Positions 1-64,000 of a stretch of 64,000 bases of DNA are shown here, in pieces. The notes under the pieces were generated by a model. The model did not search any database, was not told the DNA's origin, and saw nothing but the letters and a program-made list of their open reading frames with translations. Source of the DNA: Acetivibrio sp. MSJd-27 (GTDB lineage Bacteria; Bacillota; Clostridia; UMGS1840; HGM11507); assembly GCF_018918095.1 (NCBI RefSeq), contig NZ_JAHLPV010000004.1, positions 62,001-126,000 on the forward strand, written 5' to 3'. Position 1 is the stretch's first letter. Every line of letters begins with the position of its first letter. The translations under genes were made by a program, and so were the position numbers.

Positions 1-2
1 TC

Positions 3-2651
3 AAGCTTTATTGGTTTATGGATACCGTGCATGACGACGAGGCGGGGGATTTCCTTACAGCTCTTGTCACCCCTTTGGACGGCTCATCCTTTACGGGGAT
101 TTACGACCTGTCCAAGCAAAAATGGATTGACACCATCAATGTTTGCTATGGATACCGTACTCCTTCCACTACCGATAACGGTGTTATCTATACCGTTAAG
201 AATTTTCCGGTTTCCGCCGGCGAAGAGGCAAGCTTTTCATCCGGCAACAACCGTATAGCAGGCTATAATCTGAGAACCGGCGAAGAGTTTGATACGGGAA
301 TCCCGTATCTGGAACCTGGGTCCGGGGACGGCTTGAGGGGTGCAAGCCTCTTAAGGCTCAAAGATCAGCAAACCTATCCGGGACTGAGTATTGTCACCAC
401 CAACTTTGAATTCGGCGTTCCCGCCATCATCAATCTGCAGAATAAAACGGTGACTGTTTTAAAAGAAGAACTGAGAAGCCAGAATTTGATCACCCGTCCC
501 GTTAAGTTGCGCTCCATTGGCTATGCGGGGGAAAACCTGATCGGCTATGGCGGTTATAAAGCCAGAAGTGGTGGTGTTTTTAACACGGACACCAACACGA
601 ACATTGATTTTCCTATCGAGCAGGTCGAAGATGTGGAGGGAATTGACGGGAAGGTTTATTACGGTCAGTATGCGGGCGCCAAGCTGTTTGAGTTTGATCC
701 ATCGAAACCGCCCGCAAAAGGGGAAAATCCAAAGCAGGTCGCGCGCTTGAACAATGAACAGGACCGTATTTTTGACATGACGAAAGCAGGAGATAAAATC
801 GCCCTTTCCTCCTATCCGATCACCACTTCCCATACCGGAGCCCTTTCCTTCTATGACCCGGAGACAGGGGATCTAGAAGTGGTGCGTCCTATGGACGGGC
901 ATTCCATCACCTGCTCCGTGTACAAAGACGGATTGCTGTATGTAGGGACGAATGTTTGGGGCGGCCTGGGGACAAAGCCTGTTGTGGAGCATGCGAAGAT
1001 TTTCATCTATGATATGGTGAACAAAAAGATTATCAGGGAAGCGCAGCCAAAAATAGAGGGGTACGACAAGCCTATTTTGAACTATGGCGATTTGATTTTC
1101 GGGGATGACGGCCTTTTATGGGGAAATACCATAGGCGGAATATACGCCTTGGATCCGCAGACTCTGGAAGTAAAGAAATCCAAGGTGCTGGATGATAAAA
1201 GATGGCCGGATTTGATGTCCTCCACGGGGATTGTTCTGTTCCCACAGGATTTGTACCGGCTCAAAAACGGTTTGCTGGTCTCTAAGTCCAGTTCCAATGT
1301 ACATTTGGTGGATCCGGAAACCCTGGAATCAAAGCAGATTCTTTCCAATGCATACCGTCTGACCGTAGGCGGCGATGGAAATATATACTATACCACTCTG
1401 TATGATTTGAGAAAAATACCCCTGTATTTTGAAGGGGAGACGGTTTCTTCGGATCAGGAGGTAACCGAAAAATTGGCGAAGACGATCGTGCTGCAGCTTG
1501 ACAACAGCAAAGCTTTGGTGAACGGTACCTCCGTGCCGATTGATACAAATGACGGTTCTGTCACAGCGCGAACCATCAATGACCGCACTGTTGTTCCTGT
1601 CCGGTTTGTAGGGGAATCGGTGGGAGCTTCGGTGGATTGGGATGATGCCAGCCAAACGGTTACTGTCCGGGCAGGGAGCACGGTGATAGAGACTGTCCTC
1701 GGTGAGCAAAAAATCATTGTGAACGGAGAGGAAAAGGCGATTGATGTGCCTGCCCAGACGGTTAATGACAGGACATTGCTTCCGCTTCGCGCCTTTGTAG
1801 AAGCGCTTGGGAAAACAGTTTACTGGGATGAACGGGGCTTTATTTTGGTTGGTGACGGGATTGCGTATGACGGGCAGAAGGATCGGGAGCTCATTGACCG
1901 CATCCGGTACCAAATCGCGCCGGAACTCCTGGAGGATCTGCAAAAGGGCGGTTCTACTTCCCCGTTTATCGAGGAGTGTAAAAAAACGGTGAAGTTTGAG
2001 GCGGTCAAACTGATAGAGCAGGCCGGGACATCCAGCTGGGAATTGGTTCCATTCTCCAATTTGGATCTGAAAAAGCCTATCCAACAGATAGACGACACCA
2101 GCTATGAAGGCGCGGCAGGAGCTTATTACAAAATACCGGGAATGGTATTCGGAAAAGATGCCGAAATGCTTTCCTTCCGTCTGATGAATGCCGGTTCCAT
2201 CAAGAATTCAAACTATTCAAAAAATCCGCAAACCGTTGAAATCATTGACGGCAGCGGGACAAAAGCTTTAAAAATCAACTCTCCTGTCCCTGGAAATGCA
2301 ATCAATATGTATATGCCTACACTGTATTTTAACGAGACCTATACCAAGGACTGTGATTATAAAATGACATTCCTGGCAAAACGGGCGGCTTCGGCAGAAG
2401 GACAGAGTTCTGCTTTCACCGCGAGGATACGCTATGGCAATGATTCTTCCGCCAATCTGGGACAGACAACGGCTGTAGAAATCCCTGTCACTGACGAATT
2501 TATGCCGTTTACCATTAAGGTGGAGGGGAACAAAATCCCTTCGGATGCGACCTACTTTACAGGACTGTTTTATGTTACCAGCCAGAATGTATGCAATGAC
2601 GTGATTTTAAAGGATATCAAAATAGAAGTGAACTTTAACAAGGATAAGTAA
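3..2651 (+). CDS. Large secreted protein with copper-amine-oxidase-type stalk domain (5' partial)
   Basis: The reading frame is open back to the window edge, so the true start and any signal peptide lie outside; about 880 residues are visible. Counting from the ATG at 18, roughly residues 1-480 are repetitive beta-rich sequence resembling a propeller, with recurring Asp-Pro-Glu-Thr turns. Residues about 489-612 form a copper amine oxidase N-terminal-like stalk domain, with two copies of the pattern 'NDRTVVPVRF / NDRTLLPLRA'. Residues about 718-877 look like a carbohydrate-binding beta-sandwich. Stalk domains are common in clostridial and Paenibacillus cell-surface proteins and do not imply oxidase activity. 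The same domain recurs in the genes at 14483 and 40410, so this protein may belong to the same surface polysaccharide apparatus. Substrate unknown. Confidence 0.75.
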   Translation, partial: KLYWFMDTVHDDEAGDFLTALVTPLDGSSFTGIYDLSKQKWIDTINVCYGYRTPSTTDNGVIYTVKNFPVSAGEEASFSSGNNRIAGYNLRTGEEFDTGIPYLEPGSGDGLRGASLLRLKDQQTYPGLSIVTTNFEFGVPAIINLQNKTVTVLKEELRSQNLITRPVKLRSIGYAGENLIGYGGYKARSGGVFNTDTNTNIDFPIEQVEDVEGIDGKVYYGQYAGAKLFEFDPSKPPAKGENPKQVARLNNEQDRIFDMTKAGDKIALSSYPITTSHTGALSFYDPETGDLEVVRPMDGHSITCSVYKDGLLYVGTNVWGGLGTKPVVEHAKIFIYDMVNKKIIREAQPKIEGYDKPILNYGDLIFGDDGLLWGNTIGGIYALDPQTLEVKKSKVLDDKRWPDLMSSTGIVLFPQDLYRLKNGLLVSKSSSNVHLVDPETLESKQILSNAYRLTVGGDGNIYYTTLYDLRKIPLYFEGETVSSDQEVTEKLAKTIVLQLDNSKALVNGTSVPIDTNDGSVTARTINDRTVVPVRFVGESVGASVDWDDASQTVTVRAGSTVIETVLGEQKIIVNGEEKAIDVPAQTVNDRTLLPLRAFVEALGKTVYWDERGFILVGDGIAYDGQKDRELIDRIRYQIAPELLEDLQKGGSTSPFIEECKKTVKFEAVKLIEQAGTSSWELVPFSNLDLKKPIQQIDDTSYEGAAGAYYKIPGMVFGKDAEMLSFRLMNAGSIKNSNYSKNPQTVEIIDGSGTKALKINSPVPGNAINMYMPTLYFNETYTKDCDYKMTFLAKRAASAEGQSSAFTARIRYGNDSSANLGQTTAVEIPVTDEFMPFTIKVEGNKIPSDATYFTGLFYVTSQNVCNDVILKDIKIEVNFNKDK

Positions 2652-2658
2652 AAGTGAG

Positions 2659-2696
2659 GGACCGTTGCAGAATGAAAATTTCTGAAACGGTCCTTT
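2659..2696 (+). terminator. Intrinsic terminator-like hairpin
   Basis: GGACCGTT (2659-2666) pairs with AACGGTCC (2686-2693), extended inside by CAGAA/TTCTG, followed by a short T run. It lies just after the stop codon of the stalk-domain gene and between convergent genes. The T tract is weak. Confidence 0.6.
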
Positions 2697-2718
2697 CGTA
2701 TTTGTGAAAGTCACCGAT

Positions 2719-3288
2719 TCAGAAAAACACACAAATTTCATATCCGCCTAATACGATCAGGATACCCGCGGAGCACAATTCCAGAACCTTTTTTAGAATG
2801 TGATTTGTGAGGTGGCTTCCGATGCAATGCCCGCCCAAAATGAGAAAGAAACTTAAAAGCGCGCACGCGGCAGAGGTGAAGACAGGGGATAGCCCGCTGA
2901 TGCTTGCTCCGATTCCTATCCCTATATTATTCATACAGAGAAGAGCGCCCAGAAGGATGGATTCTTTGCCTTCAATCACCTGTGAATGATCCGCATCAAT
3001 TGTCTCGCTGTCACAGAGATCTTTTTTATGTGTGCGCAGGCTTTGCATCAACATATAGGTTCCAAGGCCAAACAAAATACAGGCTCCGATAAGGTCCGAG
3101 GCGTTCCCAGGGAGCAGCCGGCTCAGGAAACTACCCGCGGTCATCGCCAGATATGTACCGGTAAAGCAGATGAGTGTAATAAATATATTGGAGAGAAACG
3201 GGATTTTTATGTTGCGGGCACCGTAATTGAACCCGATGATAAAGCTGTCGCTGGTGGCCGATAATGCAAATAGAATAAGTGGAATCAT
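2719..3288 (-). CDS. ytaF: YtaF-type sporulation membrane protein (MntP-like)
   Basis: A 189-residue, strongly hydrophobic protein with about six predicted membrane segments. It starts MIPLILFALSATSDSFIIGF, the typical opening of the YtaF/MntP family, with an acidic residue next to the first membrane helix. A second related half follows a charged loop near residues 100-115, as expected for this two-repeat fold. The ATG at 3288 is chosen because a GGAGGTG SD site lies just upstream (3294-3300); a longer in-frame extension lacks homology. Family members are either manganese exporters or, in spore formers, mother-cell membrane proteins of unknown transport role. The gene is convergent with its upstream neighbour and not in an operon. 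MntP-like Mn2+ export is the alternative call. Confidence 0.75.
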   Translation of the reverse strand: MIPLILFALSATSDSFIIGFNYGARNIKIPFLSNIFITLICFTGTYLAMTAGSFLSRLLPGNASDLIGACILFGLGTYMLMQSLRTHKKDLCDSETIDADHSQVIEGKESILLGALLCMNNIGIGIGASISGLSPVFTSAACALLSFFLILGGHCIGSHLTNHILKKVLELCSAGILIVLGGYEICVFF

Positions 3289-3484
3289 AAGAGCACCTCC
3301 GTTAAAGATAAGTTTTCGCTTCTTTATCTTATGAGGGGCAATCGGATCTGGTGAAAGGTTGAAAAGCAAGATGCCCCGCTCCCTGCAGACGGATGAGAAC
3401 CCTCTTTTCAGCGATGATTGAAACTGTCTGTGAAATGTAAAATAACAGGACAAGCTTTTGTTGAAAACAGGACGAAAACGGTTA

Positions 3485-3513
3485 TTGTAGTCAAATAGAT
3501 AGTGTGGTATAAT
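3485..3513 (+). promoter_or_regulatory. Sigma-A-type promoter for the 4Fe-4S gene leader
   Basis: TTGTAG (3485-3490), a 17-base spacer and TATAAT (3508-3513). Transcription should begin near 3520, giving a 120-base leader before the gene at 3641. Confidence 0.7.
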
Positions 3514-3520
3514 ATGCACA

Positions 3521-3624
3521 GGGCATATTATACAGGATGTCCGGGCTTCTCGTCCGGAACAAGTCTGGACAACCGAAGCCTATGGACAATGATACCATGA
3601 AAAGCCTTGCTTTTATGGTATCAT
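3521..3624 (+). ncRNA. Structured 5' leader with three hairpins, class unknown
   Basis: Three successive stems can be drawn. H1 is GGGCAT/ATGTCC (about 3521-3542). H2 has GGCTTC/GAAGCC enclosing GTCCGGA/TCTGGAC (about 3543-3580). H3 (3589-3624) is very strong: ATGATACCAT and AAAAGC pair with GCTTTT and ATGGTATCAT, with one bulged G. No T run follows H3 on either strand, so it is not a plain terminator. The downstream gene has no SD site and starts 17 bases after H3. This suggests a regulatory leader or a separate small RNA. I do not recognise a known riboswitch class. Confidence 0.45.
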
Positions 3625-3640
3625 AACCTCACAAACATCA

Positions 3641-4318
3641 TTGGAAATGGATGTGCAACTTTTGGATCTAAAAGAAAAAATTATAAATATAATGATAGAA
3701 GAAGGAGCATTTGAAGCAGGCTGTTTCAAGGATTCTTTCAAAAATTTTAACAATGGTATTTCCTTCAGCGTCAAACTGTCTTCTGCGGTGATAGCGGAGA
3801 TTGACGACAAGCCTACTTACGCATATTTTCATCATTACCGCACTGTGAATGCTTTGATCGATCGAATCCTATTGAAAGCGGGCATATTTCTGGAAAAGAA
3901 CGGGTACCGCTATTTTCCAATCGGAGCATCTCAAACGGTAGGCGGGCACGATACATATGCTGGGTTATATTCTCATAAAAGAGGGGCGGTGCTCGCCGGC
4001 TTGGGCACCGTGGGGAAAAACGGACTGTTCCAATCGGAGAGATGGGGGACTGGTGTCCGACTGGGGACGCTGTTTACGGATCTCGATCTGCATGCGGCGA
4101 ACGATCCGAAACCATCCAAATGCGGTGCGTGCCGCAGATGTGTTCAGGCATGTCCAGCAATGTGTTTGAGTGGGGAAGCTTTCGATATTGCCCAGCCAGA
4201 AAAGTCTCTTGTGGATCGAAAAAGCTGTTCCGATTATATGAAAAAAGCATTCCAAAAGATCGGAAGAGGTTCTGTGTGCGGAATCTGTATGAGTGTGTGT
4301 CCGTACACGCAAAAGTAA
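3641..4318 (+). CDS. Double 4Fe-4S cluster protein related to the C-terminal half of epoxyqueuosine reductase
   Basis: A 225-residue cytoplasmic protein. Residues about 110-147 resemble the conserved core of the QueG family (GLGTVGKNGLF, then GTLFTDLDL). Two ferredoxin-like cysteine sets follow: CGACRRCVQACP near 160-171, and a second set ending CGICMSVCP near the C-terminus. Full QueG proteins are about 350-400 residues with an N-terminal cobalamin-binding part. Here that part is short and divergent, so queuosine synthesis should not be assumed. Such short proteins are common in Clostridia and of unknown substrate. The start is uncertain: TTG at 3641 or ATG at 3647 are the only options in the open frame, and neither has a clear SD site. 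The structured leader upstream may control translation. Confidence 0.75.
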   Translation: MEMDVQLLDLKEKIINIMIEEGAFEAGCFKDSFKNFNNGISFSVKLSSAVIAEIDDKPTYAYFHHYRTVNALIDRILLKAGIFLEKNGYRYFPIGASQTVGGHDTYAGLYSHKRGAVLAGLGTVGKNGLFQSERWGTGVRLGTLFTDLDLHAANDPKPSKCGACRRCVQACPAMCLSGEAFDIAQPEKSLVDRKSCSDYMKKAFQKIGRGSVCGICMSVCPYTQK

Positions 4319-4392
4319 TGGCAAGCAAGATGGGCGCGCCATCGGATCCCATCTATTTTTTAGTGATGTGATTTCATATGAAACGATGCAAC

Positions 4393-4420
4393 AAAAAACG
4401 CATCCGGGAAGGATGCGTTC
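4393..4420 (-). terminator. Intrinsic terminator of the HPr-like gene
   Basis: Reading the minus strand, ACGCATCC (4418-4411) and GGATGCGT (4405-4398) form an 8-bp stem followed by six T residues. Confidence 0.8.
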
Positions 4421-4439
4421 TTATTGGCCTTTTGAAAGA

Positions 4440-4667
4440 TTAGACAGTGAAAGGTTTGATTTCAGAGAGAAAGGCTTCGCAGTCGTCGCTGTGCACTTCT
4501 ACTTTGATTGGTTTTGACAAATCAAGGCTGAAAATACCCATAATAGATTTTGCATCGACAACGTATCTTTCGGAAGTCAAATCAACGTCAAAGTCGTATT
4601 TGCTTACAACATTTACAAATGTTTTGACGTCGTTGATGGAGTTCAACATAATATTTACTGTTTTCAT
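4440..4667 (-). CDS. HPr-family protein lacking the active-site histidine
   Basis: A 75-residue protein of HPr length. The C-terminal half contains AKSIMGIFSLDLSKP, matching the conserved region around regulatory Ser46 of HPr. The N-terminal region where HPr carries the phosphorylatable His15 motif (HARPA) instead reads SINDVKTFVNVVSKYD, with no histidine. It therefore cannot carry PEP-derived phosphate in the normal way. A regulatory role, as for the Bacillus paralogue Crh, is an inference. The ATG has AGGAGG upstream (4677-4682) and a promoter beyond. It is monocistronic, bounded by its own promoter and terminator. Confidence 0.8.
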   Translation of the reverse strand: MKTVNIMLNSINDVKTFVNVVSKYDFDVDLTSERYVVDAKSIMGIFSLDLSKPIKVEVHSDDCEAFLSEIKPFTV

Positions 4668-4729
4668 AATTACCAGCCTCCTGTATTTTTATTATGTGCA
4701 CAGATAAGCGCACATTATTTATCTATGAT

Positions 4730-4756
4730 ATTATAGAAAAACCTTCAATAAGTCAA
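4730..4756 (-). promoter_or_regulatory. Promoter of the HPr-like gene
   Basis: On the minus strand, TTGACT (4756-4751), a short 15-base spacer and TATAAT (4735-4730). The leader that follows contains an inverted repeat ATGTGC/GCACAT (4694-4715). Confidence 0.6.
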
Positions 4757-4808
4757 TAGGCAAAATGGATAAAAAAACCGAAATTTTTTTGACTAATTAT
4801 ATATTTTG

Positions 4809-4833
4809 AAAAACGGAGAAGAAATCCGTTTTT
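4809..4833. repeat. Inverted repeat between divergent genes
   Basis: AAAAACGGA (4809-4817) and TCCGTTTTT (4825-4833) form a 9-bp stem. It looks like a bidirectional terminator but no gene reads into it from the plus strand. Role unclear. Confidence 0.4.
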
Positions 4834-4918
4834 CTTCCTACATTTGAAAGACCAGAAGGATGCCTGCAGGATAAAATCAGACTGTGCCCGGGCATAGCGG
4901 CAGAATGGAGAATGAAAA

Positions 4919-6226
4919 ATGAAAATTGGATTTTACACCCTTGGATGCAAGGTGAATCAATATGAGACAGAAGCCATCGCGAAACTGTTTACAGATGAGG
5001 GATGGGAAACCGGTGATTTCAGAGAGAGCTGCGACGCATATCTCATAAACACCTGTACAGTCACTTCTTTGAGCGATCGAAAATCACGACAGATGATCCG
5101 GCGGGCAAAACAGGCAAATCTGGATGCAGTGATCGCCGTATGCGGCTGTTACGCACAGATGGCAAAGGATGAGGTCGCAGCCATAGAAGGCGTGGATATC
5201 GTTATTGGAACAAAAGAGAAGGGAAGAGCTTACGAGCTTATTACAAAAAGTCTGCGGGATCATAAAAAATACAATATTGTTTCCGAACTGGGTGAAGAAT
5301 CCTTTGAGGATATGCAGGTCACTACCTATGAGAATAAAACCAGGGCAATCATAAAAGCACAGGACGGCTGTAATAATTTCTGTTCCTATTGTGTAATTCC
5401 CTATGCAAGGGGAAGGGTGCGCAGCCGCGATCCGGAAAGTATATACCGGGAATGCTGTGCGTTGGCGGAAAAAGGATTTCGGGAAATTGTTTTATCCGGC
5501 ATCCATATTTGCTCTTATGGAAAGGATTTTGAACAGTTTGGACTGGGAGAGCTTCTTCAAAAGATACACGACATTGAGGGAATCCGGCGGATTCGGTTAA
5601 GTTCGATTGAACCGAATGCGTTCACGGATCGTTTTATTCAGATCATTCAATCTCTGCCCAAAGTATGCCATCATTTTCACATGTCCCTGCAAAGCGGATG
5701 TGACGCTACGCTGAAACGGATGAACCGGAAGTATACTGCAGAAGAATATCGTCAGATTGTAAAAAAACTGCGCGCGGTTTTCCCGGATGTTTCAATCACC
5801 ACCGATATTATTGTAGGGTTTCCCGGTGAGACGGAGGAAGAGTTCGAGGACACGCTTCGTTTTGCCCGGGAAATTGGATTTTATATGATCCATGTGTTTA
5901 AATACTCTGTCCGCAAGGGAACCGCTGCAGAAAAGATGACGGGGCACATTCCTCCGGAAACGAAAGAGCGGCGCAGCAAAATGTTGATGCAGCTGGCCGC
6001 TGAGTCAAAGACAGCGTTCGAAAAAAGTTATGTTGGAAAAATGCAGGAGGTTTTATTTGAGCAGCCTCATGATGGTTATTTTTTTGGACTGACGCCCAAT
6101 TACCTTCATGTCTATGTGAAAACGGAAAAAAATTTGGAGGGGGAATTCCAAAACGTTCAGATAGAGAACTTTGAATCCGGAAAGCTGCAAGGCAGAATTC
6201 AGGAAAAGGAAGATCCAAACCTGTAA
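4919..6226 (+). CDS. mtaB: tRNA N6-threonylcarbamoyladenosine methylthiotransferase MtaB
   Basis: A 435-residue radical-SAM enzyme that adds a methylthio group to t6A37 of tRNAs reading ANN codons. The N-terminal UPF0004 domain opens with TLGCKVNQYETEA, the signature that separates MtaB from MiaB and RimO; further cluster cysteines occur in INTCTVT and CGCYAQ. The radical-SAM motif GCNNFCSYC lies near residue 150, followed by the usual barrel strands (LSSIEPNAF, HMSLQSGC, TTDIIVGFPGE). The C-terminal part is a TRAM-like beta domain. Length fits the family. The ATG follows GGAG at about 4905. It stands alone: an orphan RNA unit follows. Confidence 0.93.
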   Translation: MKIGFYTLGCKVNQYETEAIAKLFTDEGWETGDFRESCDAYLINTCTVTSLSDRKSRQMIRRAKQANLDAVIAVCGCYAQMAKDEVAAIEGVDIVIGTKEKGRAYELITKSLRDHKKYNIVSELGEESFEDMQVTTYENKTRAIIKAQDGCNNFCSYCVIPYARGRVRSRDPESIYRECCALAEKGFREIVLSGIHICSYGKDFEQFGLGELLQKIHDIEGIRRIRLSSIEPNAFTDRFIQIIQSLPKVCHHFHMSLQSGCDATLKRMNRKYTAEEYRQIVKKLRAVFPDVSITTDIIVGFPGETEEEFEDTLRFAREIGFYMIHVFKYSVRKGTAAEKMTGHIPPETKERRSKMLMQLAAESKTAFEKSYVGKMQEVLFEQPHDGYFFGLTPNYLHVYVKTEKNLEGEFQNVQIENFESGKLQGRIQEKEDPNL

Positions 6227-6273
6227 TAATCATGAATTATTTGTGAATTATTTGAGAAAATTTCAAATAACTA

Positions 6274-6302
6274 TTGAATTTTTTTGTATTATCTACTATA
6301 AT
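6274..6302 (+). promoter_or_regulatory. Promoter of orphan small RNA
   Basis: TTGAAT (6274-6279), exactly 17 bases, then TATAAT (6297-6302). No coding sequence follows. Confidence 0.75.
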
Positions 6303-6307
6303 TAGGA

Positions 6308-6502
6308 CAGATACAAGATTTCTTGTACTATTTTACACTGCAATTAAGAGCTTATCTTTGTATGAAAAAGTTCACTGTACAATCAAATTTCTATCCTTTT
6401 TAGTTTTATTTTAGTTTTCCCTATAACTAAATATATTTACGTTGATAGGCTCTTAATGTATATAACAATGATTCCCGCAGGATTGTCCTGCGGGATTTTT
6501 TT
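6308..6502 (+). ncRNA. Candidate small noncoding RNA of about 195 nt
   Basis: The unit begins about 6 bases after a good -10 box. It holds a TACAAG/CTTGTA hairpin (6312-6327). A long-range 14-bp stem then joins ATTAAGAGCTTATC (6343-6356) to GATAGGCTCTTAAT (6444-6457), with one G-U pair, closing an AU-rich domain of about 87 bases. It ends in a strong intrinsic terminator. No ribosome binding site with an open frame is present. Size and closing stem recall 6S-like RNAs, but I see no diagnostic sequence, so the class is unassigned. Confidence 0.55.
6473..6502 (+). terminator. Intrinsic terminator of the orphan small RNA
   Basis: TCCCGCAGGA (6473-6482) pairs with TCCTGCGGGA (6486-6495), 10 bp with a 3-base loop, followed by seven T residues. 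Confidence 0.9.
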
Positions 6503-6892
6503 GTCAATGGAATCCAGCAGCAAAATGCGGATGTTTTGATTGTAGAGGGTTGTATCGTGTTTTTTTCAGTTCGAAACAGTTTGTTTGGAAACATGGAGTA
6601 TATTGGCTCAATTCTTTTGATTGAGACGATATGACTTTCTTAAAATCTTGTTTGTTCTCCAAACATTGTTACCATCATGTTGTTAAAATATATATTTCAT
6701 AGCTATTCTTGTGTATTATTGCAACTTCAACGTTTTTCGTTTTCATAATATTACAATAAAAAAGAACCCTTTAAAATAGGTTCATGAATAAAAATAGGAA
6801 AAGTGAACATTTTAAATGTTATCAGGTTTTTGTCTAAGGATTTCCATACAGATGTGAAACTGAAAAAATCTCTTTATTTTTTCAAAAAACTG

Positions 6893-6921
6893 TTGACAAA
6901 CCCCCTGAAAACTGATATCAT
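6893..6921 (+). promoter_or_regulatory. Promoter of the tRNA cluster
   Basis: Consensus TTGACA (6893-6898), a 17-base spacer and TATCAT (6916-6921), about 40 bases before tRNA-Gly. Confidence 0.8.
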
Positions 6922-6962
6922 ATGATAGTCACATGTGAGAGACATGATGATTTTTTGATAGT

Positions 6963-7036
6963 GCGGGTGTAGTTCAATGGTAGAATCTCAGCCTTCCAAG
7001 CTGATTGCGTGGGTTCGATTCCCATCACCCGCTCCA
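6963..7036 (+). tRNA. tRNA-Gly (TCC)
   Basis: Acceptor GCGGGTG/CACCCGC, anticodon loop CTTCCAA with TCC, T loop TTCGATT, CCA encoded. Confidence 0.97.
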
Positions 7037-7043
7037 TTTTTAT

Positions 7044-7120
<77 letters not shown>

Positions 7121-7180
7121 CTATTTTTCCGGATCCCTTCAAAACAAAAAATTTGAAAGGGCTGGAGACTTATTAAATAT

Positions 7181-7258
7181 GGTGGGTATAGCTCAGTTGG
7201 TTAGAGCACCAGATTGTGGCTCTGGGGGTCGTCGGTTCGAATCCGATTACCCACCCCA
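7181..7258 (+). tRNA. tRNA-His (GTG)
   Basis: Anticodon loop TTGTGGC with GTG. The acceptor GTGGGTA/TACCCAC is extended by a genome-encoded G-1 (7181) opposite C73, the histidine identity pair. CCA encoded. Confidence 0.97.
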
Positions 7259-7272
7259 TTTAATTCATATAA

Positions 7273-7349
7273 TGGGATATAGCCAAGTCGGTAAGGCACA
7301 GGACTTTGACTCCTGCATTTCGCTGGTTCGAGTCCAGCTATCCCAACCA
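7273..7349 (+). tRNA. tRNA-Gln (TTG)
   Basis: Acceptor TGGGATA/TATCCCA, anticodon stem CAGGA/TCCTG with loop CTTTGAC, CCA encoded. Confidence 0.97.
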
Positions 7350-7350
7350 A

Positions 7351-7381
7351 AATAAAATCTGTCACAGATTTTATTTTTTTG
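7351..7381 (+). terminator. Intrinsic terminator inside the tRNA cluster
   Basis: AATAAAATCTG (7351-7361) pairs with CAGATTTTATT (7365-7375), followed by T residues. It sits between tRNA-Gln and tRNA-Lys, so tRNA-Lys is expressed by readthrough or from its own promoter. Confidence 0.75.
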
Positions 7382-7397
7382 TTTTCAGACGAAATAT

Positions 7398-7473
7398 GGG
7401 CCATTAGCTCAGTCGGTAGAGCACTTGACTTTTAATCAAGTTGTCCGGCGTTCGAATCGCCGATGGCTCACCA
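7398..7473 (+). tRNA. tRNA-Lys (TTT)
   Basis: Acceptor GGGCCAT/ATGGCTC, anticodon stem ACTTGA/TCAAGT with loop CTTTTAA, CCA encoded. Last of the five clustered tRNAs. Confidence 0.97.
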
Positions 7474-7476
7474 GAT

Positions 7477-7513
7477 AGTCCTGTCAGACATGAAACTGAT
7501 GGGACTTTTTTTG
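7477..7513 (+). terminator. Intrinsic terminator of the tRNA cluster
   Basis: AGTCCTGTCAG (7477-7487) pairs with CTGATGGGACT (7496-7506), 11 bp with two G-U pairs, then seven T residues. Confidence 0.85.
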
Positions 7514-7635
7514 TTTCTTGTATGCCGCGCCTCTATTTATTTCCTGTAAAAACAATTCCATTATCAGTTTTTTCATTGATAAAAATATTTTTTTGTGATA
7601 ATATGGAAGAGATTTTAGGGGGGGAGATGTCCGCG

Positions 7636-9639
7636 ATGCTGTTTCAAAAAAATACGCTCAAATTTTATATTATTCAAATTTTTGCATTTCTGTTATCGTT
7701 TTTTCTGATTGTGAATGCTATGCTTGGATTCTTCTTAAGAATGAAGGTGACAGAATATAATCAAGAAGAGATGTACGCAATTGAAAAGTTATTATACAAT
7801 GGTTTTGAAAATTTAAATACGGTGATTCGTTCGGCAGAAAAAATTATCCGCGATAACGGCGCTTTTTTCCAAAATTACTCAGAGACTGGCGGAAGCGAAG
7901 AGATGGTCCGGATTGTGCAGCTGGCTAAGGAGATGATGACATACAATACATATATAGAAGACGTGGTGTTCTATAAGGTAGGCAATGACCGGCTAATTAC
8001 CACGAAGGGAACCATCGATAAACGGGATTTTTTCAATTATGCCTATTTTAATGAAGACACCGGCATTGAATTTTGGGACGAAATTATGCTGAAATATAAC
8101 ACGCCAACGATTATACCTCTCTCCAGCTATACGGATCCTTTTGAGAGTGCCAAGAGGCTGTTTGTAGTACCAAAGATTTGCGCACTATATGACGTGGGAG
8201 TGTTGCTCTTTGTGAACGAACAGAACTTTTTGAGCTTTTCGGGTTTGTCCAGCGATGAGCTTCACGCCAAGATCAGACTGTATGACGACAAGGGATATTT
8301 GGTTCTTAGCAACGCCAATGATGCAGTCAATTCAAAGCTGAATATTGACGAACTTCAGAAAAAACCTGTAATTACGAAAAACCGCATCTACGGCAGCTAT
8401 TCCTGCCTAAAGTGGTTTGACTATGAGAACAGCATCTTTTCCTTTGAAAAGTGGAATCCTTTGATGATGGGATTCTTCATCTATATGCTAGTTTTCTTCG
8501 CTGCAGTCTGTGGCGCAGGAGTTTATTTTATAAAGATTGCCGACAAGAAAGCGGGGCTTTTCGGGGGCGGCGATAAACGCATTGGTTATCCTATTTTACT
8601 AACATCTGCTATTGACAGTGAATATTACCTCTCAAATCGTCAGCTTTCAGACAGCGTTCTGATGGCAAAGGAGGGAGCGAGTTATGCGGTTTGCTGCCTT
8701 TTTTCTAATCAAAATGCTCTTACTCAAGAGGAGGCAAGGCAAGCCGGAAGACTGGGAAACATTTTTTATTGGAATTCCTCAATTTGTATGATGCTAATTA
8801 CCTTTCGGGATGATGAAGGACGGCAGCGGCAAATTTCAAAAATAGCGGAATACAGTTCGCAGCATGGATTTCGTTTTGCGGAAGGGGAGTCTTTTGCCGG
8901 AATCGAGAAGCTGAATAAGGCGGCCAGATCAATGTATATGAATATTGGCACATACGAACTGAAAGGACAGGAGGCAGGAGGAAGAAACGTGCTGATTCCC
9001 TCTAACTTCCGATCCTCGGTCACAAAATTGGTTGCATCCAAAAACCGGACCGGCTTAAAGAATTATTTAACCGGGATTGTTGATGAAAACATTAAGGCCG
9101 GACTTGCTTTTGACTGCCTGTATTATCTGCTGTTCCATCTGTATTATGAACTTGCGGAGGTGACTGCTGTCGCTGACAAGAAGGAAATTTTTGAACCGAT
9201 TGATGTGATGTTCTACACTGGTCTAAAGACAAACTATTTTAATTTTGATATGGGTCGGATGAAAAATGTATTTTTTAATGTACTCAACGCTTTCATGGAT
9301 GAAGCGGAGAAAGGGGAAAACAGACTGGATAAGAGAGAGATTATCCGCTTTTTAGAAAGTAATTACCGGAATAATATCTATATGGAACAGGTTGCGGAAC
9401 ATTATCAGATGACAGGAAAGTATTTTTCCTATTATTTTAAAAAGGAATTCGGGATAGGATTCAACGAGTATTTGACACAACTTCGATTGGAGGAAGGGAA
9501 AAGGCTGCTTCTGAAAACAGATCTGTCTGTCAATGAAATCAGCAAAAAATCAGGATATGCAAACCCAGCGACTTTCATTGTCGCCTTCAAAAAATATTGC
9601 GGCGAAACGCCGGGACAATTTCGGAAAGATAATTTATAA
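7636..9639 (+). CDS. Membrane-anchored AraC-family transcriptional regulator
   Basis: A 667-residue one-component sensor-regulator. A first membrane segment lies at about residues 10-33, an extracytoplasmic sensor region at about 34-270, and a second membrane segment at about 275-300 (GFFIYMLVFFAAVCGAGVYF). A cytoplasmic region follows, and a C-terminal AraC double helix-turn-helix occupies about 566-667 (VAEHYQMTGKYFSYYFKKEF, then SVNEISKKSGYANPATFIVAFKKY). This design is typical of clostridial and Paenibacillus regulators of extracellular sugar-binding lipoprotein genes, and such a gene follows directly. Start: the frame runs upstream into tRNA-Lys, so that extension is impossible. ATG 7636 has AGGGGGGGAG about 9 bases before it; ATG 7627 is too close. 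A likely -10 (GATAAT) lies near 7597. Inferred role: activates locus I on sensing an outside carbohydrate. Confidence 0.88.
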   Translation: MLFQKNTLKFYIIQIFAFLLSFFLIVNAMLGFFLRMKVTEYNQEEMYAIEKLLYNGFENLNTVIRSAEKIIRDNGAFFQNYSETGGSEEMVRIVQLAKEMMTYNTYIEDVVFYKVGNDRLITTKGTIDKRDFFNYAYFNEDTGIEFWDEIMLKYNTPTIIPLSSYTDPFESAKRLFVVPKICALYDVGVLLFVNEQNFLSFSGLSSDELHAKIRLYDDKGYLVLSNANDAVNSKLNIDELQKKPVITKNRIYGSYSCLKWFDYENSIFSFEKWNPLMMGFFIYMLVFFAAVCGAGVYFIKIADKKAGLFGGGDKRIGYPILLTSAIDSEYYLSNRQLSDSVLMAKEGASYAVCCLFSNQNALTQEEARQAGRLGNIFYWNSSICMMLITFRDDEGRQRQISKIAEYSSQHGFRFAEGESFAGIEKLNKAARSMYMNIGTYELKGQEAGGRNVLIPSNFRSSVTKLVASKNRTGLKNYLTGIVDENIKAGLAFDCLYYLLFHLYYELAEVTAVADKKEIFEPIDVMFYTGLKTNYFNFDMGRMKNVFFNVLNAFMDEAEKGENRLDKREIIRFLESNYRNNIYMEQVAEHYQMTGKYFSYYFKKEFGIGFNEYLTQLRLEEGKRLLLKTDLSVNEISKKSGYANPATFIVAFKKYCGETPGQFRKDNL

Positions 9640-9932
9640 AATTCCTGAGTTTAAAAAATCTGAAAATCTTTAAAAGCGTTGGCATATAAGGGTTTTTCCT
9701 TTTTTATGACCGGCGTTTTTTCTTTTTTTAAAATTGAGAATTATTTCTCTTTACTTTCCTTTGAGAATGATCTAATCTTAAATATATCAAAGGAAGACGA
9801 ACGATTAAAATTCAAGGCTAAAAATGAAATATATTGAATGAATTGCAGAAATGGATTTCAGATATATTTGTATTTTGAAAACTGCATGACAAATAGAGTG
9901 TCATTGCAGGCACTCAAAAGGAGGTTATCCAA
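9640..9932 (+). promoter_or_regulatory. Control region of locus I (293 bp)
   Basis: No gene is present. Near its start, TAAAAGCGTTGGCA (9671-9684) matches the catabolite-responsive element consensus WTGNAANCGNWNNCW except for one base. A possible promoter is TTTACT...TAATCT near 9750-9780. A bulged hairpin (CTGCATGACA / TGTCATTGCAG, 9882-9909) ends ten bases before the SD site AGGAGG (9919-9924). This fits glucose repression plus activation by the upstream AraC protein, which is inference. Confidence 0.5.
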
Positions 9933-11507
9933 ATAAAGAGAAATAAAAAAATAGCAGGCTTTGTTTTGAGCGTTCTGCTGGCGCTTCAATGCGGGAGCTG
10001 CAACTTTTCCAGCAGCGTCACTGCTTCCTCGGAAAGCAAATTGATGGAAGAGTTCAACGAGACCAACGGCTTGAAGCTCCCCTTCACGGATAAACCGGTA
10101 AAGCTGAGGCTGCTTACCGAGGGAGAAAACACAGAGCTCAACGATACTGTGTTTACCCGCACGCTGAAGGAATTGACCGGAATTGAACTGGAAATTATGG
10201 TTGTCCCCGGTTCCATCATGAGGCAAAAAACACAGATTATGTTTGCTACAAAACAGCTTCCGGATCTTTTTAACAACTCTTTGGACAGGAAGGAAATGGA
10301 GGGGTATGTACAGAAGGGAATGATTGCAAGCTTTGATGAAAATCTGGATAAACTCCCCAACATCAAACAGTTATTTTTTGATGATCCTGCCGCGCGGGAG
10401 GCGCTGGCAGGAGCAACTTTTAATGACGGGCATGTATACTATGTTTCCGGCTATAACATTGCCAGGGATGTGAACCATGGATTTCTGTACCGGAAGGATA
10501 TTTTCGACAAGCACCAGATAAAGCTGTGGAGCAATACGGATGAATTTTATAGTGTGTTGCGTAAACTCAAGGATATCTATCCCGAATCCACTCCCTTCGC
10601 CACGAAACAACAGATGAAATTTCTGGACAATTTATCAGTAGGGTGGGGCTTGCAGGGGAGAGGCTTTTACTTTGACGAGCAGAGCCAATCTTTTCTGTAC
10701 GGCGCGGTGCAGCCGGCCTTTCGGGAGATGCTGGACTTTGTAAAGCGTCTGTATCAGGAAGGACTGCTTGACCCTGACTTTCTGACCTGTACAGAAAACA
10801 GCTGGATGTTCAAAATGATAAAAGACAACAATGCTTTTGTTACCTATGATTGGATCGACCGCATGGATTTGTTTTATGAACAGGCTAAGGAGAACATACC
10901 GGATTATGATCTGCGCTTTGCACCCCCTGTGGGTCCGAAGATGGTATATCAGCGGCAATCCAAAATCGGGAATGCGAACATTGCCGTCTCCAACAATGCC
11001 AACCGGGAGTTCTCCTTAAAACTAGTTGATTTTCTTCTGAGCCCTGCGGGAGCGAAGCTGACCACTTTGGGCGTAGAAGGGGAGACTTATGTCTTCGATG
11101 ACAGCGGAACGGTCAAATATCTTGGATTCCAGCCGGAAGAGATGGTTAACATTCGTTCTTTAGAAAAGAAATACGGACTGTTCACCCAATCGGTTGCCCT
11201 GCGGTATGACGACCGCTGCGTATATTATCAGTATACGCCAAAAGTCCGTGAGGTGCAGGAACTGGTTCGGCAGAATCAATATCTTACCGCCGAGCCTGTC
11301 AAGGAAGTCGGCGTCAAACCGGAATTTCGGGAGCGCTATGTGGAGTTGGAGTATGCCATCCGTGTAAAGGCTGATCAGTTTATCAGCCGGTATATCTTTG
11401 AAAGCGGTGAGCCGGAGGAAATCTGGACAGAGTGGCTGCAGACAGCGGAAGAACTGGGGATTGAAGAGGTGACCCGGATATACAATGAATCCAAAATAAC
11501 CTTTTAA
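9933..11507 (+). CDS. Lipoprotein, ABC-type family 1 sugar-binding protein (locus I), apparent AUA start
   Basis: About 524 residues: a LipO-like extracellular solute-binding lipoprotein, tethered outside the membrane. A lysine-rich n-region and hydrophobic stretch end in a lipobox-like LALQC at about residues 16-20, followed by a Ser/Asn linker. The mature part resembles the protein at 57055 along its whole length (NGLKLPFTDKP vs GGLKLPLSDKN; DQFISRYIF vs REFASKYIV near the end). The only good SD site, AGGAGG at 9919-9924, lies 8 bases before ATA at 9933, giving IKRNKKIAGFVLSVLLALQC, a normal signal peptide if ATA is read as Met. The first conventional start, TTG 9966, has no SD and would cut off the basic n-region. 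No permease gene is nearby. Confidence 0.8.
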   Translation: MKRNKKIAGFVLSVLLALQCGSCNFSSSVTASSESKLMEEFNETNGLKLPFTDKPVKLRLLTEGENTELNDTVFTRTLKELTGIELEIMVVPGSIMRQKTQIMFATKQLPDLFNNSLDRKEMEGYVQKGMIASFDENLDKLPNIKQLFFDDPAAREALAGATFNDGHVYYVSGYNIARDVNHGFLYRKDIFDKHQIKLWSNTDEFYSVLRKLKDIYPESTPFATKQQMKFLDNLSVGWGLQGRGFYFDEQSQSFLYGAVQPAFREMLDFVKRLYQEGLLDPDFLTCTENSWMFKMIKDNNAFVTYDWIDRMDLFYEQAKENIPDYDLRFAPPVGPKMVYQRQSKIGNANIAVSNNANREFSLKLVDFLLSPAGAKLTTLGVEGETYVFDDSGTVKYLGFQPEEMVNIRSLEKKYGLFTQSVALRYDDRCVYYQYTPKVREVQELVRQNQYLTAEPVKEVGVKPEFRERYVELEYAIRVKADQFISRYIFESGEPEEIWTEWLQTAEELGIEEVTRIYNESKITF

Positions 11508-11555
11508 TGCAGAAAAACATTTTGTTAAAAATAAAAATGGGAAAAGAGGGTTTAT

Positions 11556-14468
11556 ATGAAACAATTTCATAAGCTTTTTTCAGTAGTAATCACCATCTGC
11601 CTTCTGCTGCAGGGCTTTCCAGCTCTCGCCGGGCCGGAGGCAGACGCAGGGGAATACCTGTACTACAATTCGTTTGATCAGAATATGGATGGGCTGACTC
11701 GAGATCCCGGTTTTACATCGGGGGATGTCAGCCTTGCAACCACAGAGGACGGCGCCTCTGTTCTGCGCTTTCTGCGCACGCTCAATAGCGGCGAGACGGA
11801 CGCTTCCTGGGGCGGCGACAGATTTTATTTGTCTGCACCTGTGAAACCAAAAGAGGGGTTTCCAAAGCTAGTGTTTGAATTTCGTTACCGGGTCAACACC
11901 ACGCTGGGCTATATGTATGGACGGATGCAGGATAAAACACCAATGTATAATCCAAACAGCCCTACTGTGGCAATCTATGATAACGAGGTGTGGTCGGACA
12001 TCAACAAAACCACCAAGATTGGCGACGCTCCGATAAAAGAATGGCACACTGTAACAATCATCTATGACAACGAGAGCGCCAATCGGATTATCAGGGTGGA
12101 TAATCAGCCTCCTGTCACGGTGGCGGGAAACAATTACTTTAATCAAAAGCAGTTCCAGTTTCATTGGGCAAGCTATGCCAGAGGCAATGCAGAGGTAGAC
12201 TATGATTATTTAAAAATATTTGAAGTGCCGGAAACCTTTACGGCACAGGTTGTCAATGAGAGAGCGGCGGAGATGGACAGCATCGCGCTGGAGTTAAACA
12301 CACCGCTGGATCTGGCCGCGGCAACGGCAGATAAATTCCAGCTGGATGGAAACACAGTGACAGGGATCACGCCGGATCCTGACAACAACCTTCGCTGCAC
12401 ACTGGAGCTGGCGGCTCCTCTGGCGCCGGAGACCGATTACACCTTACATATTGACAATGTGGAAAATATCTATGGCGTTTCCCTCACGGGGGATGTGAGC
12501 TTCCGTACCCGGAGCCTGATGCAGTACGCAAAGGACATCGACGTTACTGCTTCCTCGGCAGAGCAGATCACGGTAACCAGCACCTTTGTCAATGAGAAGG
12601 AAGTTTTTAATCCCGTGCTGGCCGCGGCATTCTACCGCGCCGACGGTAGCATGAGAAGCTTTGAGACACAGACAAATGCGGTGGGGCTGATCACAGAGGA
12701 CAACAGTGAGACCTCCGCCTTTACCAACCAGTTTGCCGTCCCACCGGACGCGGAACAGACCGACGTGCTGGAGCTGTATTACCTGAGAGGGGAGAATGTC
12801 TGGGAATCGGTTTCCGGAAAATCTATCTATACGGTTGACGGAAAGCAGGAATCCGGGTTCAGTCCGGTTGTTCCGCCCTATGATGGAACCTGCATCGTGA
12901 CGGTGACACCGAATCCTGAGACGGAGGAGATCACTCTGCTGGCGGACACCGGCGAGGCGGATATCCAGCGGGAAGTGCACTTTGCGGTGTACACTGTGCC
13001 GGAACCGGAGGAAACGGAAGCCCTCGTCTACGCGGCTTTGGCAAAAACTGAGGCAGGAACAGCGGCCGCCACCTTCAAGATGGCGGATGCAAACGGTCAG
13101 TATCGGGTTTCAGCTTATATCCGGGGCGCTGCTCAGGCGGAGGAGGACAAATCTTTCACCTTCTTCAGCAAGACCATTCTGGACGGAGAGCTGGCAAAGG
13201 TAAACCAGACGGCTGATCCAAATGATGTGGGGGCTTTCATCAACGGTTACGGAGAAGCCTGTAATCTGGATATGGAGGGATTCGTAAAATTAAGCGACGC
13301 GGGCAAACAGCAAACCTATAAAGCGCTGCTGGCACTGCGGGACGAGCGGACAGACAAGGTGTTTGCATCGACTGCTGAGCTGAATGAGGATCTGCAGACT
13401 GCGGTGCTGATGGGCCGTATTCTGGACGGAGACGAAGTGGGAACTTTGCTGACAGAGAATAAAGATGTCCTTGAACTGGACAAAACCGCTGCGGAGCTCT
13501 ATGCGGGCACCATTTCCAAGGGGGCGGCCAAGGCGGTTGCCGAGAATCTGTCCGGAAAGGAATTTCTTTTGCCGGCGGAGGTGGCGGAAGCCTATACCCA
13601 GCGGGTTGTCCTGGACGGAATTGCGAAGGCGGAAAGTTATATTCAGACCCGGCCTATTCTGGAAAAAATGAAGGATACCATTGGTTTGAATTTCGCCGCA
13701 TACAATACACTGAAAAATCCTGAGAAGATAAGCATGGCTTTGAGCGGAAAGACATACAACGATTATACTGCTTTAAAAAGCGGATTTGATGCCGCAGTCG
13801 ATAGGCAGAAAAAGACGGAAGATGACAGCGGCAAGGGGAACAGCGGCAACGGAGGCGGAGGATACCGCCCGCCCCAGATCTCTTTTGAACAGACCCCGGA
13901 GCCAACCTCCACCGCTAAACCGGAAAAGCAATTTAATGATATGGAGGGGTATGAGTGGGCGCGGACTGCGGTACTCGCTCTGGAGAAGAAGGGAATCGTC
14001 GCCGGGAAAACCGAGGACACCTTCGCTCCGGCGGATCAGGTCACCCGCGCAGAATTCTTAAAGCTGATTGTGGGCGCCTTCCGCCTGCCGGGCAAGGACG
14101 GCGAAAATCCCTTTGCGGATATCGGTCGGAACGACTGGTATTATGATTATATCTTAAACGGTTACCAAAACGGCATTGTCAGCGGTCTGGAGGCAGACCG
14201 GTTCGGTCCGGAGGAGCAGGTGACCAGAGAGATGGCGACGACCATGATCTACCGCGCTTTTCAGGCGATTGACGCAACACTGGTCAACGAGAAAAACGAC
14301 TTTACAGACCGCGCTGATATCAACGATTACGCCAAGGAGGCAGTCAGCCGTCTGTGCGGGCACAATATCCTCAGGGGCTTTGAGGATCAGACTTTCCGCC
14401 CCAGCGCTGTGTGCAGCCGTGCCGAGGCGGCGCAGATGATTTACGCCGCCATGGGACTGTTTGAATAA
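11556..14468 (+). CDS. Secreted lectin-like protein with three C-terminal SLH repeats
   Basis: A 970-residue protein with a signal peptide ending near residue 25 (ALAG). Residues about 30-225 form a concanavalin A/laminin-G-like domain; about 225-325 an SbsA-type Ig-like domain; about 325-545 two more Ig-like modules; about 550-765 a helical spacer. A Gly/Ser-rich linker (GNGGGG) leads to three SLH repeats (about 790-970, each with a TRAE/TRE-type motif; last one SRAEAAQ). SLH repeats bind pyruvylated secondary cell-wall polymer, so the protein should sit at the cell surface. The helical spacer plus linker plus SLH tail matches the protein at 52420. It is separated by 49 bases from the lipoprotein gene and 14 from the lyase gene, so they share an operon. 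Probable role: wall-attached polysaccharide capture or scaffold. Confidence 0.85.
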   Translation: MKQFHKLFSVVITICLLLQGFPALAGPEADAGEYLYYNSFDQNMDGLTRDPGFTSGDVSLATTEDGASVLRFLRTLNSGETDASWGGDRFYLSAPVKPKEGFPKLVFEFRYRVNTTLGYMYGRMQDKTPMYNPNSPTVAIYDNEVWSDINKTTKIGDAPIKEWHTVTIIYDNESANRIIRVDNQPPVTVAGNNYFNQKQFQFHWASYARGNAEVDYDYLKIFEVPETFTAQVVNERAAEMDSIALELNTPLDLAAATADKFQLDGNTVTGITPDPDNNLRCTLELAAPLAPETDYTLHIDNVENIYGVSLTGDVSFRTRSLMQYAKDIDVTASSAEQITVTSTFVNEKEVFNPVLAAAFYRADGSMRSFETQTNAVGLITEDNSETSAFTNQFAVPPDAEQTDVLELYYLRGENVWESVSGKSIYTVDGKQESGFSPVVPPYDGTCIVTVTPNPETEEITLLADTGEADIQREVHFAVYTVPEPEETEALVYAALAKTEAGTAAATFKMADANGQYRVSAYIRGAAQAEEDKSFTFFSKTILDGELAKVNQTADPNDVGAFINGYGEACNLDMEGFVKLSDAGKQQTYKALLALRDERTDKVFASTAELNEDLQTAVLMGRILDGDEVGTLLTENKDVLELDKTAAELYAGTISKGAAKAVAENLSGKEFLLPAEVAEAYTQRVVLDGIAKAESYIQTRPILEKMKDTIGLNFAAYNTLKNPEKISMALSGKTYNDYTALKSGFDAAVDRQKKTEDDSGKGNSGNGGGGYRPPQISFEQTPEPTSTAKPEKQFNDMEGYEWARTAVLALEKKGIVAGKTEDTFAPADQVTRAEFLKLIVGAFRLPGKDGENPFADIGRNDWYYDYILNGYQNGIVSGLEADRFGPEEQVTREMATTMIYRAFQAIDATLVNEKNDFTDRADINDYAKEAVSRLCGHNILRGFEDQTFRPSAVCSRAEAAQMIYAAMGLFE

Positions 14469-14482
14469 AAGGAGGATGGCTT

Positions 14483-17446
14483 GTGAGACGAAAACAATGG
14501 ATTGCCCTGCTTTTGGCGGCAGTGACGCTGCTTGCGATCTGCCCGGCTATGCCGGCCATGGCGCTGGAGGGCGATAACCTGAAGCAGTATGCGAATCAGC
14601 ATCCCCGGCTCTTTATTGATGAGGACGGCTTCACGGAACTGAAGCAGAAGATTGTAAATAATGCGGACATGAAGGTTCTGCTGGAGGGATATCTAGCTAA
14701 TCTGAATACCTATGCTGAGCAGGACGCGCCGGAGTATCACATCGCCGATCTGGAGGATCTCTGGATGCGGAATGTGGGGGATCGCATTGGCGAATTTGCC
14801 TTCGCTTACCGGATGACGGGGGATCAAAAATATCTGGACGCGGGGAAACGGTGGATTGTCACGGCAATTTCCTACCCTACCTGGGGACGGAGCGCCTATG
14901 AAAATAATGACCTGTCCTGTGCCCATATGCTGGTGGGAATCTCGGTCTTTTATGACTGGTGCTATGACGAGCTGACCGCAGCCGAGCGCAGCCAGATTGT
15001 GGATGTGTTCAAGGCCCGGGGCGGCCGGATGCGCCAAGGCTCCTGGTGGAATCAGGCGTATATGCAGAACCATATGTGGATCAGCGTCTCCGGTCTGATG
15101 ACTGCCGCGGCTGCCATCTATGACGTGTATCCGGAGGCAGAGGAATGGTTTTCCTATGGCATTGAAAAATTCAACAAGGTGTTCACCTTTCTGGAGGATG
15201 GCGCGTCCCACGAGGGATATCTTTACTGGCAGTATGGGATGCAGGCGCTGGTCTATCTGTGTGAGATCGGAAACAAATTTTTGAACATCGACTACACCCA
15301 GCAGCCCTATATGCAGAAAAGCTGGGAGTACGCTCTGTATATGACTCTGCCCTTCGGCACTATGGAGAATGCGAATACCCTGGGCGTTTTCAACTTCGGC
15401 GACGCAACGGCCAGCAACGCGGAGGGTTCTTTGGCCTTTCTCTCTTACATGGCAGAGGTCAGCGACAGCAAGGTTTCCCAGTGGTATGCCAACCAGTGCG
15501 TGGATATGTATCTGAAGGCAGGAAAGATGCCTACCTGGCGGGATTTCGTCTTCTACAGCTATGACATGAAGGAGGAAGAGCCTGCAGTCAGTATGCCCAC
15601 GACAAGACAGTTTGAAGAGCTGAATTATGTGTTTATGCGCTCCGACTGGAGCGGCGACGAGTCGGCCATCGCCTTCCGCTGCGGCCCTGTGATGGGAAAA
15701 GCGGCGGCGGCGGATACCTCGCCCTATGATTTGGGGACGGGGCACTCCCATTCCGATGTGAATCATTTTCTGATTTTTGCCAACGGGGAATGGCTCTTCC
15801 CCGATGACGGCTATGTGACCAACAGCTCCTTCCAGCACAACACCCTGATTGTCAACGGTCAGGGGCAATATGGGATGGGGAGCTGGACCAAGGAGGCGGT
15901 CGCGGCCATGCCCACCATCGACTCCCTGCAGGAGAGCAAGGAGCTGAACTATGTGGTAGCTAACGGCACGGCGGCCTATCCCTCCGCCACAGGTCTGAAG
16001 GAATACAAGCGGCATTTCCTCTATGTTAAGCCGGATGTGCTGATTGTGATTGACGAGGTGGAGGCAAACAACCCTACTCCGCTGGAGCTGCGGTTCCACC
16101 CGGCAAGCCAGTCGGGCTTCCAGCAGGCGGACGGCGGTTACATCTTCTTTGGCAACAACAGCAAATACGTGGTTAAGCCTTTTCTGGAGAATGGGGTCAC
16201 CTCGGAGAGCTCAATGATCCCCCAAAATGCCGACAAATCCGGCGGCAAGCGGGATAAGCTGGCCATCCAGGTGAAGAATACTACCGACAACTGGGTGCAG
16301 GCCACCGCAATCTCCTGGGCGGACAAGGCGGGCAATCCCAAGCAGGTGGATATGAAACGAAATGGAAAGGAGCTGCGCTTTACCATCGACGACACCACGG
16401 TTACTGTCGATCTGGAAAAGATGACCACTGAGATGGAAAAGATGTCCTTTGACCTGAACGTGAAATATGACGGAACCTTCATGCACTTTAATGACACGCC
16501 GATCATGGAAAACGACCGGATTCTGATTCCGGTCACCGAATTTATCGACGTGATGAATATGAACACCAGCTACAATCGGGATACCAGAGAGATTCGCTTA
16601 AGAACCCCGGAGAAGGAGATCGGCATGAAGCTGCTCTCCAACAGAATGACGGTCAACGGGGAGGAGCGGACGCTGGAAGCCATACCCATCATGCGCAACG
16701 GTTCGGTATATATTCCCCTGCGGGCTATCTGCGAGGCGCTGGAGCTGGGGATCTACTATGACGAGGCGGCGTCGGTTGCGAATATCATGACGGACGCTTC
16801 GGCGGAGATTGGAATCCTGGGCATGTTTGTAAACGGTATGCCCGCCAAGCTGGTGGACGAGGAAAGCGGACGCTATGAAAGCACGATTTTTGACACCGGC
16901 AGACCGTCCATTAATATCCTGCAGCTGGTTAACGGCACCAAGGCGGATATTGCATATACCGAAGGGACATACGGCGAACAGCACATCACCCTGACCTCCC
17001 CGGACGGAAAGCAGACGAAGGAGTATATCCTTGAGACGAAGCCCTATATGGGGCTGGGCGAGATCGGTATCTCCAACCTCACCTACTCGGGAAGCGACGG
17101 AAACGTGGGGGAAAACACCATCGACGGCGACCTCACTTCCAGATGGTCTGCCGACGGGAACGGTCAATGGCTTCTGTTTGATTTCGGCAAGGAGGTTGAA
17201 GTGGGCAGAGTCTCCGCGGCCTTCTATTCCGGCCAGACCAGAAAAACCTTCTTCGAGGTTCAGATTTCCGGCGACGGGGAGAATTTCGCCACCGTGCTGG
17301 ACGCGGAGTCTTCCGGAAACAGCGAAGAGATGGAAGATTTTCCCTTAAAGGAGAAGGTAAAGACAAGATATATCAGAATCCTGGGCAAGGGGAACAGTAG
17401 TAACAGCTGGAACAGTATCTCTGAAGTGGGATTTTATGCGGAATAA
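14483..17446 (+). CDS. Secreted heparinase II/III-type polysaccharide lyase with stalk and F5/8C domains
   Basis: A 987-residue protein; signal peptide to about residue 27 (AMA-LEG). An alpha/alpha toroid begins with HPRLFIDEDGF near 40, with the conserved QNHMW near 191. The beta-sandwich half contains GHSHSDVNHF near 416, the typical HxH...D region of heparinase II/III lyases. Residues about 650-765 form a copper-amine-oxidase-type stalk domain (VPVTEF / IPLRAI). Residues about 855-987 form a coagulation factor 5/8 type C (CBM32-like) domain. Family members cleave uronate-containing polysaccharides (heparin, alginate, others) by beta-elimination; the substrate here is unknown. The start is GTG at 14483 with GGAGG just upstream. 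G+C appears higher than in the flanking housekeeping genes. Confidence 0.87.
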   Translation: MRRKQWIALLLAAVTLLAICPAMPAMALEGDNLKQYANQHPRLFIDEDGFTELKQKIVNNADMKVLLEGYLANLNTYAEQDAPEYHIADLEDLWMRNVGDRIGEFAFAYRMTGDQKYLDAGKRWIVTAISYPTWGRSAYENNDLSCAHMLVGISVFYDWCYDELTAAERSQIVDVFKARGGRMRQGSWWNQAYMQNHMWISVSGLMTAAAAIYDVYPEAEEWFSYGIEKFNKVFTFLEDGASHEGYLYWQYGMQALVYLCEIGNKFLNIDYTQQPYMQKSWEYALYMTLPFGTMENANTLGVFNFGDATASNAEGSLAFLSYMAEVSDSKVSQWYANQCVDMYLKAGKMPTWRDFVFYSYDMKEEEPAVSMPTTRQFEELNYVFMRSDWSGDESAIAFRCGPVMGKAAAADTSPYDLGTGHSHSDVNHFLIFANGEWLFPDDGYVTNSSFQHNTLIVNGQGQYGMGSWTKEAVAAMPTIDSLQESKELNYVVANGTAAYPSATGLKEYKRHFLYVKPDVLIVIDEVEANNPTPLELRFHPASQSGFQQADGGYIFFGNNSKYVVKPFLENGVTSESSMIPQNADKSGGKRDKLAIQVKNTTDNWVQATAISWADKAGNPKQVDMKRNGKELRFTIDDTTVTVDLEKMTTEMEKMSFDLNVKYDGTFMHFNDTPIMENDRILIPVTEFIDVMNMNTSYNRDTREIRLRTPEKEIGMKLLSNRMTVNGEERTLEAIPIMRNGSVYIPLRAICEALELGIYYDEAASVANIMTDASAEIGILGMFVNGMPAKLVDEESGRYESTIFDTGRPSINILQLVNGTKADIAYTEGTYGEQHITLTSPDGKQTKEYILETKPYMGLGEIGISNLTYSGSDGNVGENTIDGDLTSRWSADGNGQWLLFDFGKEVEVGRVSAAFYSGQTRKTFFEVQISGDGENFATVLDAESSGNSEEMEDFPLKEKVKTRYIRILGKGNSSNSWNSISEVGFYAE

Positions 17447-17466
17447 CGAAACAATAGGAGGGTATC

Positions 17467-20142
17467 ATGAAGATGCAAAATAACAGAAAGCTGCGCAAAA
17501 CCCTGTCCCTGTTCCTGGCGCTGACCTTGTTTCTGGGATGCCTGGCGATCGCTCAGGCTTTCCCGGCGGACATTGCAGGTCAGTCCTTTGAGAAGGACGC
17601 AGAGTTTCTGCTGACGCTGGGGATTATGGAGCCCAACACCATCGAAAACTTCTCGCCTGAGGTGACCATCACCCGCAGCGAGATGGCTGTGCTGGCGGCC
17701 AAGATGATGAATCTGGCCATCGGGGAGTTTTCCGGGAATACCGGCTATCAGGACGTCCCGCCAAACTATTACGCCGCCGCCGAGATTCAGGTCATAAGTG
17801 CCCTGGGGATCATGGCGGGCAGAGGGGACGGAAACTTCTATCCGGAAGAGTTTATTACCCATGGGGACGCACTGGCGATTTGCGCCAGAATCTTGGGATA
17901 CAAAGAACTGGCAGATAATACCCCCGGAGAATATCCCTATAACTATTACATTCTGGCGAGGGATCTGGGGTTAACTTCCGGTTTGAACATAAACCTGATG
18001 GAAAATATCAATCGCGGTAATCTTTCTATCTTGGTGCGAAATACTTTGGAAACAGAGCTTTATCAGGTCATGTCGGTTGCGAATGGGATGGTTAGCAAGA
18101 CGGTCAAGGAAGGGGAAACCCTGCTGAGCGAATACCACAGAATCTTCAAGGCGGAAGGCCAGATTATGGGCAACGAGGTGAGCTTTCTGAACAGCTCCGC
18201 CAACCTGCCTGAGGGAAAAATCCAGATTGGCAGGCTGATCCTAAACGCCAGCGAATCCGGCATCAGCGATATGCTGGGACGCTATGTGGAGGCCTATTAT
18301 CTGGAGGAAGAGGAGACGGTTATCTTCTTTGAAGAGGTTGTCAACAAGCTGCCGCTGAAGCTTGACGCGGATGACATCGTGTCTTACAGCGGTTCCACCC
18401 TGACCTATGAGCAGGACGGGAAGGAATACCGCTTCACCGTCCCCGCCAGCCTGTATGTGATATACAACAAGAAGGCAGCCACCGGTTTCAGCGCGGAGCT
18501 GCTGACTCCGGAGGAGGGATCTTTGGAGTTTGTGGACGGCGACAAGGACGGACAGTATGACGTGGTTTTTGTGGAGTCCTATCAGAACTATATTGTGGAC
18601 AGACTGAACACCGCGGAGGAGATTGTGCTGTTCACCGACGGCACCAGAATCGACTGCGGTCAGGGCGGCGCCGACGTGATCTTGAAGGACGCTGCGGGTG
18701 AAAAGCAGAGCTTTGCCATGCTGAAACCGGGGGATGTAGTCACACGGTTCTCCAGTGACGATGGAAGCTATACCGAGTTGTACAGAAACGAGAAGACTTT
18801 CAGCGGCACCATCACCGCCATCTATGAGGAGGACGGCAGAATCGGCCTGACCATTGACAATGGGGAGGAAAAACCCAGCCTTTCTTACACGGACAAAGGC
18901 TTCAAGGCGCGTTATCCCGGCATTGCGGTGGGGAGCTACGGCACCTTCACCACCAACATTTACGGGGATGTTGTGGGCTACAGCGTTCAGTCAGCGGATT
19001 CTATTCAGCTGGGTTATCTGATTGCCGGCCGGCAGGAGGATACCCTTTCGGGAATCTATCAGGTGAAAATCTTCAGCGAGAAGGGTGAAATGATGATCCG
19101 CGACCTTCACGACAAGGTGGAGATGGACGGGGTGAGAGACACTGCGGCAGAAACCTTCAAAAAACTGTATGATGACGGCGACTTCAAAAACCAGCTGATC
19201 CGGTTCAAGATGAACGAGAAGGGCAGCATCACCTACATCGACACAGCTAACGGTAAAGCAGCCAACGACCCGGAGGGGGATGTGCGGCTGATCAAAATCA
19301 ACCAGGGCACCTCCCAGAAATACTATTCCGGACAGATGGTGTTTGAAGGAACCACCTTCCTGCAGGCGGACACGGTGATTTTCTCTGTTCCGGCAGAACC
19401 GGCGACAGCGCAGGACGAGGATTTTGCCATCCTGACTCCGGCGGCTCTGGGGAACGGTTCACCTTATACCTATTATGCATACAATGAGGATTACAAGCAG
19501 ATCAGCGCTTCCTCCCTGGTCATCGAAAGTGAGATGGGGAACAATGTGCAGTTTGCCCAGTACGAACTTTTGTGCTACATCTCCAAGATTACCACAGCGG
19601 TGAACGATAAGGGGGATGTGATCCACAAGGTTTACTACCTAAAGGGCGGCGTGGCATCGGAGGCGAGAACGGTGGATGATAAGCTGTTCAAGGATCGTTC
19701 GGTGGGAGACGCAATGATGATCAAGCTCAACGTCAACAATGAGATTTTCGCTTACCGGCTGTATTTCGACGGCAAGGAGAAAAAGCTGAAGAAATACAAT
19801 GAAACTACCGGAGAATACGATGACGCTACAAATCCCAATATGTCCGATTATAACGGGCAGTACAGAACTATCTATGGTAATGTGGCATACACCAAGGGGG
19901 ACATGGTGGCCATCGTGAACGGTGATGTGACGCAGATCACCGATCCCGTTGCTGTAAACGATTATGCGAATGAAATTCATAGACTGCCCCGGAATCTCTA
20001 TCTGTTTGACACTGAAAAAAATACCGTGCGGAAGGCCGCCTCGGCGGAGATTGTGGACTACTACACCGATTCGAAGAACTACTGCAAAATGTTCTATTAC
20101 CAAATTTACAGCCTGGACTATGACGCCATGATCGTCATCTGA
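17467..20142 (+). CDS. Large N-terminal SLH-domain surface protein (locus I)
   Basis: An 891-residue protein with a signal peptide to about residue 31. Three SLH-like repeats follow at about 33-85, 93-145 and a degenerate one near 155-195 (GIMAGRGDGNFYPEEFITHGDAL is the clearest). The remaining about 700 residues are beta-rich, with no named enzyme domain that I recognise. Its only close relative in view is the 876-residue protein at 54208, which shares the SLH start, the hydrophobic spacing and the total length. Each locus has exactly one such protein next to its other SLH or InlB-repeat genes. It may be a wall-anchored scaffold or binding platform; function unknown. It is 20 bases behind the lyase gene and in the same operon. 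Confidence 0.8.
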   Translation: MKMQNNRKLRKTLSLFLALTLFLGCLAIAQAFPADIAGQSFEKDAEFLLTLGIMEPNTIENFSPEVTITRSEMAVLAAKMMNLAIGEFSGNTGYQDVPPNYYAAAEIQVISALGIMAGRGDGNFYPEEFITHGDALAICARILGYKELADNTPGEYPYNYYILARDLGLTSGLNINLMENINRGNLSILVRNTLETELYQVMSVANGMVSKTVKEGETLLSEYHRIFKAEGQIMGNEVSFLNSSANLPEGKIQIGRLILNASESGISDMLGRYVEAYYLEEEETVIFFEEVVNKLPLKLDADDIVSYSGSTLTYEQDGKEYRFTVPASLYVIYNKKAATGFSAELLTPEEGSLEFVDGDKDGQYDVVFVESYQNYIVDRLNTAEEIVLFTDGTRIDCGQGGADVILKDAAGEKQSFAMLKPGDVVTRFSSDDGSYTELYRNEKTFSGTITAIYEEDGRIGLTIDNGEEKPSLSYTDKGFKARYPGIAVGSYGTFTTNIYGDVVGYSVQSADSIQLGYLIAGRQEDTLSGIYQVKIFSEKGEMMIRDLHDKVEMDGVRDTAAETFKKLYDDGDFKNQLIRFKMNEKGSITYIDTANGKAANDPEGDVRLIKINQGTSQKYYSGQMVFEGTTFLQADTVIFSVPAEPATAQDEDFAILTPAALGNGSPYTYYAYNEDYKQISASSLVIESEMGNNVQFAQYELLCYISKITTAVNDKGDVIHKVYYLKGGVASEARTVDDKLFKDRSVGDAMMIKLNVNNEIFAYRLYFDGKEKKLKKYNETTGEYDDATNPNMSDYNGQYRTIYGNVAYTKGDMVAIVNGDVTQITDPVAVNDYANEIHRLPRNLYLFDTEKNTVRKAASAEIVDYYTDSKNYCKMFYYQIYSLDYDAMIVI

Positions 20143-20170
20143 CAGGCAAAAAATAAAAGGGAGGATATCT

Positions 20171-21148
20171 ATGTTGAAAAAAGCTTTTGCCGCCTTTCTG
20201 GCAACCGGCGTTTTCATGCTTCAGGCATCCTTAACGATTTTTGCAGCGGAGAGTGATTTTACCTCCGCCAATAATCCTGTGACCGTCACCAAGGCGGCGG
20301 ACGGCGCTTATACCGTCACCGTTTCCAATCCTTATTTTGCCGGGGAGACGATCACGGCTGCAGTTATCAGGGAAGGGGAGGATCCCTCCGTTCTGAAAAC
20401 CGATCCTAGCAAAGTGCTGTATGTCAACGAGGCGACAGCCGATGGAGAAGGCAGCGCAACGTTTCAGTTTTTTCCAAGGGAGAAGGTTCCCTTTTATGTG
20501 GCGGTAGGCTCTTCCAGACCAATGTCCTATACCGAGGGAGGCGCTACAACCTCTTACATCAAGGCGTCAGTGAAGACCTACACCGTTACGGTGTCATCGG
20601 GTGCAAACGGCACGGTAATCCCAGGGGGAACAACAACGGTGGAGGAGAACGGCAGCTTCACCCTTACAGCAACTCCCAACCAGGGCTACGAGCTGGATAA
20701 GATTCTGGTCAATGGCGCGGATACTCCCGCAAACAACGAGGGGAAGGTAACCATCACCGTAACGCGGGACACCGTCATCGAAGTTTCCTTCAAAGCAGCC
20801 GCGGCTTTGCCGCCGGAAATTACCCTTCCTGCAGAGGTTGCTTTTCAGTCTGCGGACAAGACTCAGTCGATCACCTTTGGGTAGATCACCCAAAAAGAAG
20901 GATATGAAATTATCGAATACGGAATTATCTGCGGCTCCACCTTAGAGGCGGTGCGGGACAATGCAGACAGCTGTAAAAAGTATGCCGCCAAAAACAATGC
21001 CAACAGCAAAGGACAGTTTGGCATACAGTTTAAAGGGAACTTGTCTCTCCTGGGCGACAGTTATTATATCCGGGCGTATGTGACCTATACTGATAGAACT
21101 GAACTCCATACCATTTACAGCGATAAGATTATCGCTGTAAACAACTGA
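20171..21148 (+). pseudogene. InlB-repeat secreted protein interrupted by an in-frame amber codon
   Basis: The frame encodes a signal peptide (to about residue 26, IFAA), an Ig-like domain (about 30-135), an InlB-like/Flg_new_2 repeat (about 138-215, TVTVSSGANGTVIPGG onward), then TAG at 20882-20884. After the TAG the same frame stays open to the TGA at 21146-21148. The downstream part aligns with the C-terminus of the intact paralogue at 51439 (GQFGIQFKGN vs GQYGIQLQGN; YYIRAYVTY vs YYTRTYVTY), and the TAG falls at a Ser position of the paralogue. TAG is used as a normal terminator elsewhere in the window, so a mutation (for example TCG to TAG) or occasional readthrough is more likely than recoding. 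If translated only to the TAG, a 237-residue product results. Confidence 0.8.
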
Positions 21149-21162
21149 TGGGAGGTGTTGAA

Positions 21163-23358
21163 ATGAAGAAAAAAATAATATCCCTTCTGGTTTTGACAGC
21201 CCTTGCGCTGTCGGTGTTCTCGGGAAGCCTGGTTCTGACAGGCGTCGCAGAGGACGTCAATGTGCTGTATTTCAACGATTTTGATACATCCTATGATGCG
21301 GGCGAGTGGGAAACTGTTTCCGGTGTAGCGTATCAGGTTGAAAGAAAAATGGATGAAGAAACCGGAAACGGTGTATTGCAGGTAAGCTTGCCATCAGGCA
21401 CCGGGACGGTCGAATTAAATAAGACAATTCAAAATACCGCGGCAAATAAACCGAAGCTTCTGTTTGAATATCGGTTTCGGTTTGCACAAAACGGCGGCTG
21501 GAATGGCTATACCTCTCTGGGGCAAAAAGATCTCTATAACGATCAGACAAGGCACTGCCACGCGGTATTCAACGACGGCGGTTCAATCAGTAATACGGTG
21601 TTCGATATGGCCAATGTCAATGACAGGAAGCAGATTGGAACAATCAATGGGGCAAATGTCTGGAATACTATTTCCGTGCTGTATGACAATATTGAAAACA
21701 AGAGAACGGTGTTTATCAACGGGGCAGCGGGGGAAGAGATTGCATCCGGCAACACCTGGTCTGCAAGCGGCATGTTTAATATTTGTCTGAAAGCGGGCAT
21801 CCGTGACAATGTACCTCTGGAATTTGATTACATTCGTATTGCGGCATGTCCCGAAAGCTTTGATTACACGCCTTCCGGTTCCGACGGCGCGAAGGTGGAC
21901 CTGACCTTCAACAGCCTGCCGGATCCGGGCAAAATGATTCCTGCAAACTTCACGGTGGACGGCGCTTCCGTCGTGGCTGTGGAGAGAAATTATGAAAAGC
22001 CCAACACCTATACCCTGGGGTTTGAAACCCCTCTGGCGGCAGGGAATTACACAGTCACAGCCGATGCGGCTGTCACCTCGGCGGACGGCACCCCTGTCAG
22101 CACAGAGGCGAAAAGCTTTGCTGCAGTTCCCAAAGCGCCGGCGTATACGATAAATTATCTATATAACTATAATTTTATAGCCGGCGAGAATAGAAGCGGC
22201 TTTACCACGACTCCCGGAGACGGAGCTATCGAAATCAAGGAGGAGGAAGGTTATCTGCGGATGACCGGTGTGGAAGGGGATCCCTTTGCAGGTGCTGCGG
22301 TTCCTCAGATTGCCAAAAATCAGGGCTCGATTGCCGGTAATCCCAACGTGGTGCTGGAATTCCGTTACCGTACCGACGGTTTTAACACAGAAACCGATCG
22401 GCTTCAACCCTTTGTGAACTATGGGAATGCTCCCGGCGTTTGTCTCTATCACGGCGGGGTGCATACAGCAGTAAGAGCAAATACGGCAGACACATCCAAG
22501 AAGGTTGCTGACGCCGCAAACGGCGAATGGCACAATGTCAGCATCATCTATAACGGGACAAAACAGGAGCGTACCATCCTGGTAGATGGAGAACCGATGA
22601 AAACCACCACCGACGGAAACGGTACGGCAGGCACTGAATACGGAAACAATCAGACCAATACCATCTTTGCGTTCCAGTGGAGAGGTTATTTCAGAAATAT
22701 CAACTATGTTGATTTTGACTATATCCGTGCTTATACCTATCCCGAATTCAGCATGAAGCTCCCCAAGGAGGAAGGGGTATCCGCCGGTGGCATTGACGTG
22801 GATTTCAGCTACTTTCCGGATGTGAGCACGCTGACCAATGCCAATATCTCGGTCAAGGAAGCGGGCACTGAGAAGGTTGTCACCACAGCGGGTAATCCGG
22901 TTTCCAATGGCACTGTCCGGCAGTACACCCTGGCGTTTGACGAGTTGCTTATGCCCAACACAGCCTATGACATTACGCTGGATGTGAAGGATATCGACGG
23001 ACGACCCCTGAGCATCACCAAGACCTTCACCACCGGCGATCCGATGATGGAGATCGGTGAGCTTTTCATCGACAAAAGCGATCTTTCGGCTGTCACCGCA
23101 AGCTTTACCGCGGTGAATCAGACTGCAGCCTCTGAAAGCGGCGTGCTGACGGTGGCGGCTTACACGGTGGAAAACGGCGTGGAGAAGATGAACGCCATGG
23201 CGTCCAAAAATGTTTTGGTTGCCGCCAACAGCGGCAAGGTGACTTACACCACGGATTCCATTGACGTGTCCGCTCTGGAGGGGGATGTGAAAATCCGCGC
23301 CTTCCTGTGGTCGGGCGATAACAATCTGACCCCGTTGAAACCCATGAAGGAAGAATAA
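21163..23358 (+). CDS. Secreted protein with two lectin-like (ConA/LamG-type) domains
   Basis: A 731-residue protein. A signal peptide ends near residue 28. Two related modules follow: ConA-like domain (about 30-230) plus SbsA-type Ig-like domain (about 230-320), then the same again (about 325-530 and 530-630). A final Ig-like domain ends VKIRAFLWSGDNNLTPLKP, a C-terminal module also found in the lyase at 23374. The first modules resemble the N-terminal part of the SLH protein at 11556 (YYNSFD / YFNDFD openings). There is no SLH tail, so it is probably released or held by carbohydrate. The ATG at 21163 has GGAGGTG upstream; an ATG at 21148 overlapping the previous stop is less likely. Confidence 0.82.
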   Translation: MKKKIISLLVLTALALSVFSGSLVLTGVAEDVNVLYFNDFDTSYDAGEWETVSGVAYQVERKMDEETGNGVLQVSLPSGTGTVELNKTIQNTAANKPKLLFEYRFRFAQNGGWNGYTSLGQKDLYNDQTRHCHAVFNDGGSISNTVFDMANVNDRKQIGTINGANVWNTISVLYDNIENKRTVFINGAAGEEIASGNTWSASGMFNICLKAGIRDNVPLEFDYIRIAACPESFDYTPSGSDGAKVDLTFNSLPDPGKMIPANFTVDGASVVAVERNYEKPNTYTLGFETPLAAGNYTVTADAAVTSADGTPVSTEAKSFAAVPKAPAYTINYLYNYNFIAGENRSGFTTTPGDGAIEIKEEEGYLRMTGVEGDPFAGAAVPQIAKNQGSIAGNPNVVLEFRYRTDGFNTETDRLQPFVNYGNAPGVCLYHGGVHTAVRANTADTSKKVADAANGEWHNVSIIYNGTKQERTILVDGEPMKTTTDGNGTAGTEYGNNQTNTIFAFQWRGYFRNINYVDFDYIRAYTYPEFSMKLPKEEGVSAGGIDVDFSYFPDVSTLTNANISVKEAGTEKVVTTAGNPVSNGTVRQYTLAFDELLMPNTAYDITLDVKDIDGRPLSITKTFTTGDPMMEIGELFIDKSDLSAVTASFTAVNQTAASESGVLTVAAYTVENGVEKMNAMASKNVLVAANSGKVTYTTDSIDVSALEGDVKIRAFLWSGDNNLTPLKPMKEE

Positions 23359-23373
23359 CAGAGGGTGATGGTA

Positions 23374-26133
23374 TTGAAAAAATGCAACAAGATAATATCT
23401 CTTTTCCTCTGCCTGCTTCTGGATCAGCAGGGATTTGACGCATTGAAGGCACAGACCGGCACAGGCAACTATGGAAAAATCTGGGCAGGCATCGAACAGG
23501 ACGCGGATAGCTATGTGAACCAGACTCCGCCTGACTGGTCGGAGGAGATCAATCAGGGGGAAAACCTCTGGATCTCCGGTTGGGGAGAAAAGCTGTCCAC
23601 TCTTTGCTTTGTCTATAAGCTCACCGGGGATGAGACAAAAAAGGCGGGCTATAAAGCTTCTGCTACCCGGTATGTGAATCGATTGATTTCCTACCCCGTC
23701 TGGGCAAGCCGGGGCGCAACCGCAAACAACGAGATGGCCGGGCAGGGCGCCTTTCTGGGGATTGCTCTGTACTATGACTGGCTTTACCACGATCTGACAC
23801 AGGAGGAACGGGATGCGGCGGTCAACGCCCTCTCAGTCCGGGGAGAAGACATGATAAAGGGCGGCTGGTGGAAAACCTCCTGGCTGCAGAATCACATGAT
23901 GTCCTGCTGGGGCTCTCTTTTCGTGGCTGCAACCGCCATCTATGACGTATATCCGGCCGCAGAGGGTTGGATGACCAAGATCTCCGACAACTTCCAGAAA
24001 ACGCTGGAGCTGTTCCCCGCCGACGGCACTGGCTTTGAAGGGCATATGTACTGGAGTATCACCATGCGGTGGCAAACTATGGTGAGCAGGCTGTCGGATC
24101 AGTTCTTAAACACTCAGATGTTCCAACTTCCGGTTTTCCGGAACGCGGCGAAGTGGGGGTTCTACAACGCCATCCCCCGGGACGCATGGAGATACGACAC
24201 CGACCAGTTTAACGGCGGCGACGCGCCGGTTTACAGCTATTATAGCATGGCAAATTTTATGGCTGCCATTGCAAGCAAGACCGGCGACCCGGTGATCCAG
24301 TGGTATGTCAACCAGTGTATTGACCGGCTTTACAACTGGCGGAACCAGATCAATGCGCCCCTTTCCTGGCAGCTAATGATCCATTATAATCCCGCCATTT
24401 CGGAGCAGGCGCCTTCGGCGGATAATATGCCGCTGGACAAAACCTTCTCCGATACCGGTTTTACCTATCTGCGCAGTGGATGGGATGGCAGCGAGGATGT
24501 TGTCGCCTTCCGCAGCGGAAGGGTGATGGGAAAAAAGGCGGCGGAGTATGTGCTGGCGGATCCTAATCAGTATGATCTGGGGGCGGGGCACCAGCATCCC
24601 GATATCAACAGCCCCGTTATCTTTGCTAATGGGGAATGGCTGTTCAAGGACGACGGCTATGTGACCGGAAGTACCGGGCAGCACAACACTCTGCTGGTGG
24701 GCGGTCAGGGCCAGCTTGGCGATCTGCCCTCCATGCAGGCGAGCTATGGCCTGAATCAGCTTGATATGAACAAGCTTTGGTATCAGGCGAATCCCAGAGT
24801 GGTGAAGATGGAGAGTTATCCCACATTCACCTATGTGGTGTCAGACGGCACTGGGAGTTATCATCCTCAGTCCGGTCTTGAAAAATTCTATCGCCATTTC
24901 GTCTATTTAAAAGAGCAGGATGCTCTGCTGGTGCTGGACGAGGTGGAAGCTCAGGAGGAGACGGATCTGACCTTTCGCTGGCGGCCGGAAGGGTCGGCCA
25001 TCGCGGCTCAGGCGGACGGAAGCTATCTGTGCCGGAGCACAAACAGCAATCTGCGGATTCTCCCCTTCGCCGAGAGCGGGGCGGAGAGCGCAAGCGTCTC
25101 TCTGCCGGTCTATACCGGGAAAAATGTCACAGGCAGCGGCCAGTTTATCCAGGTGAAGAAAACTGCGGATAGTTGGACTCAAGCCACGGCGATCACCTGG
25201 GCGGCGGGCAGCACGACTCCCGCATCTGTGAAGCTGAACAAAACCCAGCAGGGAATCTATGAATTTGTCCTTGGAGACAAGGTGATCGCGGTTGACCCGG
25301 GTAGCCAGACAGTAAAGCCGGCGGATCCGGTGCAGGCGGCGTATCACTTTGACACAAAGACCATCCAGGTCAGCGGCATGGTTTCCGGCAGCACGGAAAC
25401 GCCGGTGACGGCGGCAGTGGTTTCCGACAGCGGGGACACAGTGTGGAGCGGGCAAATTCCAGTTTCTGCAGACGGTTCCTATGAATCGGAGATTCCGCTT
25501 AGCGGCTTTGGGGTTTACAGCGTCAATGTCAGCCACACGTCCTATGGGAGAAGCATTTCCCTTGAGATTACGGCGGAGGAACCGGAACTGCCGGCGTTCA
25601 CTGTCACGGTGTACGCGGCAGAGCAGATCCTCCGCCTGAAAGGCGAACTTGGCATCGCGCCGGAGAATCGGGTGATGACGGTGCGGCTGACTGCGCCGGA
25701 TCAGAAGATCATCTATATGAACGAATTTTCCTGCAGGACGGATGGTAACTATTCCGTCAGCGCGGTGGTTGGCCCGCTGCAGGAGGGGAGTTACCGGGCG
25801 GAGGTTTACAGCGCTGCTTACGATAAGGTGCAAACCCAGTGGATCCCCGTCGCTCTCAATGGGCAGAGCGCAGCCAAAATCACCGCCGCCGCAGACGGCT
25901 ATGAGGCGGTTGTCACCAACTGTACCGCCGAATCCAAAGAATTTGGTCTGATCCTCGCCGTCTACAATCAGACGGGGAATCAGCTTGTGGATATCCAAAC
26001 GGTATACGAGGCGTTCTCCCCGGGAGAATGCAAAACTCTGCGGCTGACATGCGACCCCGGCCTTGAGGCGGATAAAACTGTGAAAGCCTTTGTGTGGGAC
26101 GGCGATATACAGGCGGCCGCGCTGCAGCCATAA
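23374..26133 (+). CDS. Heparinase II/III-type lyase with Ig-like tail and defective export signal
   Basis: About 919 residues. The lyase core has QNHMM near residue 168 and GHQHPDINSP near 402, matching the lyase at 14483. After the core come two Ig-like domains (about 650-740 and 745-835) and a C-terminal module ending KAFVWDGD, shared with the preceding gene. TTG 23374 is chosen because GAGGG lies 8 bases upstream; GTG 23365 and ATG 23368 are too close to it. Oddity: the hydrophobic segment SLFLCLLL runs straight into DQQGFDALKAQ. In the paralogue at 14483 about 30 residues, including the signal peptidase site and the HPRL motif, lie between these parts. An in-frame deletion at the Leu codons would explain this. 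Export may be impaired. Last gene of locus I. Confidence 0.82.
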   Translation: MKKCNKIISLFLCLLLDQQGFDALKAQTGTGNYGKIWAGIEQDADSYVNQTPPDWSEEINQGENLWISGWGEKLSTLCFVYKLTGDETKKAGYKASATRYVNRLISYPVWASRGATANNEMAGQGAFLGIALYYDWLYHDLTQEERDAAVNALSVRGEDMIKGGWWKTSWLQNHMMSCWGSLFVAATAIYDVYPAAEGWMTKISDNFQKTLELFPADGTGFEGHMYWSITMRWQTMVSRLSDQFLNTQMFQLPVFRNAAKWGFYNAIPRDAWRYDTDQFNGGDAPVYSYYSMANFMAAIASKTGDPVIQWYVNQCIDRLYNWRNQINAPLSWQLMIHYNPAISEQAPSADNMPLDKTFSDTGFTYLRSGWDGSEDVVAFRSGRVMGKKAAEYVLADPNQYDLGAGHQHPDINSPVIFANGEWLFKDDGYVTGSTGQHNTLLVGGQGQLGDLPSMQASYGLNQLDMNKLWYQANPRVVKMESYPTFTYVVSDGTGSYHPQSGLEKFYRHFVYLKEQDALLVLDEVEAQEETDLTFRWRPEGSAIAAQADGSYLCRSTNSNLRILPFAESGAESASVSLPVYTGKNVTGSGQFIQVKKTADSWTQATAITWAAGSTTPASVKLNKTQQGIYEFVLGDKVIAVDPGSQTVKPADPVQAAYHFDTKTIQVSGMVSGSTETPVTAAVVSDSGDTVWSGQIPVSADGSYESEIPLSGFGVYSVNVSHTSYGRSISLEITAEEPELPAFTVTVYAAEQILRLKGELGIAPENRVMTVRLTAPDQKIIYMNEFSCRTDGNYSVSAVVGPLQEGSYRAEVYSAAYDKVQTQWIPVALNGQSAAKITAAADGYEAVVTNCTAESKEFGLILAVYNQTGNQLVDIQTVYEAFSPGECKTLRLTCDPGLEADKTVKAFVWDGDIQAAALQP

Positions 26134-26182
26134 ACAGGAAAATTTCCATTTTCCGATCTGCTGTGAATCAAGAATAAGAAAA

Positions 26183-26222
26183 AGACAAAAAGGGCACGTT
26201 TTGCAACGAGTCCTTTTTGTCT
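26183..26222 (+). terminator. Intrinsic terminator of the locus I operon
   Basis: AGACAAAAAGG (26183-26193) pairs with CCTTTTTGTCT (26212-26222), with further pairing inside (CGTT/AACG). The distal arm itself supplies the T run. Confidence 0.85.
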
Positions 26223-26485
26223 ATAGTTTATTTTTACGATTCCTATTCACGAAATACTGGAATGGATGGGTGAAAAGAAAACGATTACGTTGCTGAATAC
26301 GTACTGGACAAAACAAAGCAATGTGGAAATTGTCTGTAAGGTTAGAAAACAAAACTGGAAATAGCTGAGCGGACAGCAGTCGTTGCGGAAAGCAACACAG
26401 AAAAAAGCTGCGATGGCATCCCGCTTCTTTTGTTTCCCGGATCCGTTATTTTAATCAATTTGAATGAATAACAATGCAAAACATC

Positions 26486-26514
26486 TTGATTTTATGCAAT
26501 ACAAGTGGTATAAT
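26486..26514 (+). promoter_or_regulatory. Promoter of the polar amino acid ABC importer
   Basis: TTGATT (26486-26491), 17-base spacer with TGG just before the -10, TATAAT (26509-26514). Confidence 0.8.
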
Positions 26515-26640
26515 TACAGCAAAAAGGAAAATGCTTGCGTCTTTTTAAGCGAGGGAAGTGGTTTCTTATTTCATCGGATCGCTGTACGGCGCGGCACACC
26601 CCTTATTGAAAACAATTTATTAAAAATCGGAGGAATGAAA

Positions 26641-27372
26641 ATGAAAAAGCTTATGGCATTGGGACTGGCTTTGACCATGGTTATCGCGGTCATGGCCGGA
26701 TGCGGACAAAAAGACAAAGAGGTATTGACGATGGGGACCAACGCAGGGTTTCCGCCGTTTGAGTACAAAGAGGGAACAGAGATCGTCGGGATTGATGTCG
26801 AAATCGCAAAAGAAATTGCCAAAGAAATGGGCAAGGAATTGGAAATTTCCGATATGGAATTTGCATCCGTTGTCACTTCTGTTCAGTCCGGTAAAGTGGA
26901 TCTGGGGATCGCAGGCATGACGATCAAACCTGACAGACTGGAACAGGTTGACTTTTCCGATACCTATTATAAGGCATCTCAGCTGGTGATTGTGAAAAAG
27001 GACAGCACAATTACTGCCGCAGATCTGAACGGCAAAAAAATTGGTGTTCAGGACGGAACAACCGGGGATGACTATGCATCCGAAACATATGGGTCTTCTA
27101 ATGTGAGCAAATATCCCACCGGTATGGATGCTGTTATGGCACTGACATCTGACAAGATCGACGCGGTTATCATCGACAGCTATACCGCGAAAGCACTGGC
27201 GAAGAAAAACGCAGACATTAAAGTGCTTGATGAAGAGCTGACCAGCGAAGAGTATGCGATTGCTGTACAAAAAGGAAACACTGAGCTTCTGGAAACAGTC
27301 AACAAAGTGTTGAAGAGGCTTAAGGAAGATGGTTCTATCGACAAATTCACCGATCAGTTCGTAAAGGAATAA
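26641..27372 (+). CDS. Polar amino acid ABC transporter, substrate-binding lipoprotein
   Basis: A 243-residue lipoprotein of solute-binding family 3. A signal peptide with lipobox VMAGC (Cys near residue 21) is followed by TMGTNAGFPPFEY, the usual opening of these proteins, then GIDVEIAKEIAKEMG. The DFSDTYY and GVQDGTTG strands are also typical. It captures an amino acid outside the membrane for the permease and ATPase encoded next. Cystine, glutamine or arginine are all possible; specificity cannot be read from sequence alone. ATG 26641 is chosen over ATG 26635 because GGAGG at 26629-26633 is 7 bases from it. Confidence 0.92.
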   Translation: MKKLMALGLALTMVIAVMAGCGQKDKEVLTMGTNAGFPPFEYKEGTEIVGIDVEIAKEIAKEMGKELEISDMEFASVVTSVQSGKVDLGIAGMTIKPDRLEQVDFSDTYYKASQLVIVKKDSTITAADLNGKKIGVQDGTTGDDYASETYGSSNVSKYPTGMDAVMALTSDKIDAVIIDSYTAKALAKKNADIKVLDEELTSEEYAIAVQKGNTELLETVNKVLKRLKEDGSIDKFTDQFVKE

Positions 27373-27388
27373 ATCCGATTGGCTGGAA

Positions 27389-27418
27389 GGGGCGATGGCT
27401 GTTGCGTCGCCCCTTTTT
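27389..27418 (+). terminator. Intercistronic terminator after the binding-protein gene
   Basis: GGGGCGA (27389-27395) pairs with TCGCCCC (27407-27413), followed by five T residues. The permease gene continues on the same strand 42 bases on, so partial termination here would raise the ratio of binding protein to membrane parts. Confidence 0.75.
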
Positions 27419-27459
27419 GTTGAGTGCGGTTCCCCGGCGCCGGAAAAGGAGAATGGTTT

Positions 27460-28152
27460 ATGTTTGACAAATTGATGGCGGATATCTACACCTGTTTTAT
27501 CGACAAGGACAGATATCTTGAAATTATAAGAGGCCTTGGCAATACGCTGATCATCACGTTCTTTGCTCTTTTGATCGGCATAGTAATCGGTTTGATTGTG
27601 GCACTGTGTAAGGTTTCTGCTGAAAAGAACAAAAAATTAAAGTTTTTGGATGTCATCGCAAATGTTTATTTGACGGTCATCCGCGGGACCCCGGTGGTTT
27701 TGCAGCTGATGATCTGGTTTTATATTGTTCTGGCGTTTGCGAAAAATCCGATCCCCGTTGCAATTCTCGGCTTTGGAGTAAACAGCGGCGCCTATGTTGC
27801 CGAGATATTCCGTTCCGGCATTCAGGCGATCGATAACGGACAGATGGAAGCGGGACGCAGTTTGGGGTTGAGCTATTCCCAGACGATGCGCAAAATCATT
27901 TTGCCGCAGGCTTTTAAAAATGTTCTGCCTGCGCTGGGAAATGAATTTATCGCACTGCTGAAGGAAACCTCCGTAGTCGGCTACATTTCAGGCCATGATC
28001 TGACGCGCGGCGCTTATAATATCCGAAATGCGACATACAGCTCCTTCCTGCCTTTGGTTGGCGCGGCATTGATCTATCTGATTATTGTTATGATTCTGAC
28101 ATCCTTATTATCGCGTCTGGAAAGGAGGCTTCGTCAAGGTGATTACCGTTAA
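27460..28152 (+). CDS. Polar amino acid ABC transporter, permease
   Basis: A 230-residue integral membrane protein of the HisMQ/GlnP type with about five membrane segments. The first is at about residues 25-50 ([20 protein letters not shown]). The cytoplasmic coupling motif [22 protein letters not shown] (in part) near 130-150 contacts the ATPase. [17 protein letters not shown] precedes it, as in the family. ATG 27460 follows AAAAGGAGAA; upstream in-frame codons fall in the terminator region. Its end overlaps the ATPase gene by 14 bases, which suggests translational coupling. Confidence 0.92.
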
Positions 28153-28861
28153 AAACCTGCACAAATATTTTGGCAATCTGGAGGTTCTGAAAGGGGTTGA
28201 CATCCATATTGAACAGGGAGAGAAAATTGTTGTCATCGGACCTTCCGGTTCCGGAAAGAGCACCTTTTTAAGATGCCTGAACCTTTTGGAAACGCCGACA
28301 AAAGGACAAATTTTTATTGAGGGGGAGGAAATTACCGCCCCGAAATGCAACGTGGATCAGATTCGTCAAAAGATGGGCATGGTATTCCAGCACTTTAACC
28401 TGTTCCCGCATCTGACCGTGATGCAGAATCTGACGCTGGCTCCTATCATGCTGAAAAAAGCGGAGAAGGAGGAAGCGGAAAAATCAGCGCTTATCCTTCT
28501 GGAGCGGGTTGGACTAAAGGATAAAGCCAACGCTTATCCGGTACAGCTGTCAGGAGGGCAGAAGCAAAGGGTTGCGATTGCACGTTCTCTGGCAATGAAT
28601 CCGGATATTATGCTGTTTGACGAACCTACCTCAGCGCTGGATCCCGAAATGGTAGGAGAGGTTCTGGAGGTTATGAAAAGTCTGGCTAATGAGGGGATGA
28701 CCATGGTGGTTGTCACCCATGAGATGGGCTTTGCCCGTGAAGTGGGCAACCGCGTTCTGTTTATGGACGAGGGCGTTATCATGGAGCAGGGAACCCCGGA
28801 TGAAATTTTCGGTTCTCCGAAGAATGACCGGACAAAATCTTTCCTGAATAAGGTGTTGTGA
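28139..28861 (+). CDS. Polar amino acid ABC transporter, ATPase
   Basis: A 240-residue GlnQ/ArtP-type ATPase. Walker A is GPSGSGKST near residue 35, the Q-loop [12 protein letters not shown] near 80-90, the signature LSGGQKQR near 138, Walker [15 protein letters not shown] near 160, and the switch histidine in VVTHEM near 195. Complete, with normal family length. It starts at GTG 28139, inside the end of the permease gene, with GGAGG about 11 bases upstream. It powers uptake of the amino acid bound by the lipoprotein at 26641. Confidence 0.94.
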
Positions 28862-28862
28862 G

Positions 28863-28892
28863 AGAGGGCTGCCTGTATGGCGGCTCTTTTTT
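28863..28892 (+). terminator. Intrinsic terminator of the amino acid importer operon
   Basis: AGAG and CTGCC pair with GGCGG and CTCT around a 5-base loop with a 2-base bulge, followed by six T residues. A second hairpin without a T run, AATTGCGC/GCGCAATT, lies at 28905-28928. Confidence 0.7.
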
Positions 28893-29040
28893 GATAACAT
28901 AGGAAATTGCGCGGGATCGTGCGCAATTGCATGTTTCAAAAAACAGCGTGCGAAGCGCGGCTGCGTTTTTCGGAAAGAAAAACTTTTTTATTCTTTATGC
29001 AGCATTCGTTTTAATTTACTCGTTAAATTATGAAAAAGGC

Positions 29041-29069
29041 TGGAAAAACAATACTTAAAATGCTATACT
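29041..29069 (+). promoter_or_regulatory. Promoter upstream of the AGE-family gene
   Basis: TGGAAA (29041-29046), 17-base spacer, TATACT (29064-29069). Confidence 0.55.
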
Positions 29070-29121
29070 GATAAAGAATATATTTTGCAGTTTTCACTGC
29101 AATAGATAGGGGAGATTAAAA

Positions 29122-30306
29122 TTGAATCAGGAGCTTTTTCAAGCGTATTGGAGACAGTACAGTGACACGCTGAACAAGCAGGTTATGCCGTATTGGATAA
29201 AATACGCCCCGGATCCCAGCGGAGCCATTAATAATTGTATGGCAGAGGATGGGACCATTCTGTCCAAAGATCGGTATATCTGGTCACAGGGGCGGGCATT
29301 ATGGACTTTTTCTGCCATGTATAACCGCATTGAAAAGAAACCGGAGTATCTGGAGATCGCGAACGGTCTGTTTCACTATCTCCTTCACACCGGGCGGGAT
29401 GCAGACGGAAAATGGAACTATCGGTATGATGAGCATGGAACCCTTTTGGATAAGGACATCAGCATTTATGTAGACGGTTTCGTGCTGATTGGTATGACGG
29501 AATACTACCTGGCTACCAAGGATGAAAGAGCAAAACAAATTGCTGTGGAAACGTTTGAAAACACCTGGTACCGCCAACAGCACCTCGGAAGTTATCAGGT
29601 TGCACCCTATGTGATTCCCGAAGGGCTGAAAACCCATGGAGTCAACATGATTTTTTCCTTTTTTTATGACCAGCTTGGAAAGGCGATCGAAAGAGAGGAT
29701 ATCCGTGATGTAGGATATGAATTAGCGTTGGAGGTACTCAATAAATTTTATGTGAAAGAAAAGGATGCCATCCTCGAATTTGTCAAGGCAGAAGGCGGCT
29801 TCTCAGATACACCGGAAGGGCGGAGCTGCGTCCCCGGGCATGCCATCGAGTGCATGTGGTTTTTAATCAATATTTTTGAGGATCGCGGTGAGACCGACAA
29901 GATTCAGAAGTGCTGTCAAATTATAAAACGACATATTGAACTCGGCTGGGACGCCGAAAAAGGCGGAATGCGTTTGGCGTTGGATATCGACGGAAAAGAG
30001 CCCGTCTTCTGGGGCAAGCCAACCTACAAACCGTGGTGGGTGCAGGTTGAGACTCTGGTCGCTACTGCTTATGCATACAAGCACACAAAAGAGGACTGGT
30101 TTCTGAATATGCACCGAAAGGTAAATGAGTTTGCCTTTTCCCATTATCCCAACGGACATGGGGACTGGTATAACTGGCTGGACAAGGATGGCAACGTGGG
30201 GGAGAGCGCGGCGCTGCCGGTCAAGGATCCTTTTCATCTGCCGCGTGCTTTGATTTATCTTTGCGATTTGTTCCAAAATCAGCTGCCAAGCATTTCATAT
30301 TCGTGA
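29122..30306 (+). CDS. N-acylglucosamine 2-epimerase (AGE) family protein
   Basis: A 394-residue cytoplasmic protein with an alpha6/alpha6-barrel pattern. Family landmarks include SQGRALWTFSAMY near residue 54, the histidine-containing CVPGHAIECMW near 237 and the C-terminal DPFHLPRALIYL near 370. Members interconvert N-acylglucosamine and N-acylmannosamine or isomerise mannose, glucose or cellobiose; the exact sugar is not readable here. The length is normal. SD GGGGAG precedes the start. It is probably cotranscribed with the acetyltransferase-like gene 23 bases downstream. A role in using amino sugars released by the nearby lyase loci is possible but only inferred. Confidence 0.85.
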   Translation: MNQELFQAYWRQYSDTLNKQVMPYWIKYAPDPSGAINNCMAEDGTILSKDRYIWSQGRALWTFSAMYNRIEKKPEYLEIANGLFHYLLHTGRDADGKWNYRYDEHGTLLDKDISIYVDGFVLIGMTEYYLATKDERAKQIAVETFENTWYRQQHLGSYQVAPYVIPEGLKTHGVNMIFSFFYDQLGKAIEREDIRDVGYELALEVLNKFYVKEKDAILEFVKAEGGFSDTPEGRSCVPGHAIECMWFLINIFEDRGETDKIQKCCQIIKRHIELGWDAEKGGMRLALDIDGKEPVFWGKPTYKPWWVQVETLVATAYAYKHTKEDWFLNMHRKVNEFAFSHYPNGHGDWYNWLDKDGNVGESAALPVKDPFHLPRALIYLCDLFQNQLPSISYS

Positions 30307-30329
30307 CATATTGAAAACAGGAGGCTTTT

Positions 30330-31091
30330 ATGAACAGGGATTACACAAAGCTGAAAGAAGATTTGATCTGCCTGGGCCTGCAGCCCGGTGATTCCGTGCT
30401 GATCCATTCCTCATTCAAGGCGATGGGGAAAATAGACGGGGGAATCCAGACGCTGCTGGACGCACTCCGCTCTGTTGTGAAGGACAGCGGAACACTGGTG
30501 TTTCCCACGCTGACCCATGCCGGCGTGACGCCTGAATCGCCTGTTTTCAGTCAGACAGAAACGCCCTCCTGTGTGGGAGCAGTCAGCGAATATGTAAGAA
30601 CTTTGGGCGAGAGCCTGCGCAGCGTCCATCCTACCCATTCCTGCGCGGCTTTGGGAAAGTTAGCGGATACCTATACCCAAAGCCATCATCTGGACAATAC
30701 ACCAGTAGGAGAACATTCCCCCTTTTTTAAACTGAAGGAGAATGGCGGGAAAATTCTTATGCTGGGCTGCGGTTTGAAGCCAAACACCAGTATGCATGGG
30801 GTGGAGGAGGCTTTCCGCACGCCTTATGTACTGTCACCGGAACCCTTTCTCTATACCATCAAAACGCCGGAAGGGGAGTATCAAAAGCCTTATTACCGCC
30901 ATTGGATTTCGCAAAACGGGTATGCACAGCGCTATGACAGGGTGATAACCGTCCTGAACCAGTTGTATATCATAGAAGGCTTGGTACACGGTGCAAAAAG
31001 CTATCTGATCGATTCGGCCGAGATGTGGAAGCAGGCATTGCAGGTTATGAAACGGGATCCACATTTCTTTGTAGATAAAATAGATGAATAA
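30330..31091 (+). CDS. AAC(3)-family N-acetyltransferase-like protein
   Basis: A 253-residue protein of the aminoglycoside 3-N-acetyltransferase (antibiotic_NAT) fold. GLQPGDSVLIHSSFKAMG near residues 17-34 is the family opening, followed by GTLVFPTLTH near 55-64, SVHPTHSCAALG near 93-104 with the catalytic-type histidine, and GEHSPFFKL near 123. Many genomic members acetylate cell-wall or sugar substrates rather than drugs, so resistance should not be assumed. It lies directly behind the AGE-family gene (23-base gap, SD AGGAGG), which points to sugar metabolism. Confidence 0.82.
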   Translation: MNRDYTKLKEDLICLGLQPGDSVLIHSSFKAMGKIDGGIQTLLDALRSVVKDSGTLVFPTLTHAGVTPESPVFSQTETPSCVGAVSEYVRTLGESLRSVHPTHSCAALGKLADTYTQSHHLDNTPVGEHSPFFKLKENGGKILMLGCGLKPNTSMHGVEEAFRTPYVLSPEPFLYTIKTPEGEYQKPYYRHWISQNGYAQRYDRVITVLNQLYIIEGLVHGAKSYLIDSAEMWKQALQVMKRDPHFFVDKIDE

Positions 31092-31164
31092 AATTTTTCA
31101 CAGCAAAAATCAGAATACAAAAGACTGCGCATAGGTTGCGCTGAAAAATAAGGAGGATATCTTT

Positions 31165-31545
31165 ATGATTACAGGTGTGGAGCACATCGGCATTTATGCC
31201 AAAGACAGCAAGGCTTTGAAGGAATGGTATGAAAACGTATTTGACTTCGAGCAGGTTTATGACAACAAGAAGGGAACTTATTTTTTAAAGCTTGCGGATA
31301 ATACCATGCTGGAAATCTGCCAGCAGGTGGAAGAACCCGGAGAATTTACCCCTACCAAAGGCGGGCTTCGCCATATTGCTTTCTATGTGGATGATTTTGA
31401 GGAGATGGTTGACCGCATCAAAGCGGCAGGCGCGGAGGTTGTCACTGATGCAAAGGTTTCTGCTTCCGGGGTGAAAACCTTTTTCTTTAAGGATTTGGAC
31501 GGCAACATCATGCATCTGATTAACCGTCAGACACCGTTGTTTTAA
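31165..31545 (+). CDS. VOC-family (glyoxalase/dioxygenase-like) protein
   Basis: A 126-residue protein with two beta-alpha-beta-beta-beta modules. Candidate metal ligands are His7 (VEHIGI), the Glu in MLEIC near 50, the His in LRHIAF near 69 and a C-terminal HLI in place of the more usual Glu. It might be a lactoylglutathione-lyase-like isomerase, an epimerase-like protein or a binding protein. Substrate unknown. SD AGGAGG precedes the ATG, and a terminator follows. Confidence 0.8.
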   Translation: MITGVEHIGIYAKDSKALKEWYENVFDFEQVYDNKKGTYFLKLADNTMLEICQQVEEPGEFTPTKGGLRHIAFYVDDFEEMVDRIKAAGAEVVTDAKVSASGVKTFFFKDLDGNIMHLINRQTPLF

Positions 31546-31557
31546 TTGAAATTTTGC

Positions 31558-31590
31558 GGGATGGCAAGGGAAACTTGCCGTCCCTTTTTT
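31558..31590 (+). terminator. Intrinsic terminator after the VOC gene
   Basis: GGGATGGCAAG (31558-31568) pairs with CTTGCCGTCCC (31574-31584), 11 bp with one G-U pair, then six T residues. Confidence 0.9.
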
Positions 31591-31663
31591 GTTGCCTGAT
31601 GGAGTGCAGGATTTGGCCTGTATTTCGGAAGGAACAAGCCTCTTCCCTACAAGGCTGAAAACT

Positions 31664-31897
31664 TCATTTTCCTTCTAAAATTTGCTCATAAGTGCAATTT
31701 AAAATTCTTTTGAGAGCAATGAGTTCTTTGGCGAAGACATTTCGGTTACCTGATTCAATTTTTGCATAAGTGCTTCTTGAAATATCCACTCCCTCCAATT
31801 GCAGTTTGGCCGCTATCTCATCTTGTTTCATGTTTTTCTTTTTCCTTAATGCTCGAATATTTTTGCCGATATCCTTATCTAATATAATCTTATTCAC
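31664..31897 (-). CDS. XRE-family DNA-binding regulator
   Basis: A 77-residue protein that is little more than a Cro/C1-type helix-turn-helix: IGKNIRALRKKKNMKQDEIAAKLQ, then ISRSTYAKIESGNRNV. GTG 31897 is preferred because AAAGGAG lies about 8 bases upstream; an ATG at 31942 would add 15 residues over the operator. It is divergent from the 123-residue gene at 32019. The repeated TTGCTCCGATATA sites between them are its probable operators, so it likely represses itself and the neighbour. Confidence 0.85.
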   Translation of the reverse strand: MNKIILDKDIGKNIRALRKKKNMKQDEIAAKLQLEGVDISRSTYAKIESGNRNVFAKELIALKRILNCTYEQILEGK

Positions 31898-31917
31898 TGT
31901 GAGAATCTCCTTTCTTT

Positions 31918-31987
31918 TTGCTCCGATATAAGAACTTTTCATTGATTATAAATCCAAATTGTGGTATAATTGCTCCGATATAGGAGC
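31918..31987. promoter_or_regulatory. Divergent promoter/operator of the XRE module
   Basis: TTGCTCCGATATA occurs twice, at 31918-31930 and 31970-31982. The second copy extends into a perfect inverted repeat, GCTCC-GATATA-GGAGC (31972-31987). Between them lies a plus-strand promoter TTGATT (31942-31947), 17 bases, TATAAT (31965-31970). The second repeat starts on the last base of the -10 and covers the start point, as expected for a repressor site; the first covers the start region of the XRE gene. Confidence 0.75.
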
Positions 31988-32018
31988 GTTTTGAAAAAAC
32001 AAAGAAAAGGAGATAAAA

Positions 32019-32390
32019 ATGAAAAGCACGAGAGAAAAAGTAGCGATTGTCCCACATGGTATTATGGTGAAATTGGATGAAACAGAATTTCTAAATTTGA
32101 AGAAAAAGTTGATGCAGTTAATTGATAAAGGATACCGCTATTTTATTTGCAATTTATGTAGTTATACTGATTTAAGAATTCTTAATTTGCTGTTAGCTTG
32201 GAAGAAACCATGTCATTTATATATTGAATTAATCTACTGTTCTGATATTTTAGGAGTGGATGGTAGCTATCTTTCTATATTATTTTCTATGAGTTCCAAA
32301 GTAACCAACCTGGATGAGATATACCAAATGGAGGAAAAAAGCAAGTCGATGAAATATATTATTGAAAATGCGAAGCAATTTGTTATTTAG
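32019..32390 (+). CDS. Hypothetical protein paired with XRE regulator
   Basis: A 123-residue AT-rich gene with SD AAGGAG. The product begins with a basic stretch, has a central mixed hydrophobic region (ILNLLLAWKKPCHLYIELIYC) and two further cysteines, with no signal peptide. The layout (ISIADLSS-like central strands, NLDEIYQMEE near the C-terminus) is weakly reminiscent of STAS-type regulatory domains, but I would not assign it. It is expressed from the operator-controlled promoter facing the XRE gene. Low G+C relative to the flanking operons suggests a separate origin. Confidence 0.6.
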   Translation: MKSTREKVAIVPHGIMVKLDETEFLNLKKKLMQLIDKGYRYFICNLCSYTDLRILNLLLAWKKPCHLYIELIYCSDILGVDGSYLSILFSMSSKVTNLDEIYQMEEKSKSMKYIIENAKQFVI

Positions 32391-32438
32391 TTTGGACAAC
32401 AAAGAATAAAAATACTCTGTTCTTTTTCTCAATTCACC

Positions 32439-32467
32439 TTGAAAAATTCGGGGAAAGCTGGTAAAAT
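32439..32467 (+). promoter_or_regulatory. Promoter of the yicC-fmt housekeeping operon
   Basis: TTGAAA (32439-32444), 17-base spacer, TAAAAT (32462-32467), about 35 bases before yicC. Confidence 0.7.
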
Positions 32468-32502
32468 AAAAGAATCACAATAAATAAACTGGGGTAATAT
32501 GT

Positions 32503-33375
32503 ATGATTAAAAGTATGACCGGCTACGGCAGAAGCAAACAGCTTATTGACGGGTATGAGATCAGCGCAGAGGTCAAATCCGTAAACCACAGATATTTCGA
32601 CTGCACGATCAAGCTGCCGAAGTATTACAGTTTTTTAGAGGATAAAATTCGGGAGACTGCCAAAAACTACATAACAAGAGGAAAAATAGAAATCTATCTG
32701 TATATCAAGAAAAAAGAAGAGGATGAAAAGGAGATCAGTGTCAACAAGGCGCTCTGTGACAACTATGTCAGCGTTCTCTCCAAGCTCCGGTCGGACTATG
32801 GCATTGCGGAGGAGATCTCCCTCTCTACCCTGACACGTTTTTCGGATATTTTCGAAATTGAGAACAAAGAGGTCGACGAGGGAAAGATAACCTCTCTCAC
32901 CCTGACCGTTCTGGAAGCGGCGCTTGCCGACATTGTGGCGATGCGAAAACGGGAAGGGGAACGAATCAAGACGGATTTGGATGTGCGGCTTGCCCAGGTT
33001 GGAAAGCTGGCGGACGCTGTGGAAGAACGGTTTCCGCAGATTGTCCGGGATTATGAAAACCGTCTGGTTGAAAAGCTGAAGTCCATTTTAAACAATGTGG
33101 ATGAACAGCGGATTATCACCGAAGCCGCCATTTTCGCGGATAAGATTACGACTAGCGAGGAGACGGTGCGCTTGAAAAGCCATATCAAGGAATTCGGCGC
33201 CCTGCTCACCAAAGACGGCGCGGTCGGGAAGAAGCTGGATTTCATCGTCCAGGAAATGAATCGGGAATCCAACACCATCGGTTCCAAGGCGAACGATCTG
33301 GAGACCTCGAAAATGGTGGTTGAGCTGAAATCTGAGGTGGAGAATATCCGCGAACAGGTTCAGAATATAGAATAG
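32503..33375 (+). CDS. yicC: YicC-family endoribonuclease/adaptor
   Basis: A 290-residue cytoplasmic protein. It opens [12 protein letters not shown], the invariant YicC_N start, with [16 protein letters not shown] near residue 25. The C-terminal DUF1732 domain ends with [21 protein letters not shown] near 245-265 and [18 protein letters not shown]. Members have been described as endoribonucleases or RNA-turnover adaptors. It is the first gene of the conserved Firmicutes order with remA, gmk and rpoZ. The weak SD GGGG precedes the ATG. Confidence 0.93.
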
Positions 33376-33385
33376 GGGTGACGAA

Positions 33386-33646
33386 ATGAAGCTGATCAAT
33401 ATTGGATATGGAAATGTGGTTTTAGCAAACCGTATCGTGGCAATTGTGAGTCCGGAATCGGCACCCATCAAACGTATCATTCAGGATGCCAGAGACAAGG
33501 GATCCCTGATTGATGCTACCTACGGCAGAAGGACGCGGGCGGTGATCATCACCGACAGCGATCATATCATTTTGTCATCGGCACAGCCGGAAACGGTGGC
33601 GAACCGTCTGGATGACTACAATACGGAGGATGAAGTGGATGGTTAA
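33386..33646 (+). CDS. remA: RemA-family (DUF370) extracellular matrix regulator
   Basis: An 86-residue DNA-binding protein with the family core [24 protein letters not shown] (in part) near residues 7-30, [17 protein letters not shown] near 43-59 and SSAQPETV near 64. In Bacillus subtilis RemA forms octameric rings and activates biofilm-matrix operons; whether it touches the surface loci here is unknown. It lies 10 bases after yicC and overlaps gmk by 8 bases. Confidence 0.93.
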
Positions 33647-34238
33647 GGGGAAAATGTTTGTGATATCCGGTCCGTCCGGAGTGGGAAAGAGCACCATTGT
33701 CAGTGAGGTGCTGCGGAAGAAAGAGGACATCTTTCTCTCTGTCTCCGCGACAACCCGTGCAAAGCGGAACGGGGAAGAGGAAGGGATCAATTACTATTAT
33801 AAAACGGAAGCGGAATTCTTGAAAATGTTGGAGGAAGGCGAATTTCTGGAATGGGCCCAGTTCTGTAACAACTATTACGGAACACCGAAAACCCCTGTCC
33901 AGAAGATGCTGGACGAGGGCAAGGACGTTATTCTGGAGATTGAAATTCAGGGAGCGATGGAAGTGAAGAAAAATTTTCCGGAAAGTATTTTTATCTTTGT
34001 CGTCCCTCCCACGCTGGATGAGCTGGTGTCCAGGATCCGCAAGCGGGGTACGGAGACGGAGGAAGTCATCGCACTGCGGATGGAGACCGCGAAAAAAGAA
34101 ATTCAATATGCCCAAGAATATGATTATATACTCACCAACCATTCGGTGGACGATACCGCCAACAATATCCTGTGTATTGTTGCGGCGGAACGCTTCCGGA
34201 TGGAGCGCTGTATCGATGAATTGGAGGTGCTGAAATAA
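33639..34238 (+). CDS. gmk: Guanylate kinase
   Basis: A 199-residue enzyme that phosphorylates GMP to GDP. The P-loop is [11 protein letters not shown] at about residues 8-18, the GMP-binding strand [15 protein letters not shown] near 37, YYYKTEAEF near 55 and [12 protein letters not shown] near 100. The frame is open further upstream, but ATG 33639 is chosen because GGAGG at 33625-33629 is 9 bases away. It overlaps the end of remA and its stop overlaps the start of rpoZ. Confidence 0.95.
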
Positions 34239-34426
34239 TGCTGTATCCGGTGTATGGAGATTTGATTGACAAGACAGGTTCCAGATACGGACTTGTGATT
34301 GCTGTTACCAAGCGTGCCAGAGAATTGATGGAGGGTTCGCAGCCTCTCGTCAGAACAGACAGTGACAAAGTCATAACCGTTGCCACGGAAGAGCTTGCGC
34401 AGAACAAACTGCAGGTTAAGATGTAA
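34238..34426 (+). CDS. rpoZ: RNA polymerase omega subunit
   Basis: A 62-residue protein with the omega core SRYGLVIAVTKRARELMEG near residues 15-33. It assists assembly of RNA polymerase. TAATG overlap with gmk indicates translational coupling. A strong terminator follows, so priA is expressed partly separately. Short but within the range of clostridial omegas. Confidence 0.93.
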   Translation: MLYPVYGDLIDKTGSRYGLVIAVTKRARELMEGSQPLVRTDSDKVITVATEELAQNKLQVKM

Positions 34427-34434
34427 GGCGGAGA

Positions 34435-34464
34435 GGGGGCATTCTGAAAGAATGTCCCCTTTTT
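34435..34464 (+). terminator. Intrinsic terminator after rpoZ
   Basis: GGGGGCATTC (34435-34444) pairs with GAATGTCCCC (34450-34459), followed by five T residues. Confidence 0.85.
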
Positions 34465-34507
34465 GAACGATAAGCAATAGTTAACCATGGAAAGGAGGGG
34501 ACAAAGA

Positions 34508-36949
34508 ATGTATGCCCAGGTTGCACTGAATAATCCATCCTACAGCGTAGACCGCCTGTTCACCTATCAGGTGCCGGAAGCTATGGAACGGAATATAATG
34601 CCGGGGAAAAGAGTATTTGTCCCCTTTGGGGCGAATAATAAAAAATATGAGGCGGTTGTGGTAAGTCTCACGGAGGATGCGGTCGGGGTCAAGCGTGTGA
34701 AGAAGGTGCTCGAGCTCATCGACCGGGAGCCGGTTGTCTCCGAAGAGGGATTTCTGATTGCGCACTTTATGAAGGAGCGGTATCTTTGCACCTATTATGA
34801 GGCGTTGAAGCTGACCATGCCGCCGGGCTTAAAAGCGCTCTTGAAAGAGAAAGTATCCTATAAAGGGAAAGAGGAGCCCAGGGAAGAGGAGGAACTTCTC
34901 TTCTTGCTGTACCAGAACAGGGATGGGATTTATCTTGTGGATTTGGAGGAACGGTTCCCCGATGCGCGCCGCCAGGTGGAACAGTATCAGAGGCAAGGAA
35001 TTGCGGAGGTGGCACTGGAATACAAAAACAGTCTGAAGGATAAGTTTGTGAGCCTGGTAAGCCTGTCGGCTGAACCGGAGGAGGCACAAGTCTTTATAGA
35101 ACAAAACCGTACAAAAAAACGGGCGCAGTGCCGTGTTCTGAAAATTTTGATGGACAACAGGGAGCTGGAGATGAATGATCTGCTTCTGTTTGCGGGATGC
35201 ACCAGAAAGACGATAACGCTTCTGGAACAGCAGGGGTATGTCACGGCGGAAAGGGTGGAGGTACTGCGAAACCCATACGCCCATATGGCAGGAAAGTCGT
35301 CGGAGAAAAGAAATCCTACGCCGGAGCAGGCAGAATGCATTGAGGAGATCAACCGGAGCGCCGAATTGCGGGATTCTAAGGTGTTTCTGCTGCATGGCGT
35401 GACCGGAAGCGGAAAGACGGAGGTTTATCTTCAGACAATAGAAAATGTCATTTCCTGTGGCAGGCAGGCGATTATGCTGGTACCGGAGATCGCACTGACC
35501 CCTCAGATGGTCGACCAGTTTTACCGCCGGTTCGGCGATCGGGTTGCGGTGCTCCACAGCGGTCTTACGCTGAACGAACGGTATGATCAATGGAAACGGA
35601 TCAAAAACGGAGAGATTGATACGGTGGTGGGAGCGCGCTCAGCGGTTTTTGCCCCTCTGACCAACATTGGCCTGATCATTGTGGACGAGGAGCACGAGCT
35701 GTCCTATAAGTCGGAAGGATATCCGCGCTATGACGGAATCGAGATCGCCCGCTACCGCGCGAAGCTGCATGGCGCCAGTTTGATCCTGGCCTCTGCAACA
35801 CCAAGCATTGTAAGCTATTACCATGCTCTCCAGGGTGATTACCGGCTGTTGTGCATGCATAACCGAACCAATGACAGCCCCCTTCCCTCCGTCTCCGTGG
35901 TGGACCTAAAACAGGAACTGAAAAACGGGAATTTTTCTCCCCTCAGTCTGGAACTGCAGGAGGAACTGCGAAAGAATCTGGAACGGAAGGAGCAGACCAT
36001 CCTGTTTTTGAACCGGAGAGGATACTCCACCTTCGTCAGCTGCCGGATGTGCGGATACGTGGCGAAATGCCCCCACTGTGACATCAGCCTGACGTATCAC
36101 AGCAGTGTGGATAAGCTAGTTTGCCACTACTGTGACTATAGCATTCCAAATCACTTGTCCTGTCCCGAATGCGGCAGTAAATATATCAAACGATTCGGAA
36201 CCGGGACGCAGAAAATCGAGGAGGAAGTGCATCGTCTGTTTCCGCAGGCAACTACGATCCGTATGGATGTGGACACGACGCGAAAAAAGTTTGCTCATGA
36301 AAAAATTTTGAATACCTTTCGGGATGAGGGGATTGACATTCTCATCGGCACCCAGATGGTGTCGAAAGGGCTGGATTTTCCAAAAGTGACGCTGGCCGCT
36401 GTGCTGGCCGCGGATTCCGCCATGTATATTGACGATTACCGCAGCTATGAGCGGGCCTTTTCCCAAATTGCCCAGGTCTGCGGCCGGGCGGGCAGGGATG
36501 AACTTGCCGGGCGGGCGGTGGTGCAGACCTATAATCCGGAAAACTATGTGATACAAAATGCTAGGGAGCATGACTTTGTAAGCTTTTATGAGAGTGAAAT
36601 AATTTTCAGAAAAGAGATGATTTATCCGCCATTTTGTGATATAATCAATATCGTCTCCCAAAGCGGAGAGGACAGTTTGGCGAAGGAGAGCATAAAAAGC
36701 GCTTACCGGATCCTCCGGGAAGAAATCCTGGCAGACGGGAAAAAGGGCGAGATTTTGAAAGTTCTTCCGCCCGGACCTGCTCCTCTGCGGAAAATAAAGG
36801 ATAAGTTTCGGTACCGGATTCTTCTTAAGTGCAGAAATTCTTTTCATTTAAAGAAGGTATTCAACCGGGTGTTTGAGAGGCATTACGACCGGTTTAAAAA
36901 CAAAAAAGTTTCGTTGACGATAGATGTAAATCCCACGAATATGCTTTAG
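34508..36949 (+). CDS. priA: Primosomal replication restart helicase PriA
   Basis: An 813-residue superfamily 2 DNA helicase that restarts stalled replication forks. The N-terminal 3'-DNA-binding domain opens [20 protein letters not shown]. Walker A is [12 protein letters not shown] near residue 297, the DEEH box lies near 393, and two zinc sites ([13 protein letters not shown] near 515, [17 protein letters not shown] near 540) are intact, followed by motifs V/VI ([20 protein letters not shown]). ATG 34508 is chosen over ATG 34487 because AAAGGAGGGG lies between them. It leads into def with a 5-base gap before an internal ATG. Confidence 0.95.
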
Positions 36950-36960
36950 GAGGTATGAAA

Positions 36961-37419
36961 ATGGCGTTGCGGAAAATTGTGTTGGAGGGCGATGAGGTTC
37001 TCACTCGGAAATCCAGAGAGGTGGAGAAGTTTGACAAACGTCTTCACGATTTAATCGACGATATGAAGGAAACCATGTATCAGGCAAATGGCGTGGGGCT
37101 TGCCGCACCTCAGGTGGGCATTCTGAAACGGGTGGTCACCATCGATATTGGAGACGGGTGTCTGGAACTGGTAAACCCTGAGATTATCGGTGCGAAGGGA
37201 GAGAGTGAGGATGTGGAGGGATGTCTGAGCGTTCCCGGCGTGTACGGCGTCACGGTACGGCCCAAGGAGGTATTGGTGATTGCGCAGGACAGAGACGGCA
37301 AGGAAATTCATATTACAGCAACCGATCTGCTGGCCCGGGCGCTTTGCCATGAGATTGATCATCTGGAGGGAATCCTCTTCCGGCAGCATGTCAAAGAATA
37401 TGTGGAAACCGAAGAATAA
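36961..37419 (+). CDS. def: Peptide deformylase
   Basis: A 152-residue metalloenzyme removing formyl groups from nascent proteins. All three motifs are present: [10 protein letters not shown] near residue 42, EGCLSVPG near 85 with the metal-binding Cys, and HEIDHLEG near 129 with two metal His and the catalytic Glu. ATG 36961 is preferred over ATG 36955 because AGGAGG ends one base before the latter. It is paired with fmt, which adds the formyl group this enzyme removes. Confidence 0.96.
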
Positions 37420-37436
37420 CGGAAAGAGGGGACAGC

Positions 37437-38369
37437 ATGAGAATCTTGTTTATGGGAACGCCGGAATTTTCGGTGGATTGTCTGAAAATGCTTGTGGAGG
37501 AAGGGCATGAGGTGGCTATGGCCGTTACGCAGCCGGATAAACCCAGAGGCCGCGGGCACAAACTTCAGGCGCCGCCGGTGAAAGAATTTGCGCTTTCCCG
37601 CAATATTCCGGTGGGACAGCCGCAGACTTTAAAAAACGAGGCATTTCTGGAAACGCTCCGCGAAGTGGATCCGGAATTGATTGTAGTGGTGGCCTATGGG
37701 AAAATACTCCCGTCCTATGTTCTTCATTATCCGAAATATGGATGCATCAATGTACATGCGTCCCTGCTTCCCAAGCTAAGGGGAGCGGCTCCGATTCAGT
37801 GGAGCATTATAAATGGAGAAAAGGAAACCGGCATCACCACGATGCAGATGGACGGTGGGATAGACACGGGAGATATGCTTTTGAAATTTCCAATCCCGAT
37901 CGAACCCGATGAAACTTACGGGACACTCCATGACAAACTGAAGGAGTTGGGCGCCTGCGCGTTACGGCATACCATTGAGAAATTAGAGAAAGGGCAGCTG
38001 CAGCCGGAAAAACAGGATGACAGCCTTTCCAGCTATGCGCCCATGATTTCGAAACAGGACGGACGAATCGACTGGTCCACGGAATATCGGCAATTGTATG
38101 ACAGGATACGGGGGCTGAGCCCTTTTCCGTCCGCTTATTCCTATCTCGGCGGGAAGATGGTAAAATTCAGCGCCGTAAGGCTTGGAGAACCCTGTGAAGG
38201 AAAACAAGCAGGAGAAGTTCTTTCCTATGATACGGAAAAGGGATTGGCAATTGCCGCCAAAGGTGGTATTCTCTATGCCGGGGAATTACAGTTTGAAAAA
38301 GCCAAACGGATGCCGGTAAAAGACTGTTTGAACGGACACAAAATCGCACTGGGCGATCGGTTTGAATAA
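37437..38369 (+). CDS. fmt: Methionyl-tRNA formyltransferase
   Basis: A 310-residue enzyme that formylates initiator Met-tRNA using 10-formyl-THF. The N-terminal Rossmann domain begins MRILFMGTPEFSV. The catalytic region has INVHASLLPKLRGAAPIQW near residue 104 and TTMQMDGGIDTGDML near 135. The C-terminal OB-like domain runs from about 205. Full length, 17 bases behind def. Confidence 0.96.
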   Translation: MRILFMGTPEFSVDCLKMLVEEGHEVAMAVTQPDKPRGRGHKLQAPPVKEFALSRNIPVGQPQTLKNEAFLETLREVDPELIVVVAYGKILPSYVLHYPKYGCINVHASLLPKLRGAAPIQWSIINGEKETGITTMQMDGGIDTGDMLLKFPIPIEPDETYGTLHDKLKELGACALRHTIEKLEKGQLQPEKQDDSLSSYAPMISKQDGRIDWSTEYRQLYDRIRGLSPFPSAYSYLGGKMVKFSAVRLGEPCEGKQAGEVLSYDTEKGLAIAAKGGILYAGELQFEKAKRMPVKDCLNGHKIALGDRFE

Positions 38370-38395
38370 ATTGTGTAAAATAGGAGGAAAAAGAT

Positions 38396-39088
38396 ATGCC
38401 ATATTTTTATCCGACTGATATTTATTACTTGATTTTAGTGGTACCCGCGTTGCTGGTTGCGCTGTTTGCGGACATCAAAGTAAAATCAGCCTTTTCCAAA
38501 TATTCTAAAATCCCGGCGAAAGCCGGATATACCGCCCGGGAGGTGGCGCGGTTTATATTGGACAGCAACGGTCTGCAGGATGTGCAGATTGAACGGATCG
38601 GCGGTAATCTGACGGATCACTATGATCCGAGAAGCAACACGGTTCGGTTGTCTGATAATGTGTATGCAAGTACCTCGGTGGCCACCCTCGGGATTGCCGC
38701 GCATGAGGTAGGGCATGCGATTCAGCACAGTAAGAATTATACGCCGATTAAGGTTCGCAACGCCTTGGTGCCGGTCACACAGATCGCTTCTTATGCGGCG
38801 ATTCCTTTGGCGCTGATCGGCTTGATTTTCGGGAATATTCTTCTGAAAGTGGGGATTATTCTCTTCGCGGTCACCGTCCTGTTCCAGCTGGTGACTTTGC
38901 CGGTAGAGTTCAACGCTTCCTCCAGAGCGATGGAAACCCTAAAGTCCAATGGATTTATGGAAAATGATGATCTGGCCGGAACCAAGAAAGTATTGAGTGC
39001 CGCGGCATTTACCTATGTTGCGGCCGCGCTGGTGGCATTGATGAACCTGCTTCGCTTGATTTTGCTTGCAAGGGATCGGAGGGACTAG
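38396..39088 (+). CDS. YugP-family zinc metallopeptidase (membrane)
   Basis: A 230-residue membrane protein. A first membrane segment lies at about 8-25, the zinc motif HEVGHAIQH near residue 102, then two close hydrophobic segments (about 125-165). EFNASSRAME near 178 supplies a further conserved Glu, and a final membrane segment lies near the C-terminus. The family is common in this position after fmt in Clostridia; physiological substrate unknown. SD AGGAGG precedes the ATG. Confidence 0.9.
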   Translation: MPYFYPTDIYYLILVVPALLVALFADIKVKSAFSKYSKIPAKAGYTAREVARFILDSNGLQDVQIERIGGNLTDHYDPRSNTVRLSDNVYASTSVATLGIAAHEVGHAIQHSKNYTPIKVRNALVPVTQIASYAAIPLALIGLIFGNILLKVGIILFAVTVLFQLVTLPVEFNASSRAMETLKSNGFMENDDLAGTKKVLSAAAFTYVAAALVALMNLLRLILLARDRRD

Positions 39089-39091
39089 AAC

Positions 39092-39313
39092 GTGAAGGAA
39101 GAGATTGTCCCAATCTGGGAGAATGAAGGGCCCGATATCTGCCGCTTCTGTGCTTTTGCAAGGCGCCGGGAAGAAGAAACGGTTTATTGCGAGAAAAAGA
39201 AAAAGGAATTCGCCGAGGACGAAACCTGCAAAAAATTTCAGTATGACATTCTGAAAAAGGATATGCGGCGGATGAAAAAGCCGGAGAAAAAGAGAGTGAC
39301 ATTTGAGCTGTAG
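39092..39313 (+). CDS. Small cysteine-containing hypothetical protein
   Basis: A 73-residue, very charged protein read from GTG 39092, three bases after the YugP stop; a GGAGGG-like SD lies within the end of that gene. Four cysteines are spaced as CRFCAF (18-21), YCEKK (33) and CKKF (46), which could form a small metal site. No signal peptide. The tight spacing and cysteine pattern suggest a real gene; function unknown. Last gene of the housekeeping operon. Confidence 0.65.
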   Translation: MKEEIVPIWENEGPDICRFCAFARRREEETVYCEKKKKEFAEDETCKKFQYDILKKDMRRMKKPEKKRVTFEL

Positions 39314-39342
39314 AAAAGGAAGCGTATCGTTTCGGTTTTTTG

Positions 39343-39384
39343 AAAAATTGCCGGGAAATTTTCAACGATTTCCCGGCAATTTTT
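39343..39384. terminator. Bidirectional intrinsic terminator
   Basis: A 17-bp perfect inverted repeat: the left arm (39343-39359) ends in TTGCCGGGAAAT and the right arm (39368-39384) begins ATTTCCCGGCAA, with A/T runs at both outer ends. It separates the housekeeping operon from the convergent AraC-type gene. Confidence 0.92.
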
Positions 39385-39420
39385 ATGTGTATGGACTGTT
39401 TCCGCTTTCATGCTTCGAAC

Positions 39421-40230
39421 TTAAGAATGCATACGGTGCTGGAGAGGACTTTTTCCATAGGTGCGTTTAAATAGCTTGCTGAAGTAAGAAACATCATGGA
39501 ATCCCAGCTGCTGTGCGATTTCGTTGATTGGAATGGAGGAATGATCCAGCAGCTCGACGGCTCTGTCCATCCGTAGCTTATTAATATATTTGATGGGCGT
39601 GGTTGAATAGATGGATTTAAAAAGCCGGATGAAATGGGTAGGAGTGATGTCTGACATTTTTGCCAGATCATTCAGGTCAATAAAATCCTTGTAATAATTT
39701 TCCTCAATATAGTGAACCGCATTTTTGATGGTGTTATACCCGTGAAGGATGTCATTGATCATCAAATGCTCTGCTAATAGATTGCGGAAGATATCATAAA
39801 GCGTCATCTTGGTGCGGAGGCGGTAGCCAAAGGTTTTGGATATCCAACCCTTTTCCAGGCTTTCAAAAAGCTTGGAAAACTTTTCAGGAAACTGAAGATT
39901 ATAAAGGGATTTAAAGGGATAGTCGTTCGGTCCATCATTTCCCAGTGAAAACATTGCGCCAATATAGTAAAATTCAGAGGAGAGACTTTCCGACTGATAA
40001 CTAACTTCGTTGGGAACATAGAGAATTTGATTCTTTTTCACAGTGATAGGAGCGCCGTCAATATAAGCAATGAATTCTCCCTCAAATACAAAGAAAAGCC
40101 GGTGAAAGGGGTTAACCTTAGGGGTATGCTTCCAGCTGTTTGTCAGATGTTGATTAAATACAGCATCGATATATGTAATATTTAAATCTGATTCGGCATA
40201 TCTCAACATATTCTCATTGTTGGTTTTCAT
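39421..40230 (-). CDS. AraC-family regulator with N-terminal cupin domain (locus II)
   Basis: A 269-residue soluble regulator. Residues about 30-150 form a cupin-like sensing domain (FHRLFFVFEGEFIAYIDG). Residues about 165-269 carry the two AraC helix-turn-helix units: LNDLAKMSDITPTHFIRLFKS and INEIAQQLGFHDVSYFSKLFKRTYG in part. The ATG at 40230 follows AAAGGAG; a longer frame exists but adds only 7 residues over the SD. It is divergent from the locus II operon and shares a 179-base control region with it, so it is the obvious candidate regulator of the conserved elements at 40309 and 56852. Confidence 0.88.
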   Translation of the reverse strand: MKTNNENMLRYAESDLNITYIDAVFNQHLTNSWKHTPKVNPFHRLFFVFEGEFIAYIDGAPITVKKNQILYVPNEVSYQSESLSSEFYYIGAMFSLGNDGPNDYPFKSLYNLQFPEKFSKLFESLEKGWISKTFGYRLRTKMTLYDIFRNLLAEHLMINDILHGYNTIKNAVHYIEENYYKDFIDLNDLAKMSDITPTHFIRLFKSIYSTTPIKYINKLRMDRAVELLDHSSIPINEIAQQLGFHDVSYFSKLFKRTYGKSPLQHRMHS

Positions 40231-40308
40231 AATATTGTGCTCCTTTCCCAAAAATACACCTTTATCATAGCAGATAATGATATTGTTGTCAAATAGGAAA
40301 TGAAAAGG

Positions 40309-40376
40309 AAAATGTTTAAAAAATACAAAAAATACATAGAAAATCTATTTATTTATATAAGGAAAGATATTATAAT
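40309..40376 (+). promoter_or_regulatory. Locus II promoter element P1
   Basis: In order: AAAATGTT (40309-40316), two bases, AAAAATACAAAAAA (to 40332), ATCTATTT (40343-40350), GGAAA (40361-40365) and ATATTATAAT ending at 40376. The same elements, in the same order with a one-base difference in total spacing, lie before the lipoprotein gene at the other end of the locus (56852-56920). A near-consensus -10 (TATAAT) without a good -35 suggests activator dependence. Confidence 0.7.
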
Positions 40377-40409
40377 AAAAATAGAACAGAAAAAGGAGAG
40401 GTGGAAGGT

Positions 40410-41486
40410 ATGCCGGAAAGATGGAGCAAGACATTTGCTGTGGTTTTGACAGCAGTATGTTTTTTAAATTTACCACCATACAATGCGGCAGCTGCGCAGA
40501 AGGAATATCTTATCAATGAAACTTTTGCAGAGGAAGCTGGTCAAAAACCCTCAGGATGGATCCTCAAGGAGAGCGGCGGGGCGATATCCATTGGCTCGGC
40601 AGCCGGTACAACACAGGACAGCAATGCTTTGAATCTATCGGACACCGACAAAAACGGTTCTTCCGGAGTTGCGGCGATGCTTCGGTTTTCTCCTCAAAAG
40701 AGGACAACCGCATTTGAAACCCGATTTAAATTTGATAAACAGATGGGAGATCTGTCCTTTGTCATAGGAGGCGGTTCTGCAGAAGCTATACGGATTACCG
40801 CCGGAATGGACGGTATTTTTACCAGCACTGCGGGAAACGGAACCCGGCAGTATACCAAGTCCACCGCCAAGCTGAACAACTGGAACAGCATCCGCATTGT
40901 CATCAATCCGAACAAAGGGACTGCGGATGTGCGCATCAATCAGGAACTGGTTACCGGACTTTCCACAAAAGAAGATTGTTCTTCAAGCGGCCTTGACTAT
41001 CTGCTGTTTAAGACGGAAAAAGGGACGCCGAATATATTTGTCGATTTTGTTACCGTGGAGACAGGAGACAATCTGAATGCACAGATACAGCCAATCCAGG
41101 CTCCAATTGTGGAGGATCCAAAGCCCAGACCGGTACCGGATAGGATCAATGTCAATTACAATGGCGAGTATATTTATTTTGACTATCCTCCTATTATGAT
41201 AAACGATCGGGTAATGCTTCCCCTTCGGAAAATTTTTGAACTTTTCACCATGCAAGTGGATTGGAACCAGGAAACCAGAACTGCGATTATCAGCAATGAA
41301 AGCTGCAGGATAGAAGTCACGGAAAACAGTGCGACCGCGAAAGTCAACGGCAGCGAAAAAAATTTGGATGCCCCAGCGCCTGTGATAAACGGCAGGATGT
41401 ATGTGCCGGTACGGTTTATTGCGGAGAGTATCGGTGCGCAGGTCGACTGGGATAATGAAAACCAGACTGTCATTATCAGGCGATAG
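40410..41486 (+). CDS. Secreted lectin-like protein with stalk domain (locus II)
   Basis: A 358-residue protein. A signal peptide ends near residue 28 (AAAA-QKEY). Residues about 32-215 form a ConA/LamG-like beta-sandwich (INETFAEEAGQKPSGW opening). After a Pro-rich linker, residues about 245-358 are a copper-amine-oxidase-type stalk domain (NDRVMLPLRK / NGRMYVPVRF). It likely binds polysaccharide near the cell. ATG 40410 is chosen because the SD AAAGGAGAGG lies at about 40392-40401; GTG 40401 would be inside it. First gene of the locus II operon, 13 bases before the lyase gene. Confidence 0.82.
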   Translation: MPERWSKTFAVVLTAVCFLNLPPYNAAAAQKEYLINETFAEEAGQKPSGWILKESGGAISIGSAAGTTQDSNALNLSDTDKNGSSGVAAMLRFSPQKRTTAFETRFKFDKQMGDLSFVIGGGSAEAIRITAGMDGIFTSTAGNGTRQYTKSTAKLNNWNSIRIVINPNKGTADVRINQELVTGLSTKEDCSSSGLDYLLFKTEKGTPNIFVDFVTVETGDNLNAQIQPIQAPIVEDPKPRPVPDRINVNYNGEYIYFDYPPIMINDRVMLPLRKIFELFTMQVDWNQETRTAIISNESCRIEVTENSATAKVNGSEKNLDAPAPVINGRMYVPVRFIAESIGAQVDWDNENQTVIIRR

Positions 41487-41499
41487 GAGGAGAGGAAGA

Positions 41500-44400
41500 A
41501 TGAAGAAAATAATATCTGTTTTTTTGACCGCTGCCTTGATTTTCAGCACGGTCCCGGTGTCCTCCATCGCCGCCGGCGAGCTCAAGTGGGAAGACAGGGA
41601 GAGCACCTTCAAGGCTACCGGGCAGGAGTGGCAGTTCCGTCCGCCGGTTCAGTATGTAAGCGAGCAGAACCCTCCGGATTTTTCCTGGCCCAAAGTCAAC
41701 GGAGCTTCCGGTTATGAGTTGGTTGTCTGCCGGGATGAACAGATGACCGATATCGCCTATGAAAATCGGAATCTGGACAGACATTACTACAATTTTTTGG
41801 TTGCTTTTGAGCCGGGCGTTTATTACTGGAGTGTCCGGTATAAAATGGACGGAAAATTTTCCGAATGGACAAAGTCCAGCCGTTTCATCATTACGCCGGA
41901 TGCTCCGGCGTTCACGGTAGACGATATCGACACAATGCTTGAAAAGCTTCCAAAATCCCATCCTCGCATTGTCCTCAATCAGGATAATCTGCCGGCATTC
42001 CGGGAGATGGTAAAGGGCGACGGCAAGGATATGTATGATGCATACCGCGTGCAGGTGGATAACGATTTAAAAAGTTCTATCCCGGAGGAGCCCACAGATG
42101 TGGCTTCTCTGAGAAGCGTTTGTATGGGATATATGTATCTGATACAGCGTCTCGGTATTGTTTGGCTGGCAGAGCAGGATCTAGAAGTTGGAAAGTTTGG
42201 TGTGGAAGCGCTGATGAAGCTGACGGAATGGGATCCGAACGGGGTTGCTTCCTATGCGAATCAGGATCAGGCCTTCCGTGATATCATCAAAGGGCTGACC
42301 TTTGGATACGACTTTTTATATGATCTGATGACAGCGGACCAGCGGAAAAAGGTGCTGGACGCATTGCAGACAAGGATTATTACGCTGGAGCATCCTACCG
42401 ACGGTCTGGTGGGAGATGCTGCTTACCGACTGGAAGAAAGCCCGTTCATGTCCCATGGATTCACGGCAATCCATTACCTGATTGAAGCGGGCTTTGCAGC
42501 TTACGGCGATCTGCCGGAGGCCGAGGCTTATCTGCGCAAATATCTTCCGATGTACATAAATATTCTTCCCCCTTGGGGAAATGAGGACGGCGGATGGTCG
42601 CAAGGAGTAGGCTATGCGGGGGTTTCCCTGTTTGAGGAATCCAACATTGTTTATACTCTGTATACAAATGGCATGACCAATATGTATAACAAGGCGTTTC
42701 TAAGAAATATGTACCGCTATCCGCTTTATAATCTAGGGCTTTCCACCGGAGCGCTGTGGGGCGACGGCTCCACCGGGAAGACGGACGGTAACTGGAGCAT
42801 TGTTTTAAATATGATTGCCCAGAGCGAGCAGTCAGGATATATGAAATGGCTGATGGAGAAATTCGGAAGTTCTCTGATGCTCTACTTTTCAAATCTTTAT
42901 TTGAATATGTTCCAGGCTCCGGAGAGCAAAGCGCCGGTGGATCTTCCCCGCTCCGCTTACTTTAAGGATATCGGCTGGGTATCTATGCATTCGGACCTGA
43001 CTGATATCAACGGAAGAACCTCTCTGTACTTTAAATCCAGTCCGTATGGATCCCACAACCACTCCCACAATGATCAAAACGGGTTTACGGTGAGTGCTTA
43101 CGGGGAATCCCTGGCGATCAATTCCGGATACTATGATGCCATGTGGTCTGATTATTACAATAATTATTATAAAAAAACCTATGCCCACAACTGTATTACA
43201 ATGGACGGCGGTGTGGGGCAAGCACCCAACGCCAAAGGTGCCAACGGGGACATCGTCAATTATCTGACCCACCCGAATTTTGATTTGGCAAGCGGAGATG
43301 CAACTGCGGCTTACAACTTGAAAACGGATATGACAACAGGAGTTGTATCGGAGGATGTCAAGGCGGACAAAATGAAACGGCATATCATCTATGTCCGGCC
43401 CGATTCTTTTATCGTTATCGACGACTTAAAGCGAAACAATGGGGAGAAATCCTCCTTTGAATGGTGGCTGAACGCGTCGGATAATATCAGCTTGTATGAG
43501 AGCAAAACCGGAGCAAGAATTACAAAGGGCAGGGCGGCTCTTGATGTAAAAGTTCAATATCCGCAGGATATCAAGGCTAGCTATGCAGATATTTTTTCCG
43601 GTCCTGATTTGGTCGCTTTCGCACCCAGCGGCTCCTATTTGAATGAAAAGGTGCATAAAAAGGTATGGTTTTCCACGCAGCCGGCAGAGCAGACGAAGAT
43701 TGTTACCACAATGTCAACCCATAAAACAGATGAGGAAGCTCCTTATGTGAAGTCCGCCATGGAAGGCAATGTAAATAAGCTGGAGTTTGAAGATGGTACG
43801 GTTGCTTATGTGAGAACAGACGAAGCCGGAAAAATAGAGATAGAGGGTATTGAGAGTGACGGTCTTGCCGTGGTCAGGAAAAAGGACAGCTATATGGTTG
43901 TGGACGCAACGGTTTTTCAGGTCGACGGAAAAGAGATTCTGCGTTCGGATAAACCGGTCTCCATTACATGGGGTGACAATGAATTGGGTGTATCCGCCTA
44001 TGAGGACGCACAGATTGAATTGTCTATCGGGCAGGTTGATTCCATAAAGAACGAGAAGACAACGGTGATTGAAAGAAATAACGGGGCTTACGGCTTTTCC
44101 TGGGACAATACCGAAAATGGAATTACAGCAAATGTATATAAAGGCTTTTACTCCTTCTATCTGAATGGAAAACCGCTTCCTGGAACGGAAGCCAATGACG
44201 TCATGCTTTCGTATGAGATGGACGGAGTTTCCAAAGAGATTACCATGAAGGGCTACTACAATCACGACGGAGAAACCGTTTTGAGCGGAAGTCTCGGCAA
44301 TGAGGCGGGTTTCTATACCGTGGAAGAAATACGGGATGTCAATCTGAGAAGCGGCGCCAAAGCAGGCGAGCTTTTAATGCTTTCCAATGATGAAACCGTC

Positions 44401-44916
44401 TATGCGGAGGGAGCCCAACCTTATCTGAAACTGAAATCCGCAGCGGGGGGCGAAAAGCTGGAAGTCGAAAAAATTGACAATCCGGAAGAATTCCGGAAAA
44501 AGTGCTCTGTGATTGTGGAAGCGGAAAACTTTTATGAAAAATCGGGCGGCGGTGTTCCCTATACTACCAGGAGCTTTCTTTCCGGCGGTGCGGGGCTTAC
44601 CGAGTTTAATACCTTCGGTGATTCCATGAGCTGGAAAATAAAAGTTCCAAAGACCGGAGATTATGATTTGGTTATGAAGTATGTTGGATGGGATGGCGCA
44701 GACGGAGCAATCCAGAGGCTGTTCCAGATAAACGGTGTTGTGGGCACGGCGTATCTGCCGGCGACAAACAACTATGGGCAGAGTGAATCAGAGTGGATCG
44801 CAAGCCGGGTGAAAGCAAAAATTCACCTAGAAGAGGGCGAGAACATCCTTACGCTTTATCCGCAGATGGGCAGCTGGAACTTTGATTGGATTGGGCTGGT
44901 TCCCTCCAATGAGTAA
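41500..44916 (+). CDS. Secreted heparinase II/III-type lyase with DUF4962 start and CBM6/35-like tail
   Basis: A 1138-residue protein. A signal peptide ends near residue 25. A DUF4962/fibronectin-like domain (about 27-130; NPPDFSWPKVNG, YYWSVRYKMDG) precedes the alpha/alpha toroid, which begins HPRIVLNQDNLP near 155 and contains ESPFMSHG near 318. The beta-sandwich part has GSHNHSHNDQNGF near 515 with the metal/catalytic His-Asp cluster, and YVRPDSFIVIDD near 630. Residues about 1010-1138 form a carbohydrate-binding module of CBM6/35 type (VEAENFYEKSGGG). It should cleave an acidic polysaccharide by beta-elimination; substrate unknown. ATG 41500 follows GGAGGAGAGGAAG. Confidence 0.87.
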   Translation: MKKIISVFLTAALIFSTVPVSSIAAGELKWEDRESTFKATGQEWQFRPPVQYVSEQNPPDFSWPKVNGASGYELVVCRDEQMTDIAYENRNLDRHYYNFLVAFEPGVYYWSVRYKMDGKFSEWTKSSRFIITPDAPAFTVDDIDTMLEKLPKSHPRIVLNQDNLPAFREMVKGDGKDMYDAYRVQVDNDLKSSIPEEPTDVASLRSVCMGYMYLIQRLGIVWLAEQDLEVGKFGVEALMKLTEWDPNGVASYANQDQAFRDIIKGLTFGYDFLYDLMTADQRKKVLDALQTRIITLEHPTDGLVGDAAYRLEESPFMSHGFTAIHYLIEAGFAAYGDLPEAEAYLRKYLPMYINILPPWGNEDGGWSQGVGYAGVSLFEESNIVYTLYTNGMTNMYNKAFLRNMYRYPLYNLGLSTGALWGDGSTGKTDGNWSIVLNMIAQSEQSGYMKWLMEKFGSSLMLYFSNLYLNMFQAPESKAPVDLPRSAYFKDIGWVSMHSDLTDINGRTSLYFKSSPYGSHNHSHNDQNGFTVSAYGESLAINSGYYDAMWSDYYNNYYKKTYAHNCITMDGGVGQAPNAKGANGDIVNYLTHPNFDLASGDATAAYNLKTDMTTGVVSEDVKADKMKRHIIYVRPDSFIVIDDLKRNNGEKSSFEWWLNASDNISLYESKTGARITKGRAALDVKVQYPQDIKASYADIFSGPDLVAFAPSGSYLNEKVHKKVWFSTQPAEQTKIVTTMSTHKTDEEAPYVKSAMEGNVNKLEFEDGTVAYVRTDEAGKIEIEGIESDGLAVVRKKDSYMVVDATVFQVDGKEILRSDKPVSITWGDNELGVSAYEDAQIELSIGQVDSIKNEKTTVIERNNGAYGFSWDNTENGITANVYKGFYSFYLNGKPLPGTEANDVMLSYEMDGVSKEITMKGYYNHDGETVLSGSLGNEAGFYTVEEIRDVNLRSGAKAGELLMLSNDETVYAEGAQPYLKLKSAAGGEKLEVEKIDNPEEFRKKCSVIVEAENFYEKSGGGVPYTTRSFLSGGAGLTEFNTFGDSMSWKIKVPKTGDYDLVMKYVGWDGADGAIQRLFQINGVVGTAYLPATNNYGQSESEWIASRVKAKIHLEEGENILTLYPQMGSWNFDWIGLVPSNE

Positions 44917-44934
44917 GGAGGATGATTCGAAGAA

Positions 44935-47900
44935 ATGAAACGTTATTGTTCTTTCCTTCTTGTACTTGTCCTGTTGTTGGGGATACTTCCTGTTTATGCG
45001 GCGGAAGAGGATCTTTCCAATCGGATTACAGTCGGAAGAGTTCGCTTCTATCAGAATGATCAGGAAATCCGTACATTGCACACAGGCGACGCGGTCACGG
45101 TGAAATGCGAGCTTTGGAATAAAACGCCGTACAGCGGCGGTCAGGACGCTTACCTGTTTTTGCAAATCACCAGAAACGGCAAAGTGATTGACCTTAAAAA
45201 AACAAACACAACCCTTTATACAAACAGTGGTACCCACAGATTAAGCGTGACCTCCGATCCCATCGGAGACATCGCCGGCTGTGAGGTGGAGGCGTACGTT
45301 ACAGCGGATCCTGTCACCATGCTTCCTCTGGCTTCCCCCGCGAAGCTGGGGAGTACGGATGCCAGACTGCATACCATCTGGTTAAATGGCCAAGAGTTTT
45401 CCCTTACGGACGGTGTCTATGAATACGAGTTTGAAACGGCAGACAAAACGTTGCCTTTAAAGTTGGTCATAGAGCCGTACGATCAGGGAACAGGACTTTC
45501 CGTTTCGCAGGATAAAGGTATCATGAGAGTGACAGCAACTTCTAACAGCGGTACTGGAAGCGTGCAGTATCTCTTCCAGACCAATCTCCTGAAATGGGAA
45601 GACAGAAGCAGTGTTTATCGAACGATTGGTACGGAATGGCCGTTCCGGCCGGAGAAAGACTATCAAAGCCGGCAGAATCCTCCGGACTTTTCCTGGCCGT
45701 ATATCCCGGAGGCGGTAGCCTATGACTTGAAGATCTGCAGGGATTTACAGCTACAGCAGATCGCTTATCAGGCAACAGGTTTGAACACAAATTACTATAA
45801 CTTCCCAGCCCCTTTTGAATCGGGAACTTATTATTGGAGTGTTCGATACCACACCGAAAATGGTGTGTCCGCATGGACTGAGGCGTCCCGATTTCTGATC
45901 CTGCCGGATGCGGCAGAATATAGGGTGGATTCCATTGATACGATGCTTTCCAAAATTCCCGCGTCCCACCCGCGCATTGCGGTAGGGCAGACAAATTTGG
46001 AACAATTCCGCAAACTGCCCGGGGGGCAGAACTATGCCGATGAAATGACGGCCAATGTTCGCGCTTATATGAAAGAGCCCATGCCGACGGAACCAACAAC
46101 AACCGAGGATTTGCGGACGCAGATCGCGCCTATGACCAACCGGGTGAACAGCAGCGCGATCTCCTATCTGCTGAAGCAGGATCCCGATATTGGCGCATAC
46201 GGTGTTTCAGTGCTGCTGTCACTGGCTGCTTGGGATCCGCAGGGAACGACTTCTTACGTCAATCAGGATCAGGCTTTCCGCGATATTATGATTGCAATGG
46301 TACAAGGGTATGACTATTTATATGATCTTTTGACACCGGAACAGAGACAAACAGTGCTTTCTGCTATCCGAACACGTGCGATCACCTTGGAGCACCCCAC
46401 GGCAGGTCTATCGGATGCGGCATACAAGCTGAAGGAAAGCCCGTATATGTCTCATGGGGGAACTGGACGGGATTATATTCTGCTTACCTCTATCGCTCTG
46501 TATGGAGAATTGCCGGAGGCTGAACAATGGCTGCGGGAATACCTCCCAATGTATCTGAATATGGTTCCCGTCTGGGGCAATCAGGATGGAGGATGGGCGC
46601 AGGGTACTGGATATGCCGCTGCATCCTATACAATGGGCGAGGATTTAAGGTTTACCCTGTACACCCATGGCATAGCAAATGTTTACAACAAGGCGTTCTA
46701 TAAAAATATTGATAAATTCGGAATCTATTTCGCAGGGAAATACGGCGGGGCGGAATTCGGCGATGGTTCGACCGGAGCTTTCTCGCCGGATTGGGCGCTT
46801 ATCTTTAAAACGCAGGCTTACCTGCTGCAATCTCCTTATTCGGCATGGCTGCGAACAAATTGCGGATACGGAGCGGCAGGAACCTACGCCAACTATTATA
46901 TGCTGTCCTTTCCGTGGCCTGCGGAAAAATCACCGGAGGAGCTCCCGAAAGCGGAAGTGTTTCCGGATATCGGCTGGACAGCAATGCACTCCAGTCTGAC
47001 GGATTATGACAATCGGATATCCGCCTACTTCAAATCCAGTCCCTTTGGATCCTACAATCATTCCCATCCGGATCAGAACTCTTTTGTGATTCAGGCCTAT
47101 GGGGAAAGACTGGCCATTGACAGCGGATATTATGATTATTATTTTTCTCCCTTCGATCTGGGCTATACCAGAAAGACATATGCCCACAACGGGGTGACGA
47201 TGGACGGCGGGATTGGGCAGGCACCGACCGTTATGGTGTCAAAGGGAGACATCACTGGATTTGTCCATCATCCTTCCTTTGATTTGGCATCGGGGGATGC
47301 GGCGGAGGCCTACAACTATGCTCTCAATTACAATACGGGTATTCCCACCGCAGTCAACCGGCTGGAACGGGCAAAACGGCATTTCATTTATCTGAGACCG
47401 GATACCTTCCTTGTCATTGACGATTTAAAGAGAAGCGGGCAGGAGACCTCCTCCTTCGAGTGGTGGCTGAATGCGCTTGCGATTGACAGCTATACGAATC
47501 AGTCCGCATTCATTCAGCAGGGGAGGGCGGCCATGGATACCGTTATCCAGTACCCCTTAAATATGGCGGTGCATTACAGTGACAAATTTTCCGGACCTGA
47601 CGGAGCGGCATATACGCCTTCCGGAGAATATGCGTATCAGCCAGTGCACCAGCGGGTATGGTTTTCCATGCCGCCGGCAAACAGCACGAAAATCGTTGCA
47701 ACCATGTCGGTGCATCCTTCCGGTACGGAAGCGGAAGCGCCGTCATCCATACAAATTGGAAACGCATTGAAAATAAGCTTTGCAGACGGAACAACAGCTT
47801 ATGTGAAGACTGACAGCGCGGAACGTATGACAGTGGAAAATATCACGACAGATGCAACCGCAGTCATTGTAAAAGACGGAAGCTATCTGATGGCGGACGG

Positions 47901-48165
47901 AACCTTCCTCACAGTGGACGGGAATACGATCTTCCATGCGGATAAACAGATTTCTGCAGCGTACGGCGGCGGACAGCTGAGCATTTCCTGCAGCCAGGAC
48001 GTGGCTGTGACCGTGGATACAGCACATGGAATTACAGCGGTGACAACACAGGAAGGGAAGGAAATCCCCCGTCTGGACAACAGCTATGGGATCCAGTGGG
48101 ATATCGGTGCAGCAGGCTTCACAGCGAAACTATTTAAGGGTTTTTATACATTATCTATTCAATAA
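44935..48165 (+). CDS. Second locus II heparinase II/III-type lyase with duplicated N-terminal module
   Basis: A 1076-residue protein paralogous to the previous gene from its DUF4962 domain on (LKWEDRSSVYRTIGTEWPFRP vs LKWEDRESTFKATGQEWQFRP, in part). It has ESPYMSHGG near 502 and GSYNHSHPDQNSF near 703. It lacks the C-terminal CBM. Instead, after its signal peptide (to about 22), it carries about 195 residues made of an Ig-like and a cadherin-like beta-sandwich domain. This same N-terminal module begins the next gene (48185), where KLIDLKK matches KVIDLKK here. Complete and well spaced (18 bases after its neighbour). Substrate unknown; two related lyases suggest endo/exo or two-linkage division of labour. 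Confidence 0.85.
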   Translation: MKRYCSFLLVLVLLLGILPVYAAEEDLSNRITVGRVRFYQNDQEIRTLHTGDAVTVKCELWNKTPYSGGQDAYLFLQITRNGKVIDLKKTNTTLYTNSGTHRLSVTSDPIGDIAGCEVEAYVTADPVTMLPLASPAKLGSTDARLHTIWLNGQEFSLTDGVYEYEFETADKTLPLKLVIEPYDQGTGLSVSQDKGIMRVTATSNSGTGSVQYLFQTNLLKWEDRSSVYRTIGTEWPFRPEKDYQSRQNPPDFSWPYIPEAVAYDLKICRDLQLQQIAYQATGLNTNYYNFPAPFESGTYYWSVRYHTENGVSAWTEASRFLILPDAAEYRVDSIDTMLSKIPASHPRIAVGQTNLEQFRKLPGGQNYADEMTANVRAYMKEPMPTEPTTTEDLRTQIAPMTNRVNSSAISYLLKQDPDIGAYGVSVLLSLAAWDPQGTTSYVNQDQAFRDIMIAMVQGYDYLYDLLTPEQRQTVLSAIRTRAITLEHPTAGLSDAAYKLKESPYMSHGGTGRDYILLTSIALYGELPEAEQWLREYLPMYLNMVPVWGNQDGGWAQGTGYAAASYTMGEDLRFTLYTHGIANVYNKAFYKNIDKFGIYFAGKYGGAEFGDGSTGAFSPDWALIFKTQAYLLQSPYSAWLRTNCGYGAAGTYANYYMLSFPWPAEKSPEELPKAEVFPDIGWTAMHSSLTDYDNRISAYFKSSPFGSYNHSHPDQNSFVIQAYGERLAIDSGYYDYYFSPFDLGYTRKTYAHNGVTMDGGIGQAPTVMVSKGDITGFVHHPSFDLASGDAAEAYNYALNYNTGIPTAVNRLERAKRHFIYLRPDTFLVIDDLKRSGQETSSFEWWLNALAIDSYTNQSAFIQQGRAAMDTVIQYPLNMAVHYSDKFSGPDGAAYTPSGEYAYQPVHQRVWFSMPPANSTKIVATMSVHPSGTEAEAPSSIQIGNALKISFADGTTAYVKTDSAERMTVENITTDATAVIVKDGSYLMADGTFLTVDGNTIFHADKQISAAYGGGQLSISCSQDVAVTVDTAHGITAVTTQEGKEIPRLDNSYGIQWDIGAAGFTAKLFKGFYTLSIQ

Positions 48166-48184
48166 ATAGAAAGTGAGTGATACC

Positions 48185-51100
48185 ATGAAAAAAAGGTTCT
48201 TAGGGTTATTTTTAGTGTTCGCGATGCTCTTTGCATGCGTGCCCGGGATGGCAGCCCGGGCGGCCGGCACAGATCTCTCTGCCAATGTCAAGGTGACCGA
48301 TTTCCGTTTCCTGGTGGACGGCACCGAAACCACAGTTTTGACACCGGGAAAAACAGTGACAGCTGAGTGCAAACTGGAACGTACCGCAGTCGGTACAGGT
48401 GCACAGAACTACTGCTTTATTCTGCAGGTGATTGACAATGGAAAGCTGATTGACCTGAAAAAGATCACCGGCTCCATTTCTGCTGCAGACGGCAAAAAAC
48501 AATTTCCGTTGCCAGCGCGGCGCTGGGACAGGACACAGCAAAGTATGAAGTTGTAGCTTTGCTGGTTTCCGACATGACAACCATGGCACCTTTGGCGATG
48601 CCCGCAAACTTTAAAAACAGCACCTGCGATATCGCTTCTATTACGGTTGCAGGAAACAAGGTTCCTTTGGAAGCTGGGAAAACCGACTATTCTATGGATC
48701 TGAATATCATGGAAAGTGAAATGTCTCCTGCAATCGAGGTTATCCCCTATGATCTATCCACTGATATCACGGTGAACAATATTTCCGGCGACAGCGGAAC
48801 AGCGACGGTAACGGCTGTGTCTCACGACGGGAAAGCAACCGTACAGTATAACATCGCATTGAATATCACAACGCTGAAACCGGCCTCCCTCAAAAGCGTC
48901 ACGGTGGACGGAACACCGTTGGAAGGCTTTGATCCGAACACCTTGGAATATCGCATCAACGGAAAAACAACCGTTCCTGTCATCGCCTTTGAAAAAGCGC
49001 TGGAAACAACGCAGACAACCGTGATCGCGGCAACGGAACTGCCCGGAACCACCGTTGTCAAAACCAAGGCGGCGGATGGAAGCGAGCTCACTTACAAATT
49101 CCAGTTTACGAAGACGGTTGAGGTTCCGGTAAGCAGCGTTGCAAGATCCCTTGATTTCAATGGATATAAGGTCTTGCAGCTCGCCTCCGAACCGGCGGCT
49201 TTTCCTAATTTTCAACAGGTTAACGCAAATCGGCCGAACGGCCCCGAAAATCAGGATTATACCTATGGTACCACAGGGCAAATGATGCTGATCAAGAAAA
49301 CTTATGGCTATTTCGGATTTAAAACCAATTTGCCTGCTGGTGTAAAAATTGAAAAAGGGGAAGTAACCTTTACCTTACTGGCGGAGGACAGAGCGGATAA
49401 TTCGCTGTCCGGCGCTCAAAAATACGGCAATCTTCATCTGGACGTTTATGAAAATACCGACATCGCCTGGACAGAACAGCCCACCGGGGAATATCGGGAT
49501 GGAATCATCAAACCCGCCTATACCAGCTCGGTCATCAACAATGAGGTTGATATACCAGCGCAAATGGCAAAACAAACCTATGAGCAAACGATCACCTATC
49601 AGGTGGATCCGGCAGGATTGCAGGGGAAATCTGTCATCGGACTTGCAGCGGAAATCAGAGAGCCATCCACCTCTTACAATTCGTTTATCACGATACCGCT
49701 GAACAATACAGAGAAACTTCCCAAGCTGAAGCTGACTTACTATAAAGACTATGTGGAACCGGAAAAACTGGCCTTCGTCACCTTTGACGGCAAGGCCTAC
49801 GGCTCTTTCGATCCCGACACACTGGAATACAAAATCCCTTCCGCGGACGGACAGACCGCGTCTCCGGTTATCGCAGCAACAGCAGGCGCTTCTTCCACAA
49901 AGGTAACTGTAAAACAGGCCTCCGGTTTCCCAGGAAAAGCGACGGTGACAACCGAGGCTGCGGACGGAAAAATCCTGACTTATACGTTTCTCTTTATGAA
50001 GACGGTTGAGGTGACGCCAGTCGCCGCGGCCGCGTCCTTTACAACCGGTCAGCGAGAGCATCTGGGCGTCGCGCAGGGCACAGACGTCGGTACCTATCTG
50101 TATGATAAAAAGCTGGCGGACGGATCCGCCGGACGGATTAACCAGCCCGGAAGGATTTTTCTTGCTAACGGCAGCTTTGACGACAAGGCACATTTGCTGT
50201 TCCGTCCGGAAATTCCATTGGATGCAGTGGTGGACAGTGCGGAACTGGATTTAAGCGTATCCGCGCTGGGTTCCATCCGTCATATTGACGTTTACGAGAA
50301 TACAGATACCTCGTGGAAAGGCAATGCAACCGGTACAACCGAAGAGGCAGGTCCGAGCTTTGATTCCTCCAAGGTTCTGAACAGTGATATCGAGATCAAA
50401 GCGGATCAAAATTATTATCGTTATACCTATCAGTTGGATCCTTCTCTCGGCTTTGAGGGGCGCAATGAGATATCCTTCACTGCGTTCACGAGGGAAAGAG
50501 GAAGCTGGAGTAATTATGCGGTTCTTGAGTTAAGAGAAGGATTACAGCCGACTTTAAGGATCAACTACTACAAGGAAGACAGCACCGCCGAAGAAGGTCA
50601 GGTCACTGCGGTTACCGTCGGAGGGAAAAGACTGGAGGAGTTCAATCCGGCGCAGTATGAATATGTTATAAAAACGGATGCGGGCGCCACGGAAGCGCCG
50701 GAGATCCAATATGCTCTGGCGGACAATACCACCGCAACCTACACTCCGGCGACGGAGCTGCCCGGCACGGCCACGATCGTGACATCGGGCGGTCTGACTT
50801 ACCGGTTTAAGTTAGCCAAGACCATTGCGGTTGCCCCTACCAAGATCGCACAGAAGCGTTTTGACGAGCAAGAGGCAGGAATGCCATTTCAAACGGGGAA
50901 CAACGGTGACTTTGAAAGCTATACAGGAATGAATTATGGATTTGTTCCTGGTACAATGCTAAATCTTAGCCGGGGTTCTGCATATGATGGACAAACTTCA
51001 TACAGCTTCTTCTATTATGATACCGCTTTAGCCTCGGACTGTGTTGTCTCGGAGGCTTCATTAACGGCATACTTAAGAGCGGTTAACGGTAAAGACACCG

Positions 51101-51420
51101 CGACACCTTTGCATATAGATATTCTTGAAAACACAGATACTGGCTGGGTGAGCAATCCTACGGCTTATGCGGTTGCAGGTTCATTCCCGGCAGTGTCAGC
51201 GGACAGAATCAATGTAAGCGACAATGATTTACCGCATGCGACTGAGCTTAGCGCAAAGACCTATCAGCTGAAACCGGAGAAGATTTCTGGCAGAGCTTCC
51301 TTTGGTATTGCGGTTCGGACAAGAGAATATTGCAGTTCTATTAGTGATCAAAAGTATACAATGATCGGTGTAAAATCAGCACAGCTTCCGGTTTTGGAAC
51401 TAACCTACTATAAAGACTAG
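48185..51420 (+). pseudogene. CBM96/DNRLRE-type secreted protein with a -1 frame break at an A6 run
   Basis: The first frame (ATG 48185, signal peptide to about residue 26, Ig-like domain) fits until GGC AAA AAA CAA at 48491-48502. It then runs into a TAG at 48554-48556. The homologous sequence continues in the -1 frame from the same point (TISVASAALGQ...), which stays open to TAG 51418-51420. Alignment with 44935 crosses the break cleanly (IDLKK... then SVASA vs SVTSD), so a single A appears missing from A6 at 48494-48499. The remaining product has the cadherin-like domain and three repeats of an Ig-like unit (LEGFDPNTLEY-type start, KTVEV-type end), each followed by a DNRLRE/CBM96-like beta domain (HLDVYENTD, HIDVYENTD, HIDILENTD). 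If shifting or slippage occurs, about 1078 residues result. Confidence 0.8.
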
Positions 51421-51438
51421 AGGAAAGGAGTGATAACA

Positions 51439-52392
51439 ATGAAAAGAACGATATCATTCTTCTTGATAACTGTGCTTCTTTTGTCTTTCACATCCTTTGG
51501 AACGGTTTTTGCGGCAGAGCCTACCCTTCAGGCAGTCATGAACTGGGATGACTTGGATACCGGAAGACTGACGGTAATCGGAAGTTTCCCGACCGAGTAT
51601 GCGGGCAGGAAAATTATCCTATTTGTGACAGATCCGGCAGTGGATTTAAACGATTCCACAATTGCGGACAGCGAAAAGTATTTTGGAATCCGTCAGGGAT
51701 TCATCAACGAGGACGGCTCTTACCGCTTTGATAATCCGTTTTATGCGCGTCCCGGCATCTATCAGGTCAATGTGATTGCGGACACTATGGTCACGCCGAT
51801 TACAACGCCTTTGACCGTCACGGGAACCTATTATGATTTCGCGGTGACTGCAAATCCAGGCGGAACGGTTACACCCAGCGGAACAACACAGATACTGAGA
51901 AATGATTCCGTCAGTGTAAAAATTATCTGTAATGAAGGATATCATATAAAGTCCATCACAAAGAACGGCTCCGCACTTCCGGTGCTGAATGAGTTTGACA
52001 TTGACGCGGTCACCGAAAACATCGCGTTGGATGTCGTGTTTGAGAAAATTCCGGATGTCAAACCAAGCTTTACGCAATCTTATGAAACCTATGTGCCGGC
52101 AGAGAAAGAGGGAAGTGTTACCTTCGGCAGTATTTCACTCGGCTCTGGCTGGACAATAAAGGACTATGGGATTGTATATTCCGAGACAAACCCTAGCCCG
52201 ATGCTGGACGGTGCGGGCTGCGTAAAGCTGCCGCACAAAACGCCTATGAATCGTAAGGGGCAATACGGCATTCAGCTGCAGGGCAACTATTTGATTGGAA
52301 AATTATATTACACCAGAACTTATGTAACCTATGAAAAGGACGGGGTAACCGATACAACATATGGTGAAACGGTTGTAACCAATTTGCAGTAA
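51439..52392 (+). CDS. InlB-repeat secreted protein (locus II, intact copy)
   Basis: A 317-residue protein with a signal peptide to about residue 24 (VFAA). An Ig-like domain (about 28-128; GSFPTEYAGRKI, EKYFGIRQGF) is shared with the N-terminus of the next gene (GAFPVDFAGRKV, EKYLGIRETV). An InlB-like/Flg_new_2 repeat follows (about 133-205, VTANPGGTVTPSG), then a C-terminal domain of about 100 residues (GQYGIQLQGNYLIGKLYYTRTY) of unknown fold. It is the full-length counterpart of the amber-interrupted gene at 20171. ATG 51439 follows AGGAAAGGAG; GTG 51430 lies within that SD. Role unknown, perhaps adhesion or scaffolding. Confidence 0.83.
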   Translation: MKRTISFFLITVLLLSFTSFGTVFAAEPTLQAVMNWDDLDTGRLTVIGSFPTEYAGRKIILFVTDPAVDLNDSTIADSEKYFGIRQGFINEDGSYRFDNPFYARPGIYQVNVIADTMVTPITTPLTVTGTYYDFAVTANPGGTVTPSGTTQILRNDSVSVKIICNEGYHIKSITKNGSALPVLNEFDIDAVTENIALDVVFEKIPDVKPSFTQSYETYVPAEKEGSVTFGSISLGSGWTIKDYGIVYSETNPSPMLDGAGCVKLPHKTPMNRKGQYGIQLQGNYLIGKLYYTRTYVTYEKDGVTDTTYGETVVTNLQ

Positions 52393-52419
52393 AGAGAACC
52401 AAGAAAAAAGGGAGGCAGG

Positions 52420-54168
52420 ATGATGTACGGACTGAGACATTTCTATCAGACGGCGGGCCGCAGAATTGCGGCCGCTGCCGTTGCGGCGGCAGTACTGTTG
52501 TCAAGTGCGGTTTTCACCGTGGCTGCCGCGGATCCCGATCCGGCGGCGAAGGTAAAAATCGTCAGGGAAACCGATACGGTATCTGGGGACATCACACAGA
52601 AAATACAGGTGACCGGAGCATTTCCGGTTGATTTTGCAGGAAGAAAGGTGACTTTGACGATCTCGGATCCGAAGGCAGCGGAAGGGGAAGACTTAGAGAA
52701 ATATCTGGGAATCCGGGAAACTGTTATTGAAAAGGACGGCAGTTTTACATTTCTTTGCCTCTTTCATGCGCCTGCCGGCGATTACCGGGCATCTATTATG
52801 GCTGATACGATGGAGAAACCGGTCTCTTATGATTTTTTTGTATCCTCCATCGATGACATTATGGCGCTCTTTGAACAGCTGGAGGCAGGGTCGCTAGATA
52901 AAAATACATTGCTTGACAAACTGGATACACAGCACAGAGAGCTGGGGTTAGATGGTACCATATATAAAAGTCTGAATCAGCTTGGGAGGCTCTCGGTGTG
53001 TGAGGCAATCATCAAAGATTTTAAGCAGTTTACAGTGGACGCGTTTGTGACCTTTTTTGACACAGCCGTGATTGTAAATGGGCTTGACACAGCGCAGACA
53101 GAGGATACGGTGAAAAATATCCTCGCCTATTATGATAAAGAGTATATTAAATTGAGCGGGGAGCCGCTTTACAGTGATTATAATGCGCTGGATAATAAAA
53201 ATAATGTATACAGCGGAATGCTGAATGAAACATACGGGACACTCCCGGATGTGAGAACGGCATTTAATAAAAATGTAGTGTTTGGATCTTTTAAGTCTAT
53301 CCATTCCAGTTCGCAGATAGGTGGATTGATTGAAAAGTACAAAGACTATCTTGCATTTGATCCATCCAATTCTGTTTATCTCAAATATAAACAGAAAATC
53401 GAAAATTATCTGGGAAAAATGATGTCCCAATTCCGTTCTCTGGACCAAATTATTGAGAAACTAAACGATATCATTGCGAATCCCACGAAATATTTCCCAG
53501 ATCCGACTAACGTCGGCGGAGGGGGCGGAGGCGGAGGCGGAGGTTCCTCTTCCAAACCTTCCGGAACAGTGGAATTAAATCCGGATATCGGCCAGACGGA
53601 AATACCGGATGACCTGATAACCTCCAGTGGATTTCAGGATGTTCCGGATGATTATTGGGGCAAAGAGGCGATTGCTTATCTTTCCGGCAAAGGAATTGTA
53701 TCCGGCAGGGACAAAGAGCGGTTTTGCCCGGAAGAGACCATTACCCGGGCCGAGTTTACAAAAATTATGATGGGGGCGCTTAAATTTAGCCTTGAAGGGG
53801 TCTCCTGTTCATTTGAAGATGTAAAAGAAGAAGACTGGCATTACCGTTATGTCGCTGCGGGTGCAGAGAACGGAATCATCAAAGGAACCGATGAAAATAA
53901 GTTTTATCCGGATGATTCCATCACAAGGCAGGACGCGGCGCTGCTGCTTAAGAGGGCGCTGGAACAGAAAGGAATCCAGATTGATAAAGAGAAAACAGCA
54001 ACGTTTACCGACGAGGGAGAAATTTCCGATTATGCAAGGGAAGCTGTTGGCCTGCTCGCTGGAAACCATTTGATCAAGGGATTTGACGACAATACATTCA
54101 GGCCTTTTGCAAGTCTGACAAGAGCAGAGGCGGCACAGCTGATTTATAATGCGGTGACGGCAGAATAA
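52420..54168 (+). CDS. Surface protein with helical spacer, poly-Gly linker and three C-terminal SLH repeats
   Basis: A 582-residue protein. An unusually long basic n-region and Ala-rich hydrophobic segment end near residue 36 (VAAA). The N-terminal Ig-like domain (about 45-145) matches that of the preceding gene. A helical domain (about 150-360) ends in a ten-glycine linker, and three SLH repeats follow (about 405-582; TRAEFTK, TRQDAAL, TRAEAAQ). The helical spacer resembles that of the SLH protein at 11556 (YNALDNKNNVYSGML vs YNTLKNPEKISMAL). SLH repeats should fix it to cell-wall polymer. The start may be ATG 52420 or, better spaced from GGAGG (52411-52415), ATG 52423. Confidence 0.85.
   Translation: MMYGLRHFYQTAGRRIAAAAVAAAVLLSSAVFTVAAADPDPAAKVKIVRETDTVSGDITQKIQVTGAFPVDFAGRKVTLTISDPKAAEGEDLEKYLGIRETVIEKDGSFTFLCLFHAPAGDYRASIMADTMEKPVSYDFFVSSIDDIMALFEQLEAGSLDKNTLLDKLDTQHRELGLDGTIYKSLNQLGRLSVCEAIIKDFKQFTVDAFVTFFDTAVIVNGLDTAQTEDTVKNILAYYDKEYIKLSGEPLYSDYNALDNKNNVYSGMLNETYGTLPDVRTAFNKNVVFGSFKSIHSSSQIGGLIEKYKDYLAFDPSNSVYLKYKQKIENYLGKMMSQFRSLDQIIEKLNDIIANPTKYFPDPTNVGGGGGGGGGGSSSKPSGTVELNPDIGQTEIPDDLITSSGFQDVPDDYWGKEAIAYLSGKGIVSGRDKERFCPEETITRAEFTKIMMGALKFSLEGVSCSFEDVKEEDWHYRYVAAGAENGIIKGTDENKFYPDDSITRQDAALLLKRALEQKGIQIDKEKTATFTDEGEISDYAREAVGLLAGNHLIKGFDDNTFRPFASLTRAEAAQLIYNAVTAE
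53515..53544 (+). repeat. GGCGGA-type tandem repeat encoding ten glycines
   Basis: Ten consecutive GGN codons, mostly alternating GGC and GGA, encode the flexible linker before the SLH repeats. Such a tract could change length by slippage. Confidence 0.85.
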
Positions 54169-54207
54169 ACAGTGTGTCTGTATATTTCAAGGAAGGTGTG
54201 ATACGGA

Positions 54208-56838
54208 ATGAAAAAAAGAATAATTTGCCTGTTTCTGACTCTTGTAATCGGCATTGCGGCTTTCTATGGAGCGGCTTTCGCGGCAGAGGGAACCTCCTCT
54301 GTTATAACGCCGGAGACAGAGCTTGCGGAGCTTGTCAATATAGGCGTAATCACGCAGACGCGGGCAGACTGGGATTCGACGATTACCAGAGCGCAGATGG
54401 CAAAAATACTGGTAAATATTCTGAAGATAGAGCCAGAGAATGGGCAATTCGGACAGAGGTTTTCCGATGTAACGCCGCAGACGGATGCGTATCATCCGAT
54501 CATGGCTATGGTAAATCTGGGCTATATGTCCGGATATGAGAACGGGACCTTCCAGCCGGAAAAATCCATTACCGGAATAGAAGCCGGAAAGATCCTGGTA
54601 CATATTTTGGGATATAAATACAAAGCGGTGACAGGCGGGGGATATCCAGCCGGATATCTTGCGTGTGCCAACGATATCGGTCTTTCCAAGGGGGTTGTTC
54701 TTTCCTACACGGAACCGTTGAAATGGGGAGAACTGGTTAAACTGCTCAGCAATGCTCTGGACATCCCTCTGGTCGATCTCATTGCCGTCGGGGAGAACGA
54801 AAAATATCAGATAAATCCGGATGTGACATTGCTTACAAAATATATGAAAATGCAGAGAGCCAAAGGTGTGGTAACCGCGAATGATTTGGCTGGTATTCAG
54901 GGAAATGACGCGGCGCCGGAGGGAAAGATCTCGATTGACGGGATCTTCTACACGCCCCGTTCTCTGAAGGACAGAAATTTGCTTGGTCTGCAGGTATCCT
55001 ATATTTACAAACTGGATGACGACTTGGAAGCACATCAGATCGTCAGTATTGTGGAGCGAAACACAAAAAAAATGACTGTGGAAAGCAGCCAGTATAGCCG
55101 CTTGGTCGGAAATACCGTGTACTTTTACAGGGATGACGCTTCCTCCGAGCAGAGAGTGACCTTTGATGTGACAGCAGATATTATATACAACGGCGAGAGA
55201 GCGGTCTATTCCCAGGAGCTCTTTGATAAGGTGAAGACAGGGATCTATGAGTTCATCAGTACAACCAACAGTTCCTATGATCTGGTTATCATCCGGGATT
55301 ACCGTGTGATGACGGTAGGTCAGATTGACAGGAACAACAAAATTCTGACCGATGAGAGGGATACTGGCATTAAAATCTCTCTGGATGACAGTGAGAAAAC
55401 GGTATTGGTATACGATGCAAACGGAAAGGAAGTCAACTTTTCTTTTATCAGTACCTATGATGTTCTAACTTATATGGACAACGAGAATTACATTGAGGTT
55501 TATGTTGGCAGCAGTACGGTTTCCGGCGAGGTAATCTCCGTTTCGGCTGACGGAACGGACAGCTATGTGACGATCGGTGAGACGGTTTATCAGGTAAATC
55601 CATATATTGTGGAGCAGTACAACCAGCTGAAGGCAGGGGATCTGGTCAAGGCCAGTATCGATCATATGGGTTACATCGCCAATATCACCATCCTGAATAA
55701 GGACGGCCTTGAATACATGTATCTTATTCAGATAGACGGCAGCGACAGTGAGATTGATTTACAGCTCAGAGCAAAATTTTACAGTGTGGGGAGAGGAATT
55801 TCCATCCATGACTTAAAGGATCCGCTGCGGATCAACGGCACTTCCCATAAGAACCTCACTGTGGATAAACTGAGAGGGCTTTTAGGAACTCCGCTTGATC
55901 AGTTGGTCAGCGTTAAATTTGACGAGAACAACCGGATTGTTCAGATGGATACGGCACAGGATTTAAAGGTTCTGGAGGACAATTTCACGGACGGCTTCTG
56001 CCGGACACATAAATTGATGGAGAGAAACCTGTTTAAAGATCCCTGGACGTTCAGCCGCTCGATTTATCTAACCAATGCCACCCAGCTTTTGATGATTCCT
56101 CAAGATTTGGCGAGCGCTACCGACAAAGACTTTAAGACTGGAACTCTGGATTATTTGACGCAGGGTTCCGATTACTTAACGGAAGCATATAACCGTACAA
56201 AGAACTATGAGATTCCCGAGGTTATTATCGTACGCACGGCAGCAGGATCCGGAAGCGCACCTCAATTTAAGCTGGAGACACCTGCAGTGGTCGTAAAATC
56301 AATGGTGCAAACCGTTAATGAAGACGGTGATATTGTCAAGCGTGTGAAAGTTCAGGAGGGCACCAAGGAAACCTTTTTCGATATTGACGCGGCCGCTCCG
56401 GCCAGCTGCGTTGTGAAGGAGGGCACCCCGGAGGAAAGAACCATCTCGGTAAACGATCTGGGTATCGGAGATATCATTCGTTACAGCAAGGATAGCTCCG
56501 GCTATATCCGTTTACTTGAGGTTTATCGGGATGACAGTGCCGACGAGTGGACCGGAACCATTACGGCGGGAGACAAAAACGGCATTTTTCCTACCAATGT
56601 TTCCAGAAGAAGCGGAGATTATGTGTTTGTACCACATTGGTTTGTTGACGGGGAGGATTACGGCGTTGTCTATTTGCGGGAACAGACCTTGAGTATCGGA
56701 GGTATTAGTGTTGTAGAACAGCGCGAGGGCAGGGAACCATATATCCGCGCAGGGAGCACGACCGATGTGGAAAAAGGGGACAGGATTGTGCTGCATATTG
56801 CTTATGGACAGCTGATCGGCATCATCGTATACAAATAA
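54208..56838 (+). CDS. Large N-terminal SLH-domain surface protein (locus II)
   Basis: An 876-residue protein with a signal peptide to about residue 25 (AFAAEG). Three SLH-like repeats lie at about 30-70, 88-142 (GYMSGYENGTFQPEKSITGIEAG is clearest) and 150-190. About 680 residues of beta-rich sequence without a recognised enzyme motif follow. It matches the protein at 17467 in order, length and SLH placement, defining a family present once per locus. It lies 39 bases after the C-terminal-SLH gene. Probable wall-attached scaffold; function unknown. Confidence 0.8.
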   Translation: MKKRIICLFLTLVIGIAAFYGAAFAAEGTSSVITPETELAELVNIGVITQTRADWDSTITRAQMAKILVNILKIEPENGQFGQRFSDVTPQTDAYHPIMAMVNLGYMSGYENGTFQPEKSITGIEAGKILVHILGYKYKAVTGGGYPAGYLACANDIGLSKGVVLSYTEPLKWGELVKLLSNALDIPLVDLIAVGENEKYQINPDVTLLTKYMKMQRAKGVVTANDLAGIQGNDAAPEGKISIDGIFYTPRSLKDRNLLGLQVSYIYKLDDDLEAHQIVSIVERNTKKMTVESSQYSRLVGNTVYFYRDDASSEQRVTFDVTADIIYNGERAVYSQELFDKVKTGIYEFISTTNSSYDLVIIRDYRVMTVGQIDRNNKILTDERDTGIKISLDDSEKTVLVYDANGKEVNFSFISTYDVLTYMDNENYIEVYVGSSTVSGEVISVSADGTDSYVTIGETVYQVNPYIVEQYNQLKAGDLVKASIDHMGYIANITILNKDGLEYMYLIQIDGSDSEIDLQLRAKFYSVGRGISIHDLKDPLRINGTSHKNLTVDKLRGLLGTPLDQLVSVKFDENNRIVQMDTAQDLKVLEDNFTDGFCRTHKLMERNLFKDPWTFSRSIYLTNATQLLMIPQDLASATDKDFKTGTLDYLTQGSDYLTEAYNRTKNYEIPEVIIVRTAAGSGSAPQFKLETPAVVVKSMVQTVNEDGDIVKRVKVQEGTKETFFDIDAAAPASCVVKEGTPEERTISVNDLGIGDIIRYSKDSSGYIRLLEVYRDDSADEWTGTITAGDKNGIFPTNVSRRSGDYVFVPHWFVDGEDYGVVYLREQTLSIGGISVVEQREGREPYIRAGSTTDVEKGDRIVLHIAYGQLIGIIVYK

Positions 56839-56851
56839 ATTCAGTGGTCTT

Positions 56852-56920
56852 AAAATGTTGGAAAAATACAAAAAAACGAAGTGTTTATCTATTTCATTGA
56901 ACGGAAAACCATATTATAAT
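56852..56920 (+). promoter_or_regulatory. Locus II promoter element P2 (lipoprotein gene)
   Basis: In order: AAAATGTT (56852-56859), GG, AAAAATACAAAAAA (to 56875), ATCTATTT (56887-56894), GGAAAA (from about 56903) and ATATTATAAT ending at 56920. The order matches P1 at 40309-40376. The leader that follows (56938-56982) can form a bulged stem, GGAAGTG/CGCTTCC with CAGTG/CGCTG. Confidence 0.7.
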
Positions 56921-57054
56921 TAAGACACACCATAAGAGGAAGTGCAGTGTTGACTGTTCTGACAGCGCTGCAGAAACGCTTCCCTGCGTTTAACCTGATT
57001 TTAATGATCGAGTATCGCTTTACCGATACAGGCATTCATGAAAGGAGAAACAAA

Positions 57055-58617
57055 ATGAAAAAATTTGCTGCTTTAATTGCCGGAGTAACGGCACTTACGC
57101 TTCTCGCCGGTTGCGGAGGAGAAACCAATCCGAGCTTTAACAAGGAAACAGCTGCGAAAATCGGAGATACCGGAGGGCTGAAACTTCCCCTCTCCGACAA
57201 AAATGAAACCATTGAATGGTCAGTAGTGTCGGATCATGAAGACTTCAACAATTCTTATGTTGCAACTAAGTTAAGAGAAATCACTGGGGTTGATGTTCAG
57301 TTTCGCATTGTTCCGGCCGCAACAGCTGAGGAAAAACTCAATGTGTGGATTGCATCGAAGGATCTGCCGGATATTATAGGGAATGGCTTTGAGATCACAA
57401 AGGCAAATGAGTTGGCAAGGCAGGGCGCTTTTGCTGCAGTGGAAGATTATATAGACAAATTGCCCAACTTTAAAGCGACCTTTGTAGACAACAAGGATAA
57501 TGACTGGATTTTTAAATCCTATGCTGCCGGTGACGGAAAATTGTATGGATTTTACGGGTATGACTGGAACCGGGATGTAAATACCGGCGCGACAATGTAC
57601 CGGAAGGACATCTTTGACAAACATGGTCTTACCATGTGGAACAGTCCGGATGAATTTTATACGGTTCTGAAAAAGCTCAAAGAGCTATATCCATCCTCCA
57701 CGCCCTACACCTCAAAAGCAAAAGATGACTTGTTCCAAACTTTGGGATACAGCTGGGGCATCGTCCCGTTTAAACCTTATTATGATGAAACAGCTAAAGT
57801 ATGGAAATATTCCGACACAGATCCGGCATACAAAGATATGCTGGACTATATGAAAAAATTATATGACGAAAAGCTGATCGATCCAGAATTTCTGACCAAC
57901 ACACAGGCCGCTTGGACAGCGAAAATGACGCAGCCAGATAAGGCGTTTGTGACGACTGACTGGATTGGCAGAATGGATATGTTTAAGGAACAAGCTACTA
58001 TGGTTCCGGATTATGATTTAAGATTTGGCAATCCGATCGGTCCAAAGCAGACCATGAAAACCCTGGATCAGATTTGCTGGGCGAGATATGTAGCCAACAA
58101 TGACAAGGCGGAAACGGCCTTTAAGCTTCTGGATTTCTGTCTGTCCCCTGCAGGTGCAGAGCTGATCACGATGGGTATTGAAGGCGAAACTTATGTGCTG
58201 GATGAAAAAGGAATGGCCAAGTACATTGAATTCCCTGAAGGGGAAAAAGTTGACATGAGCAAGCTTCTTCAAAAATACGGTATGTTTACCGAGGGCATGT
58301 ATCTGAAATTTGACAGGAGAAGCATCTACTTCCAGTTCACTGAAAGAGAACAGGAAGCGCAGGATTTCGCAAAAGATCCAAGCCATATGGAACCGATGGA
58401 TCCAATTCTCCCCTTTACGGCGGAAGAACAGAAGGCTGTAAACGATTATATGACTAAGCTTGATACGGCGGGAAGAGAATTTGCATCCAAATATATTGTG
58501 GCAAATGAGACTGGGGAAAGTGCCTGGAATGCGTGGATACAGAAGGCGGAAAGCCTGGGGGCAAACGAGATGGTTAAAATCTATAATGAGGCACAGAAAA
58601 GATATGATGCAAATTAG
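57055..58617 (+). CDS. Lipoprotein, ABC-type family 1 sugar-binding protein (locus II)
   Basis: A 520-residue lipoprotein with signal MKKFAALIAGVTALTLLAGC, where the lipobox Cys is at residue 20, then a short linker. The mature region is that of LipO-like extracellular solute-binding proteins of Gram-positive polysaccharide regions (KLPLSDKNETIEWSV; KDLPDIIGNG). It is paralogous to the protein at 9933. No permease or ATPase genes are adjacent, so its transporter must be elsewhere, or it acts as a receptor. ATG 57055 follows AAAGGAG; the frame is open further up but crosses a structured leader. It has its own promoter (P2) and terminator. Confidence 0.88.
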   Translation: MKKFAALIAGVTALTLLAGCGGETNPSFNKETAAKIGDTGGLKLPLSDKNETIEWSVVSDHEDFNNSYVATKLREITGVDVQFRIVPAATAEEKLNVWIASKDLPDIIGNGFEITKANELARQGAFAAVEDYIDKLPNFKATFVDNKDNDWIFKSYAAGDGKLYGFYGYDWNRDVNTGATMYRKDIFDKHGLTMWNSPDEFYTVLKKLKELYPSSTPYTSKAKDDLFQTLGYSWGIVPFKPYYDETAKVWKYSDTDPAYKDMLDYMKKLYDEKLIDPEFLTNTQAAWTAKMTQPDKAFVTTDWIGRMDMFKEQATMVPDYDLRFGNPIGPKQTMKTLDQICWARYVANNDKAETAFKLLDFCLSPAGAELITMGIEGETYVLDEKGMAKYIEFPEGEKVDMSKLLQKYGMFTEGMYLKFDRRSIYFQFTEREQEAQDFAKDPSHMEPMDPILPFTAEEQKAVNDYMTKLDTAGREFASKYIVANETGESAWNAWIQKAESLGANEMVKIYNEAQKRYDAN

Positions 58618-58664
58618 GGAGTTCTGAATATTACAGGCTCGCCCCATGCAGACCGTTGATGATC

Positions 58665-58687
58665 GGAGGAAAAGAAATCCTCCTTTT
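58665..58687 (+). terminator. Intrinsic terminator after the locus II lipoprotein gene
   Basis: GGAGGA (58665-58670) pairs with TCCTCC (58678-58683) around a 7-base loop, then four T residues. Confidence 0.75.
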
Positions 58688-58779
58688 CCCATTCAAAACG
58701 TTTTGGAAGCTTTTGCTCCGGTCGTCCGGCTGATGGAAATTTATTCATTTTAAAAGAATTTGACAGAGAAGGGGTAAAA

Positions 58780-59970
58780 ATGAGATCAGACAAATGGAAA
58801 ACAAATCATGCCTGTAAATGTATTGCTTCCAATGTGATCACTGATGGGGACAGCCTGCGTATTCTTCTTCAGAAATCGATCTATTCCTATGGAAAAGCAG
58901 TAAAACTCTTTGAGGACATCAAAGGGGACAGCATGTATCATTTTCATATATCAATGAAAGCTGAAAATGCGGAATACAAGGTTGTGTTCACCTGCTTGGA
59001 TGAAAAGAAAGTTCAGCTAACCAGAGGATATCTGAAAGAAAAGGATCGCATTGTCACGCCGGAGAATACCACTGTTATTGAAATCTCAGTAATTGGATTT
59101 GCTAAAAATCAGGAAGGCGTCGTCAGTGCTGAGAATATAGAACTTGACTATATCGGCCCGTATGAAGCTAGATTGGTTACCGTTGCAACGGTCGGCGTTG
59201 ACTATGAGACCGATGTTCCGCGTACCTTTGAAAAAAATATGACGCAGAACCTGGAACGAATTGACGATATCATGCGGGAGAAAAAGACAGATTTGGTTGT
59301 TCTCACAGAATGCGTATACAGCAGATGTGTACAATGTACGGTTGAGGAGGGAGCTCTTTCTTTAACAGACGAGCCGATCCGCAGATTTCAGGCGAAAGCG
59401 AAGGAACACGGGACATATCTCGCGTTTTCTATCCGGGAAAAAAGAGATGGCCGGCTGTATAATACAGGGGTGTTGATTGACAGAAAGGGAAATATCGCAG
59501 GAACTTACAGCAAGACACATTTAACCCTGTCTGAGTATGAAGAAGGATTGGTACCAGGGGAAGATATCCCTGTCTTTCAAACCGATTTCGGCACAGTAGG
59601 CATCGCAATTTGCTGGGATATGTTTTTCCCGGAAATGGCAAAGATCTATCATCTGGAAGGAGCTGATATTATCTGCTATCCCACTGCTGGTTTCGACAAA
59701 GAACGGGTCGATGTTCGGGCTTGTGACAATGGTTCATTTGTCATTACCTCCGCGGTACACGAGCGGTGCGAATCACGGATCATCAGTCCGGAAGGAGAAA
59801 CATTAGGCGATGCATCGGAAAAAGGATATGCCATTGCAACCATCGATTTAAATAAGCCATATTATCTGTTCTGGCTTTCCTGTCCTTCTTACACCACAAG
59901 AAAGAATATGTATTTGCATGAGAGAAGACCGGATTTGTACAAGAGGTATAATAATATCACGAAACTCTAA
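58780..59970 (+). CDS. Carbon-nitrogen hydrolase (nitrilase superfamily) with N-terminal extension
   Basis: A 396-residue protein. The nitrilase fold starts near residue 128 (RLVTVATVGVDYE), and the catalytic triad is visible: Glu in VVLTECVY near 174, Lys in YSKTHLTLSE near 248, Cys in GIAICWDMFFPE near 279. Members hydrolyse amides, ureas or carbamoyl groups; substrate unknown. The first about 125 residues are an extra beta-rich domain (jelly-roll-like by eye) not found in plain nitrilases. There is no signal peptide. It lies behind the locus II terminator, with its own weak SD (GAAGGGG), so it is probably a separate unit. Confidence 0.83.
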   Translation: MRSDKWKTNHACKCIASNVITDGDSLRILLQKSIYSYGKAVKLFEDIKGDSMYHFHISMKAENAEYKVVFTCLDEKKVQLTRGYLKEKDRIVTPENTTVIEISVIGFAKNQEGVVSAENIELDYIGPYEARLVTVATVGVDYETDVPRTFEKNMTQNLERIDDIMREKKTDLVVLTECVYSRCVQCTVEEGALSLTDEPIRRFQAKAKEHGTYLAFSIREKRDGRLYNTGVLIDRKGNIAGTYSKTHLTLSEYEEGLVPGEDIPVFQTDFGTVGIAICWDMFFPEMAKIYHLEGADIICYPTAGFDKERVDVRACDNGSFVITSAVHERCESRIISPEGETLGDASEKGYAIATIDLNKPYYLFWLSCPSYTTRKNMYLHERRPDLYKRYNNITKL

Positions 59971-60328
59971 GACATTGAAAATGCCAGGAGTTTCTTGAAA
60001 ATATTGAAATGAAATATTCCGATGACATCCCGCCACCTCCGTTGTTGAGGTATTTATTAAAAAATTAGCATATAGAATTTTCTATATGGGCTGAAAGATT
60101 GCTTTTATACTGCTGAAATACAGGCAAAAAACAAGAAATTTCGGCAGTGTGAGGGCAATTTTTGTTATAGCGAAATGAAGATGGTCCCATCTTCTTAGGC
60201 GCGGCGGGTGCCGCCTCATTTTTCTACGGTGGGACAATCCGCCGCAGAAACGTTGAATGACGGGAGAAACCAGTTTGTGTTTTTCACAACGAAAAACTTT
60301 TTATATTGAAGATTGAAGGAGGGGGACT
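59971..60328 (+). promoter_or_regulatory. Intergenic control region and leader of the EamA exporter (358 bp)
   Basis: No gene is present. From left to right it holds a weak terminator-like stem ACCTC/GAGGT (60035-60051), a perfect inverted repeat TATAGAA-TT-TTCTATA (60071-60086) that could be an operator, a possible -10 TATACT (60106-60111), RNA motif copy A (60166-60221), a further hairpin CGGTGG/CCGCCG (about 60227-60244), and a strong SD AGGAGGGGG before the ATG. Confidence 0.6.
60166..60221 (+). ncRNA. Candidate cis-regulatory RNA, copy A (upstream of EamA exporter)
   Basis: Begins TATAGCGAAATGAAGATG. P1 is AAATG (60173-60177) with CATTT (60217-60221). P2 is AGATG (60179-60183) with CATCT (60188-60192), loop GTCC. 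Joiner TCTT. P3 is AGGCG (60197-60201) with CGCCT (60212-60216), loop CGGCGGGTGC. Copy B before tdh has the same stems with pairing-preserving changes. I do not recognise it as a named riboswitch. Confidence 0.6.
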
Positions 60329-61279
60329 ATGAAACTGGATCGGGTGACAATAATCGGTTTCATTAAAGCAACTATCTTTGGGTTTACTTATTTGGCTGTC
60401 AGTGATGTTTTGGAGAAAATAAGCGTTTTTGATTTGCTGGCATACCGGTTTACGGCAGCGGCACTGACATTTCTCTTATTTCAACTTTTTGGTGTGATTA
60501 AAATCCGCCTGAAAGGGAAAAACGTTGGCAATTTGATCGTTATCGCATTGTTTCAGCCGATTGGATATTACATATTTGAGGCGATCGGCATTTCGAAAAC
60601 ATCCAGTTTACTGTCCGGTATCATCGTCTCTTTTTCCCCTATTATTGTGATTGTTTTAGAATCTATTATCCTGAAGGAAAAATCCAGCATAAAACAAAAG
60701 CTATTTGTTTTATTGTCCGCAGCCGGGGTACTGCTTATTGCGGCTATGACAGGGAAACAAGATACCTCCAGCAGCTTTATAGGCGTTCTTTTTATTTTCC
60801 TTGCCGTTTTATCGGAAGGTTTTTTTATGACATTTACCAGAAAAAATACGGAAGAATTTACTTCCATTGAGATCACCTATGTTCTGATGATGGTCAGCGC
60901 AATTGCATTTAATGGAATTAACCTGGTCATTCATATCTCTCAGGGAACGGCAGCGCAATACTTTGTACCGCTTTTGGATGGAACGGTATTGCTGGAAGTT
61001 CTTTATCTCGGCGTTCTGGCTTCTTCGGTTGCCTATGTCCTCTATGCTTTTATGCTGTCAAAGATACAAGCTTCCAGCACGGCTATTTATGCTGGTGTAT
61101 GTACTGTGGTTTCCATTCTTGCTGGTATCATCTTTCGAAATGAATCTTTTTTATGGTATCATGCGGTGGGGACGATTATGATACTGGCTGGTGTATGGGG
61201 TGTTTCCGCGTTTCAGCAGGAAAAGATATCCGAAGGCCACAAACAACAGAAAGGTGTTCTTATAGAAAAGACAAAATAA
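60329..61279 (+). CDS. EamA/DMT-family transporter
   Basis: A 316-residue protein with ten predicted membrane segments in two EamA repeats (about residues 10-140 and 150-290). The family exports amino acids and other metabolites (RhtA exports threonine/homoserine in E. coli) or imports sugars; specificity cannot be read. It shares its leader RNA motif with the tdh-kbl operon next door, suggesting a link to threonine, glycine or a related compound. The start ATG follows a very strong SD. Confidence 0.87.
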   Translation: MKLDRVTIIGFIKATIFGFTYLAVSDVLEKISVFDLLAYRFTAAALTFLLFQLFGVIKIRLKGKNVGNLIVIALFQPIGYYIFEAIGISKTSSLLSGIIVSFSPIIVIVLESIILKEKSSIKQKLFVLLSAAGVLLIAAMTGKQDTSSSFIGVLFIFLAVLSEGFFMTFTRKNTEEFTSIEITYVLMMVSAIAFNGINLVIHISQGTAAQYFVPLLDGTVLLEVLYLGVLASSVAYVLYAFMLSKIQASSTAIYAGVCTVVSILAGIIFRNESFLWYHAVGTIMILAGVWGVSAFQQEKISEGHKQQKGVLIEKTK

Positions 61280-61289
61280 AAAAATGTCC

Positions 61290-61318
61290 TTGACTGGAAT
61301 ACGAAATTGAGGTATACT
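61290..61318 (+). promoter_or_regulatory. Promoter of the tdh operon
   Basis: TTGACT (61290-61295), 17-base spacer, TATACT (61313-61318), just after the EamA stop codon. Confidence 0.75.
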
Positions 61319-61477
61319 GATATTAAAATGAAGAGGTCTCCGTATTTGCATGCGGATTCTGATTCGTTTTCTGGCTGGAGTGTTTTTGCTCCTGTCGGGA
61401 AGGTTCGGCAATGAGAAATAAGGGGAAGCCGGTATTTTGATTCGCGGAGAGCGGTACCCTCTCCGGAACCATAGAAT

Positions 61478-61530
61478 ATAACGAAATGAAGATGCCCCCG
61501 TCTCTTAGGCGGGCGGGTTCCGCTTCATTG
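61478..61530 (+). ncRNA. Candidate cis-regulatory RNA, copy B (upstream of tdh)
   Basis: Begins TATAACGAAATGAAGATG. P1 is AATG (61485-61488) with CATT (61526-61529). P2 is AGATG (61490-61494) with CGTCT (61499-61503), loop CCCC. Joiner CTT. P3 is AGGCG (61507-61511) with CGCTT (61521-61525), loop GGCGGGTTC. Differences from copy A in P2 and P3 keep pairing through G-U. The P3 loop core GGCGGGT is identical. Confidence 0.6.
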
Positions 61531-61586
61531 TTTATGGGCTTGCCTCGCATTTCATTGCGGAACGGAGTATAGAAAAAGAGAGTGAA

Positions 61587-62621
61587 ATGAAAATGAAAGC
61601 TTTATTGAAAAAGTATCCTCAAAAAGGTCTTTGGATGGAAGAGGTAGAAGAACCCCAGCCGGGAAAAAGCGATGTGAAAATTAAAATTCATAAAACGGCA
61701 ATTTGCGGAACGGATCTGCATATTTATAACTGGGACGAATGGTCTCAGAATACCATCCGCACGCCCATGGTAATCGGTCATGAGTTTGTCGGTGAAGTGG
61801 TGGAGGTTGGCTCGGATGTCCGGAATTATAGAGTCGGCGACATTGTGTCAGGAGAAGGACACATCGTGTGTGGAAGGTGCCGCAATTGTTTGGCGGGAAA
61901 TGGTCATTTGTGTAAAGAAACCTTGGGAGTCGGGGTCAACCGCAGCGGAGCTTTTGCCGAATATTTGGTCATCCCGGAGGTTAATGTCAGACGCTGCGCG
62001 CCAGATGTGGACGAGGAGATATACTCTTATTTCGATCCTTTTGGAAATGCAGTGCACAGTGCGCTTTCTTTTGATTTAATTGGGGAGGATGTGCTGATCA
62101 CAGGCGCTGGTCCGATTGGAATTATGGCGGGTGCGGTTTGTCAGTTTTCAGGCGCCAGGAATGTTGTGCTCACCGATGTGAACGATTACCGGCTGGAATT
62201 GGCGAAAAAGCTTGGGATAAAGTATACAGTGAATACTGCCCACGAAGACTTACATAACGTGGCAGAGAAAATAGGCTTGAAGGAAGGCTTTGATGTCGGT
62301 CTGGAAATGTCGGGGAATGAAAAAGCATTGGAAACGATGGTCGATCATATGACGCATGGGGGAAAAATTGCACTTCTGGGGTTATTGAAATCCGATACTA
62401 GGATCGACTGGAACAAGGTTATTTTTAATGGTCTTACGCTGAAAGGGATTTACGGAAGACAAATGCATGAAACCTGGTATAAGATGACGGCTATGATACA
62501 GGCTGGATTAGACATTTCAAACATTGTCACCCACCGGTTTGATGCAGAGAATTTTGAAAAGGGCTTTGAGGCTATGAATTCCGGAAAATCCGGGAAAGTG
62601 ATTCTGAACTGGAGTAAATAA
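61587..62621 (+). CDS. tdh: L-threonine 3-dehydrogenase
   Basis: A 344-residue zinc-dependent medium-chain dehydrogenase that oxidises L-threonine to 2-amino-3-ketobutyrate with NAD+. The catalytic zinc Cys lies in [16 protein letters not shown] near residue 40, with GHEFVG near 62. A structural zinc site with four cysteines spans [15 protein letters not shown] near 94-108. The NAD motif is [10 protein letters not shown] near 173. The WDEW and [12 protein letters not shown] segments are typical of Tdh. It is directly followed by kbl, the next step of the pathway. ATG 61587 is favoured by SD spacing; ATG 61593 is possible. Confidence 0.94.
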
Positions 62622-62642
62622 CGAAAGAGGAGCGGAAATTAG

Positions 62643-63824
62643 TTGAAAACGGCATATCAATATTTTACACAGAGAAATGAACAAATTGAGAAAGATGGGC
62701 TCACCAAGCGGGAACGGGTTATTATCACGCCGCAGAGTGGAAATATTAAAGTAAAAAGCGGAGATAAGGTTATCAATCTCTGCTCCAACAATTATTTGGG
62801 ATTCTGCAACAATGAGCAGATACGAAAAGCTGCGAAGGACAGCTATGATAAATATGGGTACGGCATGTCCTCCGTCCGGTTTATCTGTGGGACGATGGAC
62901 GTGCACAAGCGGTTGGAAACGGCTGTCAGCCGGTTTTTGGGAACGGAGGACACCATCTTGTATTCCTCCTGCTTTGACGCCAACGGCGGTTTATTTGAAA
63001 CACTGTTAGGAGAGCGGGATGCGGTTATCAGCGATGAACTGAATCATGCCAGCATCATAGATGGAGTTCGCCTTTGTAAAGCGAGGCGGCTGCGCTATAA
63101 AAACAATGATATGACTGATTTGAGAACAAAATTGGAGGAGGCAAAGGATGCCAGAATTCGGCTGATTGCCACCGATGGTGTATTTTCCATGGATGGAACG
63201 GTAGCAAACTTAAAAGCCATCTGCGATTTGGCGGAGGAATATGACGCGCTTGTCATGGTTGATGACAGCCATGCTGTGGGATTCATGGGGGAACATGGAA
63301 GAGGCACGCCGGAATACTGCGGCGTGATGGGAAGAGTGGATATCCTCACGGGAACCTTTGGCAAGGCGCTGGGCGGCGCCAGCGGCGGCTATACCAGCGG
63401 CAGAAAGGAAATTGTTCATCTGCTCCGGCAGGCTTCCAGGCCATATCTTTTCTCCAACACTTTGGCGCCTGCTATTGCAGAGGGAACTTTAAAAGCCTTG
63501 GAGCTGTGTGAGAACACCACGGAATACAGGGATAAGCTGTTTGAAAATACAGCCTGCTTCAGTGAGCTGATTCGGGAAATCGGGCTGGATGTGACCGACG
63601 CAGGAACACCGATTCTTCCCATCATGCTGTATGACGAGCACATCGCTACAGAAATGGCAGAGCGGATGCTTGAAAAAGGGGTTTATGTCACCGCTTTTTC
63701 CTATCCGGTTGTTCCAAAGGGAAAAGCACGGATCCGCACACAGATGACAGCCGCGCTGACCAAGGAGGAAATTCAGTATGCGGCGCAAAAATTCAGGGAA
63801 GTTAAAGACGAAATGAAGATTTAG
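62643..63824 (+). CDS. kbl: Glycine C-acetyltransferase (2-amino-3-ketobutyrate CoA ligase)
   Basis: A 393-residue PLP enzyme of the alpha-oxoamine synthase family. With CoA it cleaves 2-amino-3-ketobutyrate to glycine and acetyl-CoA. Landmarks are CSNNYLGFC near 46, [19 protein letters not shown] near 76-94, [10 protein letters not shown] near 203, and the PLP lysine in [14 protein letters not shown] near 239. It is read from TTG 62643 with GAGGAG about 10 bases upstream, 21 bases after tdh. A related 8-amino-7-oxononanoate synthase is less likely, given the tdh pairing. Confidence 0.93.
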
Positions 63825-63834
63825 GAGAACCGTT

Positions 63835-64000
63835 ATGGGATTGATTGTTCAGAAATTCGGAGGCTCCTCTGTTGCCGACAGGGAGTGTATCTTTCGGGTA
63901 GCAGAAAGAATCGCTGAGAGATACCGTGCAGGTGATCAAGTGGTAGCAGTTGTCTCCGCACAGGGTGACACCACAGATGAGTTACTGCAGAAGGCACGGG
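63835..64000 (+). CDS. Aspartate kinase (3' partial)
   Basis: Only 55 codons are in the window. MGLIVQKFGGSSVADRE contains the KFGGSS motif of aspartokinases at residues 7-12, and VVAVVSAQGDTTDELL matches the next strand-loop. It catalyses the first step from aspartate to lysine, threonine and methionine. Its SD (AGGAGA) overlaps the kbl stop codon, so it belongs to the tdh-kbl operon. This places threonine synthesis and breakdown under one leader. Confidence 0.88.
   Translation, partial: MGLIVQKFGGSSVADRECIFRVAERIAERYRAGDQVVAVVSAQGDTTDELLQKAR

Follow-up and report, generated by a model that had tools for sequence, protein, structure and literature searches.

A gene for a putative glycan-binding surface protein is split by a one-base frame change at an A6 run in the assembly of Acetivibrio sp. 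MSJd-27

The window analyzed here is a 64,000-nt stretch of the Acetivibrio sp. MSJd-27 genome (NCBI RefSeq assembly GCF_018918095.1, contig NZ_JAHLPV010000004.1, positions 62,001 to 126,000 of the forward strand), and coordinates are those of the window unless another contig or genome is named. The gene that begins at 48185 lies between two lyase-like genes and a series of surface protein genes that includes SLH proteins at 52420 and 54208 (Table 1). Joined across its two frames, it encodes a signal peptide, a tandem beta-sandwich N-terminal domain, and three repeats of a Cadherin-like linker followed by a CBM96-like domain; the cluster encodes a secreted multi-domain protein that putatively binds glycans. 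Upstream, the open reading frame from the ATG at 41401 overlaps the 3ʹ end of the gene at 40401–41486 (overlap 41401–41486), and its real start is probably further downstream.

Elsewhere in the window, the region 9966–26133 holds a second cluster that parallels 40401–56838 and includes SLH proteins, heparinase II/III-like lyases, a Flg_new_2 protein and a solute-binding protein; a 736-aa protein encoded at 21148 in this cluster has no Pfam match. A tRNA cluster lies at 6963–7470 (G000:C4:68963-69470, where G000 is this genome) and partly fills the gap at 6226–7441. The whole 3 Mb genome has at least 150 SLH-domain and 14 heparinase II/III-like C-terminal matches and, judging by its sequence, appears to encode a very large S-layer-anchored, glycan-degrading surface repertoire.

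Table 1. Features of the split gene and its neighbors (window coordinates)
Feature	Coordinates	Strand	Remarks
Second heparinase II/III-like lyase	41401..44916	+	Weak CBM_35 match; true start probably downstream of 41401
Paralogue: same N-terminal domain, DUF4962, heparinase II/III-like lyase	44935..48165	+	Intact
Truncated ORF	48185..48556	+	Signal peptide and ~77 residues of the N-terminal domain, then out of frame to TAG
Sec-type signal peptide MKKRFLGLFLVFAMLFACVPGMAARAA	48185..48265	+	From the translation, judged by eye, without a predictor
N-terminal tandem beta-sandwich domain, interrupted by the frame change	48266..48864	+	Profile A3; model of the paralogue's domain, pLDDT 81
A6 run; coding frame shifts -1 here	48494..48499	+	Sequence, homology switch, codon-usage switch 48490-48513
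Downstream -1 frame, same gene	48502..51420	+	972 codons; no signal peptide of its own
CBM96-like beta-sandwich domain 1	49114..49749	+	AlphaFold model against 7VBO, Z 11.8; against 8WAB, Z 11.4
Cadherin-like beta-sandwich linker	49795..49953	+	PF12733, E 0.0024, under the curated cut-off; the better of two weak matches; also supported by matches to the G003 protein
CBM96-like domain 2	50002..50577	+	32% identity to domain 1
CBM96-like domain 3	50821..51417	+	32% identity to domain 1
Secreted Ig-like protein	51430..52392	+	Related to the N-terminus of 52420
SLH-anchored surface protein	52420..54168	+	Homologue fused to the domains of the 48185 gene in a relative

A direct check of the sequence places AAAAAA at exactly 48494–48499. 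The zero frame, which opens at the ATG at 48185, preceded by AGAAAGTGAGTGATACC, reads GGC AAA AAA CAA across the run and ends at a TAG at 48554–48556. Beyond the run, the -1 frame continues without a stop through 972 codons (48502–51417), while the two alternative frames contain 42 and 52 stops downstream of 48502. Three measures switch frame at this point. The 44935 paralogue matches the part of the 48185 gene before the run at 33.7% identity over 101 residues (E 3e-13) and the part after it at 33.6% over 122 residues (E 4e-10), and the two matches meet at residues about 99–103. Trained on the window's remaining genes, with the 48185 gene left out, a codon-usage model puts the optimal switch at 48493–48501, with 48490–48513 falling within 2 nats. 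A profile of the N-terminal domain (A3), built from other genes only and excluding the 48185 gene, aligns at model positions 4–79 in one frame up to 48502 and at positions 80–196 in the other frame from 48496. Because homology, codon usage and domain profile each switch frame at the run, the region 48185–51420 is confirmed as a single gene split at the A6 run, far beyond chance. The crossing at 48494–48499 in the preliminary description of this locus is thus borne out by all three; its figure of over 1000 intact codons is correct for the neighboring 44935 gene (1076 aa), whereas the 48185 gene has 972 codons downstream of the run and ~105 upstream. For annotation, the two open reading frames are one gene, and a call of a leaderless 953-aa protein would be wrong.

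Three further genes in this genome (C4:107004, C7:85752 and C10:76495) carry the same N-terminal domain whole and in a single frame, as do genomes from the same family and from other families of the class; among the copies found that span the position, no other is broken there, whether in this genome, the family or the class. Our comparison genomes came from the same family and class, the genus being represented by this genome alone. We found no relative by a pattern search of genome contigs, no match for a run-length-tolerant DNA pattern in genome or viral contigs, and no relative in a plasmid search. Mapped onto the model of the paralogue's domain, the frame change coincides with the fifth strand of the first sandwich (model residues 80–85). 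Judging by that model, the 123-residue product of the zero frame would be missing the final two strands of this sandwich and could not complete it. The standard product should be non-functional, because these strands are lost and the signal peptide is cut off from the three CBM96-like domains. Internal restart as a source of functional protein is rejected: its product would have no signal peptide, and the restart codons have no Shine-Dalgarno-like stretch. A second copy or duplication as the cause of the split is likewise rejected, as no second copy was found. A fold search with the N-terminal domain returned just generic beta-sandwich matches with low TM-scores, and hence we claim no function for it.

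The preliminary description called the gene CBM96-type, a label that stands at the level of predicted fold but not as a sequence family. Searches of Pfam and NCBIfam, at E up to 5 and 0.1, return neither a CBM nor a DNRLRE family for the CBM96-like domains, and the PDB has no sequence match to them at E up to 1. The top VIA-align match of the domain 1 model, which has a pLDDT of only 67, is 7VBO (rmsd 3.5 over 159 aligned residues), the CBM96 alginate-binding module TM6-N4 (PMC9971899); 8WAB, a chondroitin sulfate-binding CBM, aligns over 155 residues, and identity to these structures is 8–14%. BcsB and TGF-beta-family prodomains score nearly as high as 7VBO (Z about 10–11), and the founding paper of CBM96 lists TGF-beta-type prodomains among the structural neighbors of that family (PMC9971899). 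The model thus supports a CBM96-like fold for domain 1, but not membership of CBM96 or a ligand. The likeness to 7VBO and 8WAB extends to context, since the 48185 gene adjoins genes resembling uronan or glycosaminoglycan lyases. Linkers comparable to the one in Table 1 precede the other CBM96-like domains.

A genome of the same family (G003) encodes the same domains whole and in one frame. Its 1824-aa protein (G003:C6, L037 4305-9779) combines the N-terminal domain and the Cadherin-like and beta-domains with an SLH anchor that is 30.6% identical to the 52420 product over 533 residues (E 2e-68). A homologue of 54208 comes next after this gene, and one of 40401 is nearby (50% over 126 residues). 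Unlike in the window, where 52420 is a separate gene, the SLH anchor is fused to the rest, so the two arrangements are linked by gene fission or fusion. The fusion suggests that the products of 48185 and 52420 act together at the cell surface.

How unusual is such a break in this genome? We sampled 705 kb of the 3.05 Mb, which are a 104-contig draft estimated as 98.8% complete; the sample includes the window and consists of 484 kb plus 221 kb selected for their surface-gene clusters. In the 484 kb, a seven-state codon scan flagged many same-strand frame changes, which we judged by where the scan placed stops and starts, with ORF coordinates consulted for the ten most doubtful. All but the A6 case fit gene boundaries or short overlaps, leaving the break at 48494 as the only clear intragenic one among about 1,160 runs of at least 6 bases. 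Within 270 long ORFs of the same 484 kb there are 325 A6 runs and about 148 longer A runs (~470 A6–A9 in all) that leave the frame unbroken; A6 is the commonest class among A runs of at least 6, and 28 A6 runs stand in the identical phase before C in intact long ORFs. The further 221 kb contain no broken homopolymers in other surface gene clusters, and one more gene that is likely broken (L064, on G000:C26, 363–5286, with the break near 2880–2910). It encodes a large secreted protein with a calcineurin-like phosphoesterase (metallophosphoesterase) domain, a purple acid phosphatase N-domain and a dockerin; its Metallophos match ends at profile position 106 of 191, with a recognizable continuation in another frame, and the break is away from any long homopolymer. 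Its presence in the same genome makes such breaks part of the background. Long genes are thus broken about once per 350 kb in this sample and the breaks do not have homopolymers in common, which argues against both systematic error at homopolymers and a family of switches based on them.

Together, these observations are most economically explained by an ordinary, recent one-base slip that left a loss-of-function allele, a reading to which we give a probability of about 0.6. Homologues of the gene are intact, the copy at 48185 is interrupted, and the remainder is undegraded (972 open codons with normal codon usage), as expected of a recent pseudogene; the undegraded remainder is the reason to place the event recently. 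An intact downstream frame would also be expected of a gene that is rescued or that switches on and off. We propose that a replication slip put the A run at codons 104–105 one base out of register. Ribosomes would then halt at 48554 and release a 123-residue product without any putative glycan-binding domain, and a restart within the remainder would have neither a signal peptide nor a good ribosome-binding site. The change could revert, as A6/A7 runs are known to do at a low rate. An A6 cell would be without the putative binding protein at its surface, and ~2.9 kb of untranslated mRNA inside a putative operon could lower expression of 51430–56838, if this lineage has Rho-type polarity. Of the four causes offered in the preliminary description, recent mutation fits best; transcriptional slippage and evolved phase variation fit poorly.

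The main alternative explanation is that the missing base reflects a consensus or assembly error, or a collapsed mixture of strains, with most cells of the organism carrying an intact gene. We consider this unlikely, but it is the most serious competitor. A slip in the consensus or assembly would look the same as a real one, the genome is a draft, the break sits on a homopolymer, the remainder of the gene looks fully constrained, and there is no second copy to account for the split. A systematic form of the assembly error raised in the preliminary description is, however, at odds with a single clear intragenic break among all the runs scanned, and with the many A6–A9 runs that leave long ORFs intact. 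Six A residues are also a short run for short-read chemistry, which counts against an error if the platform was a short-read one.

A second alternative is phase variation, in which replication slippage at the run would reversibly switch a surface glycan-binding protein on and off. In favor of this, the gene encodes a surface protein and its remainder is intact, and there are precedents for slippage both in a Gram-positive surface gene with natural A6 and A7 alleles, inlA (PMC2831843), and in a gut commensal that switches its pili at an intragenic G-tract (PMC9187656). Nonetheless, we regard this explanation as doubtful. Contingency loci are recognized by a tract longer than the genomic norm, and this one is not expanded: A6 is commonplace in long ORFs, other intact genes carry runs of A7–A9, and the 48185 gene itself has an A7 run at codons 2–4 (48188–48194), near the position of the unstable tract in inlA, that is in frame. 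The other surface gene clusters scanned also show no broken homopolymers. Phase variation as an evolved contingency locus is therefore unsupported, whereas the slippage that the preliminary description invoked could occur reversibly at a low rate. A narrower possibility, which we consider improbable, is that A6 and A7 form a low-frequency bistable switch for a glycan-binding surface protein whose gene adjoins those of its lyases and SLH anchors, such that cells with and without the binder are both kept and expression of the downstream SLH genes is perhaps altered by polarity.

Recoding, whether programmed or incidental, would allow some full-length protein to be made, either through an A added by transcriptional slippage or through ribosomes slipping by -1 on AAA AAA. 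An A_AAA tetramer is in phase, a -1 slip would yield a product that matches the homologues, and the downstream frame is intact, but we consider recoding very improbable. The run is shorter than the 8–9 A or T residues associated with slippage by bacterial RNA polymerase: the E. coli enzyme shows zero slippage on fewer than 8 A (PMC6260861), which disfavors the transcriptional slippage of the preliminary description, and A/T runs typically show signs of counterselection at a length of 9 (PMC1088944). Programmed ribosomal frameshifting, which was absent from the earlier list of causes, is also disfavored, because the zero frame does not read the heptamer A_AAA_AAC (48494–48500) in phase and the sequence downstream shows no unusual structure. 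This heptamer is weak in E. coli (PMC5009743). Predicted folding of the 61–135 nt downstream, computed without pseudoknots, is near the mean of shuffled sequences (z -0.6 to -1.5). Hence, the site has neither the in-frame X_XXY_YYZ heptamer nor the stimulatory structure of programmed -1 frameshifting, and its frame organization is not conserved in relatives, all other copies in the family being unsplit at the position. Moreover, the same in-phase A6 before C is carried by intact ORFs. The A6 site bears no special signal in any test that we ran.

Frameshifts at short homopolymers in surface genes are an ordinary kind of event, and two known systems bear on the one described here. The pili of Bifidobacterium breve, which are sortase-dependent, resemble it in that a homopolymer slips in a surface-structure gene of a commensal (PMC9187656); they differ in that the tract consists of G residues and its length plasticity was seen by deep sequencing, whereas here the tract is a short A6 for which one length is known. 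The closer parallel is inlA of Listeria monocytogenes, a Gram-positive surface gene that is one base off in an A6/A7 run near its 5ʹ end and otherwise intact. Natural alleles of inlA carry A7 (in frame) or A6 (truncated), and the measured rate of A6 reverting to A7 is about 5.5e-7, roughly 1,000-fold above that of point mutation (PMC2831843). The two cases differ in that the inlA tract occupies codons 3–5, with both alleles known from nature and a measured reversion rate, whereas the present, longer gene has its run at codons 104–105 and one allele has been seen. The inlA case is nearly exact, and low-frequency reversibility would therefore be expected here without an evolved switch. If reads showed both lengths, the 48185 gene would be an additional example of reversible inactivation of the inlA type.
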